From positions 1-41,812 of IMG/VR virus record IMGVR_UViG_3300035698_003494: 41,812 bases of DNA. The stretch is one strand, 5' to 3'. The stretch comes from a virus. Shown piece after piece: positions 1-41,812 of this stretch. The translations under genes and the position numbers were made by a program. A model generated the notes under the pieces. That model ran no database searches and was not told the origin of the DNA. It saw nothing but the letters and a program-made list of their open reading frames with translations. How positions within the stretch are numbered: position 1 is the stretch's first letter; each line of letters opens with the position of its first letter.

Positions 1-99
1 TGTAATATTAACAAAGAAGAGAGAGATACTATATCATGATGGTTATAGTCATGAAAGGATAGTGACTAAATATAAGTTAAAAGATACTTCGTATCCTAA
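1..99. repeat. Terminal direct repeat, left copy
   Basis: These 99 bases are identical to the last 99 bases of the window. An exact repeat of this size at both ends is what an assembler leaves when a contig closes on itself, and the gene running off the right end continues in frame here. It is therefore best read as a circular or circularly permuted genome, not as a biological terminal repeat. Confidence 0.9.
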
Positions 100-658
100 T
101 AATGACTGGATAAGGATAGAGATAGTTAATGGTGAAGTAAAGGTAGATGAAGTTAATATACCAAAATGGTATAAGAATAGTCATGAGAAACAATTATTAA
201 CTTTTAGTAAGAATATGCCTTATGATTTACAATTAGAGGCTGTTAAGCAGAATGGTTGTAGTATAATATATATTAAGAATCCTAGTAATAAGATACAATT
301 AATGGCTGTTAAACAGAGTGGTTATAGTATAAGATATATTAAGAATCCAAGTAAAGAGTTACAATTAGAGGCTGTTAAACAATATGGTTATAGTATAAAA
401 TATATTGATAATCCAAGTAAAGAGGTACAATTAGAGGCTGTTAAGCAGAATGGTTATAGTATAGAATATATTAAGAATCCAAGTAATAAGATACAATTAG
501 AGGCTGTTAAACAGGATGGTTATAGTATACGGTATATTAATAATCCAAGTAGTAAGGTACAGTTAGAGGCTGTTAAACAGAATGGTTATAGTATACAGTA
601 TATTAATAATCCAAGTAAAGAAGTGTTAGAATATATTGAAAGAAGAAATAATGTATAA
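1..658 (+). CDS. DUF4116-like repeat protein A (3' part; gene starts at 41697)
   Basis: This is the 3' part of a 224-residue protein whose ATG lies at 41697 and which crosses the contig ends; a GTG at 62 is internal. The N-terminal domain (about 80 residues, starting Met-Cys) contains a KVDE..IPKWY stretch that I recall from other phage proteins of unknown role. It is followed by six tandem 22-residue repeats (bases 230-625) of the form QLEAVKQNGYSIxYIKNPSxxx, which resemble DUF4116 repeats. The paralogue at 2166 is almost identical in the N-terminal domain but has five repeats. I see no signal peptide. Function is unknown; repeat arrays of this kind suggest a protein-binding surface, which is inference. 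Confidence 0.85.
   Translation, partial: VILTKKREILYHDGYSHERIVTKYKLKDTSYPNNDWIRIEIVNGEVKVDEVNIPKWYKNSHEKQLLTFSKNMPYDLQLEAVKQNGCSIIYIKNPSNKIQLMAVKQSGYSIRYIKNPSKELQLEAVKQYGYSIKYIDNPSKEVQLEAVKQNGYSIEYIKNPSNKIQLEAVKQDGYSIRYINNPSSKVQLEAVKQNGYSIQYINNPSKEVLEYIERRNNV
230..625 (+). repeat. Six tandem 66-bp coding repeats
   Basis: Six in-frame units of exactly 66 bp encode 22 residues each. Units differ at a few positions, mainly the residues after NG, SI and NPS. The same unit occurs five times at 2412-2741, so the two arrays give ample homology for slippage or gene conversion. Confidence 0.9.
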
Positions 659-809
659 AATAGAATGTATAGATTCAAATGGTCAAATAGAAACTTTAGA
701 TAAAACCCCCTGCTTAACTCAAGCTAAGAAGTTAAGACAAATATATCTAAGTTTCTTTAGGGATAGGAATGAGAAAGTCACTATTGTAATTAAGGCTACA
801 GGATATTAG
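651..809 (+). CDS. Small hypothetical protein, 52 aa
   Basis: A short ORF starts with ATG eight bases before the end of repeat protein A, with an AGAAG purine stretch upstream, and ends one base before the next start (TAG-T-ATG). The product begins MYKIECIDSNGQIETL and is mixed in charge with no membrane segment. Tight packing between two genes on the same strand is the main support. I do not recognise the family. Confidence 0.6.
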   Translation: MYKIECIDSNGQIETLDKTPCLTQAKKLRQIYLSFFRDRNEKVTIVIKATGY

Positions 810-810
810 T

Positions 811-1227
811 ATGTTAGTTAGTTTCGAGGATTTTATAAGGATACAACATAATTGGGTAAATTATACTGATTGGTTAAGGATGGACCACTTACCCATACAT
901 TTTAAAACGTACTGGATAAATCATTTAGGCAAATATAAATTTAAGAGTTTTGAAGTTATTAAAGAGACTTATTTCAGTAAAGATCAAGAGGCTATTTGTA
1001 GAGCTATTTTAAATGAAGTTGATTATGTAAAAAGTGAGGATATGGTTGAAAGGGTAGTAGAGAAGAAAAAGTATACTCCTATAGATATAGATAAACTAAT
1101 TGCAGAGGATGAAGATTTTGAAAATGAATATGACGAGTGGTTAGATAGTATCGAAGAAGAAGATGATGAGTTTGATGATGAAGATTATTATATAGGAGAG
1201 GGGGTAGAAGAATATGAAGAAGATTAA
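811..1227 (+). CDS. Hypothetical protein with acidic tail, 138 aa
   Basis: The N-terminal half is aromatic-rich (HNWVNYTDWLRM), and the last 40 residues are almost all Asp and Glu with scattered Tyr. Acidic tails occur in phage DNA mimics and in single-strand DNA-binding proteins, but the body shows no OB-fold motif I recognise. It lies in the first part of the early block, where host-takeover proteins are usual. Start and stop fit snugly between neighbours. Function is unknown. Confidence 0.7.
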   Translation: MLVSFEDFIRIQHNWVNYTDWLRMDHLPIHFKTYWINHLGKYKFKSFEVIKETYFSKDQEAICRAILNEVDYVKSEDMVERVVEKKKYTPIDIDKLIAEDEDFENEYDEWLDSIEEEDDEFDDEDYYIGEGVEEYEED

Positions 1228-1387
1228 ATGTGCTGATGATCACAGACATGTAATGGAGTATAAGGTAGCTACAGAAAAAATCAAAGCTGGCTATTACTGT
1301 AATAGTTGTAAGTATATTGAACTAGATGAGGAATTGAGTGATGATTTATTAGAGAGTCAGTTTTCAAGACAAATAAAGGAGCTATAA
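1214..1387 (+). CDS. Small zinc-ribbon-like protein, 57 aa
   Basis: ATG at 1214 overlaps the end of the acidic-tail gene in another frame. The product starts MKKIKCADDHRHVMEYKV and has a later CNSC pair, so Cys6, a His near residue 10 and Cys28/Cys31 could hold one zinc ion. A purine-rich stretch (GTAGAAGAA) precedes the start, and the AAGGAG at its end serves the next gene. It may be a small regulator or RNA/DNA-binding protein; this is inference from the Cys spacing. Confidence 0.6.
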   Translation: MKKIKCADDHRHVMEYKVATEKIKAGYYCNSCKYIELDEELSDDLLESQFSRQIKEL

Positions 1388-1389
1388 AA

Positions 1390-1665
1390 ATGATAATAAA
1401 ATTAGACTTGGAATTAATAGCTGCGAAACTAGAGAAAGTCAGCAAACAAAGAGAAGAATATATTACCTATGATGTCACTATATCTAAACATCCAGGAGCG
1501 GACTGTGTAACTATATTCTATACCTTATACACGTCAAAGACATCCAAACATGAAACTTTTCCAACTTTGTTAGCATTAGATAATAGATTAGATGAATTGA
1601 TAGAGGATAGGAAAGAGGTTATTATTGATGGTGTAGAGTATGTAAAAAAAGAAAGAGAGGTATAA
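1390..1665 (+). CDS. Hypothetical protein, 91 aa
   Basis: ATG is preceded by AAGGAG at good spacing. The product has a helical start (LDLELIAAKLEKVSKQREEYI), a beta-rich middle and a helical end. It ends one base before the next ATG. It has no membrane segment and no recognised motif. It belongs to the early run leading to the primase-helicase, so a replication or takeover role is possible but not shown. Confidence 0.75.
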   Translation: MIIKLDLELIAAKLEKVSKQREEYITYDVTISKHPGADCVTIFYTLYTSKTSKHETFPTLLALDNRLDELIEDRKEVIIDGVEYVKKEREV

Positions 1666-1666
1666 A

Positions 1667-2164
1667 ATGAGTGAATTATTTGAAGCGAGTCAAGAGGTAG
1701 AAATACCACAACAACAACCGACTAAGAACTACTCGGAAAGGGCTAAAGACGCTGGTAAAGCATTAGCAGATTCTAGGGATGCCTTTGAACTGTCACAAGT
1801 ACAAGCTACTTCAGAGGATATAAGAGCATTAGCAATTAGTTTCTTAATAGGACAGAACAAGAGAGAGAATATTAAGGCTATTAGAGAGGATAAGCCAGTA
1901 GCACAAGGACCAAAGAAAGAATATGTTAAACTACCATTCCTTGATATACAAGATGGTGTAGAATATACAGTCAAGATTATATCAGATGATGGGGAATATA
2001 AAACAGAGAGATTCACTACGCATGGTTTTACAGTTGAGATAAAAGGAGAATTAAAGAAACTTAGTACAATGTCTAAAAAACTACTTCATCATTTTGTAGT
2101 AGATGCTGTTGTTACGTTCAGGAGATATAACGAGGATAACTTTACTAAATATGAGGTGAAATAA
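1667..2164 (+). CDS. Hypothetical protein, 165 aa; possible DNA-binding accessory
   Basis: The product has a polar Gln-rich N-terminus (EIPQQQPTKN), a helical region to about residue 75, and a beta-rich C-terminal half starting near VKLPFLDIQDGVEYTVKI. The last part could be an OB-like fold, and the place just ahead of the primase-helicase would suit a single-strand DNA-binding protein, but it lacks the acidic tail expected and I do not recognise a family. Start is ATG after GAGAGG. Ends one base before repeat protein B. Confidence 0.7.
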   Translation: MSELFEASQEVEIPQQQPTKNYSERAKDAGKALADSRDAFELSQVQATSEDIRALAISFLIGQNKRENIKAIREDKPVAQGPKKEYVKLPFLDIQDGVEYTVKIISDDGEYKTERFTTHGFTVEIKGELKKLSTMSKKLLHHFVVDAVVTFRRYNEDNFTKYEVK

Positions 2165-2165
2165 T

Positions 2166-2762
2166 ATGTGTCAGTTTTTAAGTGTAATATTAACAAAAGA
2201 AAGAGAGATACTATATCATGATGGTTATAGTCATGAGAGTATAATAACTACACATAAGTTAAAAGATACTTCGTATCCTAATAATGACTGGATAAGGATA
2301 GAGATAGTTAATGGTGAAGTAAAGGTAGATGAAGTTAATATACCAAAATGGTATAAGAATAGTCATGATAAACAATTATTAACTTTTAGTAAGAATATGC
2401 CTTATGATTTACAATTAATGGCTGTTAGACAGAATGGTTATAGTATACAGTATATTAAGAATCCTAGTAGTAAGGTACAATTAATGGCTGTTAAGCAGAA
2501 TAGTTATAGTATAGAATACATTAAGAATCCAAGTAATAAGATACAATTAATGGCTGTTAAACAGGATGGTTGGAGTATAAGGTTTATTGATAATCCAAGT
2601 AAAGAGGTACAATTAGAGGCTGTTAAGAAATATGGTTATAGTATAGAATATATTAAGAATCCAAGTAATAAGATACAATTAGAGGCTGTTAAGCAGAATA
2701 GTTATAGTATAGAATATATTAAGAATCCAAGTAAAGAAGTGTTAGAATATATTAAGAGGTAG
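2166..2762 (+). CDS. DUF4116-like repeat protein B, 198 aa
   Basis: Paralogue of the gene crossing the contig ends. The first 82 residues differ from copy A at only about a dozen positions, clustered in the first 30, and long stretches are identical at DNA level, which indicates recent duplication or gene conversion. Five 22-residue repeats follow (2412-2741), then LEYIKR and stop. Copy A has six repeats. Both begin Met-Cys-x-Phe-Leu-Ser. A GAGG ribosome site overlaps the end of the previous gene. Function is unknown; no membrane segment or enzyme motif is visible. Confidence 0.85.
   Translation: MCQFLSVILTKEREILYHDGYSHESIITTHKLKDTSYPNNDWIRIEIVNGEVKVDEVNIPKWYKNSHDKQLLTFSKNMPYDLQLMAVRQNGYSIQYIKNPSSKVQLMAVKQNSYSIEYIKNPSNKIQLMAVKQDGWSIRFIDNPSKEVQLEAVKKYGYSIEYIKNPSNKIQLEAVKQNSYSIEYIKNPSKEVLEYIKR
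2412..2741 (+). repeat. Five tandem 66-bp coding repeats
   Basis: Five in-frame 66-bp units, the same family as at 230-625. Unit-to-unit differences give residues such as QNGYSIQY, QNSYSIEY, QDGWSIRF and KYGYSIEY at the variable centre. Confidence 0.9.
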
Positions 2763-2772
2763 AGGAGTTAAA

Positions 2773-4473
2773 ATGTACTCTCAAATATTAAAATTCTTAG
2801 TGGCACATCAAATACCTTATAAAGAAGGTAGTAGTCAATTTATCTTACCATGTCCAAAGTGCGGTCGTGATGAGAAAGTGTATATGGGGAAGAATAATTC
2901 TATGTGGGATTGTAAAGTGTGTGGAGCAAAAGGTGATTTAGTAAAATATCAAAATCTTAACTTCCTATCTGTCCCATCGGATGCACCACAGCAACAACAA
3001 GAAGATGGACCTACCTTTACACTACAAATGGTTAAGGAGTGCCATGAGAATCTTAAAACTAATCAAGAGGTAATTGATTATCTAATGAAGGATAGGAAAC
3101 TAAGTTCAGAAGTAATTAGTAAATGTTTACTAGGTGTGAATGAAAGAGGTCAATTAGTAATACCTCATGTATATAAGGATAAGTTGTATGGTGTTAAATA
3201 TCGTAACTTAGATCCTGAGGCAGAGACAAGATATATCTATGCTAAAGGAAGTAAGTCTATTGCACTTAATCAAGAATATTTAGATACAAAACCAAAGGAG
3301 GTGTTAGTAGTTGAAGGTGAAATAGATTATATGACAGCTTTAACTTATGGAATACAAAATACTGTAGCAGTACCAGGATGTAGTTATCGTGGAGATAGTA
3401 TGAAGTTCATAGAGAAGTTACAAGAAGCTGAGAAAATATATATTTGTTTTGATGCTGGTGAGGATGAATTAACTAAAGGACAAAAGGCAGCTTATGATTT
3501 AGCAAAAAGAATTGGTTTAGATAAGTGTTACAATGTAATACTTCCTGAAAAAGATCTAAATGACTGTCTAAAAAAGGACATACCTATAGAGAATATTAAG
3601 TCCACTATTCTAAATGCAAAGAAGTTTGATATTCCTGAAATTGTAAGAGTTGGTAAATTTAAGAAATTAGTTACTGAAAGACTATTAAACCCTAATAAGT
3701 TATTTGGTTATCCAAGTGGATTTGAACAGTTTGATAAATTAACAGGTGGCTTAGGCGAAGGACAATTAACTATATTGTCTGGACTCACAACTACAGGTAA
3801 GACTACGTGGTCTAACTTTTTAATGTACCACTATGCTCAGCATAAAATACCCGTAGTATATTTTTCTTTAGAGACACCTACACATCAACTTATAGCGAAT
3901 ACGATTAAGTTTCTATTCGGACATGCTGCTGACCAGTTTAATAAAGATAAGATAGAGGAGTATATAGATAGCTTAGATGAGTTACCTATACATTACTATG
4001 ATAGAAGAGCATTGAATAAACCTTTATACGTTTCTTATTTTAAAGAGTTAATTAAGAGTGTAAGGGATAGATATAATGCTAAGTTTATTGTCTTAGATGA
4101 TATGCAGAAACTAATCACTGCGAATAGACATGGTAGTAGAACTATGAGTAACCATGAGTTAATAGATGACCTATGTAGTTCTTTAAAAGATATTGCTATG
4201 GAATATGAAGTACATATAATTGTTATTGCTCACCTTAACAGAACTAATCAAGGAGTTAGACCTACAATGTTTCAATTAAAAGGTGGATCAGGTCAAGAAC
4301 AACAAGCAGACTTTGTTCTACTATTGCATAGGGAGTTAGACTCTCAAGCTGATGAAGAGGTTAAGTCACAAGTAATGTTAGATATAGCTAAGAATAGAAC
4401 TGATGGTGGTGAAGGTACTGGATTGATAACCATGAGGTTTGATAAGAATGTACAGAAATATATAGAGATATGA
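2773..4473 (+). CDS. Bifunctional primase-helicase, T7 gp4-like
   Basis: Makes RNA primers and unwinds DNA at the fork. The order is classic: zinc-binding Cys27/Cys30...Cys47/Cys50, TOPRIM primase core with Glu181 in VVEGE and acidic Asp227 in CFDAGED, then a RecA-like DnaB helicase with Walker A GLTTTGKTT (Lys343), Walker B IVLDD (441-443) and the IVIAHLNR motif near 485. At 566 residues it matches T7 gp4A in length. ATG follows AGAGGAG. The stop overlaps the next start as ATGA, so the following lipoprotein is translationally coupled. It works with the family A polymerase at 7366. Confidence 0.95.
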   Translation: MYSQILKFLVAHQIPYKEGSSQFILPCPKCGRDEKVYMGKNNSMWDCKVCGAKGDLVKYQNLNFLSVPSDAPQQQQEDGPTFTLQMVKECHENLKTNQEVIDYLMKDRKLSSEVISKCLLGVNERGQLVIPHVYKDKLYGVKYRNLDPEAETRYIYAKGSKSIALNQEYLDTKPKEVLVVEGEIDYMTALTYGIQNTVAVPGCSYRGDSMKFIEKLQEAEKIYICFDAGEDELTKGQKAAYDLAKRIGLDKCYNVILPEKDLNDCLKKDIPIENIKSTILNAKKFDIPEIVRVGKFKKLVTERLLNPNKLFGYPSGFEQFDKLTGGLGEGQLTILSGLTTTGKTTWSNFLMYHYAQHKIPVVYFSLETPTHQLIANTIKFLFGHAADQFNKDKIEEYIDSLDELPIHYYDRRALNKPLYVSYFKELIKSVRDRYNAKFIVLDDMQKLITANRHGSRTMSNHELIDDLCSSLKDIAMEYEVHIIVIAHLNRTNQGVRPTMFQLKGGSGQEQQADFVLLLHRELDSQADEEVKSQVMLDIAKNRTDGGEGTGLITMRFDKNVQKYIEI

Positions 4474-5015
4474 GATATCTAATTTATATATTATTAGTCT
4501 TTCTACTCTTTGGATGTAATACAACTAAGTATTATAAGGAAGATATTGAAGCAAGGAAGTTAGAAAGTGTTGTTACTTTTGACCAACTCCAATTTAAGAT
4601 GACTACACCTGAAATGATCTGTTGGACAATGGAGCAAGAGATTAGATATGTAGCAGATACTTCTCCAGAAGATGAATATAGATCACCCGATCAAACATGG
4701 GATTTAAGATATGGAGACTGTGAAGATTTTGCTATATTTAATGCTTACTTTCTTAAGAGGTTGAGTTATGATTACTACCTATTAAATATATCAGCTCCTA
4801 AATATGTTCATGCTATATGTGTTTGGAGAACACCACAAGGTTATAGGTATAGTAGTAATGGTAAGTTAAATAGTGCAGTGTGTCCTTCTTTAGAATACAT
4901 AGCAACTAGGATACACCCTAAGTGGTACGTAGTTAATATATATAAGTTAGAAGATATTGAGTATAATAATGTTAAGTTGAAGCACTATGAATGGATGATA
5001 AGGGAGGTAGAATAA
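4470..5015 (+). CDS. Lipoprotein with transglutaminase-like cysteine protease fold
   Basis: The N-terminus (MRYLIYILLVFLLFGC) is a lipoprotein signal with lipidated Cys16, so the mature protein should be membrane-anchored outside the cytoplasm. The body has the transglutaminase-like core: Cys84 in YGDCEDFA and His114 in KYVHAICVW; the third position after GYRYS is Asn130 or nearby rather than a clear Asp. Start overlaps the helicase stop (ATGA). Phage lipoproteins are often exclusion or host-surface factors, so superinfection exclusion or envelope processing is plausible. The fold call is from motif order; the role is inference. Confidence 0.7.
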   Translation: MRYLIYILLVFLLFGCNTTKYYKEDIEARKLESVVTFDQLQFKMTTPEMICWTMEQEIRYVADTSPEDEYRSPDQTWDLRYGDCEDFAIFNAYFLKRLSYDYYLLNISAPKYVHAICVWRTPQGYRYSSNGKLNSAVCPSLEYIATRIHPKWYVVNIYKLEDIEYNNVKLKHYEWMIREVE

Positions 5016-5740
5016 TGAGTAGAGTATTAGCATTTAGTGACGAACATTTACCAGCTACAATACCAGGTAGAGTAAAATTTTTAAAAGAAATGGAGAAGAG
5101 GTGGAAGTGTGATACTATTGTATGTACAGGTGATTTCTTAGACCTACATGCTATAAGTAGTCATACTACAGAAGCAGATGCTAAGGGGGCTTTAGATGAA
5201 ATGGATGAAGCATTAATAATGGCTAAAGAATATTATAAAGCATTTCCAAAGGTAACTCTTATTCTAGGTAACCATGATTTAAGAATTATGAGGGCTGCAA
5301 ATGAAGCTAAACTACCTAAGAATTGGCTTAGATCTTTTAGAGAAATAATAGGTGCTCCTGAAGGTTGGGATATTAGGACAGAACCAATCATAATTGATAA
5401 TGTTTTATATGATCATGACTTTCAGTGCTCTGGAATGAATGCTCATAGGAGTAGAGCTACTAAAGAAGGTTTAAACGTTGTTGGTGGTCATTTACATGCT
5501 TTTGGTGGTATATCTTTTATCTCGAATAGTCATAGCTTAACCTGGGGAATGAATATAGGTTCTGGAGTTGATGATACAGCTTATCACATGAGATATGGTA
5601 AGAAATTCCCTAATAAAGCAATAGTTGGTGCGGGTATAATTATTGATGGATTCTACCCATACTTTGAACCAATGAATTTAGGAAGTAAAAGAAAGCTAAC
5701 ATTGTCCAGACCTAAATCTAAGAAAAAGAAGGTAAAATAA
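5015..5740 (+). CDS. Calcineurin-like metallophosphoesterase
   Basis: Hydrolyses a phosphate ester with two metal ions. All family motifs are present: Asp9-x-His11 (SDEH), Gly-Asp40 (CTGDFLD), GNHD at 85-88, and GHLH with His159 and His161 near the C-terminal third. ATG at 5015 after GGGAGG is preferred over an in-frame ATG at 4991; it overlaps the lipoprotein stop by one base. Substrate cannot be told: phage members include protein phosphatases, nucleases and phosphodiesterases. Its place just before a glycerophosphodiesterase and a phospholipase suggests, but does not prove, lipid-derived substrates. Confidence 0.9.
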   Translation: MSRVLAFSDEHLPATIPGRVKFLKEMEKRWKCDTIVCTGDFLDLHAISSHTTEADAKGALDEMDEALIMAKEYYKAFPKVTLILGNHDLRIMRAANEAKLPKNWLRSFREIIGAPEGWDIRTEPIIIDNVLYDHDFQCSGMNAHRSRATKEGLNVVGGHLHAFGGISFISNSHSLTWGMNIGSGVDDTAYHMRYGKKFPNKAIVGAGIIIDGFYPYFEPMNLGSKRKLTLSRPKSKKKKVK

Positions 5741-6333
5741 TGTCAACAATTATGGCACATAGATGTTTATTAAATGGTCCTAATAAGGAAGTAGAAAATA
5801 CCTACTATAGTGCTTGGTACTGTAATAAAGTTGGTATAACTGCGATTGAAGTGGATGTTAGACTTCGTAAAGACACAGTAGTTTGTTCTCATGGTGATTA
5901 TCTAAATGGTCCATTGACCAGGCTTGAAACTATAGTTAAGCTATGTAATAAATTTAGATTAAATTTATATATTGATGTCAAAGAGTATGATGCAGGAGTA
6001 AGAGCTAAACAAATTTGCATAGATAATAACTTTTACAATGCTGTCTTTGCATCAAGGGATTATATATTTATTAATAACCAAGTTAATGACCTATTTAAGT
6101 ATGGCGCTATTATAGATAAATTTAGTGACGAATATAGATTCTCAAAATATGATTTTTTAAGCATTAACAGGAAATATTTTACATGGTTTATTGGGCAAAA
6201 GACTTTTAAGAAGATACAAAGTATATGTCCCGTATATGTATGGACAGTGAATAGCAAAAGAGAGATTGAAAAGTTTAAAAAATGGGGTGTAGATGTAATA
6301 ATGACAGACTATGGGGAGAAATACTCATCATGA
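5740..6333 (+). CDS. Glycerophosphodiester phosphodiesterase (GDPD family)
   Basis: Splits glycerophosphodiesters into glycerol 3-phosphate and an alcohol. The diagnostic active-site set is visible: His7-Arg8, Glu37-x-Asp39 in AIEVDVRL, and His51 in VVCSHGD, and the end has the family's WTVN...GVDVIMTDYG. At 197 residues it is somewhat shorter than bacterial GDPDs of about 240. It has no signal peptide, so it would act in the cytoplasm. Start is TAATG-coupled to the metallophosphoesterase; its stop overlaps the patatin start by four bases. Confidence 0.9.
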   Translation: MSTIMAHRCLLNGPNKEVENTYYSAWYCNKVGITAIEVDVRLRKDTVVCSHGDYLNGPLTRLETIVKLCNKFRLNLYIDVKEYDAGVRAKQICIDNNFYNAVFASRDYIFINNQVNDLFKYGAIIDKFSDEYRFSKYDFLSINRKYFTWFIGQKTFKKIQSICPVYVWTVNSKREIEKFKKWGVDVIMTDYGEKYSS

Positions 6334-7130
6334 TAGGTAAACCTAAAATAGGGTTATGTTTAGCAGCAGGGGGTGCTAAAGGAATTGCACACTTAGGAAC
6401 TATTAAAGTTCTAGAAGAGAATAAGATTCCTATCCATGCTATTACTGGTACATCTAGTGGAGCATTATTTGGAGGTATATATGCGTATACTAAAGATCTT
6501 AAAACTATAGAAAAGTTTGCTTTATCTATAGAAAAGAGAGCTTGGCAAAAGCTTCTACTTAAAGACTTCAGTGTGTTTGGTAAAGGTCTTATCTCAGGAC
6601 AACAAATAGAAAATATAATTGAAAACATAATAGGTAAAGGAGCATTGATAGAAGATTGTCAAATACCTTTTAGATGTGTTGCAGTAGATCTATATTCAGG
6701 AAAGAAGGTTGTATTCAAGAGTGGTAGTTTAAGTAAAGCTATTAGAGCAAGTATTTCTCTACCCCTCACATTTAAGCCAGTAGAGATGGATGGTATGTTG
6801 TTAGTGGATGGATCTTGTCTATGTCCTGCACCTTCTAAACAACTATTGGATATGAGGTGTAATAAAATTATCCTCTCTTCTACAGCACAACCAAGTGGAC
6901 AACCAATGTTAGGAAATGCTACTAAGTATAACATCATGCACAACTATATGATGAATAGTACATCTGAATTGATTAGGAGAGCTTCTGAGAGAGCTGACGT
7001 GGTCTTATACCCTAGGATAGATGCTATTGATACATTAGAGTTCTGGAAAGCTAGGGAAGCCATACAGGCAGGAGTGCTAGCTACACAAGAAAAGCTTACT
7101 CAGATAAAGAAACTATGTGGTTGGTTTTAA
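6330..7130 (+). CDS. Patatin-like phospholipase
   Basis: Predicted lipid acyl hydrolase of the RssA/YchK type, 266 residues. The oxyanion loop GGAKGIAHLG is at 14-23, the nucleophile elbow GTSSG at 40-44 (Ser42), and the dyad Asp160 is in VDGS where DGG/DGA is usual. I chose ATG at 6330 because it gives ATGA coupling with the GDPD and a GGGGAG site upstream; an in-frame ATG at 6282 would overlap more. No signal peptide. Together with GDPD it could strip acyl chains from phospholipid and release glycerol 3-phosphate. Confidence 0.92.
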   Translation: MIGKPKIGLCLAAGGAKGIAHLGTIKVLEENKIPIHAITGTSSGALFGGIYAYTKDLKTIEKFALSIEKRAWQKLLLKDFSVFGKGLISGQQIENIIENIIGKGALIEDCQIPFRCVAVDLYSGKKVVFKSGSLSKAIRASISLPLTFKPVEMDGMLLVDGSCLCPAPSKQLLDMRCNKIILSSTAQPSGQPMLGNATKYNIMHNYMMNSTSELIRRASERADVVLYPRIDAIDTLEFWKAREAIQAGVLATQEKLTQIKKLCGWF

Positions 7131-7366
7131 TGAGAAAGCTTCTCTTTATCCTACTACTAGTATCAGTATCATTTGCTTTTATGCTAAGCAAAATAGATAA
7201 CAAAGAATTTAACAACTACAATGTAGATGTGTTTGCAAAGAGATCTTATGGGTTTGATCTAGCTTGGTATGTAGGGACTAAGAAACCTTATCCTATATTA
7301 TACATTTATGTAGGTACACCTGAAGGAAACGTATATAGACTTTATAATGAGGAGTATTTAAAATAA
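7130..7366 (+). CDS. Small exported or membrane-anchored protein, 78 aa
   Basis: MRKLLFILLLVSVSFAFML is a signal peptide or single N-terminal anchor, followed by about 55 polar, Tyr-rich residues. ATG at 7130 shares a base with the patatin stop; a longer start at 7115 is possible. The next gene, DNA polymerase, begins at the last base of its stop codon. No family recognised. It closes the run of envelope-related genes between helicase and polymerase. Confidence 0.65.
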   Translation: MRKLLFILLLVSVSFAFMLSKIDNKEFNNYNVDVFAKRSYGFDLAWYVGTKKPYPILYIYVGTPEGNVYRLYNEEYLK

Positions 7367-9084
7367 TGTTAGAAGTTTTATTTGACAAACCTGGATTTTC
7401 CTTAGATGTAGAAACTACTTCTGAGTCTGGAAAGAAAGATGATAATTTACACTTTAAGAAATGTGAATTGGTTTGTATTGGTTTTGCTTATAAAGAAGAT
7501 GGAGTAGTTAAGTCATTCTGTATGACAGTGGAAGAAATTAATAGAGAGATCAAAGATTTTTCTCAGTTAATGACACAAGAGAGATATAAGATACTTGGCC
7601 ATAATATAAAGTTTGATGCTAAAGTAATATATGGAAAATATGGTATTACTCTTAAAGGTATCTACTTTGATACATGTATTGCAGCTAAACTATTAGATGA
7701 AGAGAAAGGTCATGCTGGATTAAAATATTTAGGTAAAAGACACTTTGATGAAGATTGGGGAGTATGGTTAAACTACAAACAATGGTGTAAGGTGAAGGAG
7801 TTAGACTGGAAAGTAGATGACCATTACCCAGTATATAAGAAAGAACTTATGAAATATTGTGCTAAAGATGCTGAAATTACCTATAAATTAGCTGAGATAT
7901 TTAGACCTAAGTTAGAGAAACAATGCTTACAGAAGTTATTTGAACTTGAGATGGAAGTAGTGAATATATTCTACAAAGCAGAGTTAAATGGTATATCAGT
8001 AGATTTACCTTATTTAAGCAAAATATTACAGAAATGTATACTGAACGTAGGTAAAGTACAAGAAATGGTATACTTAACATGTAAAGAAGAATTTAACATC
8101 AACTCTTCACAACAATTAGGAGAGGTACTATTTAATAAACTAGGATTCAAAGTAGTGGAGAAAACTAAAAAAGGAAAGCCTAGTACCAATGCTAAAACTT
8201 TAAATGTACTAGCTAGGAAACATAAATTTGCTAGGAGAATTTTATTGTATAAGAAATGGGAGATGATAAGGAGACACATAGAGAAGTTAATCACTGAACA
8301 AATTGATGAACGTATCTATCCTACCTTTAATACTATAGGTACTGAGACAGGTAGATTTAGTTGTGAAAAACCTAACCTACAACAAGTACCATCTAAGACC
8401 AGTGCAGGGAGAGCAATAAGAAAAGCATTTACGGGAGATCTAATAGTTGCAGACTATTCAAATATTGAATTAAGAATACTAGCACATTATACTAAAGATC
8501 CTATCTTATGCAAAGTATATGAAGCTGGTGGTACAGGAGACTTACATAAGGTTACTTCTGAAGCTTTAGGAATTTCAAGGAGTCATGCTAAGACTATTAA
8601 CTTTGGTATTTGTTACGGTATGGGACCAATGAAGTTAGCAGATGATTTGAATATCTCACAAGAGTTAGCTAAAGATTATATAAATCAATGGTATAAGAAG
8701 TATGCTTTTGTTCAACCTTGGAAAGATTCAGTTATTAATACAGTTAAGAAACATGGATTTATAAGAAGTTTTGGAGGTAGGAAACGTAGGATTGATTTAA
8801 ACCAAAGTCAAACTACTTGGGCTAGGTTACATAATACTACATTAAAAGAGATGAGAGAAGCTGTAAACTTTGTTATTCAAGGAAGTAGTGCAGATATTAT
8901 TAAAGCTGCAATTGTAGCCTTGAAGGATGAGAAAATCTTACTCCAGGTTCATGATGAGTTAGTAATTGAAAAGGGTAAAAGATCTTTAGAAGAGATTAAA
9001 GAAATTATGGAGAATATAGTGACTCTTAAAGTACCTATTCCAGTAGGTATTATAGAGTGTAGTAATTGGGGAGATGGCAAATAA
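7366..9084 (+). CDS. DNA polymerase family A with 3'-5' exonuclease
   Basis: Replicative polymerase, 572 residues. Exonuclease motifs: Asp14-x-Glu16 (LDVET), Asn80...Asp84 (GHNIKFD), and Tyr164...Asp168 (YCAKD), so proofreading should be active. Polymerase motifs: GTETGRFS, motif A VADYSNIELR with Asp363, motif B R-x-x-x-K409-TINFGICYG with Phe413, and motif C VHDE (528-531). Phe at the motif B position matches E. coli Pol I rather than the Tyr of T7. It lacks a 5'-3' exonuclease domain, as phage enzymes do. Coupled by TAATG to the gene before it. Confidence 0.96.
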   Translation: MLEVLFDKPGFSLDVETTSESGKKDDNLHFKKCELVCIGFAYKEDGVVKSFCMTVEEINREIKDFSQLMTQERYKILGHNIKFDAKVIYGKYGITLKGIYFDTCIAAKLLDEEKGHAGLKYLGKRHFDEDWGVWLNYKQWCKVKELDWKVDDHYPVYKKELMKYCAKDAEITYKLAEIFRPKLEKQCLQKLFELEMEVVNIFYKAELNGISVDLPYLSKILQKCILNVGKVQEMVYLTCKEEFNINSSQQLGEVLFNKLGFKVVEKTKKGKPSTNAKTLNVLARKHKFARRILLYKKWEMIRRHIEKLITEQIDERIYPTFNTIGTETGRFSCEKPNLQQVPSKTSAGRAIRKAFTGDLIVADYSNIELRILAHYTKDPILCKVYEAGGTGDLHKVTSEALGISRSHAKTINFGICYGMGPMKLADDLNISQELAKDYINQWYKKYAFVQPWKDSVINTVKKHGFIRSFGGRKRRIDLNQSQTTWARLHNTTLKEMREAVNFVIQGSSADIIKAAIVALKDEKILLQVHDELVIEKGKRSLEEIKEIMENIVTLKVPIPVGIIECSNWGDGK

Positions 9085-9365
9085 TGACAATTTATATTAT
9101 AGGTATATGTATAGGTTTAAGTGCTGTATTAGAGGCAATAAGTTACCAGAAACAAGCATGTAAAATCTATAAATCACATAAGAGTAAAGATGTATCTAGT
9201 TCTAGTTATTTCTATAAATTAGGTAAATATGTTGCTGCTCTAATAGCTCTTACTCTTTCTGAAAATTGGGTAGGTGTAGGTTTAGAAGTAGTGTCTTTAA
9301 TTATGTGTATAAGAACTACTATATTTGTAATTAGGAATAAACCTGATAATTGGACTTGGAGATAG
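9084..9365 (+). CDS. SemiSWEET/PQ-loop-like membrane protein
   Basis: A 93-residue protein with three probable membrane helices (about 3-20, 41-60, 66-84). Between the first and second it carries SYQKQACKIYKSHKSKDVSSSS, which follows the PQ-loop pattern (PQ..KI.K.K...D.S) with QKQ in place of xPQ. Size and helix count fit bacterial SemiSWEETs, which dimerise to carry sugars across the inner membrane. ATG at 9084 overlaps the polymerase stop. Transport is inferred; a membrane protein with a degenerate PQ-loop could have another job. Confidence 0.6.
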   Translation: MTIYIIGICIGLSAVLEAISYQKQACKIYKSHKSKDVSSSSYFYKLGKYVAALIALTLSENWVGVGLEVVSLIMCIRTTIFVIRNKPDNWTWR

Positions 9366-9424
9366 TTGGCATAAACAGTTGATAAATATGCGTGTTTGGT
9401 GCGTATAAAGTAGGAGAGTATTAC

Positions 9425-9712
9425 ATGAAAGATATGAAATCTGGTAAAGGTAAACTAATCTGGTATGCCTTACCTTTAGAAGCAATAAGAGAGATTGTTA
9501 AGGTGATTACATTTGGATCTACCAAGTACCCTGTTAACTCTTGGAAGAATGTAGATAAGGATTCAGTAAGTAAATATTTCTCAGCTATGATGAGACACCT
9601 GACAGCTTGGCAATCTGGAGTAAAGAAAGATCCAGAGAGTGGGATATCTCACTTAGCACATGCAGGATGTAATTTAATCTTTCTAATTTGGTTTGAGTTA
9701 AAGGAGAAATAA
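9425..9712 (+). CDS. dATP/dGTP diphosphohydrolase-like (DUF5664)
   Basis: The 95-residue product shows the DUF5664 pattern: KLIWYALPLEAIREIVKVITFGSTKY..NSW, then RHLTAWQSGVKKDPESGISHLAHAGCN. Members are common in phages and have been annotated as dATP/dGTP pyrophosphohydrolases of the MazG type, acting on the nucleotide pool. ATG at 9425 follows TAGGAGAG at good spacing; an in-frame GTG at 9392 is less likely. Stop is TAATG-coupled to the next small gene. Confidence 0.75.
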   Translation: MKDMKSGKGKLIWYALPLEAIREIVKVITFGSTKYPVNSWKNVDKDSVSKYFSAMMRHLTAWQSGVKKDPESGISHLAHAGCNLIFLIWFELKEK

Positions 9713-9876
9713 TGGAAAATGATATTTGTAAGTGTACTGGAGATAATTGTCCTATTCACTTGAAAGAGAGTTGTCGTAGATATCTTATTAAAGCGGATAT
9801 ACACCAGACATATTTTGTAGAGAGTCCTATAGAAGATGGTAATGAAGAGTGTGAACAATATTGGGAGGTGAATTAG
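9712..9876 (+). CDS. Small Cys-rich protein, 54 aa
   Basis: Begins MENDICKCTGDNCPIHLKESCRRY: Cys6, Cys8, Cys13, His16 and Cys21 could bind a metal. ATG shares a base with the previous stop and has AAGGAG just upstream. A second half is acidic, with GNEECEQYWEV. No family recognised. Position between nucleotide-pool and recombination genes is the only functional clue. Confidence 0.65.
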   Translation: MENDICKCTGDNCPIHLKESCRRYLIKADIHQTYFVESPIEDGNEECEQYWEVN

Positions 9877-9877
9877 A

Positions 9878-10018
9878 ATGACAACTAAAAAATATATTCC
9901 TCTTTTTGATATAGTTTTTAAAATTAGTGTTCGAGGAAAGACTGCTGAAGCAGCAATTAAAAAAGCTAGAAAACTAGCTTCTACTGCTAAAGATGTTCGA
10001 GTAAGCTATTGGGGGTGA
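9878..10018 (+). CDS. Small basic hypothetical protein, 46 aa
   Basis: ATG lies one base after the preceding TAG, with GGGAGG inside the end of that gene as ribosome site. The product has a beta-like start (PLFDIVFKISVRGK) and a Lys/Ala-rich helix (TAEAAIKKARKLASTAK). Stop is followed within four bases by the next gene. No family recognised. Confidence 0.6.
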   Translation: MTTKKYIPLFDIVFKISVRGKTAEAAIKKARKLASTAKDVRVSYWG

Positions 10019-10022
10019 AGTA

Positions 10023-10271
10023 ATGCCATATATTAAAGGTGAAGATAGAAAGAAGTTAGCTTTTAGAGATAATAGACATCCAGAAAATGCTGGAGAGTTA
10101 AACTATCTATTTACTAAGTTAGCATTACAATACATTGTAGATAAAGGGAAAAAGTATCAACATTATAATGATATAATTGGAGCTTTAGAAGGATGTAAAT
10201 TAGAATTATACAGGCGTTCCATAGTTCCTTATGAGAATATGAAAATCATTGAAAACGGAGATGTAGAATGA
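10023..10271 (+). CDS. Conserved phage protein, DUF6899-like
   Basis: An 82-residue protein starting MPYIKGEDRKKL, with GELNYLFTKLALQYI, YQHYNDIIGALEGCKLELYRR and a closing PYENMKIIENGDVE. That pattern is the widespread DUF6899 phage family, of unknown function and usually found near nucleotide or recombination genes. Strong GGGGGTG site upstream. Its stop overlaps the nuclease start as ATGA. Confidence 0.75.
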   Translation: MPYIKGEDRKKLAFRDNRHPENAGELNYLFTKLALQYIVDKGKKYQHYNDIIGALEGCKLELYRRSIVPYENMKIIENGDVE

Positions 10272-11068
10272 AACTAACAAATAAAAATAATTTGCCTAAA
10301 CCATTAGTGAAAGCTATAGAAGGTTTTAATAAAGATTATAAAGATGGAAGAGGAGAGACAGATATTTCTGTTACAGAATTACTTAATCCTCCCCTTATTA
10401 GACAACTAACAAAGGAACACTATGAAGAGATTGAAGAGGATGTATCCGATAGGATATGGTCTTTACTTGGTTCAGCAGTACATCAAATACTAGAGAAGAG
10501 TGTAGATGGATTAGTTGAGCATAGAATGTATAAGGAAGTAGATGGAATTAAGCTCTCAGGACAAGCTGATTACATTGAAGATGACATTATATATGATTAT
10601 AAGGTTACGTCAGCCTGGAGTGGATTAAAGGGTATTAAACGGGAATGGGTGCAGCAACTAAACTTACTCTCTTACTTATATGGTAATACTAAAGCATTAA
10701 AGATTGTAGCTATATATAGAGATTGGAGTGAGTCACAAGCAAAGAGGAGTAAAGACTATCCTCAGAGATCTGTAGAGGTCATTAGTATACCTTTATGGAC
10801 TAAAGAAGAACAAGAAGCATATTTAACTACAAGATTAGAATTACATAATGGGTTAGAGACTGAATGTAGTCCAGAAGAGAAGTGGCAAAGACCTACAGTA
10901 TATGCTATTATGAAAGAAGGAAGAAAGACAGCAGTTAAATTATATGATAGTTTAGAAGAAGCTAAGAAGGATGGTAGGGGAGAAGTAGTAGAAAGACTTG
11001 GAGAGAATATCAGATGTGAGAAGTATTGTTCAGTCTGTAAATTCTGTCCTTATCATAAGGGGAAATAA
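10268..11068 (+). CDS. PD-(D/E)XK nuclease, RecB/Cas4-like
   Basis: Predicted DNA exonuclease for recombination or end processing, 266 residues. Core residues: His72 in GSAVHQILE, Asp101 in GQADYI, and Asp110-Tyr-Lys112 in IYDYKV. A C-terminal cluster Cys250, Cys254, Cys257, Cys260 looks like an iron-sulphur or zinc site as in Cas4/AddB relatives, though Cas4 usually takes one of its four Cys from the N-terminus. No CRISPR genes are nearby, so it is a phage recombination nuclease. Coupled to the DUF6899 gene by ATGA. Confidence 0.85.
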   Translation: MKLTNKNNLPKPLVKAIEGFNKDYKDGRGETDISVTELLNPPLIRQLTKEHYEEIEEDVSDRIWSLLGSAVHQILEKSVDGLVEHRMYKEVDGIKLSGQADYIEDDIIYDYKVTSAWSGLKGIKREWVQQLNLLSYLYGNTKALKIVAIYRDWSESQAKRSKDYPQRSVEVISIPLWTKEEQEAYLTTRLELHNGLETECSPEEKWQRPTVYAIMKEGRKTAVKLYDSLEEAKKDGRGEVVERLGENIRCEKYCSVCKFCPYHKGK

Positions 11069-11247
11069 TGGAAGAGGTAGTAAAAATAATTACTTTATAT
11101 TTATTACTAAAATACGTTGGTATCGTTATACTTGCTTGGTTAGTATATGGAGTATTACTTAAGATATTTGTTTTCTTCTATCTTAGTTATAGAGAGAAAA
11201 AGAATTTACATAGTGTTACTAACATTCATAAGGAGAGGAATAAATAA
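11068..11247 (+). CDS. Small membrane protein, 59 aa
   Basis: MEEVVKIITLYLLLKYVGIVILAWLVYGVLLKIFVFFYLSY is one long or two short membrane helices followed by a basic tail. ATG is one-base coupled to the nuclease stop, and its own TAA overlaps the next ATG. It is one of several tiny hydrophobic proteins in this block. Function unknown. Confidence 0.65.
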   Translation: MEEVVKIITLYLLLKYVGIVILAWLVYGVLLKIFVFFYLSYREKKNLHSVTNIHKERNK

Positions 11248-11654
11248 TGAAAACAGTATACCTCGCACATCCTATGGAAAATGATGATATCAGTATCGGA
11301 GGATCTGGTAGAAGGGGACAAGAATGTAGATCTAAGGCTCCTGAATTAAACTGGTTACTTGCAGAAGAATGGCAAGAAGGACTAGCATTTTCTAAGATTG
11401 TAGGAGCTGACTTAGCTAAATTAAACCAGGCAGACATAATAATTGTAGATGTATATAAGATAGGTACAGAAGGAGATAAAGGTACTCTCTTATGTATGGG
11501 TACATTAATGGAAGCTGGATATGCTATGGCTAAGAATAAATATGTAGTAGTAATTACTCGTAAACGTAAACATATCCATCCATTCTTTATAGGAGTAGAC
11601 TTTGTATGTAATAGTTTAGATGCAGCAATAAAACATGTAAAGGCACTAAAATGA
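11247..11654 (+). CDS. Nucleoside 2-deoxyribosyltransferase-like protein
   Basis: The 135-residue product has the family signature: VYLAHPM at the start, ADIIIVDVYKIGTEGDKGTLLCMG in the middle, and LMEAGYAMAKNKYVVVITRK. Enzymes of this superfamily exchange or hydrolyse the base of deoxynucleosides or deoxynucleotides. AAGGAGAGG lies inside the end of the previous gene. It overlaps the metallopeptidase start by four bases. With the DUF5664 protein it may tune or recycle the nucleotide pool; no base-modification pathway is evident. Confidence 0.75.
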   Translation: MKTVYLAHPMENDDISIGGSGRRGQECRSKAPELNWLLAEEWQEGLAFSKIVGADLAKLNQADIIIVDVYKIGTEGDKGTLLCMGTLMEAGYAMAKNKYVVVITRKRKHIHPFFIGVDFVCNSLDAAIKHVKALK

Positions 11655-11941
11655 TTAAGAAAATAGTTATAGGTAAACATGTCTATAAAGTTCATTGGGA
11701 TGACTTTGGTGGACTTTTAGATAATTATGGTACAACTGATTTTAACACTAACAAAATTTGTGTAGATAATACTATCGCAAATTCTAGAAAAGAACTAACC
11801 TTAGCTCATGAGATTATACATGCTTTATTTGAAGATTCTGGTGTTAGAGAGATTTTAAAAGATAATGAAGAGCAAGTAGTGAGAATGTTAGAGAATAAGT
11901 TTTATGAATTTTTGAAGGATAATACTACATTTTATGAATAA
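11651..11941 (+). CDS. ImmA/IrrE-like zinc metallopeptidase
   Basis: A 96-residue protein with the HExxH zinc site LAHEIIHALF (His53, Glu54, His57) and Glu74 in the following EEQ as probable third ligand. The single-domain size is typical of phage ImmA/IrrE or SprT-like proteins. In mobile elements ImmA cleaves a repressor, but I find no repressor partner here, so the target is unknown; a host regulator is possible. Start is ATGA-coupled to the previous gene. Confidence 0.75.
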   Translation: MIKKIVIGKHVYKVHWDDFGGLLDNYGTTDFNTNKICVDNTIANSRKELTLAHEIIHALFEDSGVREILKDNEEQVVRMLENKFYEFLKDNTTFYE

Positions 11942-12083
11942 CTTTATGATTATATTATATTGGATTCAATTAATAGGGCTTACCCTAGCTAGTCTTATAC
12001 GTTGGTATCTTCTTAAAGATTGGTCAGTAGCAGTTGTAGGTATTTGTTATGCTTTAGCTAACTACTTGGTATTCTTAAAATGA
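11934..12083 (+). CDS. Small two-helix membrane protein, 49 aa
   Basis: Starts within the last codons of the metallopeptidase gene (ATGAATAAC) and ends in ATGA with the RusA gene. MNNFMIILYWIQLIGLTLASLIRWYLL and VAVVGICYALANYLVFL are two clear membrane helices joined by a short KDW turn. No family recognised; size fits a minor membrane effector. Confidence 0.6.
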   Translation: MNNFMIILYWIQLIGLTLASLIRWYLLKDWSVAVVGICYALANYLVFLK

Positions 12084-12442
12084 TTAGGTGTAAGTTAGAA
12101 GCAAAACTCCCAAGTGTTAATTCACTTTATTGGCATCGAGGGAATATTAAGATAATGAAAACTGAAGCTAAGCAGTTAAGGAAAGATATCATACTTGCTA
12201 GAGAAGGTGATGTTAAATCAGAAGTACAGTTAGTTGCTTTTATTACGGTATATGGAGATTGGTATTTTAAAAATGGTAAGATAAGAAAAAGAGATGTTTT
12301 AAATTTACAAAAGTTTTTAATTGATAGTATATTTGATGGACTTGAAGCTGATGATAAACAAATATTTGCATCTTATTGGGTAAAGAAACAAGCAGACTAT
12401 GATGGATTTGAAGTTGTGATAGAGGAGTTTAAGCATGGATAA
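12080..12442 (+). CDS. RusA-like Holliday junction resolvase
   Basis: A 120-residue RusA family endonuclease that would cut branched DNA before packaging. PSVNSLYWHR at the start and RKRDVLNLQKFLIDSIFDGLEADDKQI (from about residue 69) are the family landmarks. E. coli RusA uses the pattern Asp-x-Asp-Asn; here it reads Asp72-Val-Leu74-Asn, so the second Asp is Leu, while Asp91/Asp92 are present. Activity may be altered or another residue may substitute. ATGA-coupled on its left side. Confidence 0.85.
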   Translation: MIRCKLEAKLPSVNSLYWHRGNIKIMKTEAKQLRKDIILAREGDVKSEVQLVAFITVYGDWYFKNGKIRKRDVLNLQKFLIDSIFDGLEADDKQIFASYWVKKQADYDGFEVVIEEFKHG

Positions 12443-12569
12443 ACAAGAACAATTAAGACTTATAGATAACATGTTAAAGAACATTACTTTTGGTCCCCTT
12501 GCTCTAAGAGAGATTATTGAATTAAGACTTAAATTAGATAAGGAAGGTAAATATAATGGAGACAGTTAA
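12435..12569 (+). CDS. Small hypothetical protein, 44 aa
   Basis: ATG lies eight bases before the RusA stop with GAGGAG upstream. Product MDKQEQLRLIDNMLKNITFGPLALREIIELRLKLDKEG is mostly helical and charged. It ends 14 bases into the next gene. No family recognised; support is ribosome site plus packing. Confidence 0.55.
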   Translation: MDKQEQLRLIDNMLKNITFGPLALREIIELRLKLDKEGKYNGDS

Positions 12570-12687
12570 AAATATAGTTATAGTTGCAGGTGGTTTATTC
12601 TTAGGAATAATGATGTTTTGGGTAGCTATGACATTTATAATTGCACTACTACAACTCTTTTTAAAACTAGGAGGATTAGTAGTATGA
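12556..12687 (+). CDS. Single-helix membrane protein, 43 aa
   Basis: METVKNIVIVAGGLFLGIMMFWVAMTFIIALLQLFLKLGG is nearly all membrane helix. An AAGGAAGG site precedes the ATG within the previous gene, and the stop overlaps the dehydrogenase start as ATGA. Function unknown; the size resembles small phage membrane effectors. Confidence 0.6.
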   Translation: METVKNIVIVAGGLFLGIMMFWVAMTFIIALLQLFLKLGGLVV

Positions 12688-13430
12688 ATGAACATCTAGT
12701 AGTTGGATATGGGGAGATAGGAAAAGGTTTGGTTAAGGTACTAAATCCAATCTATGAAGTAGTGATTTATGATACTAAACTATACACTACACTTGATATC
12801 TCATCTCTAAGTTTATCTACTCTACATATATGTATTCCTGGAGATCTAAAGGAGTTTGTTAAAATAGTTAGTGAGTATATAAGTTTGTTATGTCCTAAAC
12901 TAACAATAATACATGCTACTGTACCTGTAGGAACTACAAGAGAGATTGAAGAAAGAACTAAGTCTCTAATAGTACATTCTCCTGTAAGAGGATTACACCC
13001 TGATTTAGACTTAGGAATTAAGACATACACTAAATATATTGGTTATAATAATGGAGAAGCAGCTAGGTTAGCTGAGAAAGTTTACACTAAAGCTAAGATT
13101 CCTTTTAAGAGATTATGGAAAACTGAAACTACTGAATTAGCTAAGTTACTATCTACCACCAGATATGGGGTAAGTATAGCATTTGCACAGAGTCAGCATG
13201 AATTATGTGAGACTCTAGGACTATCTTATAAAGAGGTTGTTACTGAATGGGAGACTACTTATAATAAAGGTTTGAAAGAATTAGACTTAGAGAAATATGT
13301 ACGTCCTGTTATTGATCCACCTCTAGGACCTATTGGAGGTCATTGTGTAGTACCAAACGCTAAGATACTAGGAGATAGTTTACAACCTTATCTTAGAGAG
13401 ATTATAGAAACAGGAGGGGAAGATGAGTAA
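12684..13430 (+). CDS. Nucleotide-sugar (UDP-glucose/ManNAc-type) dehydrogenase-like
   Basis: At 248 residues it is much shorter than usual UDP-sugar 6-dehydrogenases (about 400) but keeps key parts: dinucleotide-binding VVGYGEIGKGL, the HATVPVGTTREIE strand, TTELAKLLSTTRYGVSIAFAQSQHELCE, and GPIGGHCVVPN with Cys221 at the catalytic Cys position. The C-terminal UDP-binding domain is missing, so it may oxidise a smaller substrate or be a reduced form. ATG at 12684 follows AGGAGG. First gene of the sugar cassette. Confidence 0.75.
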   Translation: MNEHLVVGYGEIGKGLVKVLNPIYEVVIYDTKLYTTLDISSLSLSTLHICIPGDLKEFVKIVSEYISLLCPKLTIIHATVPVGTTREIEERTKSLIVHSPVRGLHPDLDLGIKTYTKYIGYNNGEAARLAEKVYTKAKIPFKRLWKTETTELAKLLSTTRYGVSIAFAQSQHELCETLGLSYKEVVTEWETTYNKGLKELDLEKYVRPVIDPPLGPIGGHCVVPNAKILGDSLQPYLREIIETGGEDE

Positions 13431-13638
13431 AGAGAAATGTATATGTGGTAAGCATTTTGGTAAGCCTCGAAAGGTATCTAAGAATCATTGGTGCTATGAT
13501 GAGAAGTATAAACTTCCTGCATTAATTGAAGGATCTGAGAATAAAGGTGGTAAGAAAGTATATAACTATAATAGAACTATATTTGAAGATAAGAATAAGT
13601 CAGACAATTTAAAACCAAGTACAGGGGTACATTACTAA
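13423..13638 (+). CDS. Small hypothetical protein, 71 aa
   Basis: Starts MSKEKCICGKHFGKPRKVSKNHWCYDEKYKLPAL, with Cys6, Cys8, His11, His22 and Cys24 as a possible metal site; the rest is polar. ATG sits eight bases before the dehydrogenase stop after GAGGGGAAG, and its stop is TAATG-coupled to the next gene. Family not recognised. Confidence 0.65.
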   Translation: MSKEKCICGKHFGKPRKVSKNHWCYDEKYKLPALIEGSENKGGKKVYNYNRTIFEDKNKSDNLKPSTGVHY

Positions 13639-14201
13639 TGACTAGAGATACTAAGATTGTAATAGCTGGAATAGCTATATTATATTTATTCTTACTCTTT
13701 AGTTTAAAGAGTAGAGAGAGTAAAGGTAATAAGTATGTTACAAAAGATCATGTAATGACTGCAAGAGGTGATGATATTAAGATAGAGACAGAACCTATTA
13801 AGATTGAACAAATTAATCTAAGAGGTGATAAGAAGATACATAAGATTAAAGGGAATATAAAGTTTAAAAAGTCTTATAAGAAAGGAGATATCTTACCTGT
13901 AGAGTTTGATATTACTCCTGATGTAATTAAGGTAGTATCCTCAAAGCATAAGTTAAGTTTATATGCTTATCCAGATAAGATACATATAGGATATCAATAT
14001 GAGATAGCTTACTTACAAGATTATAAAATATTTAGGAATGTACCTAACTATGCTATTAACTTAGGACTTAGTGATGTTGGTTTAGTATTCACTGTGAGTA
14101 AAGATATAAGCCCTCATACGAGTATATTCATAGGTACAAGTACATATCCAGATGATAGAAACTCTAGCACGGTAGTATGGGGGATAAATTCAAGACTATG
14201 A
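13638..14201 (+). CDS. Bitopic membrane protein with beta-rich domain, 187 aa
   Basis: One N-terminal membrane helix (IVIAGIAILYLFLLFSL, about 7-23) is followed by a Lys-rich region and a beta-rich C-terminal part (LYAYPDKIHIGYQYEIAYL...LVFTVSKDISPHTSIFIGTS). The topology fits an envelope-anchored protein facing the periplasm or outside. A spanin-like role is thinkable, but there is no coiled coil and no partner lipoprotein next to it. It lies inside the sugar cassette. Confidence 0.65.
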   Translation: MTRDTKIVIAGIAILYLFLLFSLKSRESKGNKYVTKDHVMTARGDDIKIETEPIKIEQINLRGDKKIHKIKGNIKFKKSYKKGDILPVEFDITPDVIKVVSSKHKLSLYAYPDKIHIGYQYEIAYLQDYKIFRNVPNYAINLGLSDVGLVFTVSKDISPHTSIFIGTSTYPDDRNSSTVVWGINSRL

Positions 14202-15031
14202 TACCTCTGTATAAATCTAGTTTATTGTCCGATTATTCTCTGATTGAGAAGTTAGAGAAAGAGTTTTCAAGTTATAATGGATTCAAATATGGTGTAGCTG
14301 TAGATAGTTGTACTAATGCAATTAAGTTATGCTTAGCGTATGAGAAGCCTAGAAAGGTAGCAATACCTACAATGACATATGTGTCTGTAGCAAATGAGAT
14401 ATTACACTGTGGGGCTGAACTAGAATTGATAGATGAATGTTATGCAAATAAAGCTTACCAATTAAGAGGAACTCATATATTTGATGCAGCACATGATGTA
14501 GGTGGTCATTGGATGTATATTTATGATGATATGTCTAAGTTTTGTTACTCATTCTACCCTACTAAACAGATACCTTCCTATCAAGGTGGTATGATTTGTA
14601 CTAATGATAAAGACTTTGTAGAGTGGGCAAGATTAGCAAGACAGATGGGTAGAACTGGTTATGGTCCTTACTATGATGTTAAGATGATAGGATGGAAACA
14701 TAACATGACACCTATTCAAGCTAAGCAAGCATTAGAGAGTTTAAAGAAGTTTAGGAAGAAACCTCATCAGCATCTATGGCTTGAGACTGTAGATAATAGA
14801 GATGATTTTATTAAATTTATGAAGAAGCATGGTGTTGAATGTAGTATACACTTCCTTCCTATACATCAAAAGACTATATATAAACATTATGATAAAGGAC
14901 AGTTTAAACATACGGATGTGTTAAGTTTAAGAACAGTATCTCTACCCTGGTATCCAGGATTATCTAGATGGAGTGTAAGAAAAATAGGAGGATTATTAGC
15001 ACAATGGCGAAAATATGGAAACCAGAGTTAA
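14198..15031 (+). CDS. DegT/DnrJ/EryC1 family sugar aminotransferase
   Basis: PLP-dependent enzyme that puts an amino group on a keto-sugar nucleotide. IPTMTYVS, FDAAHDVGG (Asp for the PLP pyridine nitrogen) and SFYPTKQI with Schiff-base Lys123 are the expected landmarks. At 277 residues it is shorter than the usual 360-400, with reduced N- and C-terminal parts. I prefer ATG at 14198 (ATGA with the previous stop); ATG at 14177 is the alternative. It overlaps the acetyltransferase gene, matching the aminotransferase-acetyltransferase pairing seen in N-acetylamino sugar pathways. Confidence 0.85.
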   Translation: MIPLYKSSLLSDYSLIEKLEKEFSSYNGFKYGVAVDSCTNAIKLCLAYEKPRKVAIPTMTYVSVANEILHCGAELELIDECYANKAYQLRGTHIFDAAHDVGGHWMYIYDDMSKFCYSFYPTKQIPSYQGGMICTNDKDFVEWARLARQMGRTGYGPYYDVKMIGWKHNMTPIQAKQALESLKKFRKKPHQHLWLETVDNRDDFIKFMKKHGVECSIHFLPIHQKTIYKHYDKGQFKHTDVLSLRTVSLPWYPGLSRWSVRKIGGLLAQWRKYGNQS

Positions 15032-15399
15032 CTAACATACTCTCAGGAGTATCTATAGGAGAGAGTACTTCAATTGGTGCTTTCTGTGAAATAGGAAAGG
15101 ATGTGGTGATAGGTCATGATTGCAAAATTCAAGCTTTTGTTTTCATCCCACGGGGGGTTTATATTGGCGATAATGTATTCATCGGTCCTGGTACTATATT
15201 CACTAATGACAGGTATCCGTCGTCTAAAGAATATGGTAAGTATGAGGAGACAATTATCGAAAACGAAGTCTCTATTGGTGCTGGCTCGACTATCAGGTGC
15301 GGTATCAGACTCGGAAGAGGATGTAGAATTGGAGCAGGTAGTGTAGTTACTAAAGATGTACCAGCAGGAAAGTTAGTAAAAGGAAATCCAGCAGAATGA
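15004..15399 (+). CDS. Hexapeptide-repeat acetyltransferase (WbbJ/FdtC-like)
   Basis: A left-handed beta-helix protein of 131 residues: repeated hexads (IGESTS IGAFCE IGKDVV IGHDCK), a loop at DRYPSSKEYGKYEET, then IGAGSTIRCGIRLGRGCRIGAGSVVTKDVPAGKLVKGNPA, the typical CoA-binding end. It would acetylate the amino sugar made by the DegT enzyme just upstream. ATG at 15004 follows AGGAGG at slightly long spacing. Bases about 15,120-15,315 use C-ending and CG-containing codons unlike the rest of the genome, hinting at recent recombination within the gene. Confidence 0.88.
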   Translation: MAKIWKPELTNILSGVSIGESTSIGAFCEIGKDVVIGHDCKIQAFVFIPRGVYIGDNVFIGPGTIFTNDRYPSSKEYGKYEETIIENEVSIGAGSTIRCGIRLGRGCRIGAGSVVTKDVPAGKLVKGNPAE

Positions 15400-16103
15400 G
15401 ATCTTGTAAACACTGTAAACCTAGTAGTAATGAGTCAAAACTTAACGAATATAGTTTAAGAGGACCCATAGGATTTGCTCAAAGAGTTATTGTTGAACAA
15501 GCAGTAATCTCTATTTTAAATAAGAACAATATTAAACTTAGAAGAAAGAAGATATTAGATCTAGGTTGTGGAGATGGTGGATGGTTAAGATTCTTAGCTG
15601 AGTTAAGAAGTGAAACAGGTTATATGGTAGGAGTAGATTTAGCAACAGAGTTTCTTAAACAGGCTAGGAAGATAAACTCCTTAATTAAGTATAAAACTGG
15701 AGATATGGTTACTTTTAAATCAGATGTTAAATTTGATATAGTTACAGCGTTTGTTTCTTTTATGTATTTAACAAACATCTTTGATGTAGATACAGCATTT
15801 AAGAATGTATCAAAACTAGTAAAAAAGAATGGGTACTTCCTCTTCTTTGATATTTATGGTGAGACTTTTAAGGATGGTAAGAGATCATTCCTTGCTGAAG
15901 AGTTACAAAGTTTAGGGAAAAAGAATGGTTTAACTTTAGTAGATACTAAGTATATATTTAAGAATTTTATTCAAGATGGGAAGGAGATATCAGTAGCTTA
16001 CCTAGGACAAAACCTACCTCTATACAGACTATTACAGATAGAGGAGGACTTTCCAGATTATACAAGTTATAATAATTTAATGTTACTATTTAGAAAGGAG
16101 TAA
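15396..16103 (+). CDS. SAM-dependent class I methyltransferase
   Basis: Motif I is ILDLGCGDGGWLRFLAEL, followed by acidic motif II MVGVDLA and motif III near FDIVTAFVSFMYL. The 235-residue size and the company of sugar enzymes suggest O- or N-methylation of a sugar or its lipid carrier; a DNA target is less likely as no recognition domain is seen. Begins MRSCKHCK with a CxxC. Start overlaps the acetyltransferase stop (ATGA). Confidence 0.85.
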   Translation: MRSCKHCKPSSNESKLNEYSLRGPIGFAQRVIVEQAVISILNKNNIKLRRKKILDLGCGDGGWLRFLAELRSETGYMVGVDLATEFLKQARKINSLIKYKTGDMVTFKSDVKFDIVTAFVSFMYLTNIFDVDTAFKNVSKLVKKNGYFLFFDIYGETFKDGKRSFLAEELQSLGKKNGLTLVDTKYIFKNFIQDGKEISVAYLGQNLPLYRLLQIEEDFPDYTSYNNLMLLFRKE

Positions 16104-16105
16104 AC

Positions 16106-16273
16106 ATGTATATTAAAGTAGAAGATGATGGACTAGAGATTACTGTAGATCACTCAGGTGAACGTACTTGGGTAGACTTATTAGAGTTATTTATATCTCA
16201 AGTATTACCAGGGTTAGGATACAAAGGAGTACCTGACACAGATAAATTTAATTGGGAGGAAGAAAATGAGTAA
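16106..16273 (+). CDS. Small acidic hypothetical protein, 55 aa
   Basis: ATG two bases after the methyltransferase stop, with AAAGGAG upstream. MYIKVEDDGLEITVDHSGERTWVDLLELFISQVLPGLGYKG looks like a small alpha/beta domain; the resemblance to other short phage proteins is only in composition. It overlaps the glycosyltransferase start by eight bases. Function unknown. Confidence 0.65.
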   Translation: MYIKVEDDGLEITVDHSGERTWVDLLELFISQVLPGLGYKGVPDTDKFNWEEENE

Positions 16274-17975
16274 AGGTAAATTCAGTTGTATTATACCAAG
16301 TCACAAACTATTCAAAAGAGAGGATGGCAAGTATGAGTTAGAAGCTTGTATTGATTCTATACTGGATCAAGACTATAAGAACTATGAAATTATAGTTTGT
16401 GTTAATGGTCCAGAGTATGATAAAATTAATAAATTTTTATCTTCCAAATATGGTAGTGTAAAAGCAGGTACTTCATTTTTAACAATTTGTATAACTAAGG
16501 AAGCTAATGCTGCTACAGCAAGAAATAAAGGAGCTGAACAAGCTACAGGTGAGTATTATACATTCTTATCTTCTGATTGTTTCTTAAAGCCAGGTGGTTT
16601 ACAAATATGGAAAGATGCTTTTGATGCTAATCCTGAAGTATCTATAGTATACTCTGATATAGACTATATGGTATCTGGAGAGTATAAAGGAGATAGAGGT
16701 CATGTATCTGAATATGATAGATATGAACATGAGTGTCATAATATCATAGATGGTGCTATGCCTTGTAGAGCTAAATATTTTGAACCTTGGTATCCTGAGG
16801 TTAAAGCATTACAAGATTGGGCATGGTCTTTAGCAGTTACTAAACATGCTCCTGCTATAAAGATTCCAGATGTATGTTACATGGGTGAAGCACCTAAACC
16901 TGGAGGACTATCAGATCACTTCTCTAAGAATTGGTTACAATTAAATAAACAAATCAAGAAGATACATAAGATTCCAGAAAGAAAATGTGTATGTACTTCC
17001 ATAGGTGCACCATTTCATGCACTAAGAACTGCTAAACTATTAGATATGGACTACTTACCAGCAGATCAATTAATATCTAAAGATCATGCTTATGAAGCTA
17101 TATATGTATTAGGATATTATATTTCTAATCAAGAATTTCATAATGCTTTATTTGCTAAAGCTCAGTCTGATACTATTAGAGTAGTACACTGGATAGGTAC
17201 AGATATAGCACAAATGATGGGTATCTCTTGGGAGCATAATAGAAATTGTGTATTAGCTTTAAATGAGTATGTAGATCTACAGTTAGCAGAGTATAGTCTA
17301 ACACATAGAGATCTCACTGACATGGGATTACGTGTTACAGAATTACCTCTACCTTTAGATGTAGCTAAGTATAAAAGAATTAAAGAGAAACCTAAGAAGT
17401 TTACTGTGGCAATATATGTACCAGGATATGAGGAGTTACATTATATAAAGTATAATATACAGTTAATGATAGATGTAGTAAAAGCATGTCCTGATATTAA
17501 GTTTATATTCTTTGGTAAGAAACCTAATGCACCAATAGGTATTAAGAATCTTAAAGTATTAGATTGGGTTCCTATAGAAGAGGTAGCTAAACAATCAACT
17601 GTTTTACTAAGATCTACAATGTATGATGGATTACCTATAGCTCCTATAGAGTTTCAACTAATGGGGAGAGAGTGTATTACAACTGCACCTATTGGAGGAT
17701 CTTATTGGATAGGTTCAGGTAGAGTTACAGAACAAACTGCACCTCAAATGAAAGCTGTCATAATTAATGCTCTAAGAGATATACAAAAGAAACCTAAGTC
17801 TCAGAAGCAAATTAAGGAAGCTATAGATCATTGGACTAAAGAGTTAGCTCCAGAAGTAATTAAGAGGAAGTTTAATAAACTAGTGAATCAAAGAAAGAAA
17901 GTTGTAAAGGCTAAGATTGAAGTTGCATTAAAAGAACAAAAGAAGGAGAAGAAAAGTGGAAAAAAGAGTAGATAA
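16266..17975 (+). CDS. Two-domain glycosyltransferase (GT2 plus GT4-like)
   Basis: 569 residues. The N-terminal half is a GT-A fold family 2 enzyme: FSCIIPSHKLF, DYKNYEIIVCVNG, ANAATARNKGAEQATGEYYTFLSSD, and a DxD-like YSDIDYM. The C-terminal half (from about 240) looks like a GT-B family 4 domain: HWIGTDIAQM, IKFIFFGKKPN, LDWVPIEEVAKQSTVLLRSTMYDGLPIAPIEFQLMGRECITTAPIGG. A Lys-rich tail follows. Such fusions add two sugars or use one domain for binding. Cytoplasmic. Central gene of the sugar cassette. Confidence 0.88.
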   Translation: MSKGKFSCIIPSHKLFKREDGKYELEACIDSILDQDYKNYEIIVCVNGPEYDKINKFLSSKYGSVKAGTSFLTICITKEANAATARNKGAEQATGEYYTFLSSDCFLKPGGLQIWKDAFDANPEVSIVYSDIDYMVSGEYKGDRGHVSEYDRYEHECHNIIDGAMPCRAKYFEPWYPEVKALQDWAWSLAVTKHAPAIKIPDVCYMGEAPKPGGLSDHFSKNWLQLNKQIKKIHKIPERKCVCTSIGAPFHALRTAKLLDMDYLPADQLISKDHAYEAIYVLGYYISNQEFHNALFAKAQSDTIRVVHWIGTDIAQMMGISWEHNRNCVLALNEYVDLQLAEYSLTHRDLTDMGLRVTELPLPLDVAKYKRIKEKPKKFTVAIYVPGYEELHYIKYNIQLMIDVVKACPDIKFIFFGKKPNAPIGIKNLKVLDWVPIEEVAKQSTVLLRSTMYDGLPIAPIEFQLMGRECITTAPIGGSYWIGSGRVTEQTAPQMKAVIINALRDIQKKPKSQKQIKEAIDHWTKELAPEVIKRKFNKLVNQRKKVVKAKIEVALKEQKKEKKSGKKSR

Positions 17976-18288
17976 TCCTAAGTGTGTTAAGATAATTTCC
18001 CCTGAGAATAGTATGTATGCTACTACTGCAATGACAGCATGTATGCGTGCACAGGGAATAGATAAAGATAATAACTCTATAGATCCCTATGTAACTGAGA
18101 TATATTGTGATAAGTGTAAAGAAAGAATACTTGGTTCTTACTATGTATTAGATGACTTAGGAGGGTATGTATCTGCAGACTATTGTTTAACTTGTGCTAA
18201 GCAAGTTAGAAAAGCACTTAAAGGTTCACATATACCTGTAGGGAGTTTTTATAAAAGTTATGCAAAGAAAGGAAAGAAGAATGGGTGA
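17956..18288 (+). CDS. Zinc-binding hypothetical protein, 110 aa
   Basis: The start is GTG at 17956, chosen because AAGGAG lies just upstream within the glycosyltransferase end; overlap is 20 bases. IYCDKCKERILGSYYVLDDLGGYVSADYCLTCAKQ has two CxxC pairs spaced like a LIM/zinc-ribbon knuckle. The N-terminal half has no clear motif. Role unknown; perhaps a small adaptor. Confidence 0.65.
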   Translation: MEKRVDNPKCVKIISPENSMYATTAMTACMRAQGIDKDNNSIDPYVTEIYCDKCKERILGSYYVLDDLGGYVSADYCLTCAKQVRKALKGSHIPVGSFYKSYAKKGKKNG

Positions 18289-18436
18289 ATCATTAACTAA
18301 AGAAGAATTATACAATGATGTAACAAAAGCCTTTGACTTAAAAGGTGTACCAGTATTCTATAGAGGTAGAGTTGATAGGAAGATTGCTGAGGTTATTTCT
18401 TACTTGTATAAGAAGTATATACTTATAAAACGATGA
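18281..18436 (+). CDS. Small hypothetical protein, 51 aa
   Basis: ATG within the end of the zinc protein gene after AAGGAAAG; stop overlaps the next ATG as ATGA. MGESLTKEELYNDVTKAFDLKGVPVFYRGRVDRKIAEVISYLYKK is charged and helical. No family recognised. Confidence 0.6.
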   Translation: MGESLTKEELYNDVTKAFDLKGVPVFYRGRVDRKIAEVISYLYKKYILIKR

Positions 18437-19164
18437 AACCTAGAGTATGTTTTTTAGCAACTGTTTATAATGGCCAGGTATATCTAGCTGAAACTATTAA
18501 TAGTATGCTTAGTCAAACTATGAAAGATATAGAGATTATCTATATTAATGATGGTTCTACAGATAGTACAGAAGAAATCCTTAAATACTATAAAAGTATA
18601 ACGAAGAGATTTAAGTATTATAATATGCCTAAGAATGTAGGTATCTCTAAAGCATGGAATTATGGAGTTACTAAAGTGAAAGCACCCATTATATGCGTCT
18701 CTAGTGCGGATGATGTGTATACTGACTATAGGGCTGCACTCAGTCATAAAACCCTCTCACAGGGCAAATATGATGCCTTTTACGGGGCTTATTTGAGGAG
18801 TCATGAAAACATTGATGATATCCAGCAAGGATTCCTACAAGATGGATCTCCTGCATGGATGTATGAAACTATACCCTATAAGAAAGGTATGTTAGATAAG
18901 AAACAAACTATCCCCCATGGCTTTATGTCTGTTACTACGAAAATAGCTAAAAAAATACCCTACCGTGAAGAACTCAAAGTAGGGATAGATTATCCTTTTA
19001 TTGTTGATTTAGAAGTAGCAGGTTGTAGATTTGCTTGGACTAAAGAAGTATTAGGTATTTATAGACTACATAAATCTAATGTATCCTGGACTAGACAGAA
19101 AGAGATACAGAAGTCTACAGAGTTAGCTCATAAGATATTGAAGAAAGCTAGAACTACTTCTTAG
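18433..19164 (+). CDS. Family 2 glycosyltransferase
   Basis: A 243-residue GT-A enzyme: VCFLATVYNGQVYLAETINSMLSQT, the donor-site IYINDGSTDSTEEIL, and SSADDVYTDY as the acidic DxD-like site. It would transfer a sugar from a nucleotide donor to a surface glycan or protein. Codons between about 18,690 and 18,990 are richer in C and CG than its ends, as in the acetyltransferase. It is the last rightward gene; its final 11 bases overlap the end of the leftward holin gene. Confidence 0.88.
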   Translation: MKPRVCFLATVYNGQVYLAETINSMLSQTMKDIEIIYINDGSTDSTEEILKYYKSITKRFKYYNMPKNVGISKAWNYGVTKVKAPIICVSSADDVYTDYRAALSHKTLSQGKYDAFYGAYLRSHENIDDIQQGFLQDGSPAWMYETIPYKKGMLDKKQTIPHGFMSVTTKIAKKIPYREELKVGIDYPFIVDLEVAGCRFAWTKEVLGIYRLHKSNVSWTRQKEIQKSTELAHKILKKARTTS

Positions 19165-19387
19165 TAACTAGTATCTTTCCAAAGTATCTTGTCACCATCT
19201 CAGATATAAATTTACGTCCTAAGAGTAAAATCAAACCCAAAATTCCTACTAACTTTATAATGGAGATAGCCTGATCTATTTCTCCTGCTTTAAAGAAGTA
19301 TCCTATAACCAAATTCACCCAAAGTACGAAGTTTACTATAAGCACATACCCAAGTCTCTTGGTTTCATATTTAATATGTTTACCCAT
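19154..19387 (-). CDS. Probable holin, 77 aa
   Basis: Two membrane helices (about 12-34 and 41-57) with a basic start and a Lys/Arg-rich end, and directly next to the amidase endolysin, as expected for a class II holin that opens the inner membrane for lysis. Start ATG shares one base with the amidase stop, so it is translated after it. The holin call rests on size, topology and neighbour; no family motif is visible. Last gene of the late transcript. Confidence 0.6.
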   Translation of the reverse strand: MGKHIKYETKRLGYVLIVNFVLWVNLVIGYFFKAGEIDQAISIIKLVGILGLILLLGRKFISEMVTRYFGKILVTKK

Positions 19388-19857
19388 TATCTTACTCCTT
19401 TTTGTAAAGCTTGTCTTACCCAGTTAGATATCTCTGGTATCTTCCTATGTAAGTATTTACCTGGACAATATCTATTACCAGGAGGATCTCTATAATCAGC
19501 ATGTGTGAATATATGATGCATATCAGTATCTATCTTATACTCTTTACACAGTTTTAAAACTAAGACCTTCAATGAATTAATCTGTTTATCTGTAGGTTCT
19601 TCTCTTGTAAACTCTCCCATAACACAAATAGCTATAACATCTACATTATGTCCTGTAGAGGATGCAGGGTATTCTTTAACATCTCTACCCTCTATAATTG
19701 TACCATCTTTATTAATTATATAATGATATGCAATATCTCTAAATTCTCTTGTATTCACATGGAAGTCCCTCATAGACTCGATAGTCCAAGGTTCTTTAGT
19801 AGCCCAATCCTTCCATCCAGATTTATGTATACATATTTGCTTTGGTCTGTTTTCCAT
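19387..19857 (-). CDS. N-acetylmuramoyl-L-alanine amidase (endolysin)
   Basis: A T7 lysozyme-like type 2 amidase of 156 residues, cleaving peptidoglycan between MurNAc and the stem peptide. Zinc ligands are His11 (CIHKSGW), His119 (FTHADYR) and Cys131 (NRYCPG); DIAYHYIINKDGTIIEGR is the family's central strand. It has no signal peptide and no separate wall-binding domain, so it needs a holin, encoded next to it. T7 gp3.5 is of similar size and also inhibits RNA polymerase, but this phage has none. Confidence 0.93.
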   Translation of the reverse strand: MENRPKQICIHKSGWKDWATKEPWTIESMRDFHVNTREFRDIAYHYIINKDGTIIEGRDVKEYPASSTGHNVDVIAICVMGEFTREEPTDKQINSLKVLVLKLCKEYKIDTDMHHIFTHADYRDPPGNRYCPGKYLHRKIPEISNWVRQALQKGVR

Positions 19858-19858
19858 A

Positions 19859-22573
19859 CTACTCTCCTAACGTATTTAATAACTCTCCACCGAATGATCC
19901 TTTTGGAGGTTGATACCATCTGATTAAATTAGCGAATCCTCTTTTGAAAGTTCTATCATCTCCTGTAGTAGCCCACTTAACTACTCCTTCAGCTAAATCT
20001 AATGGTGTCTCTAGTAGATTTCTATTAATAGGAAGTCTAGAATATATCCTATTTAGTTGAGCTGATTTAAAATAAGGATCTACTTTTCCAAGACCTGCTG
20101 CTATTGCAGAAGTAACTCCAACATTCATAGTCCATTTATAGAAAGGTTTAGCTCCCATTGCTTTACGTAACATTTGAAAATGATTTGGAGACCAAGAACC
20201 AAATAGTCCATATAACCTACCTAATGGTCCTCTAAAAGCCTGTAATTTATTAGTATAAGTGTACACATATTGAGTAGTTTCTGCTACATAGTCTCCTGCT
20301 AGTCTAGCACCCATTTCTCCTACACCTAATTTCTTAGCATGCACATATCCCTGTATATAAGATCTTGCTGCATTATTTCTAGCTGAGGCTGATACAGGAT
20401 AATAACCTAATCTACCTAGGAAGTCAGCAGCTCCCTTAGCTCCTCTTTTAATTCCTATACCCATCTTCCTTGCTATTGAACTACTATTAGCAAGTCTTGC
20501 AGCTTCATCTTCTAATCCTAGTCCAGTTAAAGCATGACCACTAGAGAGTTTATCATATATTTGAAATACTCTACTATTATTTAAGAGAGCTTTAGCTTTA
20601 CCTGGTTGTAGTAAAATAGCTTCTGCTTGAGCTCCACTTGCAACATCAGTAAACATATCTGCATAGTATCTTTGAGTAGTAAAATTTCTTATTAAAAACT
20701 TATAGTTACCAGCTCCTAATTTAGCTCTTGCAATACCTCGTATAGCTAAGTTAGTTAAACTTGATGCTGGATCTTTTGACCCTAACCCTAAAGATTTAAG
20801 AGTATCTCTTACCATCTTAGGTTGTTGTGCTAGAGTACTTTTCCATTTCTCAATCATCTTCAAGTCATTTTCATTTCTACCAAATATATCTTCATTAATT
20901 GTTCTTTTAATATAGTGCTGATTAGATTTAGTTAGATCATGTGTTTTAAGAAAACTCTTAGTTAATTGCTCTACTTTGTTATCATTAAAAGTTCTTATCA
21001 TAGAATTCTCATATTGACGTAATACTTTATCAACATCTAAAGAAAATCCTTTTCCATTTAAAGTTCTAGCTTTACTAAACCCCGAATTAATCTCTTGGAT
21101 TGTTTCTAAAGCAGGTTTATTATTAGGAGCTTCTTGTATGTGTTCTACGAGTTTCTTTCTGATATGAGTAAAGTAACCTTCCTCTTGGACAGGAATACCT
21201 GCTGCTTTTAATCTTCCCTTATAAAAATCTACTCTTTTCTTATAAAAACGTAATGCCTTTTGTTCTGCTGGAGTCATTGATTTTACTAATTTTAATTGTT
21301 CTGACTTAGAGATATTCCAAACTTTTGGTTCTAAAGCTACAGCAATCTTGCTAGAAGATTCTTTATACCCAGTACCTAAGGACTTAAATACTTTATCATA
21401 AGCTTTAAAAGCATTTCCTGTTTGCCTAGCTGTCTTAACTTTAGCTGCATCTACGGACTTAGTTAATTCCTTAAATCCATATCTTTCAGCTTGTGCATAG
21501 CCAGGAACAAATCCATGTGTCATAGTTTCAATATTTGCTTTAGAAGGATCTTTTAACATTTTATTAATTTTATTAATCTTCTTTGCTAATGTTTTTAGTC
21601 CTTTAGGGGATCTAAGATATCCAGGATGAAATTCTCCTGTGCCAACTAAAGTTTCTATAGTTCTATTAGCTTTAATAGCTTCCTCTTGGGATAGAGTTGT
21701 TTTATATTTTCCAGTAAGCATCTTATTTAAAACTTTAGCATCTCTAACATCTAGAGGTTTTTCTGCTAGATCTCTCATAATTAATTGATTTTTGAGTTGA
21801 TGTCCCCCTTTAATAGCAGAAGGAGTTTCCCAAGTTTGTTTAGCTTGAGCATTTGTTAATTTTAAACCTTTAAGTGGTTTTCTAATAGGAGCCTTATTCC
21901 AAGCTTTAGTAAGTCTAGTTGTTTTGATTGCAGCTAATCCTGAAAGACCTGTGCTTAGAGCTCCTACTCCACCACCAATAACTGATCCTATCTTTGCAGA
22001 AGATAATAGATTTTGTCCATAGTCTTCTAGAGTTATCTCTTGGTTAATAACTTCTGGTAAATCTGTTGCTGCTGTATATGAAGTATAACCTAAACCTCCC
22101 TGTATAGCAGAAGAGGCTATTTTACCTATATAAGGTAATTTAGCTATTTTAGGTAAAAGTAACTGCATAGGTGTTGATCCTAGTACAGCACTAGAGGCCA
22201 TTGTTCCAAGTATTAATTGTCCAGCAGTTTTATATGTAGTAGCCTGCATTTGAACATCTTTTTCAAGCGCTGTGTCAAACTGCTTAATTGTATCTTTAGT
22301 TTCTACAACTTCTCCATCTTTCCTCTGATTATAATAGTCATTCCAAGATACTTGTTTTCCACCTACACTTGGGATTATTCCACCTAATGTACTATCAAAA
22401 GAAACTTCACTTGAAGGAACTTCCTTTGTTGGGGTAAGATTAACTTGAGACTTATATTCTGGATATTTAGATATGATTTTATTTGTTAGTTCAGTATTAT
22501 CTATATCAGCATATTCAGGATATTTCTTTTTAATCCTCTCTGCAAATTCATCTGTATTCATTTGATCTGGCAC
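19859..22573 (-). CDS. Large internal virion/ejection protein, 904 aa
   Basis: Largest gene. The N-terminus has two similar short motifs (KKYPEYADIDNTELTNKIISKYPEYKSQV), then Ala/Gly-rich hydrophobic stretches (LILGTMASSAVLG, IGSVIGGGVGAL) and a long Lys-rich helical body. Position after the nozzle and before lysis genes, size, and amphipathic helices fit T7 gp16/gp15-like proteins ejected into the host to form a DNA channel. No transglycosylase motif found. ATG after AGGAGG. Assignment is by place and composition. Confidence 0.65.
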   Translation of the reverse strand: MPDQMNTDEFAERIKKKYPEYADIDNTELTNKIISKYPEYKSQVNLTPTKEVPSSEVSFDSTLGGIIPSVGGKQVSWNDYYNQRKDGEVVETKDTIKQFDTALEKDVQMQATTYKTAGQLILGTMASSAVLGSTPMQLLLPKIAKLPYIGKIASSAIQGGLGYTSYTAATDLPEVINQEITLEDYGQNLLSSAKIGSVIGGGVGALSTGLSGLAAIKTTRLTKAWNKAPIRKPLKGLKLTNAQAKQTWETPSAIKGGHQLKNQLIMRDLAEKPLDVRDAKVLNKMLTGKYKTTLSQEEAIKANRTIETLVGTGEFHPGYLRSPKGLKTLAKKINKINKMLKDPSKANIETMTHGFVPGYAQAERYGFKELTKSVDAAKVKTARQTGNAFKAYDKVFKSLGTGYKESSSKIAVALEPKVWNISKSEQLKLVKSMTPAEQKALRFYKKRVDFYKGRLKAAGIPVQEEGYFTHIRKKLVEHIQEAPNNKPALETIQEINSGFSKARTLNGKGFSLDVDKVLRQYENSMIRTFNDNKVEQLTKSFLKTHDLTKSNQHYIKRTINEDIFGRNENDLKMIEKWKSTLAQQPKMVRDTLKSLGLGSKDPASSLTNLAIRGIARAKLGAGNYKFLIRNFTTQRYYADMFTDVASGAQAEAILLQPGKAKALLNNSRVFQIYDKLSSGHALTGLGLEDEAARLANSSSIARKMGIGIKRGAKGAADFLGRLGYYPVSASARNNAARSYIQGYVHAKKLGVGEMGARLAGDYVAETTQYVYTYTNKLQAFRGPLGRLYGLFGSWSPNHFQMLRKAMGAKPFYKWTMNVGVTSAIAAGLGKVDPYFKSAQLNRIYSRLPINRNLLETPLDLAEGVVKWATTGDDRTFKRGFANLIRWYQPPKGSFGGELLNTLGE

Positions 22574-22582
22574 TTATACCTC

Positions 22583-23722
22583 CTACAGTATTCCGAGTGA
22601 GTCTGTTGGTTTATATGCTCTTCTACCAACTCCAAAGTCAGTTCTTTTTGGAAGAGGTTTACCTGTTGACATAGCTTCTAAAGTAGCATTATAGAAATCT
22701 AATCTATCTTGCTCAGATTCCCAACCAAAACTACCTCCGACTTTATCCACATAGGTTTGAGCATCTTTATTTATCTTTATCTTTTGTACAGGTGTTATTG
22801 TTTTAGTTTTATTAGATTTTAACTTCTCTCTATTAGTAAGAGGAGCTTCATCGTAACCTATAATATTACCAAACATATCTTTCTTAGGTATAGGTTCTCC
22901 TGGTTTAGTTACATCTGTTGGAGCAAATAAGGAAGTATCAATCCCTAGACTCTTAAATAATTGTTGCATAGAAGCTTGTTGTGTTAGTTGTCCAGGATCA
23001 TAAGCACCTGGTATTTGTGCACTAGTTCCCCCTGCTGGTACATTTAGTGGATTTCCTGAAGCATCTTTAGTTTGATATGGAGCTACAGAACCTTCTCCAA
23101 ATGTCTCTTGCCCAGAGAAAGGGTTACCTTGGAACATATTAGCTACTCCACCTACGAATCCTGGTAGTAATGAAGGTAAAGCATTTTTACCAAAATTCTC
23201 TAAACTATCTACTTGTCCTGATCTAAATTCACCAAGAGCATTATCAACTGCTGCTTGTGGATTAGCTAAACTGAGGGATTTCTGAGATTCTAAATTCCCT
23301 ATAGCACTTTTAGCTTGCCCTTGTCTATCAGTAATAGTTTGAGCTACTTTGGAATCAATCCCAGCTAAGAAGTCTGCTTCATTCTCTGCTATTCCTGCAA
23401 AACCTTTAGTTCCTACAGAACCTTCACCTACACCACCTGTAATACCAGCACTTGCTAGATTACGTCTAAATTGTTTAGTGTTAGCTTCAGTTCTTTCACC
23501 TGCTGATTTAGCAGCTTCTTCTCTAAAGGCTATATCTCCAGGTTGAGCTTCACCCTTTAAGAAAGGTGCTAATTCTGTCCTCATCCTAGCAATAGCATTT
23601 GAAAATGCTTCTTCTTGAGCATCAAAGTTACTCTGAGCCTCCTTTGCTTTATTATACTGTGTTGTTTTATCAGAAGCTTGTTTAGCTAGTGTGCTTAGCA
23701 CTGTTGGTATGAACCATCCCAT
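22583..23722 (-). CDS. Virion-associated protein (internal/tail), 379 aa
   Basis: Starts MGWFIPTVLSTLAKQASDKTTQYNKAKEAQ at 23722 after AAGGAGGG; a longer in-frame start at 23767 would overlap the previous gene. A helical Ala-rich first half is followed by a Gly/Pro/Gln-rich middle (DASGNPLNVPAGGTSAQIPGAYDPG) and a basic end. This fits a second internal virion or ejection protein paired with the 904-residue one. Start shares a base with the upstream stop. No enzyme motif. Confidence 0.65.
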   Translation of the reverse strand: MGWFIPTVLSTLAKQASDKTTQYNKAKEAQSNFDAQEEAFSNAIARMRTELAPFLKGEAQPGDIAFREEAAKSAGERTEANTKQFRRNLASAGITGGVGEGSVGTKGFAGIAENEADFLAGIDSKVAQTITDRQGQAKSAIGNLESQKSLSLANPQAAVDNALGEFRSGQVDSLENFGKNALPSLLPGFVGGVANMFQGNPFSGQETFGEGSVAPYQTKDASGNPLNVPAGGTSAQIPGAYDPGQLTQQASMQQLFKSLGIDTSLFAPTDVTKPGEPIPKKDMFGNIIGYDEAPLTNREKLKSNKTKTITPVQKIKINKDAQTYVDKVGGSFGWESEQDRLDFYNATLEAMSTGKPLPKRTDFGVGRRAYKPTDSLGIL

Positions 23723-24054
23723 TATAATTCCCTCCTTATATATTTTTGATCTCTTACACCTTCCCAATACTTATAACCTAAATCTTTTAATTTTTTAAAA
23801 TAGTGCTTGCATAGTATAACTCCTGAATTCCTATCTTTTGATGCCCAATGTAAAATAAATAAACTATCTTTATCATTTGGGTATCCTAGAATGTAACCTT
23901 TAAATTTACCTTCGTCAAAGATAAGTAAACATTCTTTATTCTTAGTATATAATCCTTGTTCTAAGAATTCAATATTCTCTTTATATTTAATATCTCTTTT
24001 AGAAATATCTAATACTGCTTTTTTATAAATTGATCTATACTTTTTAATTTCCAT
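23722..24054 (-). CDS. GNAT-like small virion protein, T7 gp13-like
   Basis: 110 residues; ECLLIFDEGKFKGYILGY and FILHWASKDRNSGVILCKHYFKKLKDLGYKYWEG resemble the acetyl-CoA fold core of GNAT proteins. Many podoviruses carry a GNAT-like protein between nozzle and internal virion genes, where T7 has gp13. A catalytic role is uncertain because the canonical RxxGxG/A loop is replaced by DRNSGV. Stop overlaps the next start by one base. Confidence 0.5.
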   Translation of the reverse strand: MEIKKYRSIYKKAVLDISKRDIKYKENIEFLEQGLYTKNKECLLIFDEGKFKGYILGYPNDKDSLFILHWASKDRNSGVILCKHYFKKLKDLGYKYWEGVRDQKYIRREL

Positions 24055-24062
24055 TTAGTCTC

Positions 24063-24632
24063 CTATATTCTATGGATAGAAACTCTTGTATTTTTTAGAG
24101 CCCCATCAAAATCTGGTACTGCATCTCCATTATTATGATAACCTTTAAAAGTTAGTATATCTCCAACTATTAAATCTACAATAGTAGTATTGTTAGTAGT
24201 TGTAACTGCACTTTGAGAATTACCTGATAAAACTTGAGCAACCTCTACTCCATTTTTAATTATTAGACTTGATATTGTCTTATCTGCATTAAGACTACTT
24301 ACGCGTAAATTAAAGGTAACTAGATATCTACCTGCTTGAGTTGCTGTAAAACTATATGCTGTAGTATCAAATTCATTAAGACAATCAATATCTATAGTAT
24401 TAAATTCAATCTGTGTGAATGTATTATCAGCAATATTAGCTTGAGAAGCAGACAAATATACTACAATACATGTTTTATCTTTAAGTCTATTCACATCCCA
24501 TTTAAGCTCTTCTATATCTGTATCATGTTGCTGTATCCTATTCTCTTTAATAACATCTTCACTTTTCAAATCCCTCTCTACAGGATTCCCTAACATATCA
24601 ATTTTAGGATCTACATCTCCAATACTTGGCAT
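24063..24632 (-). CDS. C1q/TNF-like domain virion protein
   Basis: An N-terminal helix likely to form a coiled coil (IQQHDTDIEELKWDVNRLKDK) leads to a jelly-roll: TFTQIEFNTIDIDCLNEFDTTAYSFTATQAGRYLVTFNLRVSS...SSLIIKNGVEVAQ. This order (coil, then C1q-like head) makes trimers in tail fibres and spikes, so it may bind the host surface or decorate the tail. It overlaps the nozzle gene stop by one base. 189 residues. Confidence 0.7.
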   Translation of the reverse strand: MPSIGDVDPKIDMLGNPVERDLKSEDVIKENRIQQHDTDIEELKWDVNRLKDKTCIVVYLSASQANIADNTFTQIEFNTIDIDCLNEFDTTAYSFTATQAGRYLVTFNLRVSSLNADKTISSLIIKNGVEVAQVLSGNSQSAVTTTNNTTIVDLIVGDILTFKGYHNNGDAVPDFDGALKNTRVSIHRI

Positions 24633-27151
24633 TACTTATTCTCCCCAGATTGTTTAATTTGATTAGACCAGAAAGAGATATCCATAGATTGAGATAAAAT
24701 ATTATTAGAAAACTTATGCGCAATATATTTACCTTGTAATTTCAAAGGTAGTCTTTTGATAAGTACATCTAATGAATCACCATCTGTAGAAATATCCCCA
24801 CTATTAGTAATACCTAATTCATTTGTAACTGTAGTAGTAATAGGCATATCTGAAGTAGTTTTCCCTACTCCTATTTCAGTAAGTACAGTTTCTTTTCTCT
24901 TTGCAGGATTCTTATAAGAATTAAACATTGATTGCCATTCTGCATTTATAGAAGAATAAGAGGCATCTGCTTGTTGATCTCTCCAATCAGTAGGAGCTAC
25001 TCCAGAGTAACGAAGTTCATCTATTAATGCTCCTGTATATGTTGTAAATGCTGGAGGAAATTGTATTACTAATTTAGTAGCAACTGATAAATCAGCTCCT
25101 CCACTTGCTCCAGTAGGAGTAACAGCAGTATTAATTGAAAGTAAATACCATCCTGGTCCAGTGATAGGATTTCCATAAGCATCTTTGGAAATATTCCATT
25201 GAGTAGTTTCTGCCGTATTATAGATTGTAGCGATAAAATTGTAAATAACATATCCTCCTGCTACATCACTTGGATGTTTCCACCAAAAAGTTACATTTGT
25301 ATCTTCAAGATCTGTTGCTCCAGAAAAAGTATTTGTTAAAGCAGCATATCCTGTAGTTGTAGAGAATGCTAGTGAAGCTGATTGGTATTTCTTATCTGTT
25401 GTAGTAGCTGCAAAAGCTGATGTATTAGCAGATGTCCAACCAGTAGTAGAATTACAATCTGAGAGTAAATCACTCTTACTTAATTGATAATCATGTTTGT
25501 ATAGATAACCATCCTTATCTCCCATAATAACATAAGATTTAGTAGAACCTCTATACCCTGTAGCAGCAGTCATGTTTATAAAATCATACCTTGACCATGC
25601 TTTACTACTATTACCATAGATTAATTGATTCTGACTATAAGCATCTGCACTATTACCATAGAATAACCAGTATTGATCTTTATCTGGATGAATGCAAGCA
25701 AAATCATCTTCTCTTTTATCTTCAGGAACACTTTGTAGAGTAGGTACAATTCTTCTATCAATTCGTATAGGTTTACTACTTGCCCCTACCGCATATAGTC
25801 CAGTAGTAGATCTAAAGAATAGATATTGTAAAGCTCCCCAAACATTATCTTGTAAATCTCCTAATATAACTCTCCTAATTGATCTATCAGAAATAGCTCC
25901 AATTCCTTTCTCATTTGTGTCTCCTGTATACATAGATACTCTTCTATAAGGAATATCTGTATTGTTAGTAATAATAATTTTGTGTATAGAATAGTGTTTA
26001 AATACAAATAAGATATTTCCTAATGTTGACATTCCTTTGATGGAATCTCCATCTCCATCATCAATACCCATGTTAGAACTATCTGTAGTCCAATCTGCAC
26101 CATCATTAGGACTAGACCAGTAAATAACATTTCCATAAGAAGCAAATAATCTTCCATCGAATGTTTCTAAATTCTCTGGTAAACTAGGAGCATTTGTATC
26201 TGTGATAGATGTCCAAGAATTATTAGTAGTAGCAAAATATATTCCTTGTGTTTGACCCACTACCCGTATATCGTCAATTTGTAAAGCTCCAAATTTATTA
26301 TCTGTAACTTGAAAGATACTTACTTTTATCCTAACTATATCACCAACATCTGGTGCTCCTACAGTACCGCCTGTAGCTGTACTATTTGGATCAATTGAAA
26401 TTTGATGCCAACCACTTCCTATAGAATCACCATTAATATCTGTAGTAACTTCCCAGTAAGCTCCATTATTTTCTGCTGCTTCTTTATAGAAGTAAACTCT
26501 AATTTTAGATATTCCACCACCTACATCACTATCAGATCCTTTAATCCACATAGTAATATTTCTATTAGTAGCATCAAAAGTAGTAAAATCTTTATAGAAT
26601 CCATTTTCATTACCTACGGGAATAATATTAGCACCACCAGAGATACATCCTGTTCCTTCTACTTTATCGTAAGTAATAGCTGCTGGATTTGCTATCTCAG
26701 GTGTAGTACCAAATCTAGCCCACCCAGTAACAGCATCACAAGCATCTACTTGTCCTGTTCCTGCATCTGCACTCTTAGTAGTAATAAATGATTTACTTCC
26801 TATAGTAGCAGAACTTGGTATATAATCTGTATCAAGATTACTTAAGATAGCTGTAACTGTCCCAGCAGTTAAATCAACATCATATAGAACTCCATTGTCT
26901 GCATAACATTGTAAGTAGGTAGATCCTGCAAAACTAAATTGATAGAATCCTTTAATAGCTCCACCTGCTGCTGTTCCATTAATTCTACTAACACCTTTAC
27001 GTTTATGAATACTTCCATAAGTACCATACCTATCAAAATATACATTATGCGCTATAGAGGCTTCAGCAGAATTCATCTGATACTTGGATATAGCTTCGTT
27101 TAAGCCTTTAGAGTTATTATCAAATAACCATGTTTCATAGTTGCTTCCCAT
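24632..27151 (-). CDS. Tail nozzle protein (T7 gp12-like) with two binding-domain inserts
   Basis: 839 residues. The beginning (ASIAHNVYFDRYGTYGSIHKRKGVSRING) and the middle (YFATTNNSWTSITDTNAPSLPENLETFDGRLFASYGN) look like the beta-propeller of podovirus tail tubular protein B. Two jelly-roll segments interrupt it, each starting with a DACDAVTGW or SDCNSTTGW phrase and ending with IDDIRVVG or IDELRYSG; they resemble carbohydrate-binding modules. It is gene-adjacent to the adaptor, as in T7. ATG shares a base with the adaptor stop. Confidence 0.78.
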   Translation of the reverse strand: MGSNYETWLFDNNSKGLNEAISKYQMNSAEASIAHNVYFDRYGTYGSIHKRKGVSRINGTAAGGAIKGFYQFSFAGSTYLQCYADNGVLYDVDLTAGTVTAILSNLDTDYIPSSATIGSKSFITTKSADAGTGQVDACDAVTGWARFGTTPEIANPAAITYDKVEGTGCISGGANIIPVGNENGFYKDFTTFDATNRNITMWIKGSDSDVGGGISKIRVYFYKEAAENNGAYWEVTTDINGDSIGSGWHQISIDPNSTATGGTVGAPDVGDIVRIKVSIFQVTDNKFGALQIDDIRVVGQTQGIYFATTNNSWTSITDTNAPSLPENLETFDGRLFASYGNVIYWSSPNDGADWTTDSSNMGIDDGDGDSIKGMSTLGNILFVFKHYSIHKIIITNNTDIPYRRVSMYTGDTNEKGIGAISDRSIRRVILGDLQDNVWGALQYLFFRSTTGLYAVGASSKPIRIDRRIVPTLQSVPEDKREDDFACIHPDKDQYWLFYGNSADAYSQNQLIYGNSSKAWSRYDFINMTAATGYRGSTKSYVIMGDKDGYLYKHDYQLSKSDLLSDCNSTTGWTSANTSAFAATTTDKKYQSASLAFSTTTGYAALTNTFSGATDLEDTNVTFWWKHPSDVAGGYVIYNFIATIYNTAETTQWNISKDAYGNPITGPGWYLLSINTAVTPTGASGGADLSVATKLVIQFPPAFTTYTGALIDELRYSGVAPTDWRDQQADASYSSINAEWQSMFNSYKNPAKRKETVLTEIGVGKTTSDMPITTTVTNELGITNSGDISTDGDSLDVLIKRLPLKLQGKYIAHKFSNNILSQSMDISFWSNQIKQSGENK

Positions 27152-27795
27152 TATTCTAGTGAATCTCCTTGTAGTAGTCTTGCATCAGAACCATTCAAAT
27201 GTTTCCTTTGGTCTGCTAACATATCATTTAATCCTTTTTGAAACTTATGTTCCCAACGTCTATACCTTATATTATCATCTCTATCATTATATAAATCAGC
27301 TATTACACCATATTTTATTACTCTTGCATATTCATCATGAAATTCAAAGTAATGACTATCAGCAGTCATAGTTCTATGTTTTCTATAAATATAAGTTGTT
27401 AGAACTTTATTTTGAGCTGGAGTAGGATAGAGGTAAAAAGCATCATCTGTCACTGGTATAAAGTGAGTAGGTGATCCTGTTGCTTGAGTATAATCTGTTA
27501 CTACCTCTTCATATCTTTTTAAGGCCATCTTCTTAAGAGATACTTTTTGTTCTGATTCTTTCATACTTTCTACATTATTTACTTGATAAGCTGTATTAGA
27601 AGATAGTGTATACCTTCTTGTACCAGCTACAGTTGTAAAGTCATATAGATCTCGCATACCTCTCCACGAAGTCTTTGCTTCTAACTCCATAATTCTGTCA
27701 TTAGTGAAGTCATCTATCAGTAACTCTGTATAAGCTGTAGAGTCATCAAAATATCTTTTTACTTGTAGTTTAAATGCGCTAAAATCAATTGCCAT
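27151..27795 (-). CDS. Tail adaptor, T7 gp11-like (tail tubular protein A)
   Basis: 214 residues. The order of a helical N-terminus (LIDDFTNDRIMELEAKTSWRGMRDLYDF), a short beta region with YTLSSNTAYQVNNVESM, and DDAFYLYPTPAQNKVLTTYIYRK followed by a helical EYARVIKYGVIADLYNDRDDN matches portal-nozzle adaptors. It should ring the portal and join it to the nozzle encoded next. Overlaps the glycosyltransferase gene by 11 bases. Confidence 0.8.
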   Translation of the reverse strand: MAIDFSAFKLQVKRYFDDSTAYTELLIDDFTNDRIMELEAKTSWRGMRDLYDFTTVAGTRRYTLSSNTAYQVNNVESMKESEQKVSLKKMALKRYEEVVTDYTQATGSPTHFIPVTDDAFYLYPTPAQNKVLTTYIYRKHRTMTADSHYFEFHDEYARVIKYGVIADLYNDRDDNIRYRRWEHKFQKGLNDMLADQRKHLNGSDARLLQGDSLE

Positions 27796-28903
27796 AACTT
27801 TTCATCCTCCTTGTGTGTTTTATTTGCTCTTTCTTTAGAATTCTAGCATATCTTTCCGCGATTGTCGCTAAACTATAATTAGCTTTTATCTTTTTGTAAG
27901 CTGTATTTCCTACTTGTTTTCTAAGAGTAGCATCTTTAATTAATAGTTCTAAACTTTCAATCCAATCTTCAGTTGTATTACATAAGTAACCATCTTTACC
28001 ATGCTCAATACATTTGTATGGTTCGACATCTGAAGCTACTACTGGTATCTTTAATGCAGATGCTTCTAACCATCTTAAATTACTTTTAGCTCTATTAAAT
28101 AATGTATCTCTGATTGGAGCTAATTCTATATCAAATCCAGCCTTTGCTTTATATTCAGGATACTTATTTACAGGTATCCATCTTTGTATGTGCTCTACTC
28201 TCTTTAAACTTGTTATCTTCTCAGGCAGTTCTCCACCTAAGAATTTAAACCTAACTTTAGGGTACTTCTTATGTATGTACTCTATAGCTGGTATAATTAA
28301 TTCTACATCTTTTAGGTGAGCAGATCCACCTTCCCAGCCAACTGTTATATATGTTTTCTTTATATTATTTTTATACTTGCCCCAAAGTTTTAAATCTACT
28401 CCATTTGGTACAATATGTATATTCTCGTTAAATGGTTTGTATAGGTCTTTTAAATATTTTGTTGATACAATTACTGCATCACTATCTTGTAACTGTGTCT
28501 TAACTACTTTCATCAAATCAGAGTTTGGATCAAAGTAAGAATGGTTAGGATTTGAAGAATCTACACCAAACGCATAATCATCTATCTCAGTTATTACAGG
28601 TTGTTTAAAATGATGAATTAGATCTATTAAAGCTAATCCCCAGCAAGAAGAGAATAGTTGAAAGATGAAAGACTTAACTTTCTTCTTTGTACATAAGAAT
28701 CTAAAATAATTCTCTTTCTCTAACCTATCTTTAGGGTTTGCTATAGTAGCTTCTAATTGATTTACCTCAGCATTAAACTTTGCTGGATTATAATCATTAT
28801 ACCAACATTTAGATAAATCTGCTTTCTCCATTTCTTTAGCAAAACCTATCATTCTATAATATGCACTCGACTGTGTCTGAGTGTAACCCCAATATACTTT
28901 CAT
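27785..28903 (-). CDS. GT4-like glycosyltransferase in the structural operon
   Basis: 372 residues of GT-B fold: VYWGYTQTQSSAYYRM, IVPNGVDLKLWGKY, YITVGWEGGSAHLKDVELI, and the donor site LAPIRDTLFNRAKSNLRWLEASALKIPVVASDVEPY ending in a typical C-terminal helix. It lies between a lectin-like tail/fibre gene and the adaptor, co-transcribed with virion genes and apart from the main sugar cassette. A virion protein could be its acceptor. ATG after AGGAGG. Cytoplasmic. Confidence 0.87.
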   Translation of the reverse strand: MKVYWGYTQTQSSAYYRMIGFAKEMEKADLSKCWYNDYNPAKFNAEVNQLEATIANPKDRLEKENYFRFLCTKKKVKSFIFQLFSSCWGLALIDLIHHFKQPVITEIDDYAFGVDSSNPNHSYFDPNSDLMKVVKTQLQDSDAVIVSTKYLKDLYKPFNENIHIVPNGVDLKLWGKYKNNIKKTYITVGWEGGSAHLKDVELIIPAIEYIHKKYPKVRFKFLGGELPEKITSLKRVEHIQRWIPVNKYPEYKAKAGFDIELAPIRDTLFNRAKSNLRWLEASALKIPVVASDVEPYKCIEHGKDGYLCNTTEDWIESLELLIKDATLRKQVGNTAYKKIKANYSLATIAERYARILKKEQIKHTRRMKSYGN

Positions 28904-28919
28904 ACTTTCCTCCTATACT

Positions 28920-30017
28920 TTATTTAACGTCCTTCGTATTTGATCCTGCTGTATCTATTTCATAATGGATATCAAAATCTAAAAAATACACTCCTCCTGC
29001 ATAATTGTCTGCTGAGGCTGCTACCCTTTTAATTCTGCACATTAAGACAGATGAAATGGTATGTCCTGTACCATCTATCCCCGCAGTAGGAAAATATCCA
29101 AATTGGTGCATCCCATTAGTATTTACTCCAGTTGGTATATCCGTAGTAACTAAAGTAGTATTTGCAGGAAAATCTTCACCTATATCTGCCCACCAATATT
29201 CAAATTCTACTCCAAAATTATCTGAAGGATCCACATCAGAAGTTGTCATAAAATGTACATGTGGCCATATAGTAGATCCTTCTTTCCACTTATGAGGTAT
29301 TTGAACTGTTATAATTGACTCATCACCATCTGAATACACATAACCATAGACACCTTGACTACCAGAACCATCTGTAGCCATCTGAGTTAATGCTGGATTG
29401 TTAGAATTTCCTCTCCAATTGTTAGGTCCTAGAGGTGTGACATAATCTTCCCATACTGTAGCAGTACCATTAAATTCTAAAGTACCATCTGCTTTAATAG
29501 CAGTATAGTTAGTTCCAGGAGTACCTACTTGTGTCTCTCGAGCAGCATCTATCTCTACTACTGTAGTTCCATCTGTTCTTAGTCTTATTTTCTCTGCTGC
29601 TATAGTTAGTCCTGGTGTAGTAGCTGGAGGAGCTAGTTCAAAATTAAATAAATGAGTACCTCCACCAAATGTTCCACTATTATCATATAATGCTTGAACT
29701 ATCTCTGCATCTGTAGATGTGGAAGCTAAATCTGCATAATCTAACATGCTAAGATCAAATATTCCACCATCCCAAGGAATAACCCCAGCGTAACCACCCA
29801 CAGTAGAAACTGCATCATGAAAATCCCCACTAGTTGAAAATGTATGTGTCACACTTCCAGCTAAAACATTATCTAGATAAATACTTAAAGTTTTACCTCC
29901 GTCTAAACCACCTGCTTTATCCCACATAACAACCATGTGTATAACATCATCTGGAGACCAAGTTTCACCAATAGTAAAGGTTCCACCTGTTGGTTCTTCG
30001 ACTCCATTAACTCTCAA
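28920..30017 (-). CDS. Lectin-type tail/fibre protein, 3' part of a frameshifted gene
   Basis: The frame is open up to 30044 and has no good start of its own (TTG at 30017, no ribosome site). It begins SIDDWTFILRVNGVEEPTGG, then VIHMVVMWDKAGGLDGGKTLSIYLDNVLAG, a concanavalin/LamG-like fold. The last 200 residues (IPHKWKEGSTIWPHVHFM...EFEYWW) match a domain I know from environmental phage fibre proteins. The 5' part lies in the other frame at 30014-30208; a one-base shift near 30,041 would join them into about 420 residues. Confidence 0.8.
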   Translation of the reverse strand: MRVNGVEEPTGGTFTIGETWSPDDVIHMVVMWDKAGGLDGGKTLSIYLDNVLAGSVTHTFSTSGDFHDAVSTVGGYAGVIPWDGGIFDLSMLDYADLASTSTDAEIVQALYDNSGTFGGGTHLFNFELAPPATTPGLTIAAEKIRLRTDGTTVVEIDAARETQVGTPGTNYTAIKADGTLEFNGTATVWEDYVTPLGPNNWRGNSNNPALTQMATDGSGSQGVYGYVYSDGDESIITVQIPHKWKEGSTIWPHVHFMTTSDVDPSDNFGVEFEYWWADIGEDFPANTTLVTTDIPTGVNTNGMHQFGYFPTAGIDGTGHTISSVLMCRIKRVAASADNYAGGVYFLDFDIHYEIDTAGSNTKDVK

Positions 30018-30208
30018 AATAAAAGTCCAATCATCAATACTTGACTAACAACTAAAGAATTATAATTGATATCTGCTGCAAGTGGATAAAGAACTCCTGA
30101 ATCCGTACCGTACATACGCATATTCCAAAATAAAGAACCATCACTTATTTGAGTTCTAAAGTTATCAAAATAATGTTCGTTATATCCTTTTCCTGGACGT
30201 ACAGCCAT
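30014..30208 (-). CDS. Lectin-type tail/fibre protein, 5' part of a frameshifted gene
   Basis: ATG at 30208 (TAATG with the previous stop, AAAGGAAAG upstream) opens MAVRPGKGYNEHYFDNFRTQISDGSLFWNMRMYGTDSGVLYPLAADINYNSLVVSQ, the normal start of a concanavalin-like phage protein. After about residue 56 the frame runs into VLMIGLLF and stops, while the -1 frame continues with SIDDWTFILRVNG. Adding one A to the CAAG at about 30,041 would restore one frame. It may be a real mutation, programmed shifting or a sequencing/assembly error. Confidence 0.7.
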   Translation of the reverse strand: MAVRPGKGYNEHYFDNFRTQISDGSLFWNMRMYGTDSGVLYPLAADINYNSLVVSQVLMIGLLF

Positions 30209-30618
30209 TATGATCTTTCCTTTATAATTTTTCTCCAACTCTCAGTATTGTTGGGTAAACTTCTTACTCTACATGCTTCCTCTAACCAATGGTTTGCAAA
30301 TTCTTGCTTATTAACATCTTGCATTATAAAATCACTCCCAAGCATCCACTTATTCATCTGTTTAGATAGATTCATTACAATCTTATCTAGATTCTCTTGT
30401 GTTCTTGGTAACTGACTAATCTCTAAAGCTTTGACTACATAATTTTCTAAAGTTCCTGATGCCATTTCTTTACAGCTTAATTCAGGAATTTCATTCATCT
30501 CAAATCCATCTTGTGCTGGACCTGAGGATAACTTAGTATTCTCTCTATTTAGTAATGTTGAGTTTACTTCCTCTGGTCTATTACCAGGTTCAGAAACTAT
30601 GCTTGCTTCATCTGACAT
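30208..30618 (-). CDS. Hypothetical structural-operon protein, 136 aa
   Basis: A polar, disordered first third (SEPGNRPEEVNSTLLNRENTKLSS) is followed by a helical domain (LENYVVKALEISQLPRTQENLDKIVMNLSKQMNKWMLGSDFI). It overlaps the epimerase end by 22 bases and couples to the lectin-type gene. It may be an assembly or chaperone factor for the neighbouring fibre gene, by position only. Confidence 0.6.
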   Translation of the reverse strand: MSDEASIVSEPGNRPEEVNSTLLNRENTKLSSGPAQDGFEMNEIPELSCKEMASGTLENYVVKALEISQLPRTQENLDKIVMNLSKQMNKWMLGSDFIMQDVNKQEFANHWLEEACRVRSLPNNTESWRKIIKERS

Positions 30619-31529
30619 TTATACCACCTCACATATTTTTCTAAATCTCTATCAAAATCAGTTGTAGGTTTAAATCCATACTTACCTACTTTAGTAATAT
30701 CTGTACATAATCTTTGCACTTCTCCAGCCCTAGGTTGTACATATCTAATCCCTGAAGTAGATCCTGTAATCTCTATAATCTTTTCTGCTATATATTTAAT
30801 AGCCTGAGTCTCTCCTGTACCAAAGTTATAGACTCCTGCTGGAAGTTCTGTCATAGCAAAACTATAAGCTTGAATAATATCATCTATATACATATAGTCT
30901 CGTTTTTGTTCACCTGAACCATAAATATGAAGTGGTGCATTATTTAAAGCAGCTTTTGTAAATCTAGCAATCACTGATCCATAACTACCATCATTTTGAG
31001 ATGGTCCAAAAGCATTAAAGTTACGTACTATAATAATATCCATTCCATGAGTATCTACATAAGATTTCGCTAACCTATCAGCAGCCACTTTACTTGCACC
31101 ATAAGGTGACTGGCAGTCTAAAGGATGTTCTTCATTCATATATTCTTGTTGGGAACTTCCATAAACTTCTGAGGTTGAAGCAACTATACATTTAATCTTA
31201 TGCTTTCTACATTGTTCTAATATATTTAAAGTACCACTAACATTTATATCGAGTGTCTCTTGAGGATACTTAATAGAGTAATCGACATGAATTTGAGCAG
31301 CTAAGTGTATTACTAAATCTATAGGGTTCTTCTTAGGAACACTAAAAACTTTATGTAACCACTTCTTATCTCTAATATCTTTATTATAGATGCAATGAGG
31401 ATAATCAATCTTATTACTACATGAATGAAAATCATTATCCATTCCTGTAACTATATGACCTTGATCCCACAAATGATTTGCTAGGTGTGATCCCATAAAT
31501 CCTTTAATCCCAGTTATAAATACATGCAT
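30597..31529 (-). CDS. Extended SDR nucleotide-sugar epimerase/dehydratase
   Basis: 310 residues, a NAD-dependent sugar nucleotide enzyme: TGIKGFMGSHL for the cofactor, VIHLAAQIHVDYS, the STSEVYG strand, catalytic Tyr/Lys in SPYGASK, and RNFNAFGPSQ for the substrate site. STSEVYG with SPYGASK is close to UDP-sugar 4-epimerases and 4,6-dehydratases; which one cannot be told. A keto-sugar from a dehydratase is what the DegT aminotransferase at 14198 needs. It sits directly after the capsid gene in the late operon. ATG after AGGAG. Confidence 0.9.
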   Translation of the reverse strand: MHVFITGIKGFMGSHLANHLWDQGHIVTGMDNDFHSCSNKIDYPHCIYNKDIRDKKWLHKVFSVPKKNPIDLVIHLAAQIHVDYSIKYPQETLDINVSGTLNILEQCRKHKIKCIVASTSEVYGSSQQEYMNEEHPLDCQSPYGASKVAADRLAKSYVDTHGMDIIIVRNFNAFGPSQNDGSYGSVIARFTKAALNNAPLHIYGSGEQKRDYMYIDDIIQAYSFAMTELPAGVYNFGTGETQAIKYIAEKIIEITGSTSGIRYVQPRAGEVQRLCTDITKVGKYGFKPTTDFDRDLEKYVRWYKCQMKQA

Positions 31530-31560
31530 TATACTACTCCTATACTTTATTTGATTGGAA

Positions 31561-31578
31561 GGGGAGTTTTACCTCCCC
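31561..31578 (-). terminator. GC-rich hairpin after the capsid gene
   Basis: GGGGAG-TTTTAC-CTCCCC forms a perfect 6-bp stem 20 bases past the capsid stop, in the 68-base gap before the epimerase. On the leftward transcript it is not followed by a U run, so it is more likely a partial attenuator or 3' mRNA stabiliser that favours capsid over downstream genes than a full terminator. Confidence 0.45.
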
Positions 31579-31597
31579 AACCATTCCATTCAGGTTT

Positions 31598-32713
31598 CTA
31601 ACCGTTAAAAGTTATAAGACCTGTTCCTTGTGTACTGTCAAGGACTTTACATACACCTGTCCATTTATATCCTACAGTAGCTGTTTGCTGCAATAGATTA
31701 TCGTGGGAAGCAGTTTCAAAACCTAGACGATAAGTTTTGATTCCTGTGTCTCCAGCGAATTCAGTTATAGCAAAAGCTTGTTTTCCTAAGAATATAGCAA
31801 GATAAGCGGTAATTGATCCTGTAGCACCTGTCACACTCATAGAGTGAGAAGAATTAAATAGGTTAGTAGATTCGATTATTCTACAACCAGCAACTTTACC
31901 AACTTCATGTTTGAACATTTTGTCAGCATTGTTGTATCTATTCCATTCTCTCCATTCTGGATCCTCCATAACACTGTTAGCTTGTTTTGGAGAAACTACT
32001 AATGCGTATTCTCCACCACTATGCGGACTAACATTAGCAACCTTCAAGTCTGTTACAACTTTTCGGATCTTGCCTATGTTAAGAGCGTCTGGACCTGTCG
32101 CACCTAAACCAACTGCATTTGTGTCACCATTATCTGCACTTGCGCTATAGAACGCTGTAAAACGTGCTAGAGTAACTTCAGTTGACTTATCAGCAGACAA
32201 GAAATATGCAGACAAACCACCAAGTTTTCCGTTGTACCATGTTGATAATGGTCTGTGGAATAAACCTGTAGCAGTAGGACCTGCATGATAAGCTACACTG
32301 GCAACATAATCTTCGGTAAACTCACTAAAGAGTTTATCTTGGATATATTTGTCAATTGTGTTAGCAGCTGAAACACCAAATCTTTCTACAGCAATAGTCA
32401 TCATATCAGCGATAGATGATTTTGCCATTACATCAGAAATAGCTGTCCTGTCACCAAATTGAATCACGGTTGCTGTCTTAGTACCACCTGTCATAAATTG
32501 ACCTGCTGGTAAAACACCTTCTGTGATTCTGGCACCTGAAGCAAACTTAGTTACAGTGTGAAATGTAATTACATTACCATTCCGTTGCTGTATTGGTCGG
32601 TTGTCAGCTAATTGCATTAAAACAGAATTATCTTCTAATACTTCTAGTATCTTTTTGTCGTGAAATGCTCCGAGTAGACCTGCGGAGTTATCACCGACGG
32701 CTGAACCTGCCAT
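31598..32713 (-). CDS. Major capsid protein, N4-gp56-like family
   Basis: 371 residues. NVITFHTVTKFASGARITEGVLPAGQFMTGGTKTATVIQFGDRTAISDVMAKSSIADMMTIAVERFG is typical of the HK97-fold N4-gp56 family, which has no long delta domain, and VVSPKQANSVMEDPEWREW...GKVAGCRIIEST fits the later part. ATG at 32713 (MAGSAVGD) has GAAGG eight bases upstream; in-frame GTG/ATG starts at 32722 and 32719 are too close to it. Preceded by the scaffold-like gene and followed by a hairpin, as highly expressed capsid genes often are. Confidence 0.88.
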   Translation of the reverse strand: MAGSAVGDNSAGLLGAFHDKKILEVLEDNSVLMQLADNRPIQQRNGNVITFHTVTKFASGARITEGVLPAGQFMTGGTKTATVIQFGDRTAISDVMAKSSIADMMTIAVERFGVSAANTIDKYIQDKLFSEFTEDYVASVAYHAGPTATGLFHRPLSTWYNGKLGGLSAYFLSADKSTEVTLARFTAFYSASADNGDTNAVGLGATGPDALNIGKIRKVVTDLKVANVSPHSGGEYALVVSPKQANSVMEDPEWREWNRYNNADKMFKHEVGKVAGCRIIESTNLFNSSHSMSVTGATGSITAYLAIFLGKQAFAITEFAGDTGIKTYRLGFETASHDNLLQQTATVGYKWTGVCKVLDSTQGTGLITFNG

Positions 32714-32751
32714 CGTCATCACCTTCTTTCATTATTTAATTTTTTCTTTCT

Positions 32752-33519
32752 TTATAACAATTCTGGACGTTCGAATTGACCTGTTAGTTCTGGAAATGTT
32801 TTTATCATTTCACTAGCAGACATTTCAACTTTTCCAGATACAACATCTTCTAATGAGGGTGTAGCGGAAATATCTTCTGGTTTAGTTGAGGATTCAACTG
32901 AAGCTGCTGCTTTAGTAATTTCTGTTGCGGTTACTTCGTCTACAGCTTTTTGCTTCTCTGATTCGATTACACCTTCCAATTTCTGTTTAGCAACTCTGTC
33001 ATAAGCTACTTCCCAAGCCTCTGGATTTAGTTTAATAGCACCTGTCTTATCCCACTTGTCTAATACTGCGTGTACTTGATCTCTAACTTCTGTTGTATAC
33101 GGTACAAGTTGATTTTGTCCATATTTTCTCTCAAGAGTAAGTTCATTATTCACTACTGCGTTTTGTATTGTAAGCTTATTAATAAGCCTTTGTTGTGGGT
33201 TCAACGGTACTGCTTGAACTGGTGCTTGTTCTTCTGAATATTCTTCAGGTACAGTATTCTCTACTGGCTGAAGAGATTCCACAATCTTATCCGTTTGTAA
33301 AGACTCAATTAACTTATCTTTTCCTGCTAATTGCTCCTTATACCTTTTAGCTAATCTTGTAGATTCCTCAAGTTCTGCTTGTACGTTTATCTCCTCTTCC
33401 TCAGGGACTATAGTTTCTTCAACTACAGGCTGGGGTTCTACTTCGGGAGTGGCTTCCGAAATTTCAGGAGTAGGTTCAATAGTTTCTAGAACGTCCTGGT
33501 TTTCTATAGGTTCACTCAT
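32752..33519 (-). CDS. Scaffold-like protein, 255 aa
   Basis: Highly acidic, Glu/Pro/Val-rich N-terminus (EPTPEISEATPEVEPQPVVEETIVPEEEEINVQAELEE), then a predicted coiled coil (STRLAKRYKEQLAGKDKLIESLQ) and a helical end. Its place directly before the capsid gene and this composition are what capsid assembly scaffolds show. It has no protease motif. ATG after AGGAGG. Confidence 0.75.
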   Translation of the reverse strand: MSEPIENQDVLETIEPTPEISEATPEVEPQPVVEETIVPEEEEINVQAELEESTRLAKRYKEQLAGKDKLIESLQTDKIVESLQPVENTVPEEYSEEQAPVQAVPLNPQQRLINKLTIQNAVVNNELTLERKYGQNQLVPYTTEVRDQVHAVLDKWDKTGAIKLNPEAWEVAYDRVAKQKLEGVIESEKQKAVDEVTATEITKAAASVESSTKPEDISATPSLEDVVSGKVEMSASEMIKTFPELTGQFERPELL

Positions 33520-33545
33520 TTTATTCCTCCTTATTTTATATTATA

Positions 33546-33803
33546 CTAAGATGTTTTGTTTTCTTTTTCACGTTCCTGCTTTTCTAGCACCTCCTTTTTT
33601 AAATTTTCTATTCTTTCATAAAACTTATCTACCAATTGCCAAGTAGCTCTTGCTACTGGATCATCTTGTCTTTTTAATTTTTTCATAGCTGCTTCCTTCT
33701 TAGTATCTAAGAATAGAAGAATATCTTTGTATGCAGGTTGTTGTTCAACAAATGTATAACTTCCCCACAATTTTTCAACATCTAAAATACTATACTTTGA
33801 CAT
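33546..33803 (-). CDS. Hypothetical protein between portal and scaffold, 85 aa
   Basis: SKYSILDVEKLWGSYTFVEQQPAYKDILLFLDTKKEAAMKKLKRQDDPVARATWQLVDKFYERIENLKKEVLEKQEREKE is fully helical and charged. ATG shares a base with the portal stop. Small helical proteins at this place are common in podoviruses and may aid head assembly; no family is recognised. Confidence 0.7.
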   Translation of the reverse strand: MSKYSILDVEKLWGSYTFVEQQPAYKDILLFLDTKKEAAMKKLKRQDDPVARATWQLVDKFYERIENLKKEVLEKQEREKENKTS

Positions 33804-35719
33804 TATCCTGTAGGACCTCCTGCTTGATTAGGTTGAGAAGGGTTAGCACCACCTGTATTCGGTTGAGTGTTTCCTCCACTTTGCTGTTCTTGTTGAATCA
33901 TTTGTTGCATGATTTGTTGTGTCTCTTCATCTGAGAATGTTACTTCTTCTGCAACTTCTTCTCCTAGTAGAGTCTCAGCAATTTTTTGAATTATAACTTT
34001 AAACTTAACTACTGATTGAGCCATTGGTATTCTTGAAGTGATAGCTAAGAAGTTATTTAGTTGATGTGACAATTGTTCCATCTCTACTAACTGATTACTA
34101 CCTACTGCAATAAAGTCTAGGTCTTGAATAAGTTCTTTAGGATCTAGTCTCACATATTTCTCACCTGATTCTCCTACTACACCTATAACCATTGGTTTAG
34201 TCATAAACTGACTAATCAAAGAATACACCATAGAAATAAAAGGTTTAAGTAACATGTTTTCGAAAGTAAGCATCTTACCTAGAAACTTCTTATTTCCAGC
34301 AGTCATCAATAATCTTGTTTGAGAAGTATTTCTTACAGCTCCACTCTCAAATGTTCCTTGCATGATTCTACTAGCTCCAGTAACTTCTCTAATCTCATTT
34401 TGACCTAAGCCTACTTCATAAGAAGTATCTACTTTACTAAATTTTAGTTGTTGCAGTTTATCTGCCATTTTCTCGCCATCTTCTAAATCTACAAATATTA
34501 CTCCACCTGGTCTAGCTTTAACTTGACTTAAGTCTATGCCAGCACTTCTAGCAACTGTCAACATTAAGTTATTAGCTAGGTTATTACTATCCATAGCTTG
34601 ATTAACTGCTGTGTTTAACAGATCTTGGCCATCCTCAGCTAGTTCACATACACCAATACCCCAAATCTCTTTAGGGCGTCTTTTATAGTTACTATATAAG
34701 AATGGCTTCTTCCCATGTTCGAAAGGATTCTCTTCATCTCTGATAAGAGTTTGACCACCTGCTACAGTGCGCAATATTGTGCCATCTTTACTCCAGTATT
34801 CTAATATCTCATATTCTCCTAATTCATTAACAGTAACTTTAAGAGTTTCATCAGGGTTGGTTACTTTTGCTAAATTACTAGAATCATTAATACCTAAGTC
34901 AATCTTTTGATCTCTGGTAGTATGCTCTTGTTGATCTCCATCTTTTCCACCAATTCCAATGTTTTCTAATTTATCTAAATTCATGTATAGGTTTTTACCT
35001 GTAACAGATTTTACCTTTTTATTAATATTTTTTAAGTCATGTAGAGACTTCCAAGTTCTATGAACTAACCATGTATCTTCAAAAGAGGTAGCTCTAGAAG
35101 AGAAGAATATATCTTTCCAGGAAATATGTTCTATCACTGGACTATCTTTAATAACTTTAACTACTTCTCTTTCCTCTACTGTTTCTTTTACTGTTGGTAT
35201 GTCAAAACCTAATACCTTCTTAGTAGTAGGAGTTTTTATAACTTCTTTTACTTTCCTTGTTATTGATTCTTTCTTCCAAGAGACCTTCATAAAACTTGTA
35301 CCTATTACAAGGAGTTCAGTAACAAAATCATCAAATGTATTATAAGCTTGCATCTTCTCAATATATATTTTAATTAACTTCTCATGTATCTGAGCACTTT
35401 CTTTATTTATCTCAGTGTCAACACCTTTTACTTTAAATGGATTACCCTTCATAAATATAGTATCCATAAATATAGGATGAATTGTATCAATAACTTTAAA
35501 TGTTTCTTTCATATAAAGTCTTGACTTATAAGCATAGTTCTTACTATCTGGAAAGTCAGGAGTTTTATTTGTACTATTATGGAAGTGTCCTTTACTTATT
35601 AAAGTAGAATTAAACATCTCATACCACTTGGCAAACCTACTCTCTAGGGTTTGTCTAGCTTTAGAAGCCTCATTCTTGAGTTCTAATATTTGTTGGACTT
35701 TTTCTCGTTCACTGGCCAT
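33803..35719 (-). CDS. Portal protein, 638 aa
   Basis: Dodecameric DNA gateway of the head. Position directly after the large terminase, length, a helical start, the phrase FVTELLVIGTSFMKVSWKKES, IEHISWKDIFFSS, and GIGVCELAEDGQDLLNTAVNQAMDSNNLANNLM (the long stem helix region of podovirus portals) all agree. The tail is Gln/Gly/Pro-rich (IMQQMIQQEQQSGGNTQPN), as in many portals. ATG after AGGAGAG. It should join the gp11-like adaptor. Confidence 0.87.
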   Translation of the reverse strand: MASEREKVQQILELKNEASKARQTLESRFAKWYEMFNSTLISKGHFHNSTNKTPDFPDSKNYAYKSRLYMKETFKVIDTIHPIFMDTIFMKGNPFKVKGVDTEINKESAQIHEKLIKIYIEKMQAYNTFDDFVTELLVIGTSFMKVSWKKESITRKVKEVIKTPTTKKVLGFDIPTVKETVEEREVVKVIKDSPVIEHISWKDIFFSSRATSFEDTWLVHRTWKSLHDLKNINKKVKSVTGKNLYMNLDKLENIGIGGKDGDQQEHTTRDQKIDLGINDSSNLAKVTNPDETLKVTVNELGEYEILEYWSKDGTILRTVAGGQTLIRDEENPFEHGKKPFLYSNYKRRPKEIWGIGVCELAEDGQDLLNTAVNQAMDSNNLANNLMLTVARSAGIDLSQVKARPGGVIFVDLEDGEKMADKLQQLKFSKVDTSYEVGLGQNEIREVTGASRIMQGTFESGAVRNTSQTRLLMTAGNKKFLGKMLTFENMLLKPFISMVYSLISQFMTKPMVIGVVGESGEKYVRLDPKELIQDLDFIAVGSNQLVEMEQLSHQLNNFLAITSRIPMAQSVVKFKVIIQKIAETLLGEEVAEEVTFSDEETQQIMQQMIQQEQQSGGNTQPNTGGANPSQPNQAGGPTG

Positions 35720-35732
35720 AATTTCTCCTCTC

Positions 35733-35885
35733 CTAATTTAAACTGTAAGTAATTTGAAATTCTGAAGATCCAAAAGTAAATTTTAATACCAAGTTACAAT
35801 TCTCGGCAAACTTTGGATATGTCTCAGCATATTCCTGCATTATCTTTTCTTCACCTTTTAATTTTTCTTCTTCTAATTCGTCCAT
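35733..35885 (-). CDS. Small acidic hypothetical protein, 50 aa
   Basis: ATG at 35885, one base after the terminase stop and after AGGATA. MDELEEEKLKGEEKIMQEYAETYPKFAENCNLVLKFTFGSSEFQITYSLN has a charged helix and a short beta end. A longer in-frame start at 35924 lies inside terL and is less likely. No family recognised. Confidence 0.65.
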   Translation of the reverse strand: MDELEEEKLKGEEKIMQEYAETYPKFAENCNLVLKFTFGSSEFQITYSLN

Positions 35886-35886
35886 T

Positions 35887-37521
35887 TTAATATCCTGTTC
35901 TACTACAATTTGGATTGTAATCATACTGAGGATCTTTCTGATCTAATTTAGATGGTTTAATAATAGTTAAGATATTAGATAAAGCATCTGGATAATCCTC
36001 ATGATCTGTATTACCATAATCTACTAGTTGGTTCAACAACTTAATCATTCCTGGACTTAACTTTCTTATCTTTCCCATGAAAGGATATGCTTCTCCTTTT
36101 TCATCTTCCACGAAAACTAAATTCTTATTCTCTATATATGGCTGTAAACCTAAAATCTTAGCATGCTTACTTCTTTGATTACTTGCCATGATAGGTATCA
36201 CTTTTCTCTTTAATGCTGGATACTTCTCTTTAAAAATATTTATGTATGTTTTACTAAAGTTCTTCTCTATTGCTATCTTATAAGGTTCATGTAGATCATT
36301 CTCTAATGCAATCATCTCTAAGAACTTGTTACTTGATATGTTAGCTTGTCCAATTGAGCCTAGTATATATAGTTTACTTAGTTGTAAGTCTCCTACCTTT
36401 ACTGCACTTACTCCTACCGTGATAGCTGCCCAATCATCTGCTCTCTTGTATGTACTATCATCTCCAGCAGGGTCAACTAGTAAGTATTTCTTCATTCCCC
36501 CTGGAACTTCCTTCTTACTACAAAATTGCATATCCTCTGCTTTAAATGCTGCTCCCTCATCTGAAGTAGGGAAATTCATTTGCTGACAACTAAATTCAAA
36601 AGTTCCTTTTTCTGCATAAGTATTCTTGGCATATTTAATGTCAAACATATTAGGAGCTAGTAACTTAGTATCTGGATGTTTTAAAAGTAAATTAATCTTA
36701 CTTCTCCATCTCTCAGGGTCAGACTTCTCTAAAGTTGGATTTACCATTAATGGGTAATCAATAAGAAAATCTAATGATCTCTTTGCAGTTACCATCAGAT
36801 AGTTATATAGATCTCCAAAATGCCATCTAGTACCAAAAACTACAATAATCCCTTTCCTAGTGTTTCCATCTAAAAAGGGTTTATTCTGGTCATTAACTAC
36901 TAAATCTAAACAATCCTTATATAGCTTAGTTTGTTTCTCTCTCATAACAGATGTCTCAGAATTATCTCTAATAGCTACATCGTCTAAGACTATAATATCA
37001 TAGTGAGCTCCTGTTACATCTTTACCTACAGAGAAAGTCTCACAAGATTTATTCTTATAGTGTGCTGTTCTTGGGGCGATGTTAAAACCTTTTTTAGTCC
37101 ATCCACCTTTAGTAAACCAGTTTCCGAATAGATCTATGAATTTTTCATTTGCAGTAACATGTGATTGTAACTCGGATATAATATCCTCACAATGCTTTCC
37201 TGTAGCTGAACCTAATCCTACTCTAATATTTGGGTTTCTTATCCACATCCATAAGATCCAACCTACTATCATAGTGGTCTTTAGATGTTTTCTAGGAATA
37301 GTTACTACACCTCTTTCGAACTGGTGAGTAAGCTTATTACCTATTTCCAAATGAACTTCTTCTTTTACATCTACATACTCCAGAACTGACTGGCAGAAGT
37401 AGATATAATCATTCTTGCAGCGTGCTGTTTCTAACCTCTTCTTTAACTCGTGATTTAAGCACTTCAGTCTCTTCAAGAATTTTATCAAGCTCTTGGATAA
37501 GTTGTCCAATACTAAATCCAT
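35887..37521 (-). CDS. terL: Terminase large subunit
   Basis: ATP-driven DNA packaging motor and nuclease, 544 residues. Walker A is PRKHLKTT (76-83), a phage-type variant with His-Leu where Gly is usual; Walker B is YDIIVLDD (Asp180/Asp181). The nuclease begins with YLLVDPAGDDS...DDWAAITVG. ATG at 37521 has AGGAGAG five bases upstream, inside the small-subunit gene, so the genes overlap by 113 bases; no later start codon is visible in frame. Acts with the small subunit and portal. Confidence 0.93.
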   Translation of the reverse strand: MDLVLDNLSKSLIKFLKRLKCLNHELKKRLETARCKNDYIYFCQSVLEYVDVKEEVHLEIGNKLTHQFERGVVTIPRKHLKTTMIVGWILWMWIRNPNIRVGLGSATGKHCEDIISELQSHVTANEKFIDLFGNWFTKGGWTKKGFNIAPRTAHYKNKSCETFSVGKDVTGAHYDIIVLDDVAIRDNSETSVMREKQTKLYKDCLDLVVNDQNKPFLDGNTRKGIIVVFGTRWHFGDLYNYLMVTAKRSLDFLIDYPLMVNPTLEKSDPERWRSKINLLLKHPDTKLLAPNMFDIKYAKNTYAEKGTFEFSCQQMNFPTSDEGAAFKAEDMQFCSKKEVPGGMKKYLLVDPAGDDSTYKRADDWAAITVGVSAVKVGDLQLSKLYILGSIGQANISSNKFLEMIALENDLHEPYKIAIEKNFSKTYINIFKEKYPALKRKVIPIMASNQRSKHAKILGLQPYIENKNLVFVEDEKGEAYPFMGKIRKLSPGMIKLLNQLVDYGNTDHEDYPDALSNILTIIKPSKLDQKDPQYDYNPNCSRTGY

Positions 37522-37849
37522 TATACTCTCCTAATGCTTCCTCTTCAAGTTTAAGAATCTTGAAATAGTATTTCCAATATTCCTTTGGGTCACTTGAGAG
37601 TTTCTTTAACATCTTTGGAAGTTCTGTTTGAATGAATGTCTTAGCTGACATCTCACCTACAGAAGCTTCTAAAGTTTGAGCGTCTTGAAAGTCCTTAATC
37701 CTTTTAGATACTTCAGGTCGTTTCATTAGCTCACTGCCTCGTTTATGCGCTGAAGCTGGAGCATATCCTGCTGCTATTGCTGCTTGGCGATATGATTCTC
37801 CAGTGTTCACTTTCTCTACGAATAAATCTATCTTATCTTGTTTTACCAA
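37409..37849 (-). CDS. terS: Terminase small subunit
   Basis: 146 residues: an N-terminal helix-turn-helix (FVEKVNTGESYRQAAIAAGYAPASAHKRGSELMKRPEVSKRI) typical of Terminase_2 family DNA recognition, a central helical oligomerisation region, and a charged C-terminus. ATG after AGGAG, two codons past the secreted protein gene. It selects phage DNA for packaging. A headful mode would fit a circular assembly, but no pac site is visible. Confidence 0.87.
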   Translation of the reverse strand: MVKQDKIDLFVEKVNTGESYRQAAIAAGYAPASAHKRGSELMKRPEVSKRIKDFQDAQTLEASVGEMSAKTFIQTELPKMLKKLSSDPKEYWKYYFKILKLEEEALGEYNGFSIGQLIQELDKILEETEVLKSRVKEEVRNSTLQE

Positions 37850-37858
37850 TATACTCTC

Positions 37859-38455
37859 CTAATCAGGAGTTCCACCTGCATCTGTTGTTCCATCACCATC
37901 TGATTGTGTAATAACCCATTTACCTGCTGATCCTGCTACTATAGCAGTTGCGTGCATAATACTTCCTGCTGGCACTGCTAACTCTTTATTAGGAGTACAC
38001 TCTACAGCATTAATATATTGTGTCTGCAAAGCTGGTCTAATCTCAATTTCTGTTGAAGGATCACTTATGATATCAATTTTATGTCCTACTACTGGAGTAG
38101 GTAAAACTATAAATAAGTTTGCTCCTGCGGATGTTACATTAACCATTGAAGTTCCTGCTGCTATTATAGCATCTGGGCTTGTTATAGCTGTTCCTGCTGT
38201 GATTTCTACTGGTGTTTGAGTAAAACCTTCTTCAAAGGTTATCTTTCCTAGAGTACCATCTGTACCACCTGCCTTAGAGAGAACTATATAACTTCCCTCA
38301 TAACTGTTAAGCCCGATCATATAGTCTACATCATATCCAAGAGAGTTTATATAAGTCTCTAACTCTGTAATCCCCTGCCATTCTTTAGTAGTATATGTAG
38401 CGGTAGCAAATAATGCAGTACATAATATTAAGAATCCAATTATCCATTTTTTCAT
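37859..38455 (-). CDS. Secreted beta-rich protein, 198 aa
   Basis: MKKWIIGFLILCTALFATATYT is a clear Sec signal peptide. The mature part is Thr/Gly/Ala-rich and resembles phage decoration or fibre proteins in style (GKITFEEGFTQTPVEITAGTAITSPDAIIAAGTSMVNVTSAGANLFIVLPTPVVGHKIDIIS). Export of a protein encoded just ahead of the terminase genes is unusual; it may coat the host surface or bind the envelope during lysis. ATG after GGGAGTGAG. Confidence 0.75.
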   Translation of the reverse strand: MKKWIIGFLILCTALFATATYTTKEWQGITELETYINSLGYDVDYMIGLNSYEGSYIVLSKAGGTDGTLGKITFEEGFTQTPVEITAGTAITSPDAIIAAGTSMVNVTSAGANLFIVLPTPVVGHKIDIISDPSTEIEIRPALQTQYINAVECTPNKELAVPAGSIMHATAIVAGSAGKWVITQSDGDGTTDAGGTPD

Positions 38456-38497
38456 TTTCTCACTCCCTGTTTTTATGTTTTATGCTTTATTTCTCAA

Positions 38498-38550
38498 GGT
38501 ATATTCAAATACTAGTTTAAGGTATATAAAACGGTATACTCTGAGGTATA
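38498..38550 (-). repeat. Four phased GGTATA (TATACC) motifs
   Basis: GGTATA occurs at 38498, 38521, 38533 and 38545; the last three are 12 bases apart, the first 23 bases away. Read leftward they are TATACC. They fill the gap between a 53-residue gene and the secreted protein, at the head of the late operon. Regular spacing suggests binding sites for a regulator; no sigma-70-like promoter is clear here. Confidence 0.45.
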
Positions 38551-38552
38551 CT

Positions 38553-38714
38553 TTATTGTATCTTCTTACCTATTGTTAAATCTTTATCTAGTTGGTAAAC
38601 CCCTTTGTTTGTAAAAATTAAATACCCATTCATACAGTTCTTAGTGTCTGTAATTACTTCACCTTTTCTTATTCCTGTTAGTTTTAAAATAATCTCTAGG
38701 GTACGTCCATTCAT
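38553..38714 (-). CDS. Small hypothetical protein, 53 aa
   Basis: MNGRTLEIILKLTGIRKGEVITDTKNCMNGYLIFTNKGVYQLDKDLTIGKKIQ is preceded by AAGGAG eight bases before the ATG at 38714. Beta-rich with a basic end. It is the first good leftward gene ahead of the late operon. No family recognised; the ribosome site is the main support. Confidence 0.7.
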   Translation of the reverse strand: MNGRTLEIILKLTGIRKGEVITDTKNCMNGYLIFTNKGVYQLDKDLTIGKKIQ

Positions 38715-38866
38715 AACTTAATCTCCTTACATACAATATTTTTTAAAAATTCTATAAGTGTGCATTACCTCAGTATAATAACCTTCTAGTACCCTTCGTC
38801 CCTTTGACGGTTTAACCTTTTACTCAATAGGTCGTGTAGTTTTAAGAGGTCTATGGCTTATATGTC

Positions 38867-38947
38867 CTATTTCCCTTGTATTACTATGTCCCTAGCTTGT
38901 TTAATCACTAATAGTGTAATAAGATATAGTAAATACTTAAACTCCAT
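38867..38947 (-). CDS. Tiny membrane peptide, 26 aa
   Basis: MEFKYLLYLITLLVIKQARDIVIQGK is a short hydrophobic helix with a charged tail. AAGGAG lies eight bases before the ATG at 38947; another ATG four bases upstream would end after four codons. Too short to be sure; it could be a small membrane effector like other tiny proteins in this phage. Confidence 0.4.
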   Translation of the reverse strand: MEFKYLLYLITLLVIKQARDIVIQGK

Positions 38948-39244
38948 TCATACAGCTCCTTATTGCCCATACAGTGTGATACTTACATGTAAAATGTTTG
39001 TTACCTTTTATACCTTTTTAAGTATCATACTACTATCATATACCTTATATGTTAGGAATGTAATACTAAGTATAATTAAGTACTATACTTGTTTGTATCT
39101 TATACTGTTATTGTTTTAAAATACGTACTTCTCCCCCATTCTCTTTTAACCAATAGGCTGTTAGAGTTATTTTAATATATACACTTTCTTTAAAAATAGA
39201 GAGATAAATGTATTATATTATTAGGGGCTATACATGAAGTAAAG

Positions 39245-39271
39245 AAGTTATACGTTTATTTAATATAACTT
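39245..39271. repeat. Perfect 8-bp inverted repeat
   Basis: AAGTTATA and TATAACTT flank an 11-base AT-rich loop. As RNA it would be a weak hairpin; as DNA it could be a regulator site. It is just beside the pseudoknot-like element. Confidence 0.5.
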
Positions 39272-39285
39272 AGTCAACCTAATAG

Positions 39286-39361
39286 TAACCAATGTTCGTT
39301 AGAACACTTCAACCTAGTAGGATTATGGCAAACTTAAATTAATAAGTATTGGTTATTTGCC
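39286..39361 (-). ncRNA. Candidate H-type pseudoknot RNA element
   Basis: Two helices interleave: TAACCAAT (39286-39293) with ATTGGTTA (39348-39355), and GGCAAA (39327-39332) with TTTGCC (39356-39361). The second strands of the helices are directly adjacent, so they can stack, and a hairpin TGTTC-GTTA-GAACA (39293-39306) lies in the first loop. Strand is assumed from the surrounding leftward genes. Pairing is exact, but covariation is unknown. Confidence 0.35.
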
Positions 39362-39565
39362 GAGGAGAGAACGGGGGCAAGAGAACCTCTGACTTTCACA
39401 CTTCACTATGTACCACTTCGGAGATGTAACCCGTGTCTTGATAATTCAGTTAATATTGTGACAAGTAATATTAATGATATAGTAAGTTCATTTAATCTGT
39501 CTAGTTCAACTCCAGTATAACTGGAACACGTAGTGCATCGATTAGTGAACTGTTTAATTGCTGGA

Positions 39566-39727
39566 CTATATAATAGTAGTTGGATTGTTAGAATGTAGTT
39601 TATTAACACACTTCTGACATAGATGATATTCTCGATCTTCAAAACCTAATGCCACTAGTATAATACGATATGTATTATAAGGTATATTTCTTTTACATAT
39701 ATCACAATGACATTCTTTTACTATCAT
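39566..39727 (-). CDS. Small Cys-rich (zinc-finger-like) protein, 53 aa
   Basis: MIVKECHCDICKRNIPYNTYRIILVALGFEDREYHLCQKCVNKLHSNNPTTII has Cys6, Cys8 and Cys11, then Cys37 and Cys40: a treble-clef or zinc-ribbon-like pattern. ATG at 39727 is preceded by AAGGAG. It is the farthest upstream leftward gene, so it could be an early leftward regulator. No family recognised. Confidence 0.7.
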   Translation of the reverse strand: MIVKECHCDICKRNIPYNTYRIILVALGFEDREYHLCQKCVNKLHSNNPTTII

Positions 39728-39982
39728 ACTATTTACTCCTTATCTAGTAGAAGATAAAACATACCCTCTCACAGTAGGTACACTTTTGTCAATGAGAGAC
39801 AATAAATATGCCAAGTCAAGGGTAGTATTTGGTGTATGTACGGTAATTCAATAATAATGCACCAGAATATATCGTCACGTTTGGTGCTAATAGGGGGTTA
39901 TTTCTACCAGAGTATGGATATTATACAGGCCTTAACTGGCCTATTAAGTTATAAAAACAGGCCTTGTAACTCATGTTCCCTA

Positions 39983-40045
39983 TCAGTAATATTTAGAAGT
40001 ATGTGGCACTAATTGGAAGCTATACACCTCTTCAGTAATATTACT
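39983..40045. repeat. Repeated TCAGTAATATT, second copy palindromic
   Basis: TCAGTAATATT occurs at 39983 and 40032, 49 bases apart; the second lies in the perfect 12-base palindrome AGTAATATTACT (40034-40045). A shorter AGTAATATT is at 39464. Possible binding site for a dimeric regulator or replication protein. Confidence 0.4.
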
Positions 40046-40092
40046 TGCCCAGTTACTATTATACCTTTGGTATGATACTCTTGGTATAGTTG

Positions 40093-40120
40093 ACCATATT
40101 GCTGACGCTAGCAATATGGT
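40093..40120. other. Perfect 11-bp stem-loop
   Basis: ACCATATTGCT, a six-base loop GACGCT, and AGCAATATGGT pair perfectly. There is no T run after it in either direction, so it is not an intrinsic terminator. It could be an origin structure or an operator in the control region. Confidence 0.6.
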
Positions 40121-40197
40121 ACATGTTATACCCTGTAAACTGTACACTAATGTACATGTTATATTATGTAATTAAACATAATGTTAAACTACATAAT
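40119..40197. repeat. Direct and inverted repeat cluster
   Basis: GTACATGTTATA occurs at 40119 and 40152, 33 bases apart. ATTATGT (40163-40169) and ACATAAT (40176-40182) form an inverted repeat, with a further ACATAAT at 40191. Together with the adjacent stem-loop this resembles an iteron or regulator-binding array. Confidence 0.45.
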
Positions 40198-40311
40198 CCT
40201 ATTATTGTATAGATTATCATCCAGTATGTAGATAACTTATCGACTGCGTGGCTATAGTTTATACGCTTGAATTATCTTGTAAGACAAATAAGCAAATAAA
40301 ACATATAGTGT

Positions 40312-40355
40312 GTTGTATATGTCCAACAAGAATCTGAGTTGTATATGTACAACAA
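40312..40355. promoter_or_regulatory. Two operator-like dyads, 26 bp apart
   Basis: Two 18-base copies at 40312-40329 and 40338-40355 differ at one base. The second contains the dyad TTGTA-TATG-TACAA. They lie about 30 bases upstream of the best rightward promoter, at 2.5 helix turns from each other, as sites for a dimeric regulator of early transcription would. Confidence 0.5.
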
Positions 40356-40385
40356 TAAACATACCAAGATATATCGTTGTATTAT

Positions 40386-40413
40386 TTGAGTGTATTTAGC
40401 CGTGTGCTATACT
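40386..40413 (+). promoter_or_regulatory. Candidate early promoter, sigma-70 type with extended -10
   Basis: TTGAGT, a 16-base spacer ending in TGC, and TATACT match an extended -10 bacterial promoter (5 of 6 at -10). Transcription would start near 40,420 and leave a leader of about 270 bases before the first rightward gene. The spacer includes GAGTGTATTTAG, which recurs at 40438. Confidence 0.5.
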
Positions 40414-40449
40414 ACTCTTTATTTATTTCAATCCAGGGAGTGTATTTAG
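40388..40449 (+). repeat. Direct repeat GAGTGTATTTAG
   Basis: Exact 12-base copies at 40388-40399 and 40438-40449, 50 bases apart, with looser versions near 40,498 and 40,578. The first overlaps the promoter spacer. They may mark weaker promoters or binding sites. Confidence 0.45.
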
Positions 40450-40689
40450 GGGGCTAGGTAATTTAACGATATTTTGTGTTGCTTTCTTGATTTAATTAGT
40501 GTATCTAAGCTGATTAATTATGAATTACACGATTTATTTATGTGCCAAGAATGGGATAAAATGGTACTGTTTTAGGGGGTATTTAGAGTGTTTTTACTAT
40601 ACATACCCGTAATAAAGCAACACTCACAACTGGCATATCAATGACCTATAAGTAGAGGGGCAAATAAATTAGAAAGGTGGTGAGTTAGA

Positions 40690-40878
40690 ATGCTAGAATC
40701 AACAAAATTATTAAATAAACTAAACAAGCATTTTAAAGGAAAAGGTAAACCATATATAAAAAGATGTAATGTCAATGATACAAAATACTTTACAATTGGT
40801 TTTACTGAGTATGTTAGAAAGCAAATTGAAAATGAGCATATAAGATATTATCAAGGTATAATTGAAAGGTGGTGTTAA
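40690..40878 (+). CDS. First early gene, small basic protein, 62 aa
   Basis: MLESTKLLNKLNKHFKGKGKPYIKRCNVNDTKYFTIGFTEYVRKQIENEHIRYYQGIIERWC is very basic and probably nucleic-acid binding or a host-takeover protein. A strong AAAGGTGGTGAG precedes the ATG. First gene after the control region. Family not recognised. Confidence 0.7.
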   Translation: MLESTKLLNKLNKHFKGKGKPYIKRCNVNDTKYFTIGFTEYVRKQIENEHIRYYQGIIERWC

Positions 40879-40879
40879 G

Positions 40880-41086
40880 ATGTTAGACAAAGACAATGAT
40901 ATACAATATGAAATGGGATTCAGTGAAGAGGATAGGACACCAAAGCATGTTGTAGACAATTTTAAAAGAGGATTGAAGATGGTAAAACAAGGGTTACATA
41001 TTAATAATCAACATGGGGACTATTACTATGAAAGTGAAGATGCTCATGCCGAAGAAATGTATAACAGAAAATGTAATGAGGTGTAA
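40880..41086 (+). CDS. Early hypothetical protein, 68 aa
   Basis: ATG at 40880 is chosen over 40862 because AAAGGTGG sits eight bases upstream within the end of the previous gene. Acidic first part (DKDNDIQYEMGFSEEDRTPKHVVDNFKRGLKMVKQG), then HINNQHGDYYYESEDAHAEEMYNRK. No family recognised. Confidence 0.7.
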   Translation: MLDKDNDIQYEMGFSEEDRTPKHVVDNFKRGLKMVKQGLHINNQHGDYYYESEDAHAEEMYNRKCNEV

Positions 41087-41121
41087 TTATATAGATGATT
41101 TAGAAACACAGTTGGGGGTGG

Positions 41122-41520
41122 ATGATGGAAGATAAACAAACACTAAAAGAGGTAGCAAATTACGCTATAGATGGTTTAACCAACATGCTAGGATATGATC
41201 ATGAAATAGAGGAGTTGCACAATGATTTATTCAATGTTGACTATTTTATAATTGGTACGTTTGAAGCTAAAGAATGGTTAAAGAAATACCCAGGTACTTT
41301 TAATGCTATTGAAACTATTAAAGAATACGAGCAAGATACCTTTGGAGAAGTTCATACAGATTTCAGTGACCCCGAAAAGGTTGTTAATATGTTTGTATAT
41401 ATAGTAGGGGAAGAAATATTATACGATCTTAAATCATATGACCAAGACAAGAAATTAACTGATGAACTAGTAAAAGAAATGATACTCGAGTTAGAGAATA
41501 CATATAAGGAGGTTGATTAA
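41122..41520 (+). CDS. Early acidic hypothetical protein, 132 aa
   Basis: Start ATGATG at 41122 or 41125 after GGGGGTGG. It has a helical acidic body (EVANYAIDGLTNMLGYDHEIEELHNDLFNVDYFIIGTFEAKEWLKKY...YDLKSYDQDKKLTDELVKEMILELENTYKEVD). Composition resembles antirestriction or DNA-mimic proteins that phages express first, but no motif proves this. Confidence 0.72.
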   Translation: MMEDKQTLKEVANYAIDGLTNMLGYDHEIEELHNDLFNVDYFIIGTFEAKEWLKKYPGTFNAIETIKEYEQDTFGEVHTDFSDPEKVVNMFVYIVGEEILYDLKSYDQDKKLTDELVKEMILELENTYKEVD

Positions 41521-41521
41521 A

Positions 41522-41695
41522 ATGGGCATTGATGATTTAATAGATAAAAAGAAATTAAGCTCTAAAGAAGCCAGAATAATAAATGGTATGACTGAAGGTA
41601 TGAAGAGGACTATAGTAATTAGACAGTTAAAGAATGAGATATTTAGGGAGTTATGGGCCGATGTTAAGAATTTCTTTAAAAGAAAGGAGAAATAA
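41522..41695 (+). CDS. Early basic protein, 57 aa
   Basis: ATG at 41522 follows AAGGAGG, the best ribosome site of the region; the upstream TTG at 41513 is not needed. MGIDDLIDKKKLSSKEARIINGMTEGMKRTIVIRQLKNEIFRELWADVKNFFKRKEK is helical with a basic second half and may bind nucleic acid. Stop is followed after one base by repeat protein A. Confidence 0.68.
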   Translation: MGIDDLIDKKKLSSKEARIINGMTEGMKRTIVIRQLKNEIFRELWADVKNFFKRKEK

Positions 41696-41696
41696 T

Positions 41697-41812
41697 ATGT
41701 GTAGTTTTTTAAGTGTAATATTAACAAAGAAGAGAGAGATACTATATCATGATGGTTATAGTCATGAAAGGATAGTGACTAAATATAAGTTAAAAGATAC
41801 TTCGTATCCTAA
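41697..41812 (+). CDS. DUF4116-like repeat protein A (5' part, continues at base 1)
   Basis: ATG at 41697 after AAAGGAG gives MCSFLSVILTKKREILYHDGYSHERIVTKYKLKDTSYP, aligning with the start of repeat protein B at 2166 and continuing in frame at position 1 after the duplicated 99 bases. Only the first 17 bases (41697-41713) are not repeated at the left end. The complete gene encodes 224 residues. Confidence 0.85.
   Translation, partial: MCSFLSVILTKKREILYHDGYSHERIVTKYKLKDTSYP
41714..41812. repeat. Terminal direct repeat, right copy
   Basis: Exact copy of bases 1-99. Remove one copy to obtain the circular molecule of 41,713 bp. Confidence 0.9.

Follow-up and report, generated by a model that had tools for sequence, protein, structure and literature searches.

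Known DUF4116 proteins and comparable repeat proteins

The DUF4116 repeat family (Pfam PF13475; PHROGs 5925, 17056 and 25923) occurs in phages and giant viruses, has no known function and is named by just two papers in the open literature searched, yet it makes up multi-copy gene families in both groups of virus. For instance, the jumbo phages Salicola phage SCTP-2 and Agrobacterium phage Atu_ph07, along with giant viruses, have DUF4116 at several genomic places or in several proteins. The locus described here lies in IMG/VR virus record IMGVR_UViG_3300035698_003494, the whole of which (41,812 bases, 33% G+C) is referred to as the window. Its twin genes share with these families the DUF4116 repeat, its conserved residues and the alpha-solenoid predicted for it, but encode in addition a 79-aa N-terminal domain without a match in Pfam or PHROGs and, in contrast to the jumbo phages and giant viruses, number just two in a phage of 41.7 kb.

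Solenoids of the armadillo/HEAT type, such as designed armadillo proteins and importin alpha, stack helices into a surface that binds peptides or proteins, and are a likely analogy for how the twin gene products may work. The armadillo repeat is, however, a three-helix unit of about 42 residues, whereas the unit here is a two-helix one of 22 residues; with structural alignment scores of at most Z 5.9, no membership is claimed. The poxvirus ankyrin and F-box/ankyrin families are expanded sets of repeat-containing binding proteins that are constant at one end, and in this resemble the twin genes, although the repeat differs and bacterial hosts have no ubiquitin system. DUF4116 repeats, and the fact that phages have them, were on record already; what is new is the small two-copy example from a phage, the unmatched N-terminal domain and the strain comparisons exposing array turnover. 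The two-copy version is also of a handy size for expression, pull-down and structural work.

Anatomy and genomic context of the twin genes

The ends of the contig overlap by exactly 99 bases (41714-41812 being identical to 1-99), and this circular closure falls within gene 1, which therefore spans the contig join (41697-41812 plus 100-658; 224 aa). Its 5' part on the plus strand (41697-41812, codons 1-38) has an ATGTGT start preceded by AAAGGAG and resumes at window position 100; the rest (within 1-658) comprises the remainder of the N-terminal domain followed by six complete repeats of 22 residues, encoded by 66-bp units without indels at 229-624. Gene 2, on the same strand at 2166-2762 (198 aa), consists of the same N-terminal domain (79 aa, 2166-2402) and five complete repeats (2403-2732). 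Tandem Repeats Finder scored the two arrays at 565 and 433, both with a period of 66. A preliminary description of the window had placed two near-identical genes at these positions, with six and five DUF4116-like repeats respectively, and both statements were borne out.

The plus strand also carries replication genes, namely a primase-helicase (2773-4473) and a family A DNA polymerase (7366-9084), whilst the terminase, portal and major head protein genes are on the minus strand. The position of the twin genes beside the replication genes weakly suggests early expression, and is the basis for the early block to which the preliminary description had assigned them. Promoter-like matches in window positions 1-3000 numbered 26, against 16.0 (sd 4.3) in shuffles, and are not specific enough for a promoter to be located; no terminator-like sites were found in the same interval. 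A megablast search of the first 25 kb of the window against 50,697 phage records retrieved no nucleotide relatives, nor were relatives of the primase-helicase found in IMG/VR, although records very close to this one may have been excluded from the searches.

This context bears on the possibility that the products are anti-defence or host-takeover proteins that block one specific host protein, the two copies acting against two variants of the target. Within the non-structural arm the twin genes are neighbours of the primase-helicase, and duplication with differing arrays, as seen here, is common for arms-race genes. Nothing observed points specifically to host defence, which the preliminary description had suggested as a target alongside host machinery. 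The twin genes match no known anti-defence family, however, and PADLOC returned a single match of 23 residues only, to which no weight is given, so that we regard so specific a role as unlikely.

Several neighbouring genes were recorded in the course of annotation. Immediately 3' of the primase-helicase is a gene for a small lipoprotein-like product showing a weak transglutaminase-like match (4470-5015, plus strand), and a match to the glycerophosphodiester phosphodiesterase family was obtained at 5740-6333 (plus strand), its best stretch lying at the C-terminus of that profile. Amid the structural genes, the minus strand encodes a glycosyltransferase and a nucleotide-sugar epimerase (27785-28903 and 30597-31529), which perhaps decorate virion or host sugars.

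Family, predicted fold and variable positions of the repeat

Assignment of the repeats to Pfam DUF4116 was clear for gene 1 (E=9.5e-25, 86.3 bits) and gene 2 (E=3.3e-17, 62.2 bits), the whole-protein scores being above the curated cut-off of 24.9 bits. AlphaFold predicted the repeats as an alpha-solenoid with pLDDT of about 97-98, each unit being a 10-residue helix followed by a 6-residue helix; the structure prediction proposed in the preliminary description thus gave the helical solenoid expected of DUF4116. A published trRosetta model of DUF4116 is likewise an alpha-solenoid (PMC8078820).

No solved DUF4116 structure was found, a sequence search of the PDB gave no credible relative, and Foldseek against the PDB returned nothing under an E-value of 0.001. 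VIA-align retrieved peptide-binding solenoids of the armadillo type as structural neighbours (Z up to 5.9, rmsd 6.3 over 130 residues), a likeness of the predicted model that may be no more than a common arrangement. Identity with the armadillo repeat was rejected on the length of the units and of their helices.

Among the 11 repeats of the two genes, codons 2, 4, 5, 11, 12, 15, 17 and 19 are invariant even for synonymous change. Variation is concentrated at codons 3, 8, 13, 16 and 20-22, with slight change at 6, 7, 9, 10 and 14, which agrees with the earlier statement that the repeats vary at a few fixed positions. Codon 13 is the extreme case, with seven codons and five residues. Judged by residue type and secondary structure, the conserved L2, A4, V5, I12, I15 and P18 would form the solenoid core, and the changeable residues 3, 8, 13, 16 and 20-22 probably lie, for the most part, outside it. 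The variability profile agrees with that of 401 repeats from 70 arrays of other virus contigs (Spearman 0.72).

It had further been proposed that the arrays could vary quickly as a binding surface, with a test for positive selection at the variable positions as a check. The predicted solenoid and the location of the changing positions outside the conserved core are in keeping with such a surface. In the test for selection, pN/pS of the whole unit was about 0.57 among the phage's own 11 repeats and 0.53 in the 401 family repeats, and neither set gave evidence of net positive selection across the unit. As overall pN/pS is below 1, drift of a tolerant surface accounts for much of the variation. 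In its full form, this would be a neutral turnover: the arrays would serve as tolerant spacers or scaffolds, their repeat number would change by unequal crossing-over without any selected consequence, and the surface residues would drift. The pN/pS values of about 0.5-0.6, here and in the family, and the frequent synonymous change in DUF4116 (pS 0.42) agree with this explanation. On the other hand, pN exceeds pS only at unit positions 10, 11 and 13 of the 401 family repeats, a pattern more focused than plain relaxation though not proof of selection, and the widespread occurrence of multi-copy DUF4116 genes suggests use. We therefore consider neutrality of the arrays as a whole fairly improbable. 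A further candidate, that the repeats are the target of a diversity-generating retroelement, was rejected because a reverse transcriptase is absent (no PF00078 match in the record).

The N-terminal domain

The N-terminal domain was predicted by AlphaFold as a beta-rich fold at low confidence (beta-beta-alpha-beta-beta-helix in gene 2), with a pLDDT of 60 at best when modelled alone, and no family was assigned. Neither tblastn against phage records nor scans of sequence collections gave credible homologues. Comparison with the N-terminal domains of DUF4116 proteins at two other viral loci, L008 and L015 (which start MCKFFSFI), yielded an hhalign E-value of 0.0079 yet a probability of 5%, and in an HMM search the same pairing (E=0.87) was no better than unrelated matches.

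Divergence of the two copies

The N-terminal domain is identical between genes 1 and 2 at 224/237 bases, and the first 84 codons at 239/252. Of the 13 differences in these 252 bp, 12 fall within the first 88 bp and are followed by 115 identical bases (2254-2368 of the window in gene 2, plus strand; positions 89-203 of gene 1), the boundary at 88 bp having been picked post hoc with the data already seen. This is the long identical N-terminal DNA to which the preliminary description had drawn attention. The run is longer than expected by chance (permutation p=0.003), and could reflect recombination or strong constraint; since its length exceeds chance, the twin copies have probably recombined with each other. 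By direct comparison, the in-register repeats have diverged more than the N-terminal domain (31/264 against 13/237 differences, p=0.017), and in the best alignment of the arrays the extra unit is repeat 5 of gene 1.

That one of the copies, or the difference between the arrays, is an artefact of repeats collapsed or duplicated in short-read assembly is very improbable. It is true that the contig ends fall within gene 1, that arrays of this kind also run off the end of several related contigs, and that the 115-bp tract common to both copies exceeds the 99-base end overlap, which is possibly the assembler's k-mer; for the last of these reasons, the pairing of each 5' end with its array is uncertain from short reads. 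Nevertheless, the flanking genes differ between the copies, many diagnostic differences are present and the longest exact repeat inside an array is no more than 34 bp, which together argue against a simple artefact. Genes 1 and 2 are paralogues, most plausibly of a phage accessory protein.

Turnover of arrays and genes between near-identical strains

Because the searches brought up no near relative of the phage, turnover was examined in other DUF4116 phages, where changes in arrays and in whole genes were observed. Loci L020 (contig 3300048042_000010) and L026 (contig 3300048041_000008) have zero differences over the 3,093 bp upstream of the array, but L020 has 8 repeats and L026 has 7, one 66-bp unit having been lost amid about 20 substitutions within the array. 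Repeats 4 and 6 of L026 carry the same new Tyr-to-Asp allele, and 97/537 of the 21-mers in its array region are absent from L020, although L026 is cut off inside the array and a chimeric assembly could account for some of the divergence. A strain pair differing in the array alone points to quick change.

In a second case, G023 and G040 (loci L080 and L081) are 99.96% identical across 8,361 bp, one DUF4116 gene included, whilst a second DUF4116 gene of six repeats is present in G023 and missing from G040, with which G041 is consistent. The variable gene sits between duplicated flanks, which are 84% alike in L042; in G040, the flank matches its counterpart at 94.6% identity. A duplicated small ORF (MPEVTLAKMAVGNPLRW...) at 4700-5041 and 6570-6962 of L080 brackets the gene absent from G040 and is a probable recombination site. 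An inversion between L042 and L066 was only apparent, and in reality reflects divergent paralogues and one absent gene. The near-identical pairs L023/L024 and L066/L067 have unchanged arrays, hence array turnover is not universal. By analogy with the two cases of change, one of repeat number and one of whole-gene gain or loss, the proposal that the layout in the window lets arrays grow, shrink and exchange is supported, and similar turnover would be expected in this phage.

On balance, we favour the explanation that the twin genes encode a duplicated, recombination-shaped DUF4116 solenoid with a fixed N-terminal domain that binds a host or phage protein, and consider it moderately probable. 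In each product, DUF4116 helical hairpins of 22 residues would be stacked behind the small fixed domain as a predicted alpha-solenoid scaffold, most likely binding its partner protein. Homologous recombination between the DNA repeats would alter repeat number, swap units from one copy to the other, and cause entire genes to be duplicated or lost. The outcome would be several binders per phage with one constant end, whose binding the variation of the arrays may retune.

DUF4116 loci in other viruses

DUF4116 arrays were present in 64 IMG/VR loci, and at 25/57 non-redundant loci at least two DUF4116-like open frames were counted in a span of a few kilobases, the counts of frames and repeats per locus being approximate because they are based on regular expressions. 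L032 encoded four adjacent genes with N-terminal domains identical at 56-58 of 61 positions and 7, 4, 10 and 7 repeats by this count, followed by a fifth DUF4116 copy, whilst the two genes of L055 had N-terminal parts identical at 173/207 positions and 12 and 9 repeats. Multi-copy loci such as these indicate that the two-gene layout of the window is typical of the DUF4116 family at large. Several distinct N-terminal parts were found joined to DUF4116 arrays, and among the structural matches from giant viruses are proteins named as F-box or protein kinase domain proteins, as would be expected of a binding module.

It is tempting to extend this to a widespread, recombination-driven repertoire of phage binders, with a constant N-terminus, strain-level retuning of arrays through gained, lost or swapped repeats, several genes per genome and use in an arms race with hosts, although we put this forward tentatively, as a doubtful generalization. 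If true, the DUF4116 repertoire would amount to a modular library of binders carried by viruses.

Virus contigs L026, L031, L044, L053 and L070 terminate within DUF4116 arrays, from which it appears that DUF4116 genes are probably under-assembled in metagenomes. Between the DUF4116 paralogues of one virus lies a 315-aa gene without a Pfam family (L084, 4310-5257). Finally, a protein encoded at 2077-4527 of L034 combines a transglycosylase SLT domain with DUF4116 repeats.

Follow-up and report, generated by a model that had tools for sequence, protein, structure and literature searches.

The stretch of DNA analysed here (the window) is a viral record of 41,812 nt (IMGVR_UViG_3300035698_003494), in which the genes for the major capsid protein (MCP), an SDR sugar-nucleotide enzyme, a LamG-type protein, a GT4 glycosyltransferase and an SU10-type adaptor are all on the − strand. 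The MCP gene (31,598–32,722) was assigned from matches to phrog_1357 (5.9e-42) and PF25209 (9.6e-08) and from an alignment with 19 relatives. As originally predicted, the SDR gene (30,597–31,529; PF01370 2.6e-60, PF16363) comes right after the capsid gene, starting 68 bp past the MCP stop. The gap between them (31,530–31,597) contains a G+C-rich hairpin (z of −2.2, and of −2.3, −3.5 and −3.9 in relatives L002, L003 and L027) and, by the SDR start, a 16-nt leader (31,537–31,552) that recurs before the GT4 gene, the exact 16-mer being found at these two places only. Downstream lie an ORF of 136 aa (30,208–30,618), kept after the SDR in L002 (38%); an ORF of 74 aa (30,014–30,238), a stump of a 97-aa protein from L002 (60% over 30 residues); and the gene for the LamG-type fibre or decoration protein (28,920–30,017), which is truncated at its 5′ end with respect to L002 (64% over the rest) and begins about half-way into the LamG domain, whose first half is absent. 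From the comparison with L002, we infer that DNA is missing around the 74-aa ORF. The GT4 gene (27,785–28,903; PF13692 8.4e-11, phrog_7162 3.2e-39; 43% to the GT4 from L027) is followed by that for the SU10-type head-tail adaptor (27,151–27,795; PF24175 9.3e-18), the downstream border of the interval. The predicted order of lectin-type gene, GT4 and adaptor is therefore correct, whereas the term lectin-type derives from the homologue in L002 (Laminin_G_3, 8.1e-10) and not from the window ORF, which had no Pfam match of its own. Given the tight intergenic gaps from the SDR gene through C1q (−31 to +16 bp), and since a pattern scan found no − strand terminator in positions 26,500–39,400, a single late transcript spanning the capsid to adaptor genes is a plausible prediction.

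The SDR contains the active-site residues S-T-S-E-V-Y-G and Y-x-x-x-K; among 19 phage SDR rows, the motif S[ST]SE.YG was present in all, including L022, and YxxSK in 18. We take the T/S-S-E triplet plus YxxxK to be the signature of NDP-hexose 4,6-dehydratase-like SDRs, and decarboxylases share the triplet. By its S-T-S-E motif, then, the enzyme is putatively 4,6-dehydratase/decarboxylase-like, and the epimerase of the original prediction is a family name only. It scored under the curated cut-offs both of the dTDP-glucose 4,6-dehydratase model TIGR01181 (181 bits, cut-off 365) and of the UDP-glucose 4-epimerase GalE model TIGR01179 (154 bits, cut-off 262). The predicted structure (pLDDT 87) aligned to many SDRs with Z of 35–40, a range comprising epimerases, Pal, decarboxylases and 4,6-dehydratases, and its loop after S-T-S-E was poorly modelled (pLDDT <50 at residues 122–130 and 134–137). 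Likewise, a profile search of the PDB retrieved Pal (246 bits), 4-epimerase (217), 4,6-dehydratase (213) and UDP-glucuronate decarboxylase (211).

No relative was retrieved from viral_contigs using the portal as bait, and we used the SDR and the MCP instead. The capsid-tail interval of the relatives contains genes for SDRs, a truncated NDP-sugar dehydrogenase, a DegT aminotransferase, a Gfo/Idh oxidoreductase, an LbH acetyltransferase, a GT2-GT4-methyltransferase fusion, a GT2, a WecB-like epimerase and a GT4. A check set beforehand was whether related phages keep the SDR by the MCP; they do so, downstream of it, at 21 of 24 testable loci, which include several near-identical ones and represent 16 MCP clusters. 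Since the SDR was the route to 16 of the 25 positive MCP clusters (another is the window and one came via the GT4), searches with the MCP only, blind to sugar genes, were counted separately: a sugar gene lay downstream in 7/15 MCP clusters, and in 7/10 of those whose MCP shares 34% identity or more with the query, while none was seen in the other 8/15, including L115 (35%, 9.9 kb examined). Three of 36 MCP clusters were dropped for having less than 300 bp after the MCP, and many contigs of relatives break off before the cassette is complete. Every sugar gene recognised in five records, each followed over 40 kb at most, was downstream of the MCP, and the same gene set, in similar order, occurs in at least 10 MCP clusters. 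The GT4 relatives end the interval, ahead of adaptor or tail genes, and all the GT4 ORFs listed at E ≤ 1e-15 were downstream of the MCP (25/25, near-copies included). Variants include L027, with a GT4 between MCP and adaptor and without the SDR; L003, with an SDR and no GT4 at that place; and the related lineages L093 and L095, where a different SDR, profiled as PseB-like in L095, fills the SDR slot. The arrangement recurs in relatives and is thus beyond chance: judging from these homologies, the SDR and GT4 genes are the outer genes of a putative glycan cassette kept between the major capsid and tail genes.

The window phage contains further sugar genes at the end of its + strand operon (12,618–19,164). 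Most of the mid-cassette genes are thus separate from the late operon in this phage, a point against the virion-glycosylation reading given below. They encode a truncated NDP-sugar dehydrogenase (12,618–13,430; TIGR03026 2e-08, under cut-off), whose short form is also found in the relatives' cassettes (36–41%); a DegT-family sugar aminotransferase (14,177–15,031; PF01041 2.9e-37; 45% to L008), with PseC as its best NCBIfam match, under cut-off; a left-handed beta-helix (LbH) sugar N-acetyltransferase (14,968–15,399; TIGR03570 2e-23, under cut-off; 53% to the L006 record); a SAM methyltransferase (15,396–16,103; PF13649 1.1e-13); a two-domain glycosyltransferase, GT2 then weak GT4 (16,266–17,975; PF00535 5.5e-14; PF00534 5.6e-04, under cut-off; 31–33% to the proteins from L017, L018 and L009); and a GT2 glycosyltransferase (18,433–19,164; PF00535 1.2e-25; 29% to a cassette gene from L018). 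The GT2 designated GT2b weakly matches GtrB-like serotype-conversion families (8.1e-08). The methyltransferase, a separate gene in the window, is fused in L009, where a single protein carries GT2 and methyltransferase domains and a central GT4 inferred from its alignment to the window protein; the window methyltransferase resembles the C-terminal domain of this fusion (27%, 1e-07, L009 residues 563–697). These genes, originally contrasted as an early set with those on the late transcript, are homologues of the genes between the SDR and the GT4 in relatives, and the contrast fails; both sets hence look like one pathway and, by homology, like one module split in the window, with most mid-cassette genes at the + strand operon end.

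The divergence of the SDR correlates with that of the MCP (r = 0.80) and of the portal (r = 0.81) over 14 lineages, with no value as high in 2,000 permutations each, although these lineages share ancestry and are non-independent, and the permutation test ignores kinship. This points to a long-term genetic link of the sugar genes to the structural genes, which is supporting rather than defining for a glycosylation system, and shared descent, not a role on the capsid, may account for the conserved gene neighbourhood. Since the SDR is kept by the MCP and the GT4 at the interval end, these genes are not random insertions at variable places, the outcome proposed as a refutation of the prediction. 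In the SDR tree, built with 28 of the 57 genome_contigs loci as cellular rows and with L034 among the phage rows, the family SDRs cluster with moderate support with one Patescibacteria sequence. The nearest cellular SDR was also from a Patescibacteria contig (L035, 50%), the wider cellular set being mostly from archaea and Chloroflexi, and an Amidase_2 gene suggests a peptidoglycan-bearing host. Among isolated phages, 394 records matched the SDR by tblastn, none with at least 60% identity (35% for the best of the 40 listed), and the portal and MCP reached about 20–29% among the matches listed; with these low identities, no cultivated member was found among them.

The best reading of these data has a structural protein as the putative acceptor, and the MCP, or a neighbour of it, is the likely candidate. 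A C-terminal tail of 18–38 residues is present on the 11 aligned MCPs of members with a full or contig-cut cassette, with 82 Ser/Thr in 277 tail residues versus 675 in 3,770 for the bodies; in 7 of the 11 tails, the Ser+Thr share was ordinary relative to their own MCP body (windows at least as rich, 0.15–0.40). The MCPs of the window, L002–L004, L017, L018, L020 and L027 have no such tail despite the sugar genes. Capsid C-termini are reported as glycosylated in mycobacteriophages, according to PMC12619734. In 15 cassette proteins tested, no membrane segment stood out clearly: over 19 residues, hydropathy peaked at 1.62 or less, and the 1.62 of the GT4 is borderline for a membrane anchor. On balance, it appears somewhat probable that soluble phage enzymes glycosylate virion proteins, the MCP or its decoration proteins above all. 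The SDR, aminotransferase and acetyltransferase, together with the dehydrogenase, oxidoreductase and 2-epimerase in relatives, would supply a nucleotide-linked amino sugar bearing an N-acetyl group; the two-domain glycosyltransferase, GT2 and GT4 would build a short glycan on the virion protein in the cytoplasm, at assembly time, and the methyltransferase would perhaps cap it. More tentatively, these phages could form a widespread uncultivated SU10/P22-portal-type lineage with a long-inherited 'glyco-capsid' module, comprising its own amino-sugar synthesis and the GT2-GT4-methyltransferase protein, that paints the MCP in the bacterial cytoplasm, in parallel to chloroviruses; the window phage would have split the module without displacing the genes at its capsid and tail ends.

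The cassette could instead alter the host surface glycan, for superinfection exclusion or to keep progeny off debris, its capsid-adjacent site only setting late, strong expression. O-antigen and capsule loci do encode enzymes of these kinds, GT2b has its weak GtrB-like match, and archaeal and bacterial SDR relatives lie near GT, SDR or DegT genes in several inspected loci; however, no flippase, polymerase or membrane-anchored glycosyltransferase was recognised, exclusion would come late, after capsid synthesis, and the link to MCPs down to 22% identical is left unexplained, so that we deem this rather unlikely. It is less probable still that the MCP-adaptor interval is a general accessory hotspot for fibres, lectins, esterases and sugar enzymes with separate roles and no single glycosylation system, as could be thought from the LamG and SASA esterase genes of L107, the fibre-like genes of the window, L002 and L004, and the single sugar gene each in L003 and L027; against it are the recurrent set and order described above, the co-divergence of the SDR with MCP and portal, and the retention of most parts in the window even when split. 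Lastly, that the sugars are placed on phage DNA (hypermodified bases) is very improbable, even if DNA-modifying phage glycosyltransferases are known (from a title cited in PMC12619734), because no homologue of base hydroxymethylases, TET-like enzymes or thymidylate synthases was found among the window ORFs scanned with Pfam/PHROGs (some small ORFs being outside the scan) and a phage that modifies its DNA has no need of an amino-sugar pathway next to the capsid gene.

Glycosylation of virion proteins, the preferred reading, has been shown for capsids in few phages so far; it is already known as such, and what would be new is a conserved capsid-linked pathway for it; searches of the open-licence literature listed no paper on sugar-pathway genes adjoining the capsid gene of a phage. 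If true, it would mark a whole environmental phage lineage as likely glycosylated, provide a genomic signature for finding more such phages, and offer a testable case in which a bacterial virus both synthesises its glycan and attaches it, which would affect adsorption, stability and recognition.

The cassette shares with the Wbp/Pgl/Pse-type systems, which we take to be amino-sugar pathways, the families of NDP-sugar dehydrogenase, Gfo/Idh, DegT, LbH and WecB-type epimerase, and the PseB-like enzyme of L095, but most models are under curated cut-offs and the dehydrogenase is truncated. Assuming that the Wbp pathway consists of WbpA, B, E, D and I, all five families are present in G004/L009, whereas the full set is absent among the scanned window ORFs, where neither Gfo/Idh (WbpB) nor PF02350 (WbpI) was recognised. 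With Gtr serotype conversion, presumably the work of a flippase and the membrane protein GtrB, the likeness is the GT2 with its weak GtrB-like match; a membrane-anchored GtrB and a GtrA-like flippase were not recognised in the cassette, and the gene context is different. For the mycobacteriophages Che8, Corndog and Myrna, virion glycosylation and its glycan have been shown (Freeman et al., 2023, as reported in citing papers). Their system also has, in these accounts, phage-encoded glycosyltransferases, capsid and tail proteins as proposed acceptors and, in some members, C-terminal capsid tails as candidate sites; however, the glycosyltransferases of Maravista are near the genome 3′ end, whereas here a sugar-synthesis set is tied to the capsid gene and a glycan on virions is predicted. 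A tblastn of the phage collection with the GT4 returned no mycobacteriophage among the best 30 of 142 matches. In the eukaryotic virus PBCV-1, protein A064R (glycosyltransferase, glycosyltransferase, methyltransferase) helps build the capsid glycan, according to PMC9614988 and PMC5408694. Its first domain is GT34-like, in contrast to GT2 plus GT4 here, and its likeness to the L009-type protein is one of architecture. Both systems have soluble virus glycosyltransferases, a GT-GT-methyltransferase protein and their own sugar-nucleotide SDR, and for both the major capsid protein is proposed to be modified in the cytoplasm.

The record, 41,812 bases with a 99-base direct terminal repeat, encodes a DnaB-type helicase, PolA and an exonuclease on the + strand and, on the - strand, a large terminase (assigned by position and weak Pfam matches), an SU10-type portal, a scaffold-like protein (by position), the major capsid protein (MCP; 32722–31598), an SU10-type adaptor (27795–27151), tail-region proteins and an amidase. 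The MCP stop is followed after 68 bp by the start of the sugar-nucleotide enzyme (SDR; 31529–30597), and the glycosyltransferase GT4 (28903–27785) is flanked by a LamG-type ORF (30017–28920) and the adaptor; the original prediction, which proposed glycosylated virions on the basis of an epimerase behind the capsid gene and a GT4 between a lectin-type gene and the adaptor, thus placed these genes correctly. Compared with the related locus L002, about 1.2 kb are absent between a 74-aa ORF and the LamG ORF (window 28920–30238), whose product lacks the first half of the domain and whose start codon is TTG. This loss is either a phage deletion or an assembly artefact and, because of it, the predicted lectin gene may be non-functional in this assembly. 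A C1q-domain protein (24063–24632; PF00386, 2.3e-07) probably acts as another decoration or fibre protein of the virion. Elsewhere, two related repeat genes (2–658 and 2166–2762) have identical stretches as long as 102 bp in common; the first, the one of the pair that was scanned, matches DUF4116 and overlaps the terminal repeat. The early operon at 4470–7130 combines a weak transglutaminase-like match with metallophosphoesterase, GDPD and patatin-like genes, which is an uncommon combination in a phage of this type.

Searching IMG/VR twice with the SDR retrieved 25 loci, of which 24 were testable for an upstream MCP, since L008 begins at the SDR. That relatives keep the epimerase beside the capsid gene, the check proposed with the original prediction, was borne out by the presence of the MCP upstream in 21 of these 24 loci; the exceptions were L022 and L023 (one sequence, 42%), with the L022 SDR clustering with cellular SDRs in the tree, and L026 (24%). 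The positive loci plus L034, a phage contig inside a Nanoarchaeota bin, grouped at 90% identity into 16 MCP clusters; the SDR starts at most 450 bp from the MCP end in 13 of them, and one to three ORFs intervene in L034/L007, L011 and L019. Despite its binning, L034 is a phage of this group, with MCP, SDR, LbH (left-handed beta-helix N-acetyltransferase), DegT, two-domain GT and GT4 genes. The arrangement persists even though, across 14 lineages, identity falls to 22% for the MCP and 15% for the portal; for the SDR it ranges from 45 to 85%.

A further search used MCP alignments as bait, not starting from a sugar gene. All searches pooled gave 36 MCP clusters, 33 of which extend 300 bp or more past the MCP; a recognised sugar gene followed the MCP in 25 of the 33. 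Among the 15 clusters reached through the MCP alone, seven had such a gene (L027, L093, L095, L105, L108, L113, and L114) and eight had none recognised; the proportion was 7/10 among those with an MCP identity to the query of 34% or more, with none recognised in the 1.0 kb seen of L097, the 9.9 kb of L115 or the 2.7 kb of L107. In L107 (11136–13709), a LamG protein and an acetylesterase of the sialic-acid type (SASA) follow the MCP in place of recognised sugar synthesis genes.

The fullest gene order in relatives is MCP, one or two SDRs, in some a truncated NDP-sugar dehydrogenase, DegT, Gfo/Idh, LbH, a fusion of ca. 720–757 residues, zero to two GT2, a WecB-type 2-epimerase, GT4, and connector and tail genes. 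The L009 fusion contains GT2 and methyltransferase domains (Pfam), and its middle aligns to the weak GT4 part of the window two-domain protein. The SU10 adaptor directly follows GT4 in L019, and the GT4-adaptor order recurs in the window and L027. A short form, SDR and two-domain GT, occurs in L017, L018, and L020/L021, with GT2 and GT4 added in L018 and L021. Five records were read for as much as 40 kb, and every sugar gene recognised in them lies downstream of the MCP; G005 and G007 have additional GT-like ORFs farther down that strand.

The window carries an apparently split version, with other sugar genes in an early + strand cassette (12618–19164). Here, the truncated dehydrogenase is 41% identical to the L009 gene, DegT 45% to that of L008, LbH 53% to that of the L006 record, and the two-domain GT (31–33%) and GT2 (29%) to cassette counterparts in relatives. 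The methyltransferase is a separate gene, 27–29% identical to the C-terminal part of the relatives' fusion, although cellular methyltransferases score nearly as high. Each of these genes found its top match among all fetched loci in a cassette phage, a comparison limited in that the SDR had served as bait for the cellular loci. The dehydrogenase (12618–13430), with 270 residues, is much shorter than its 413-position family model, as are those of relatives (about 244–259 residues); the window yielded no recognisable Gfo/Idh or 2-epimerase gene. The simplest reading is that the late operon kept the outer genes, with the middle ones located in the early operon; either arrangement may be the older one.

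Among NCBIfam models the window SDR scored best as dTDP-glucose 4,6-dehydratase (181 bits), followed by LegB (169) and GalE (154), all below cut-off. The pattern S-[ST]-S-E-x-Y-G occurs in 19/19 phage SDR rows, and the triplet within it is a closer fit for 4,6-dehydratases and decarboxylases than for GalE. L095 has a PseB-like UDP-GlcNAc 4,6-dehydratase in the SDR slot (TIGR03589, 190 bits, below cut-off). We prefer a 4,6-dehydratase-type reaction for the window SDR, between which and the others the predicted structure does not discriminate.

A G+C-rich hairpin without a T run directly follows the MCP (window 31530–31600), with counterparts in L002, L003, and L027 (all four folded, z -2.2 to -3.9), and could govern the dosage of the genes behind it. 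An identical 16-mer stands in the leaders of GT4 (28910–28925) and SDR (31537–31552) and at no other place in the window; neither the L002 nor the L027 starts show it, though the window also has three further, chance-like 16–18-mer repeats.

Gene content, order, conservation and co-divergence are the observed part of the mechanism. The best 19-residue hydropathy was at most 1.62 in 15 cassette proteins, from which we infer soluble enzymes that would therefore be active in the cytoplasm, the compartment in which virion proteins fold. There, a sugar would be synthesised, acetylated and transferred onto a virion protein, perhaps with a methyl cap added. The MCP is the favoured acceptor, because of gene adjacency and of a C-terminal tail of 18–38 residues that 11 aligned members, full-cassette or contig-cut, carry. 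Ser/Thr account for 82 of 277 tail residues vs. 675 of 3770 body residues in these MCPs, but for seven of the 11 tails this enrichment is unremarkable against the rest of the same MCP (fractions 0.15–0.40) and the window MCP lacks such a tail, so the tail is only a hint of MCP glycosylation. In the window, decoration proteins rank equal as candidate acceptors.

In the open-licence papers searched we found no description of a capsid-linked sugar pathway in phages. Mycobacteriophages are reported to use GTs of their own to glycosylate capsid and tail tube proteins (PMC12363180), at C-termini (PMC12619734). The PBCV-1 capsid is glycosylated in the cytoplasm by the virus's own soluble enzymes, among which A064R joins a methyltransferase to two GT domains (PMC5408694, PMC9614988).
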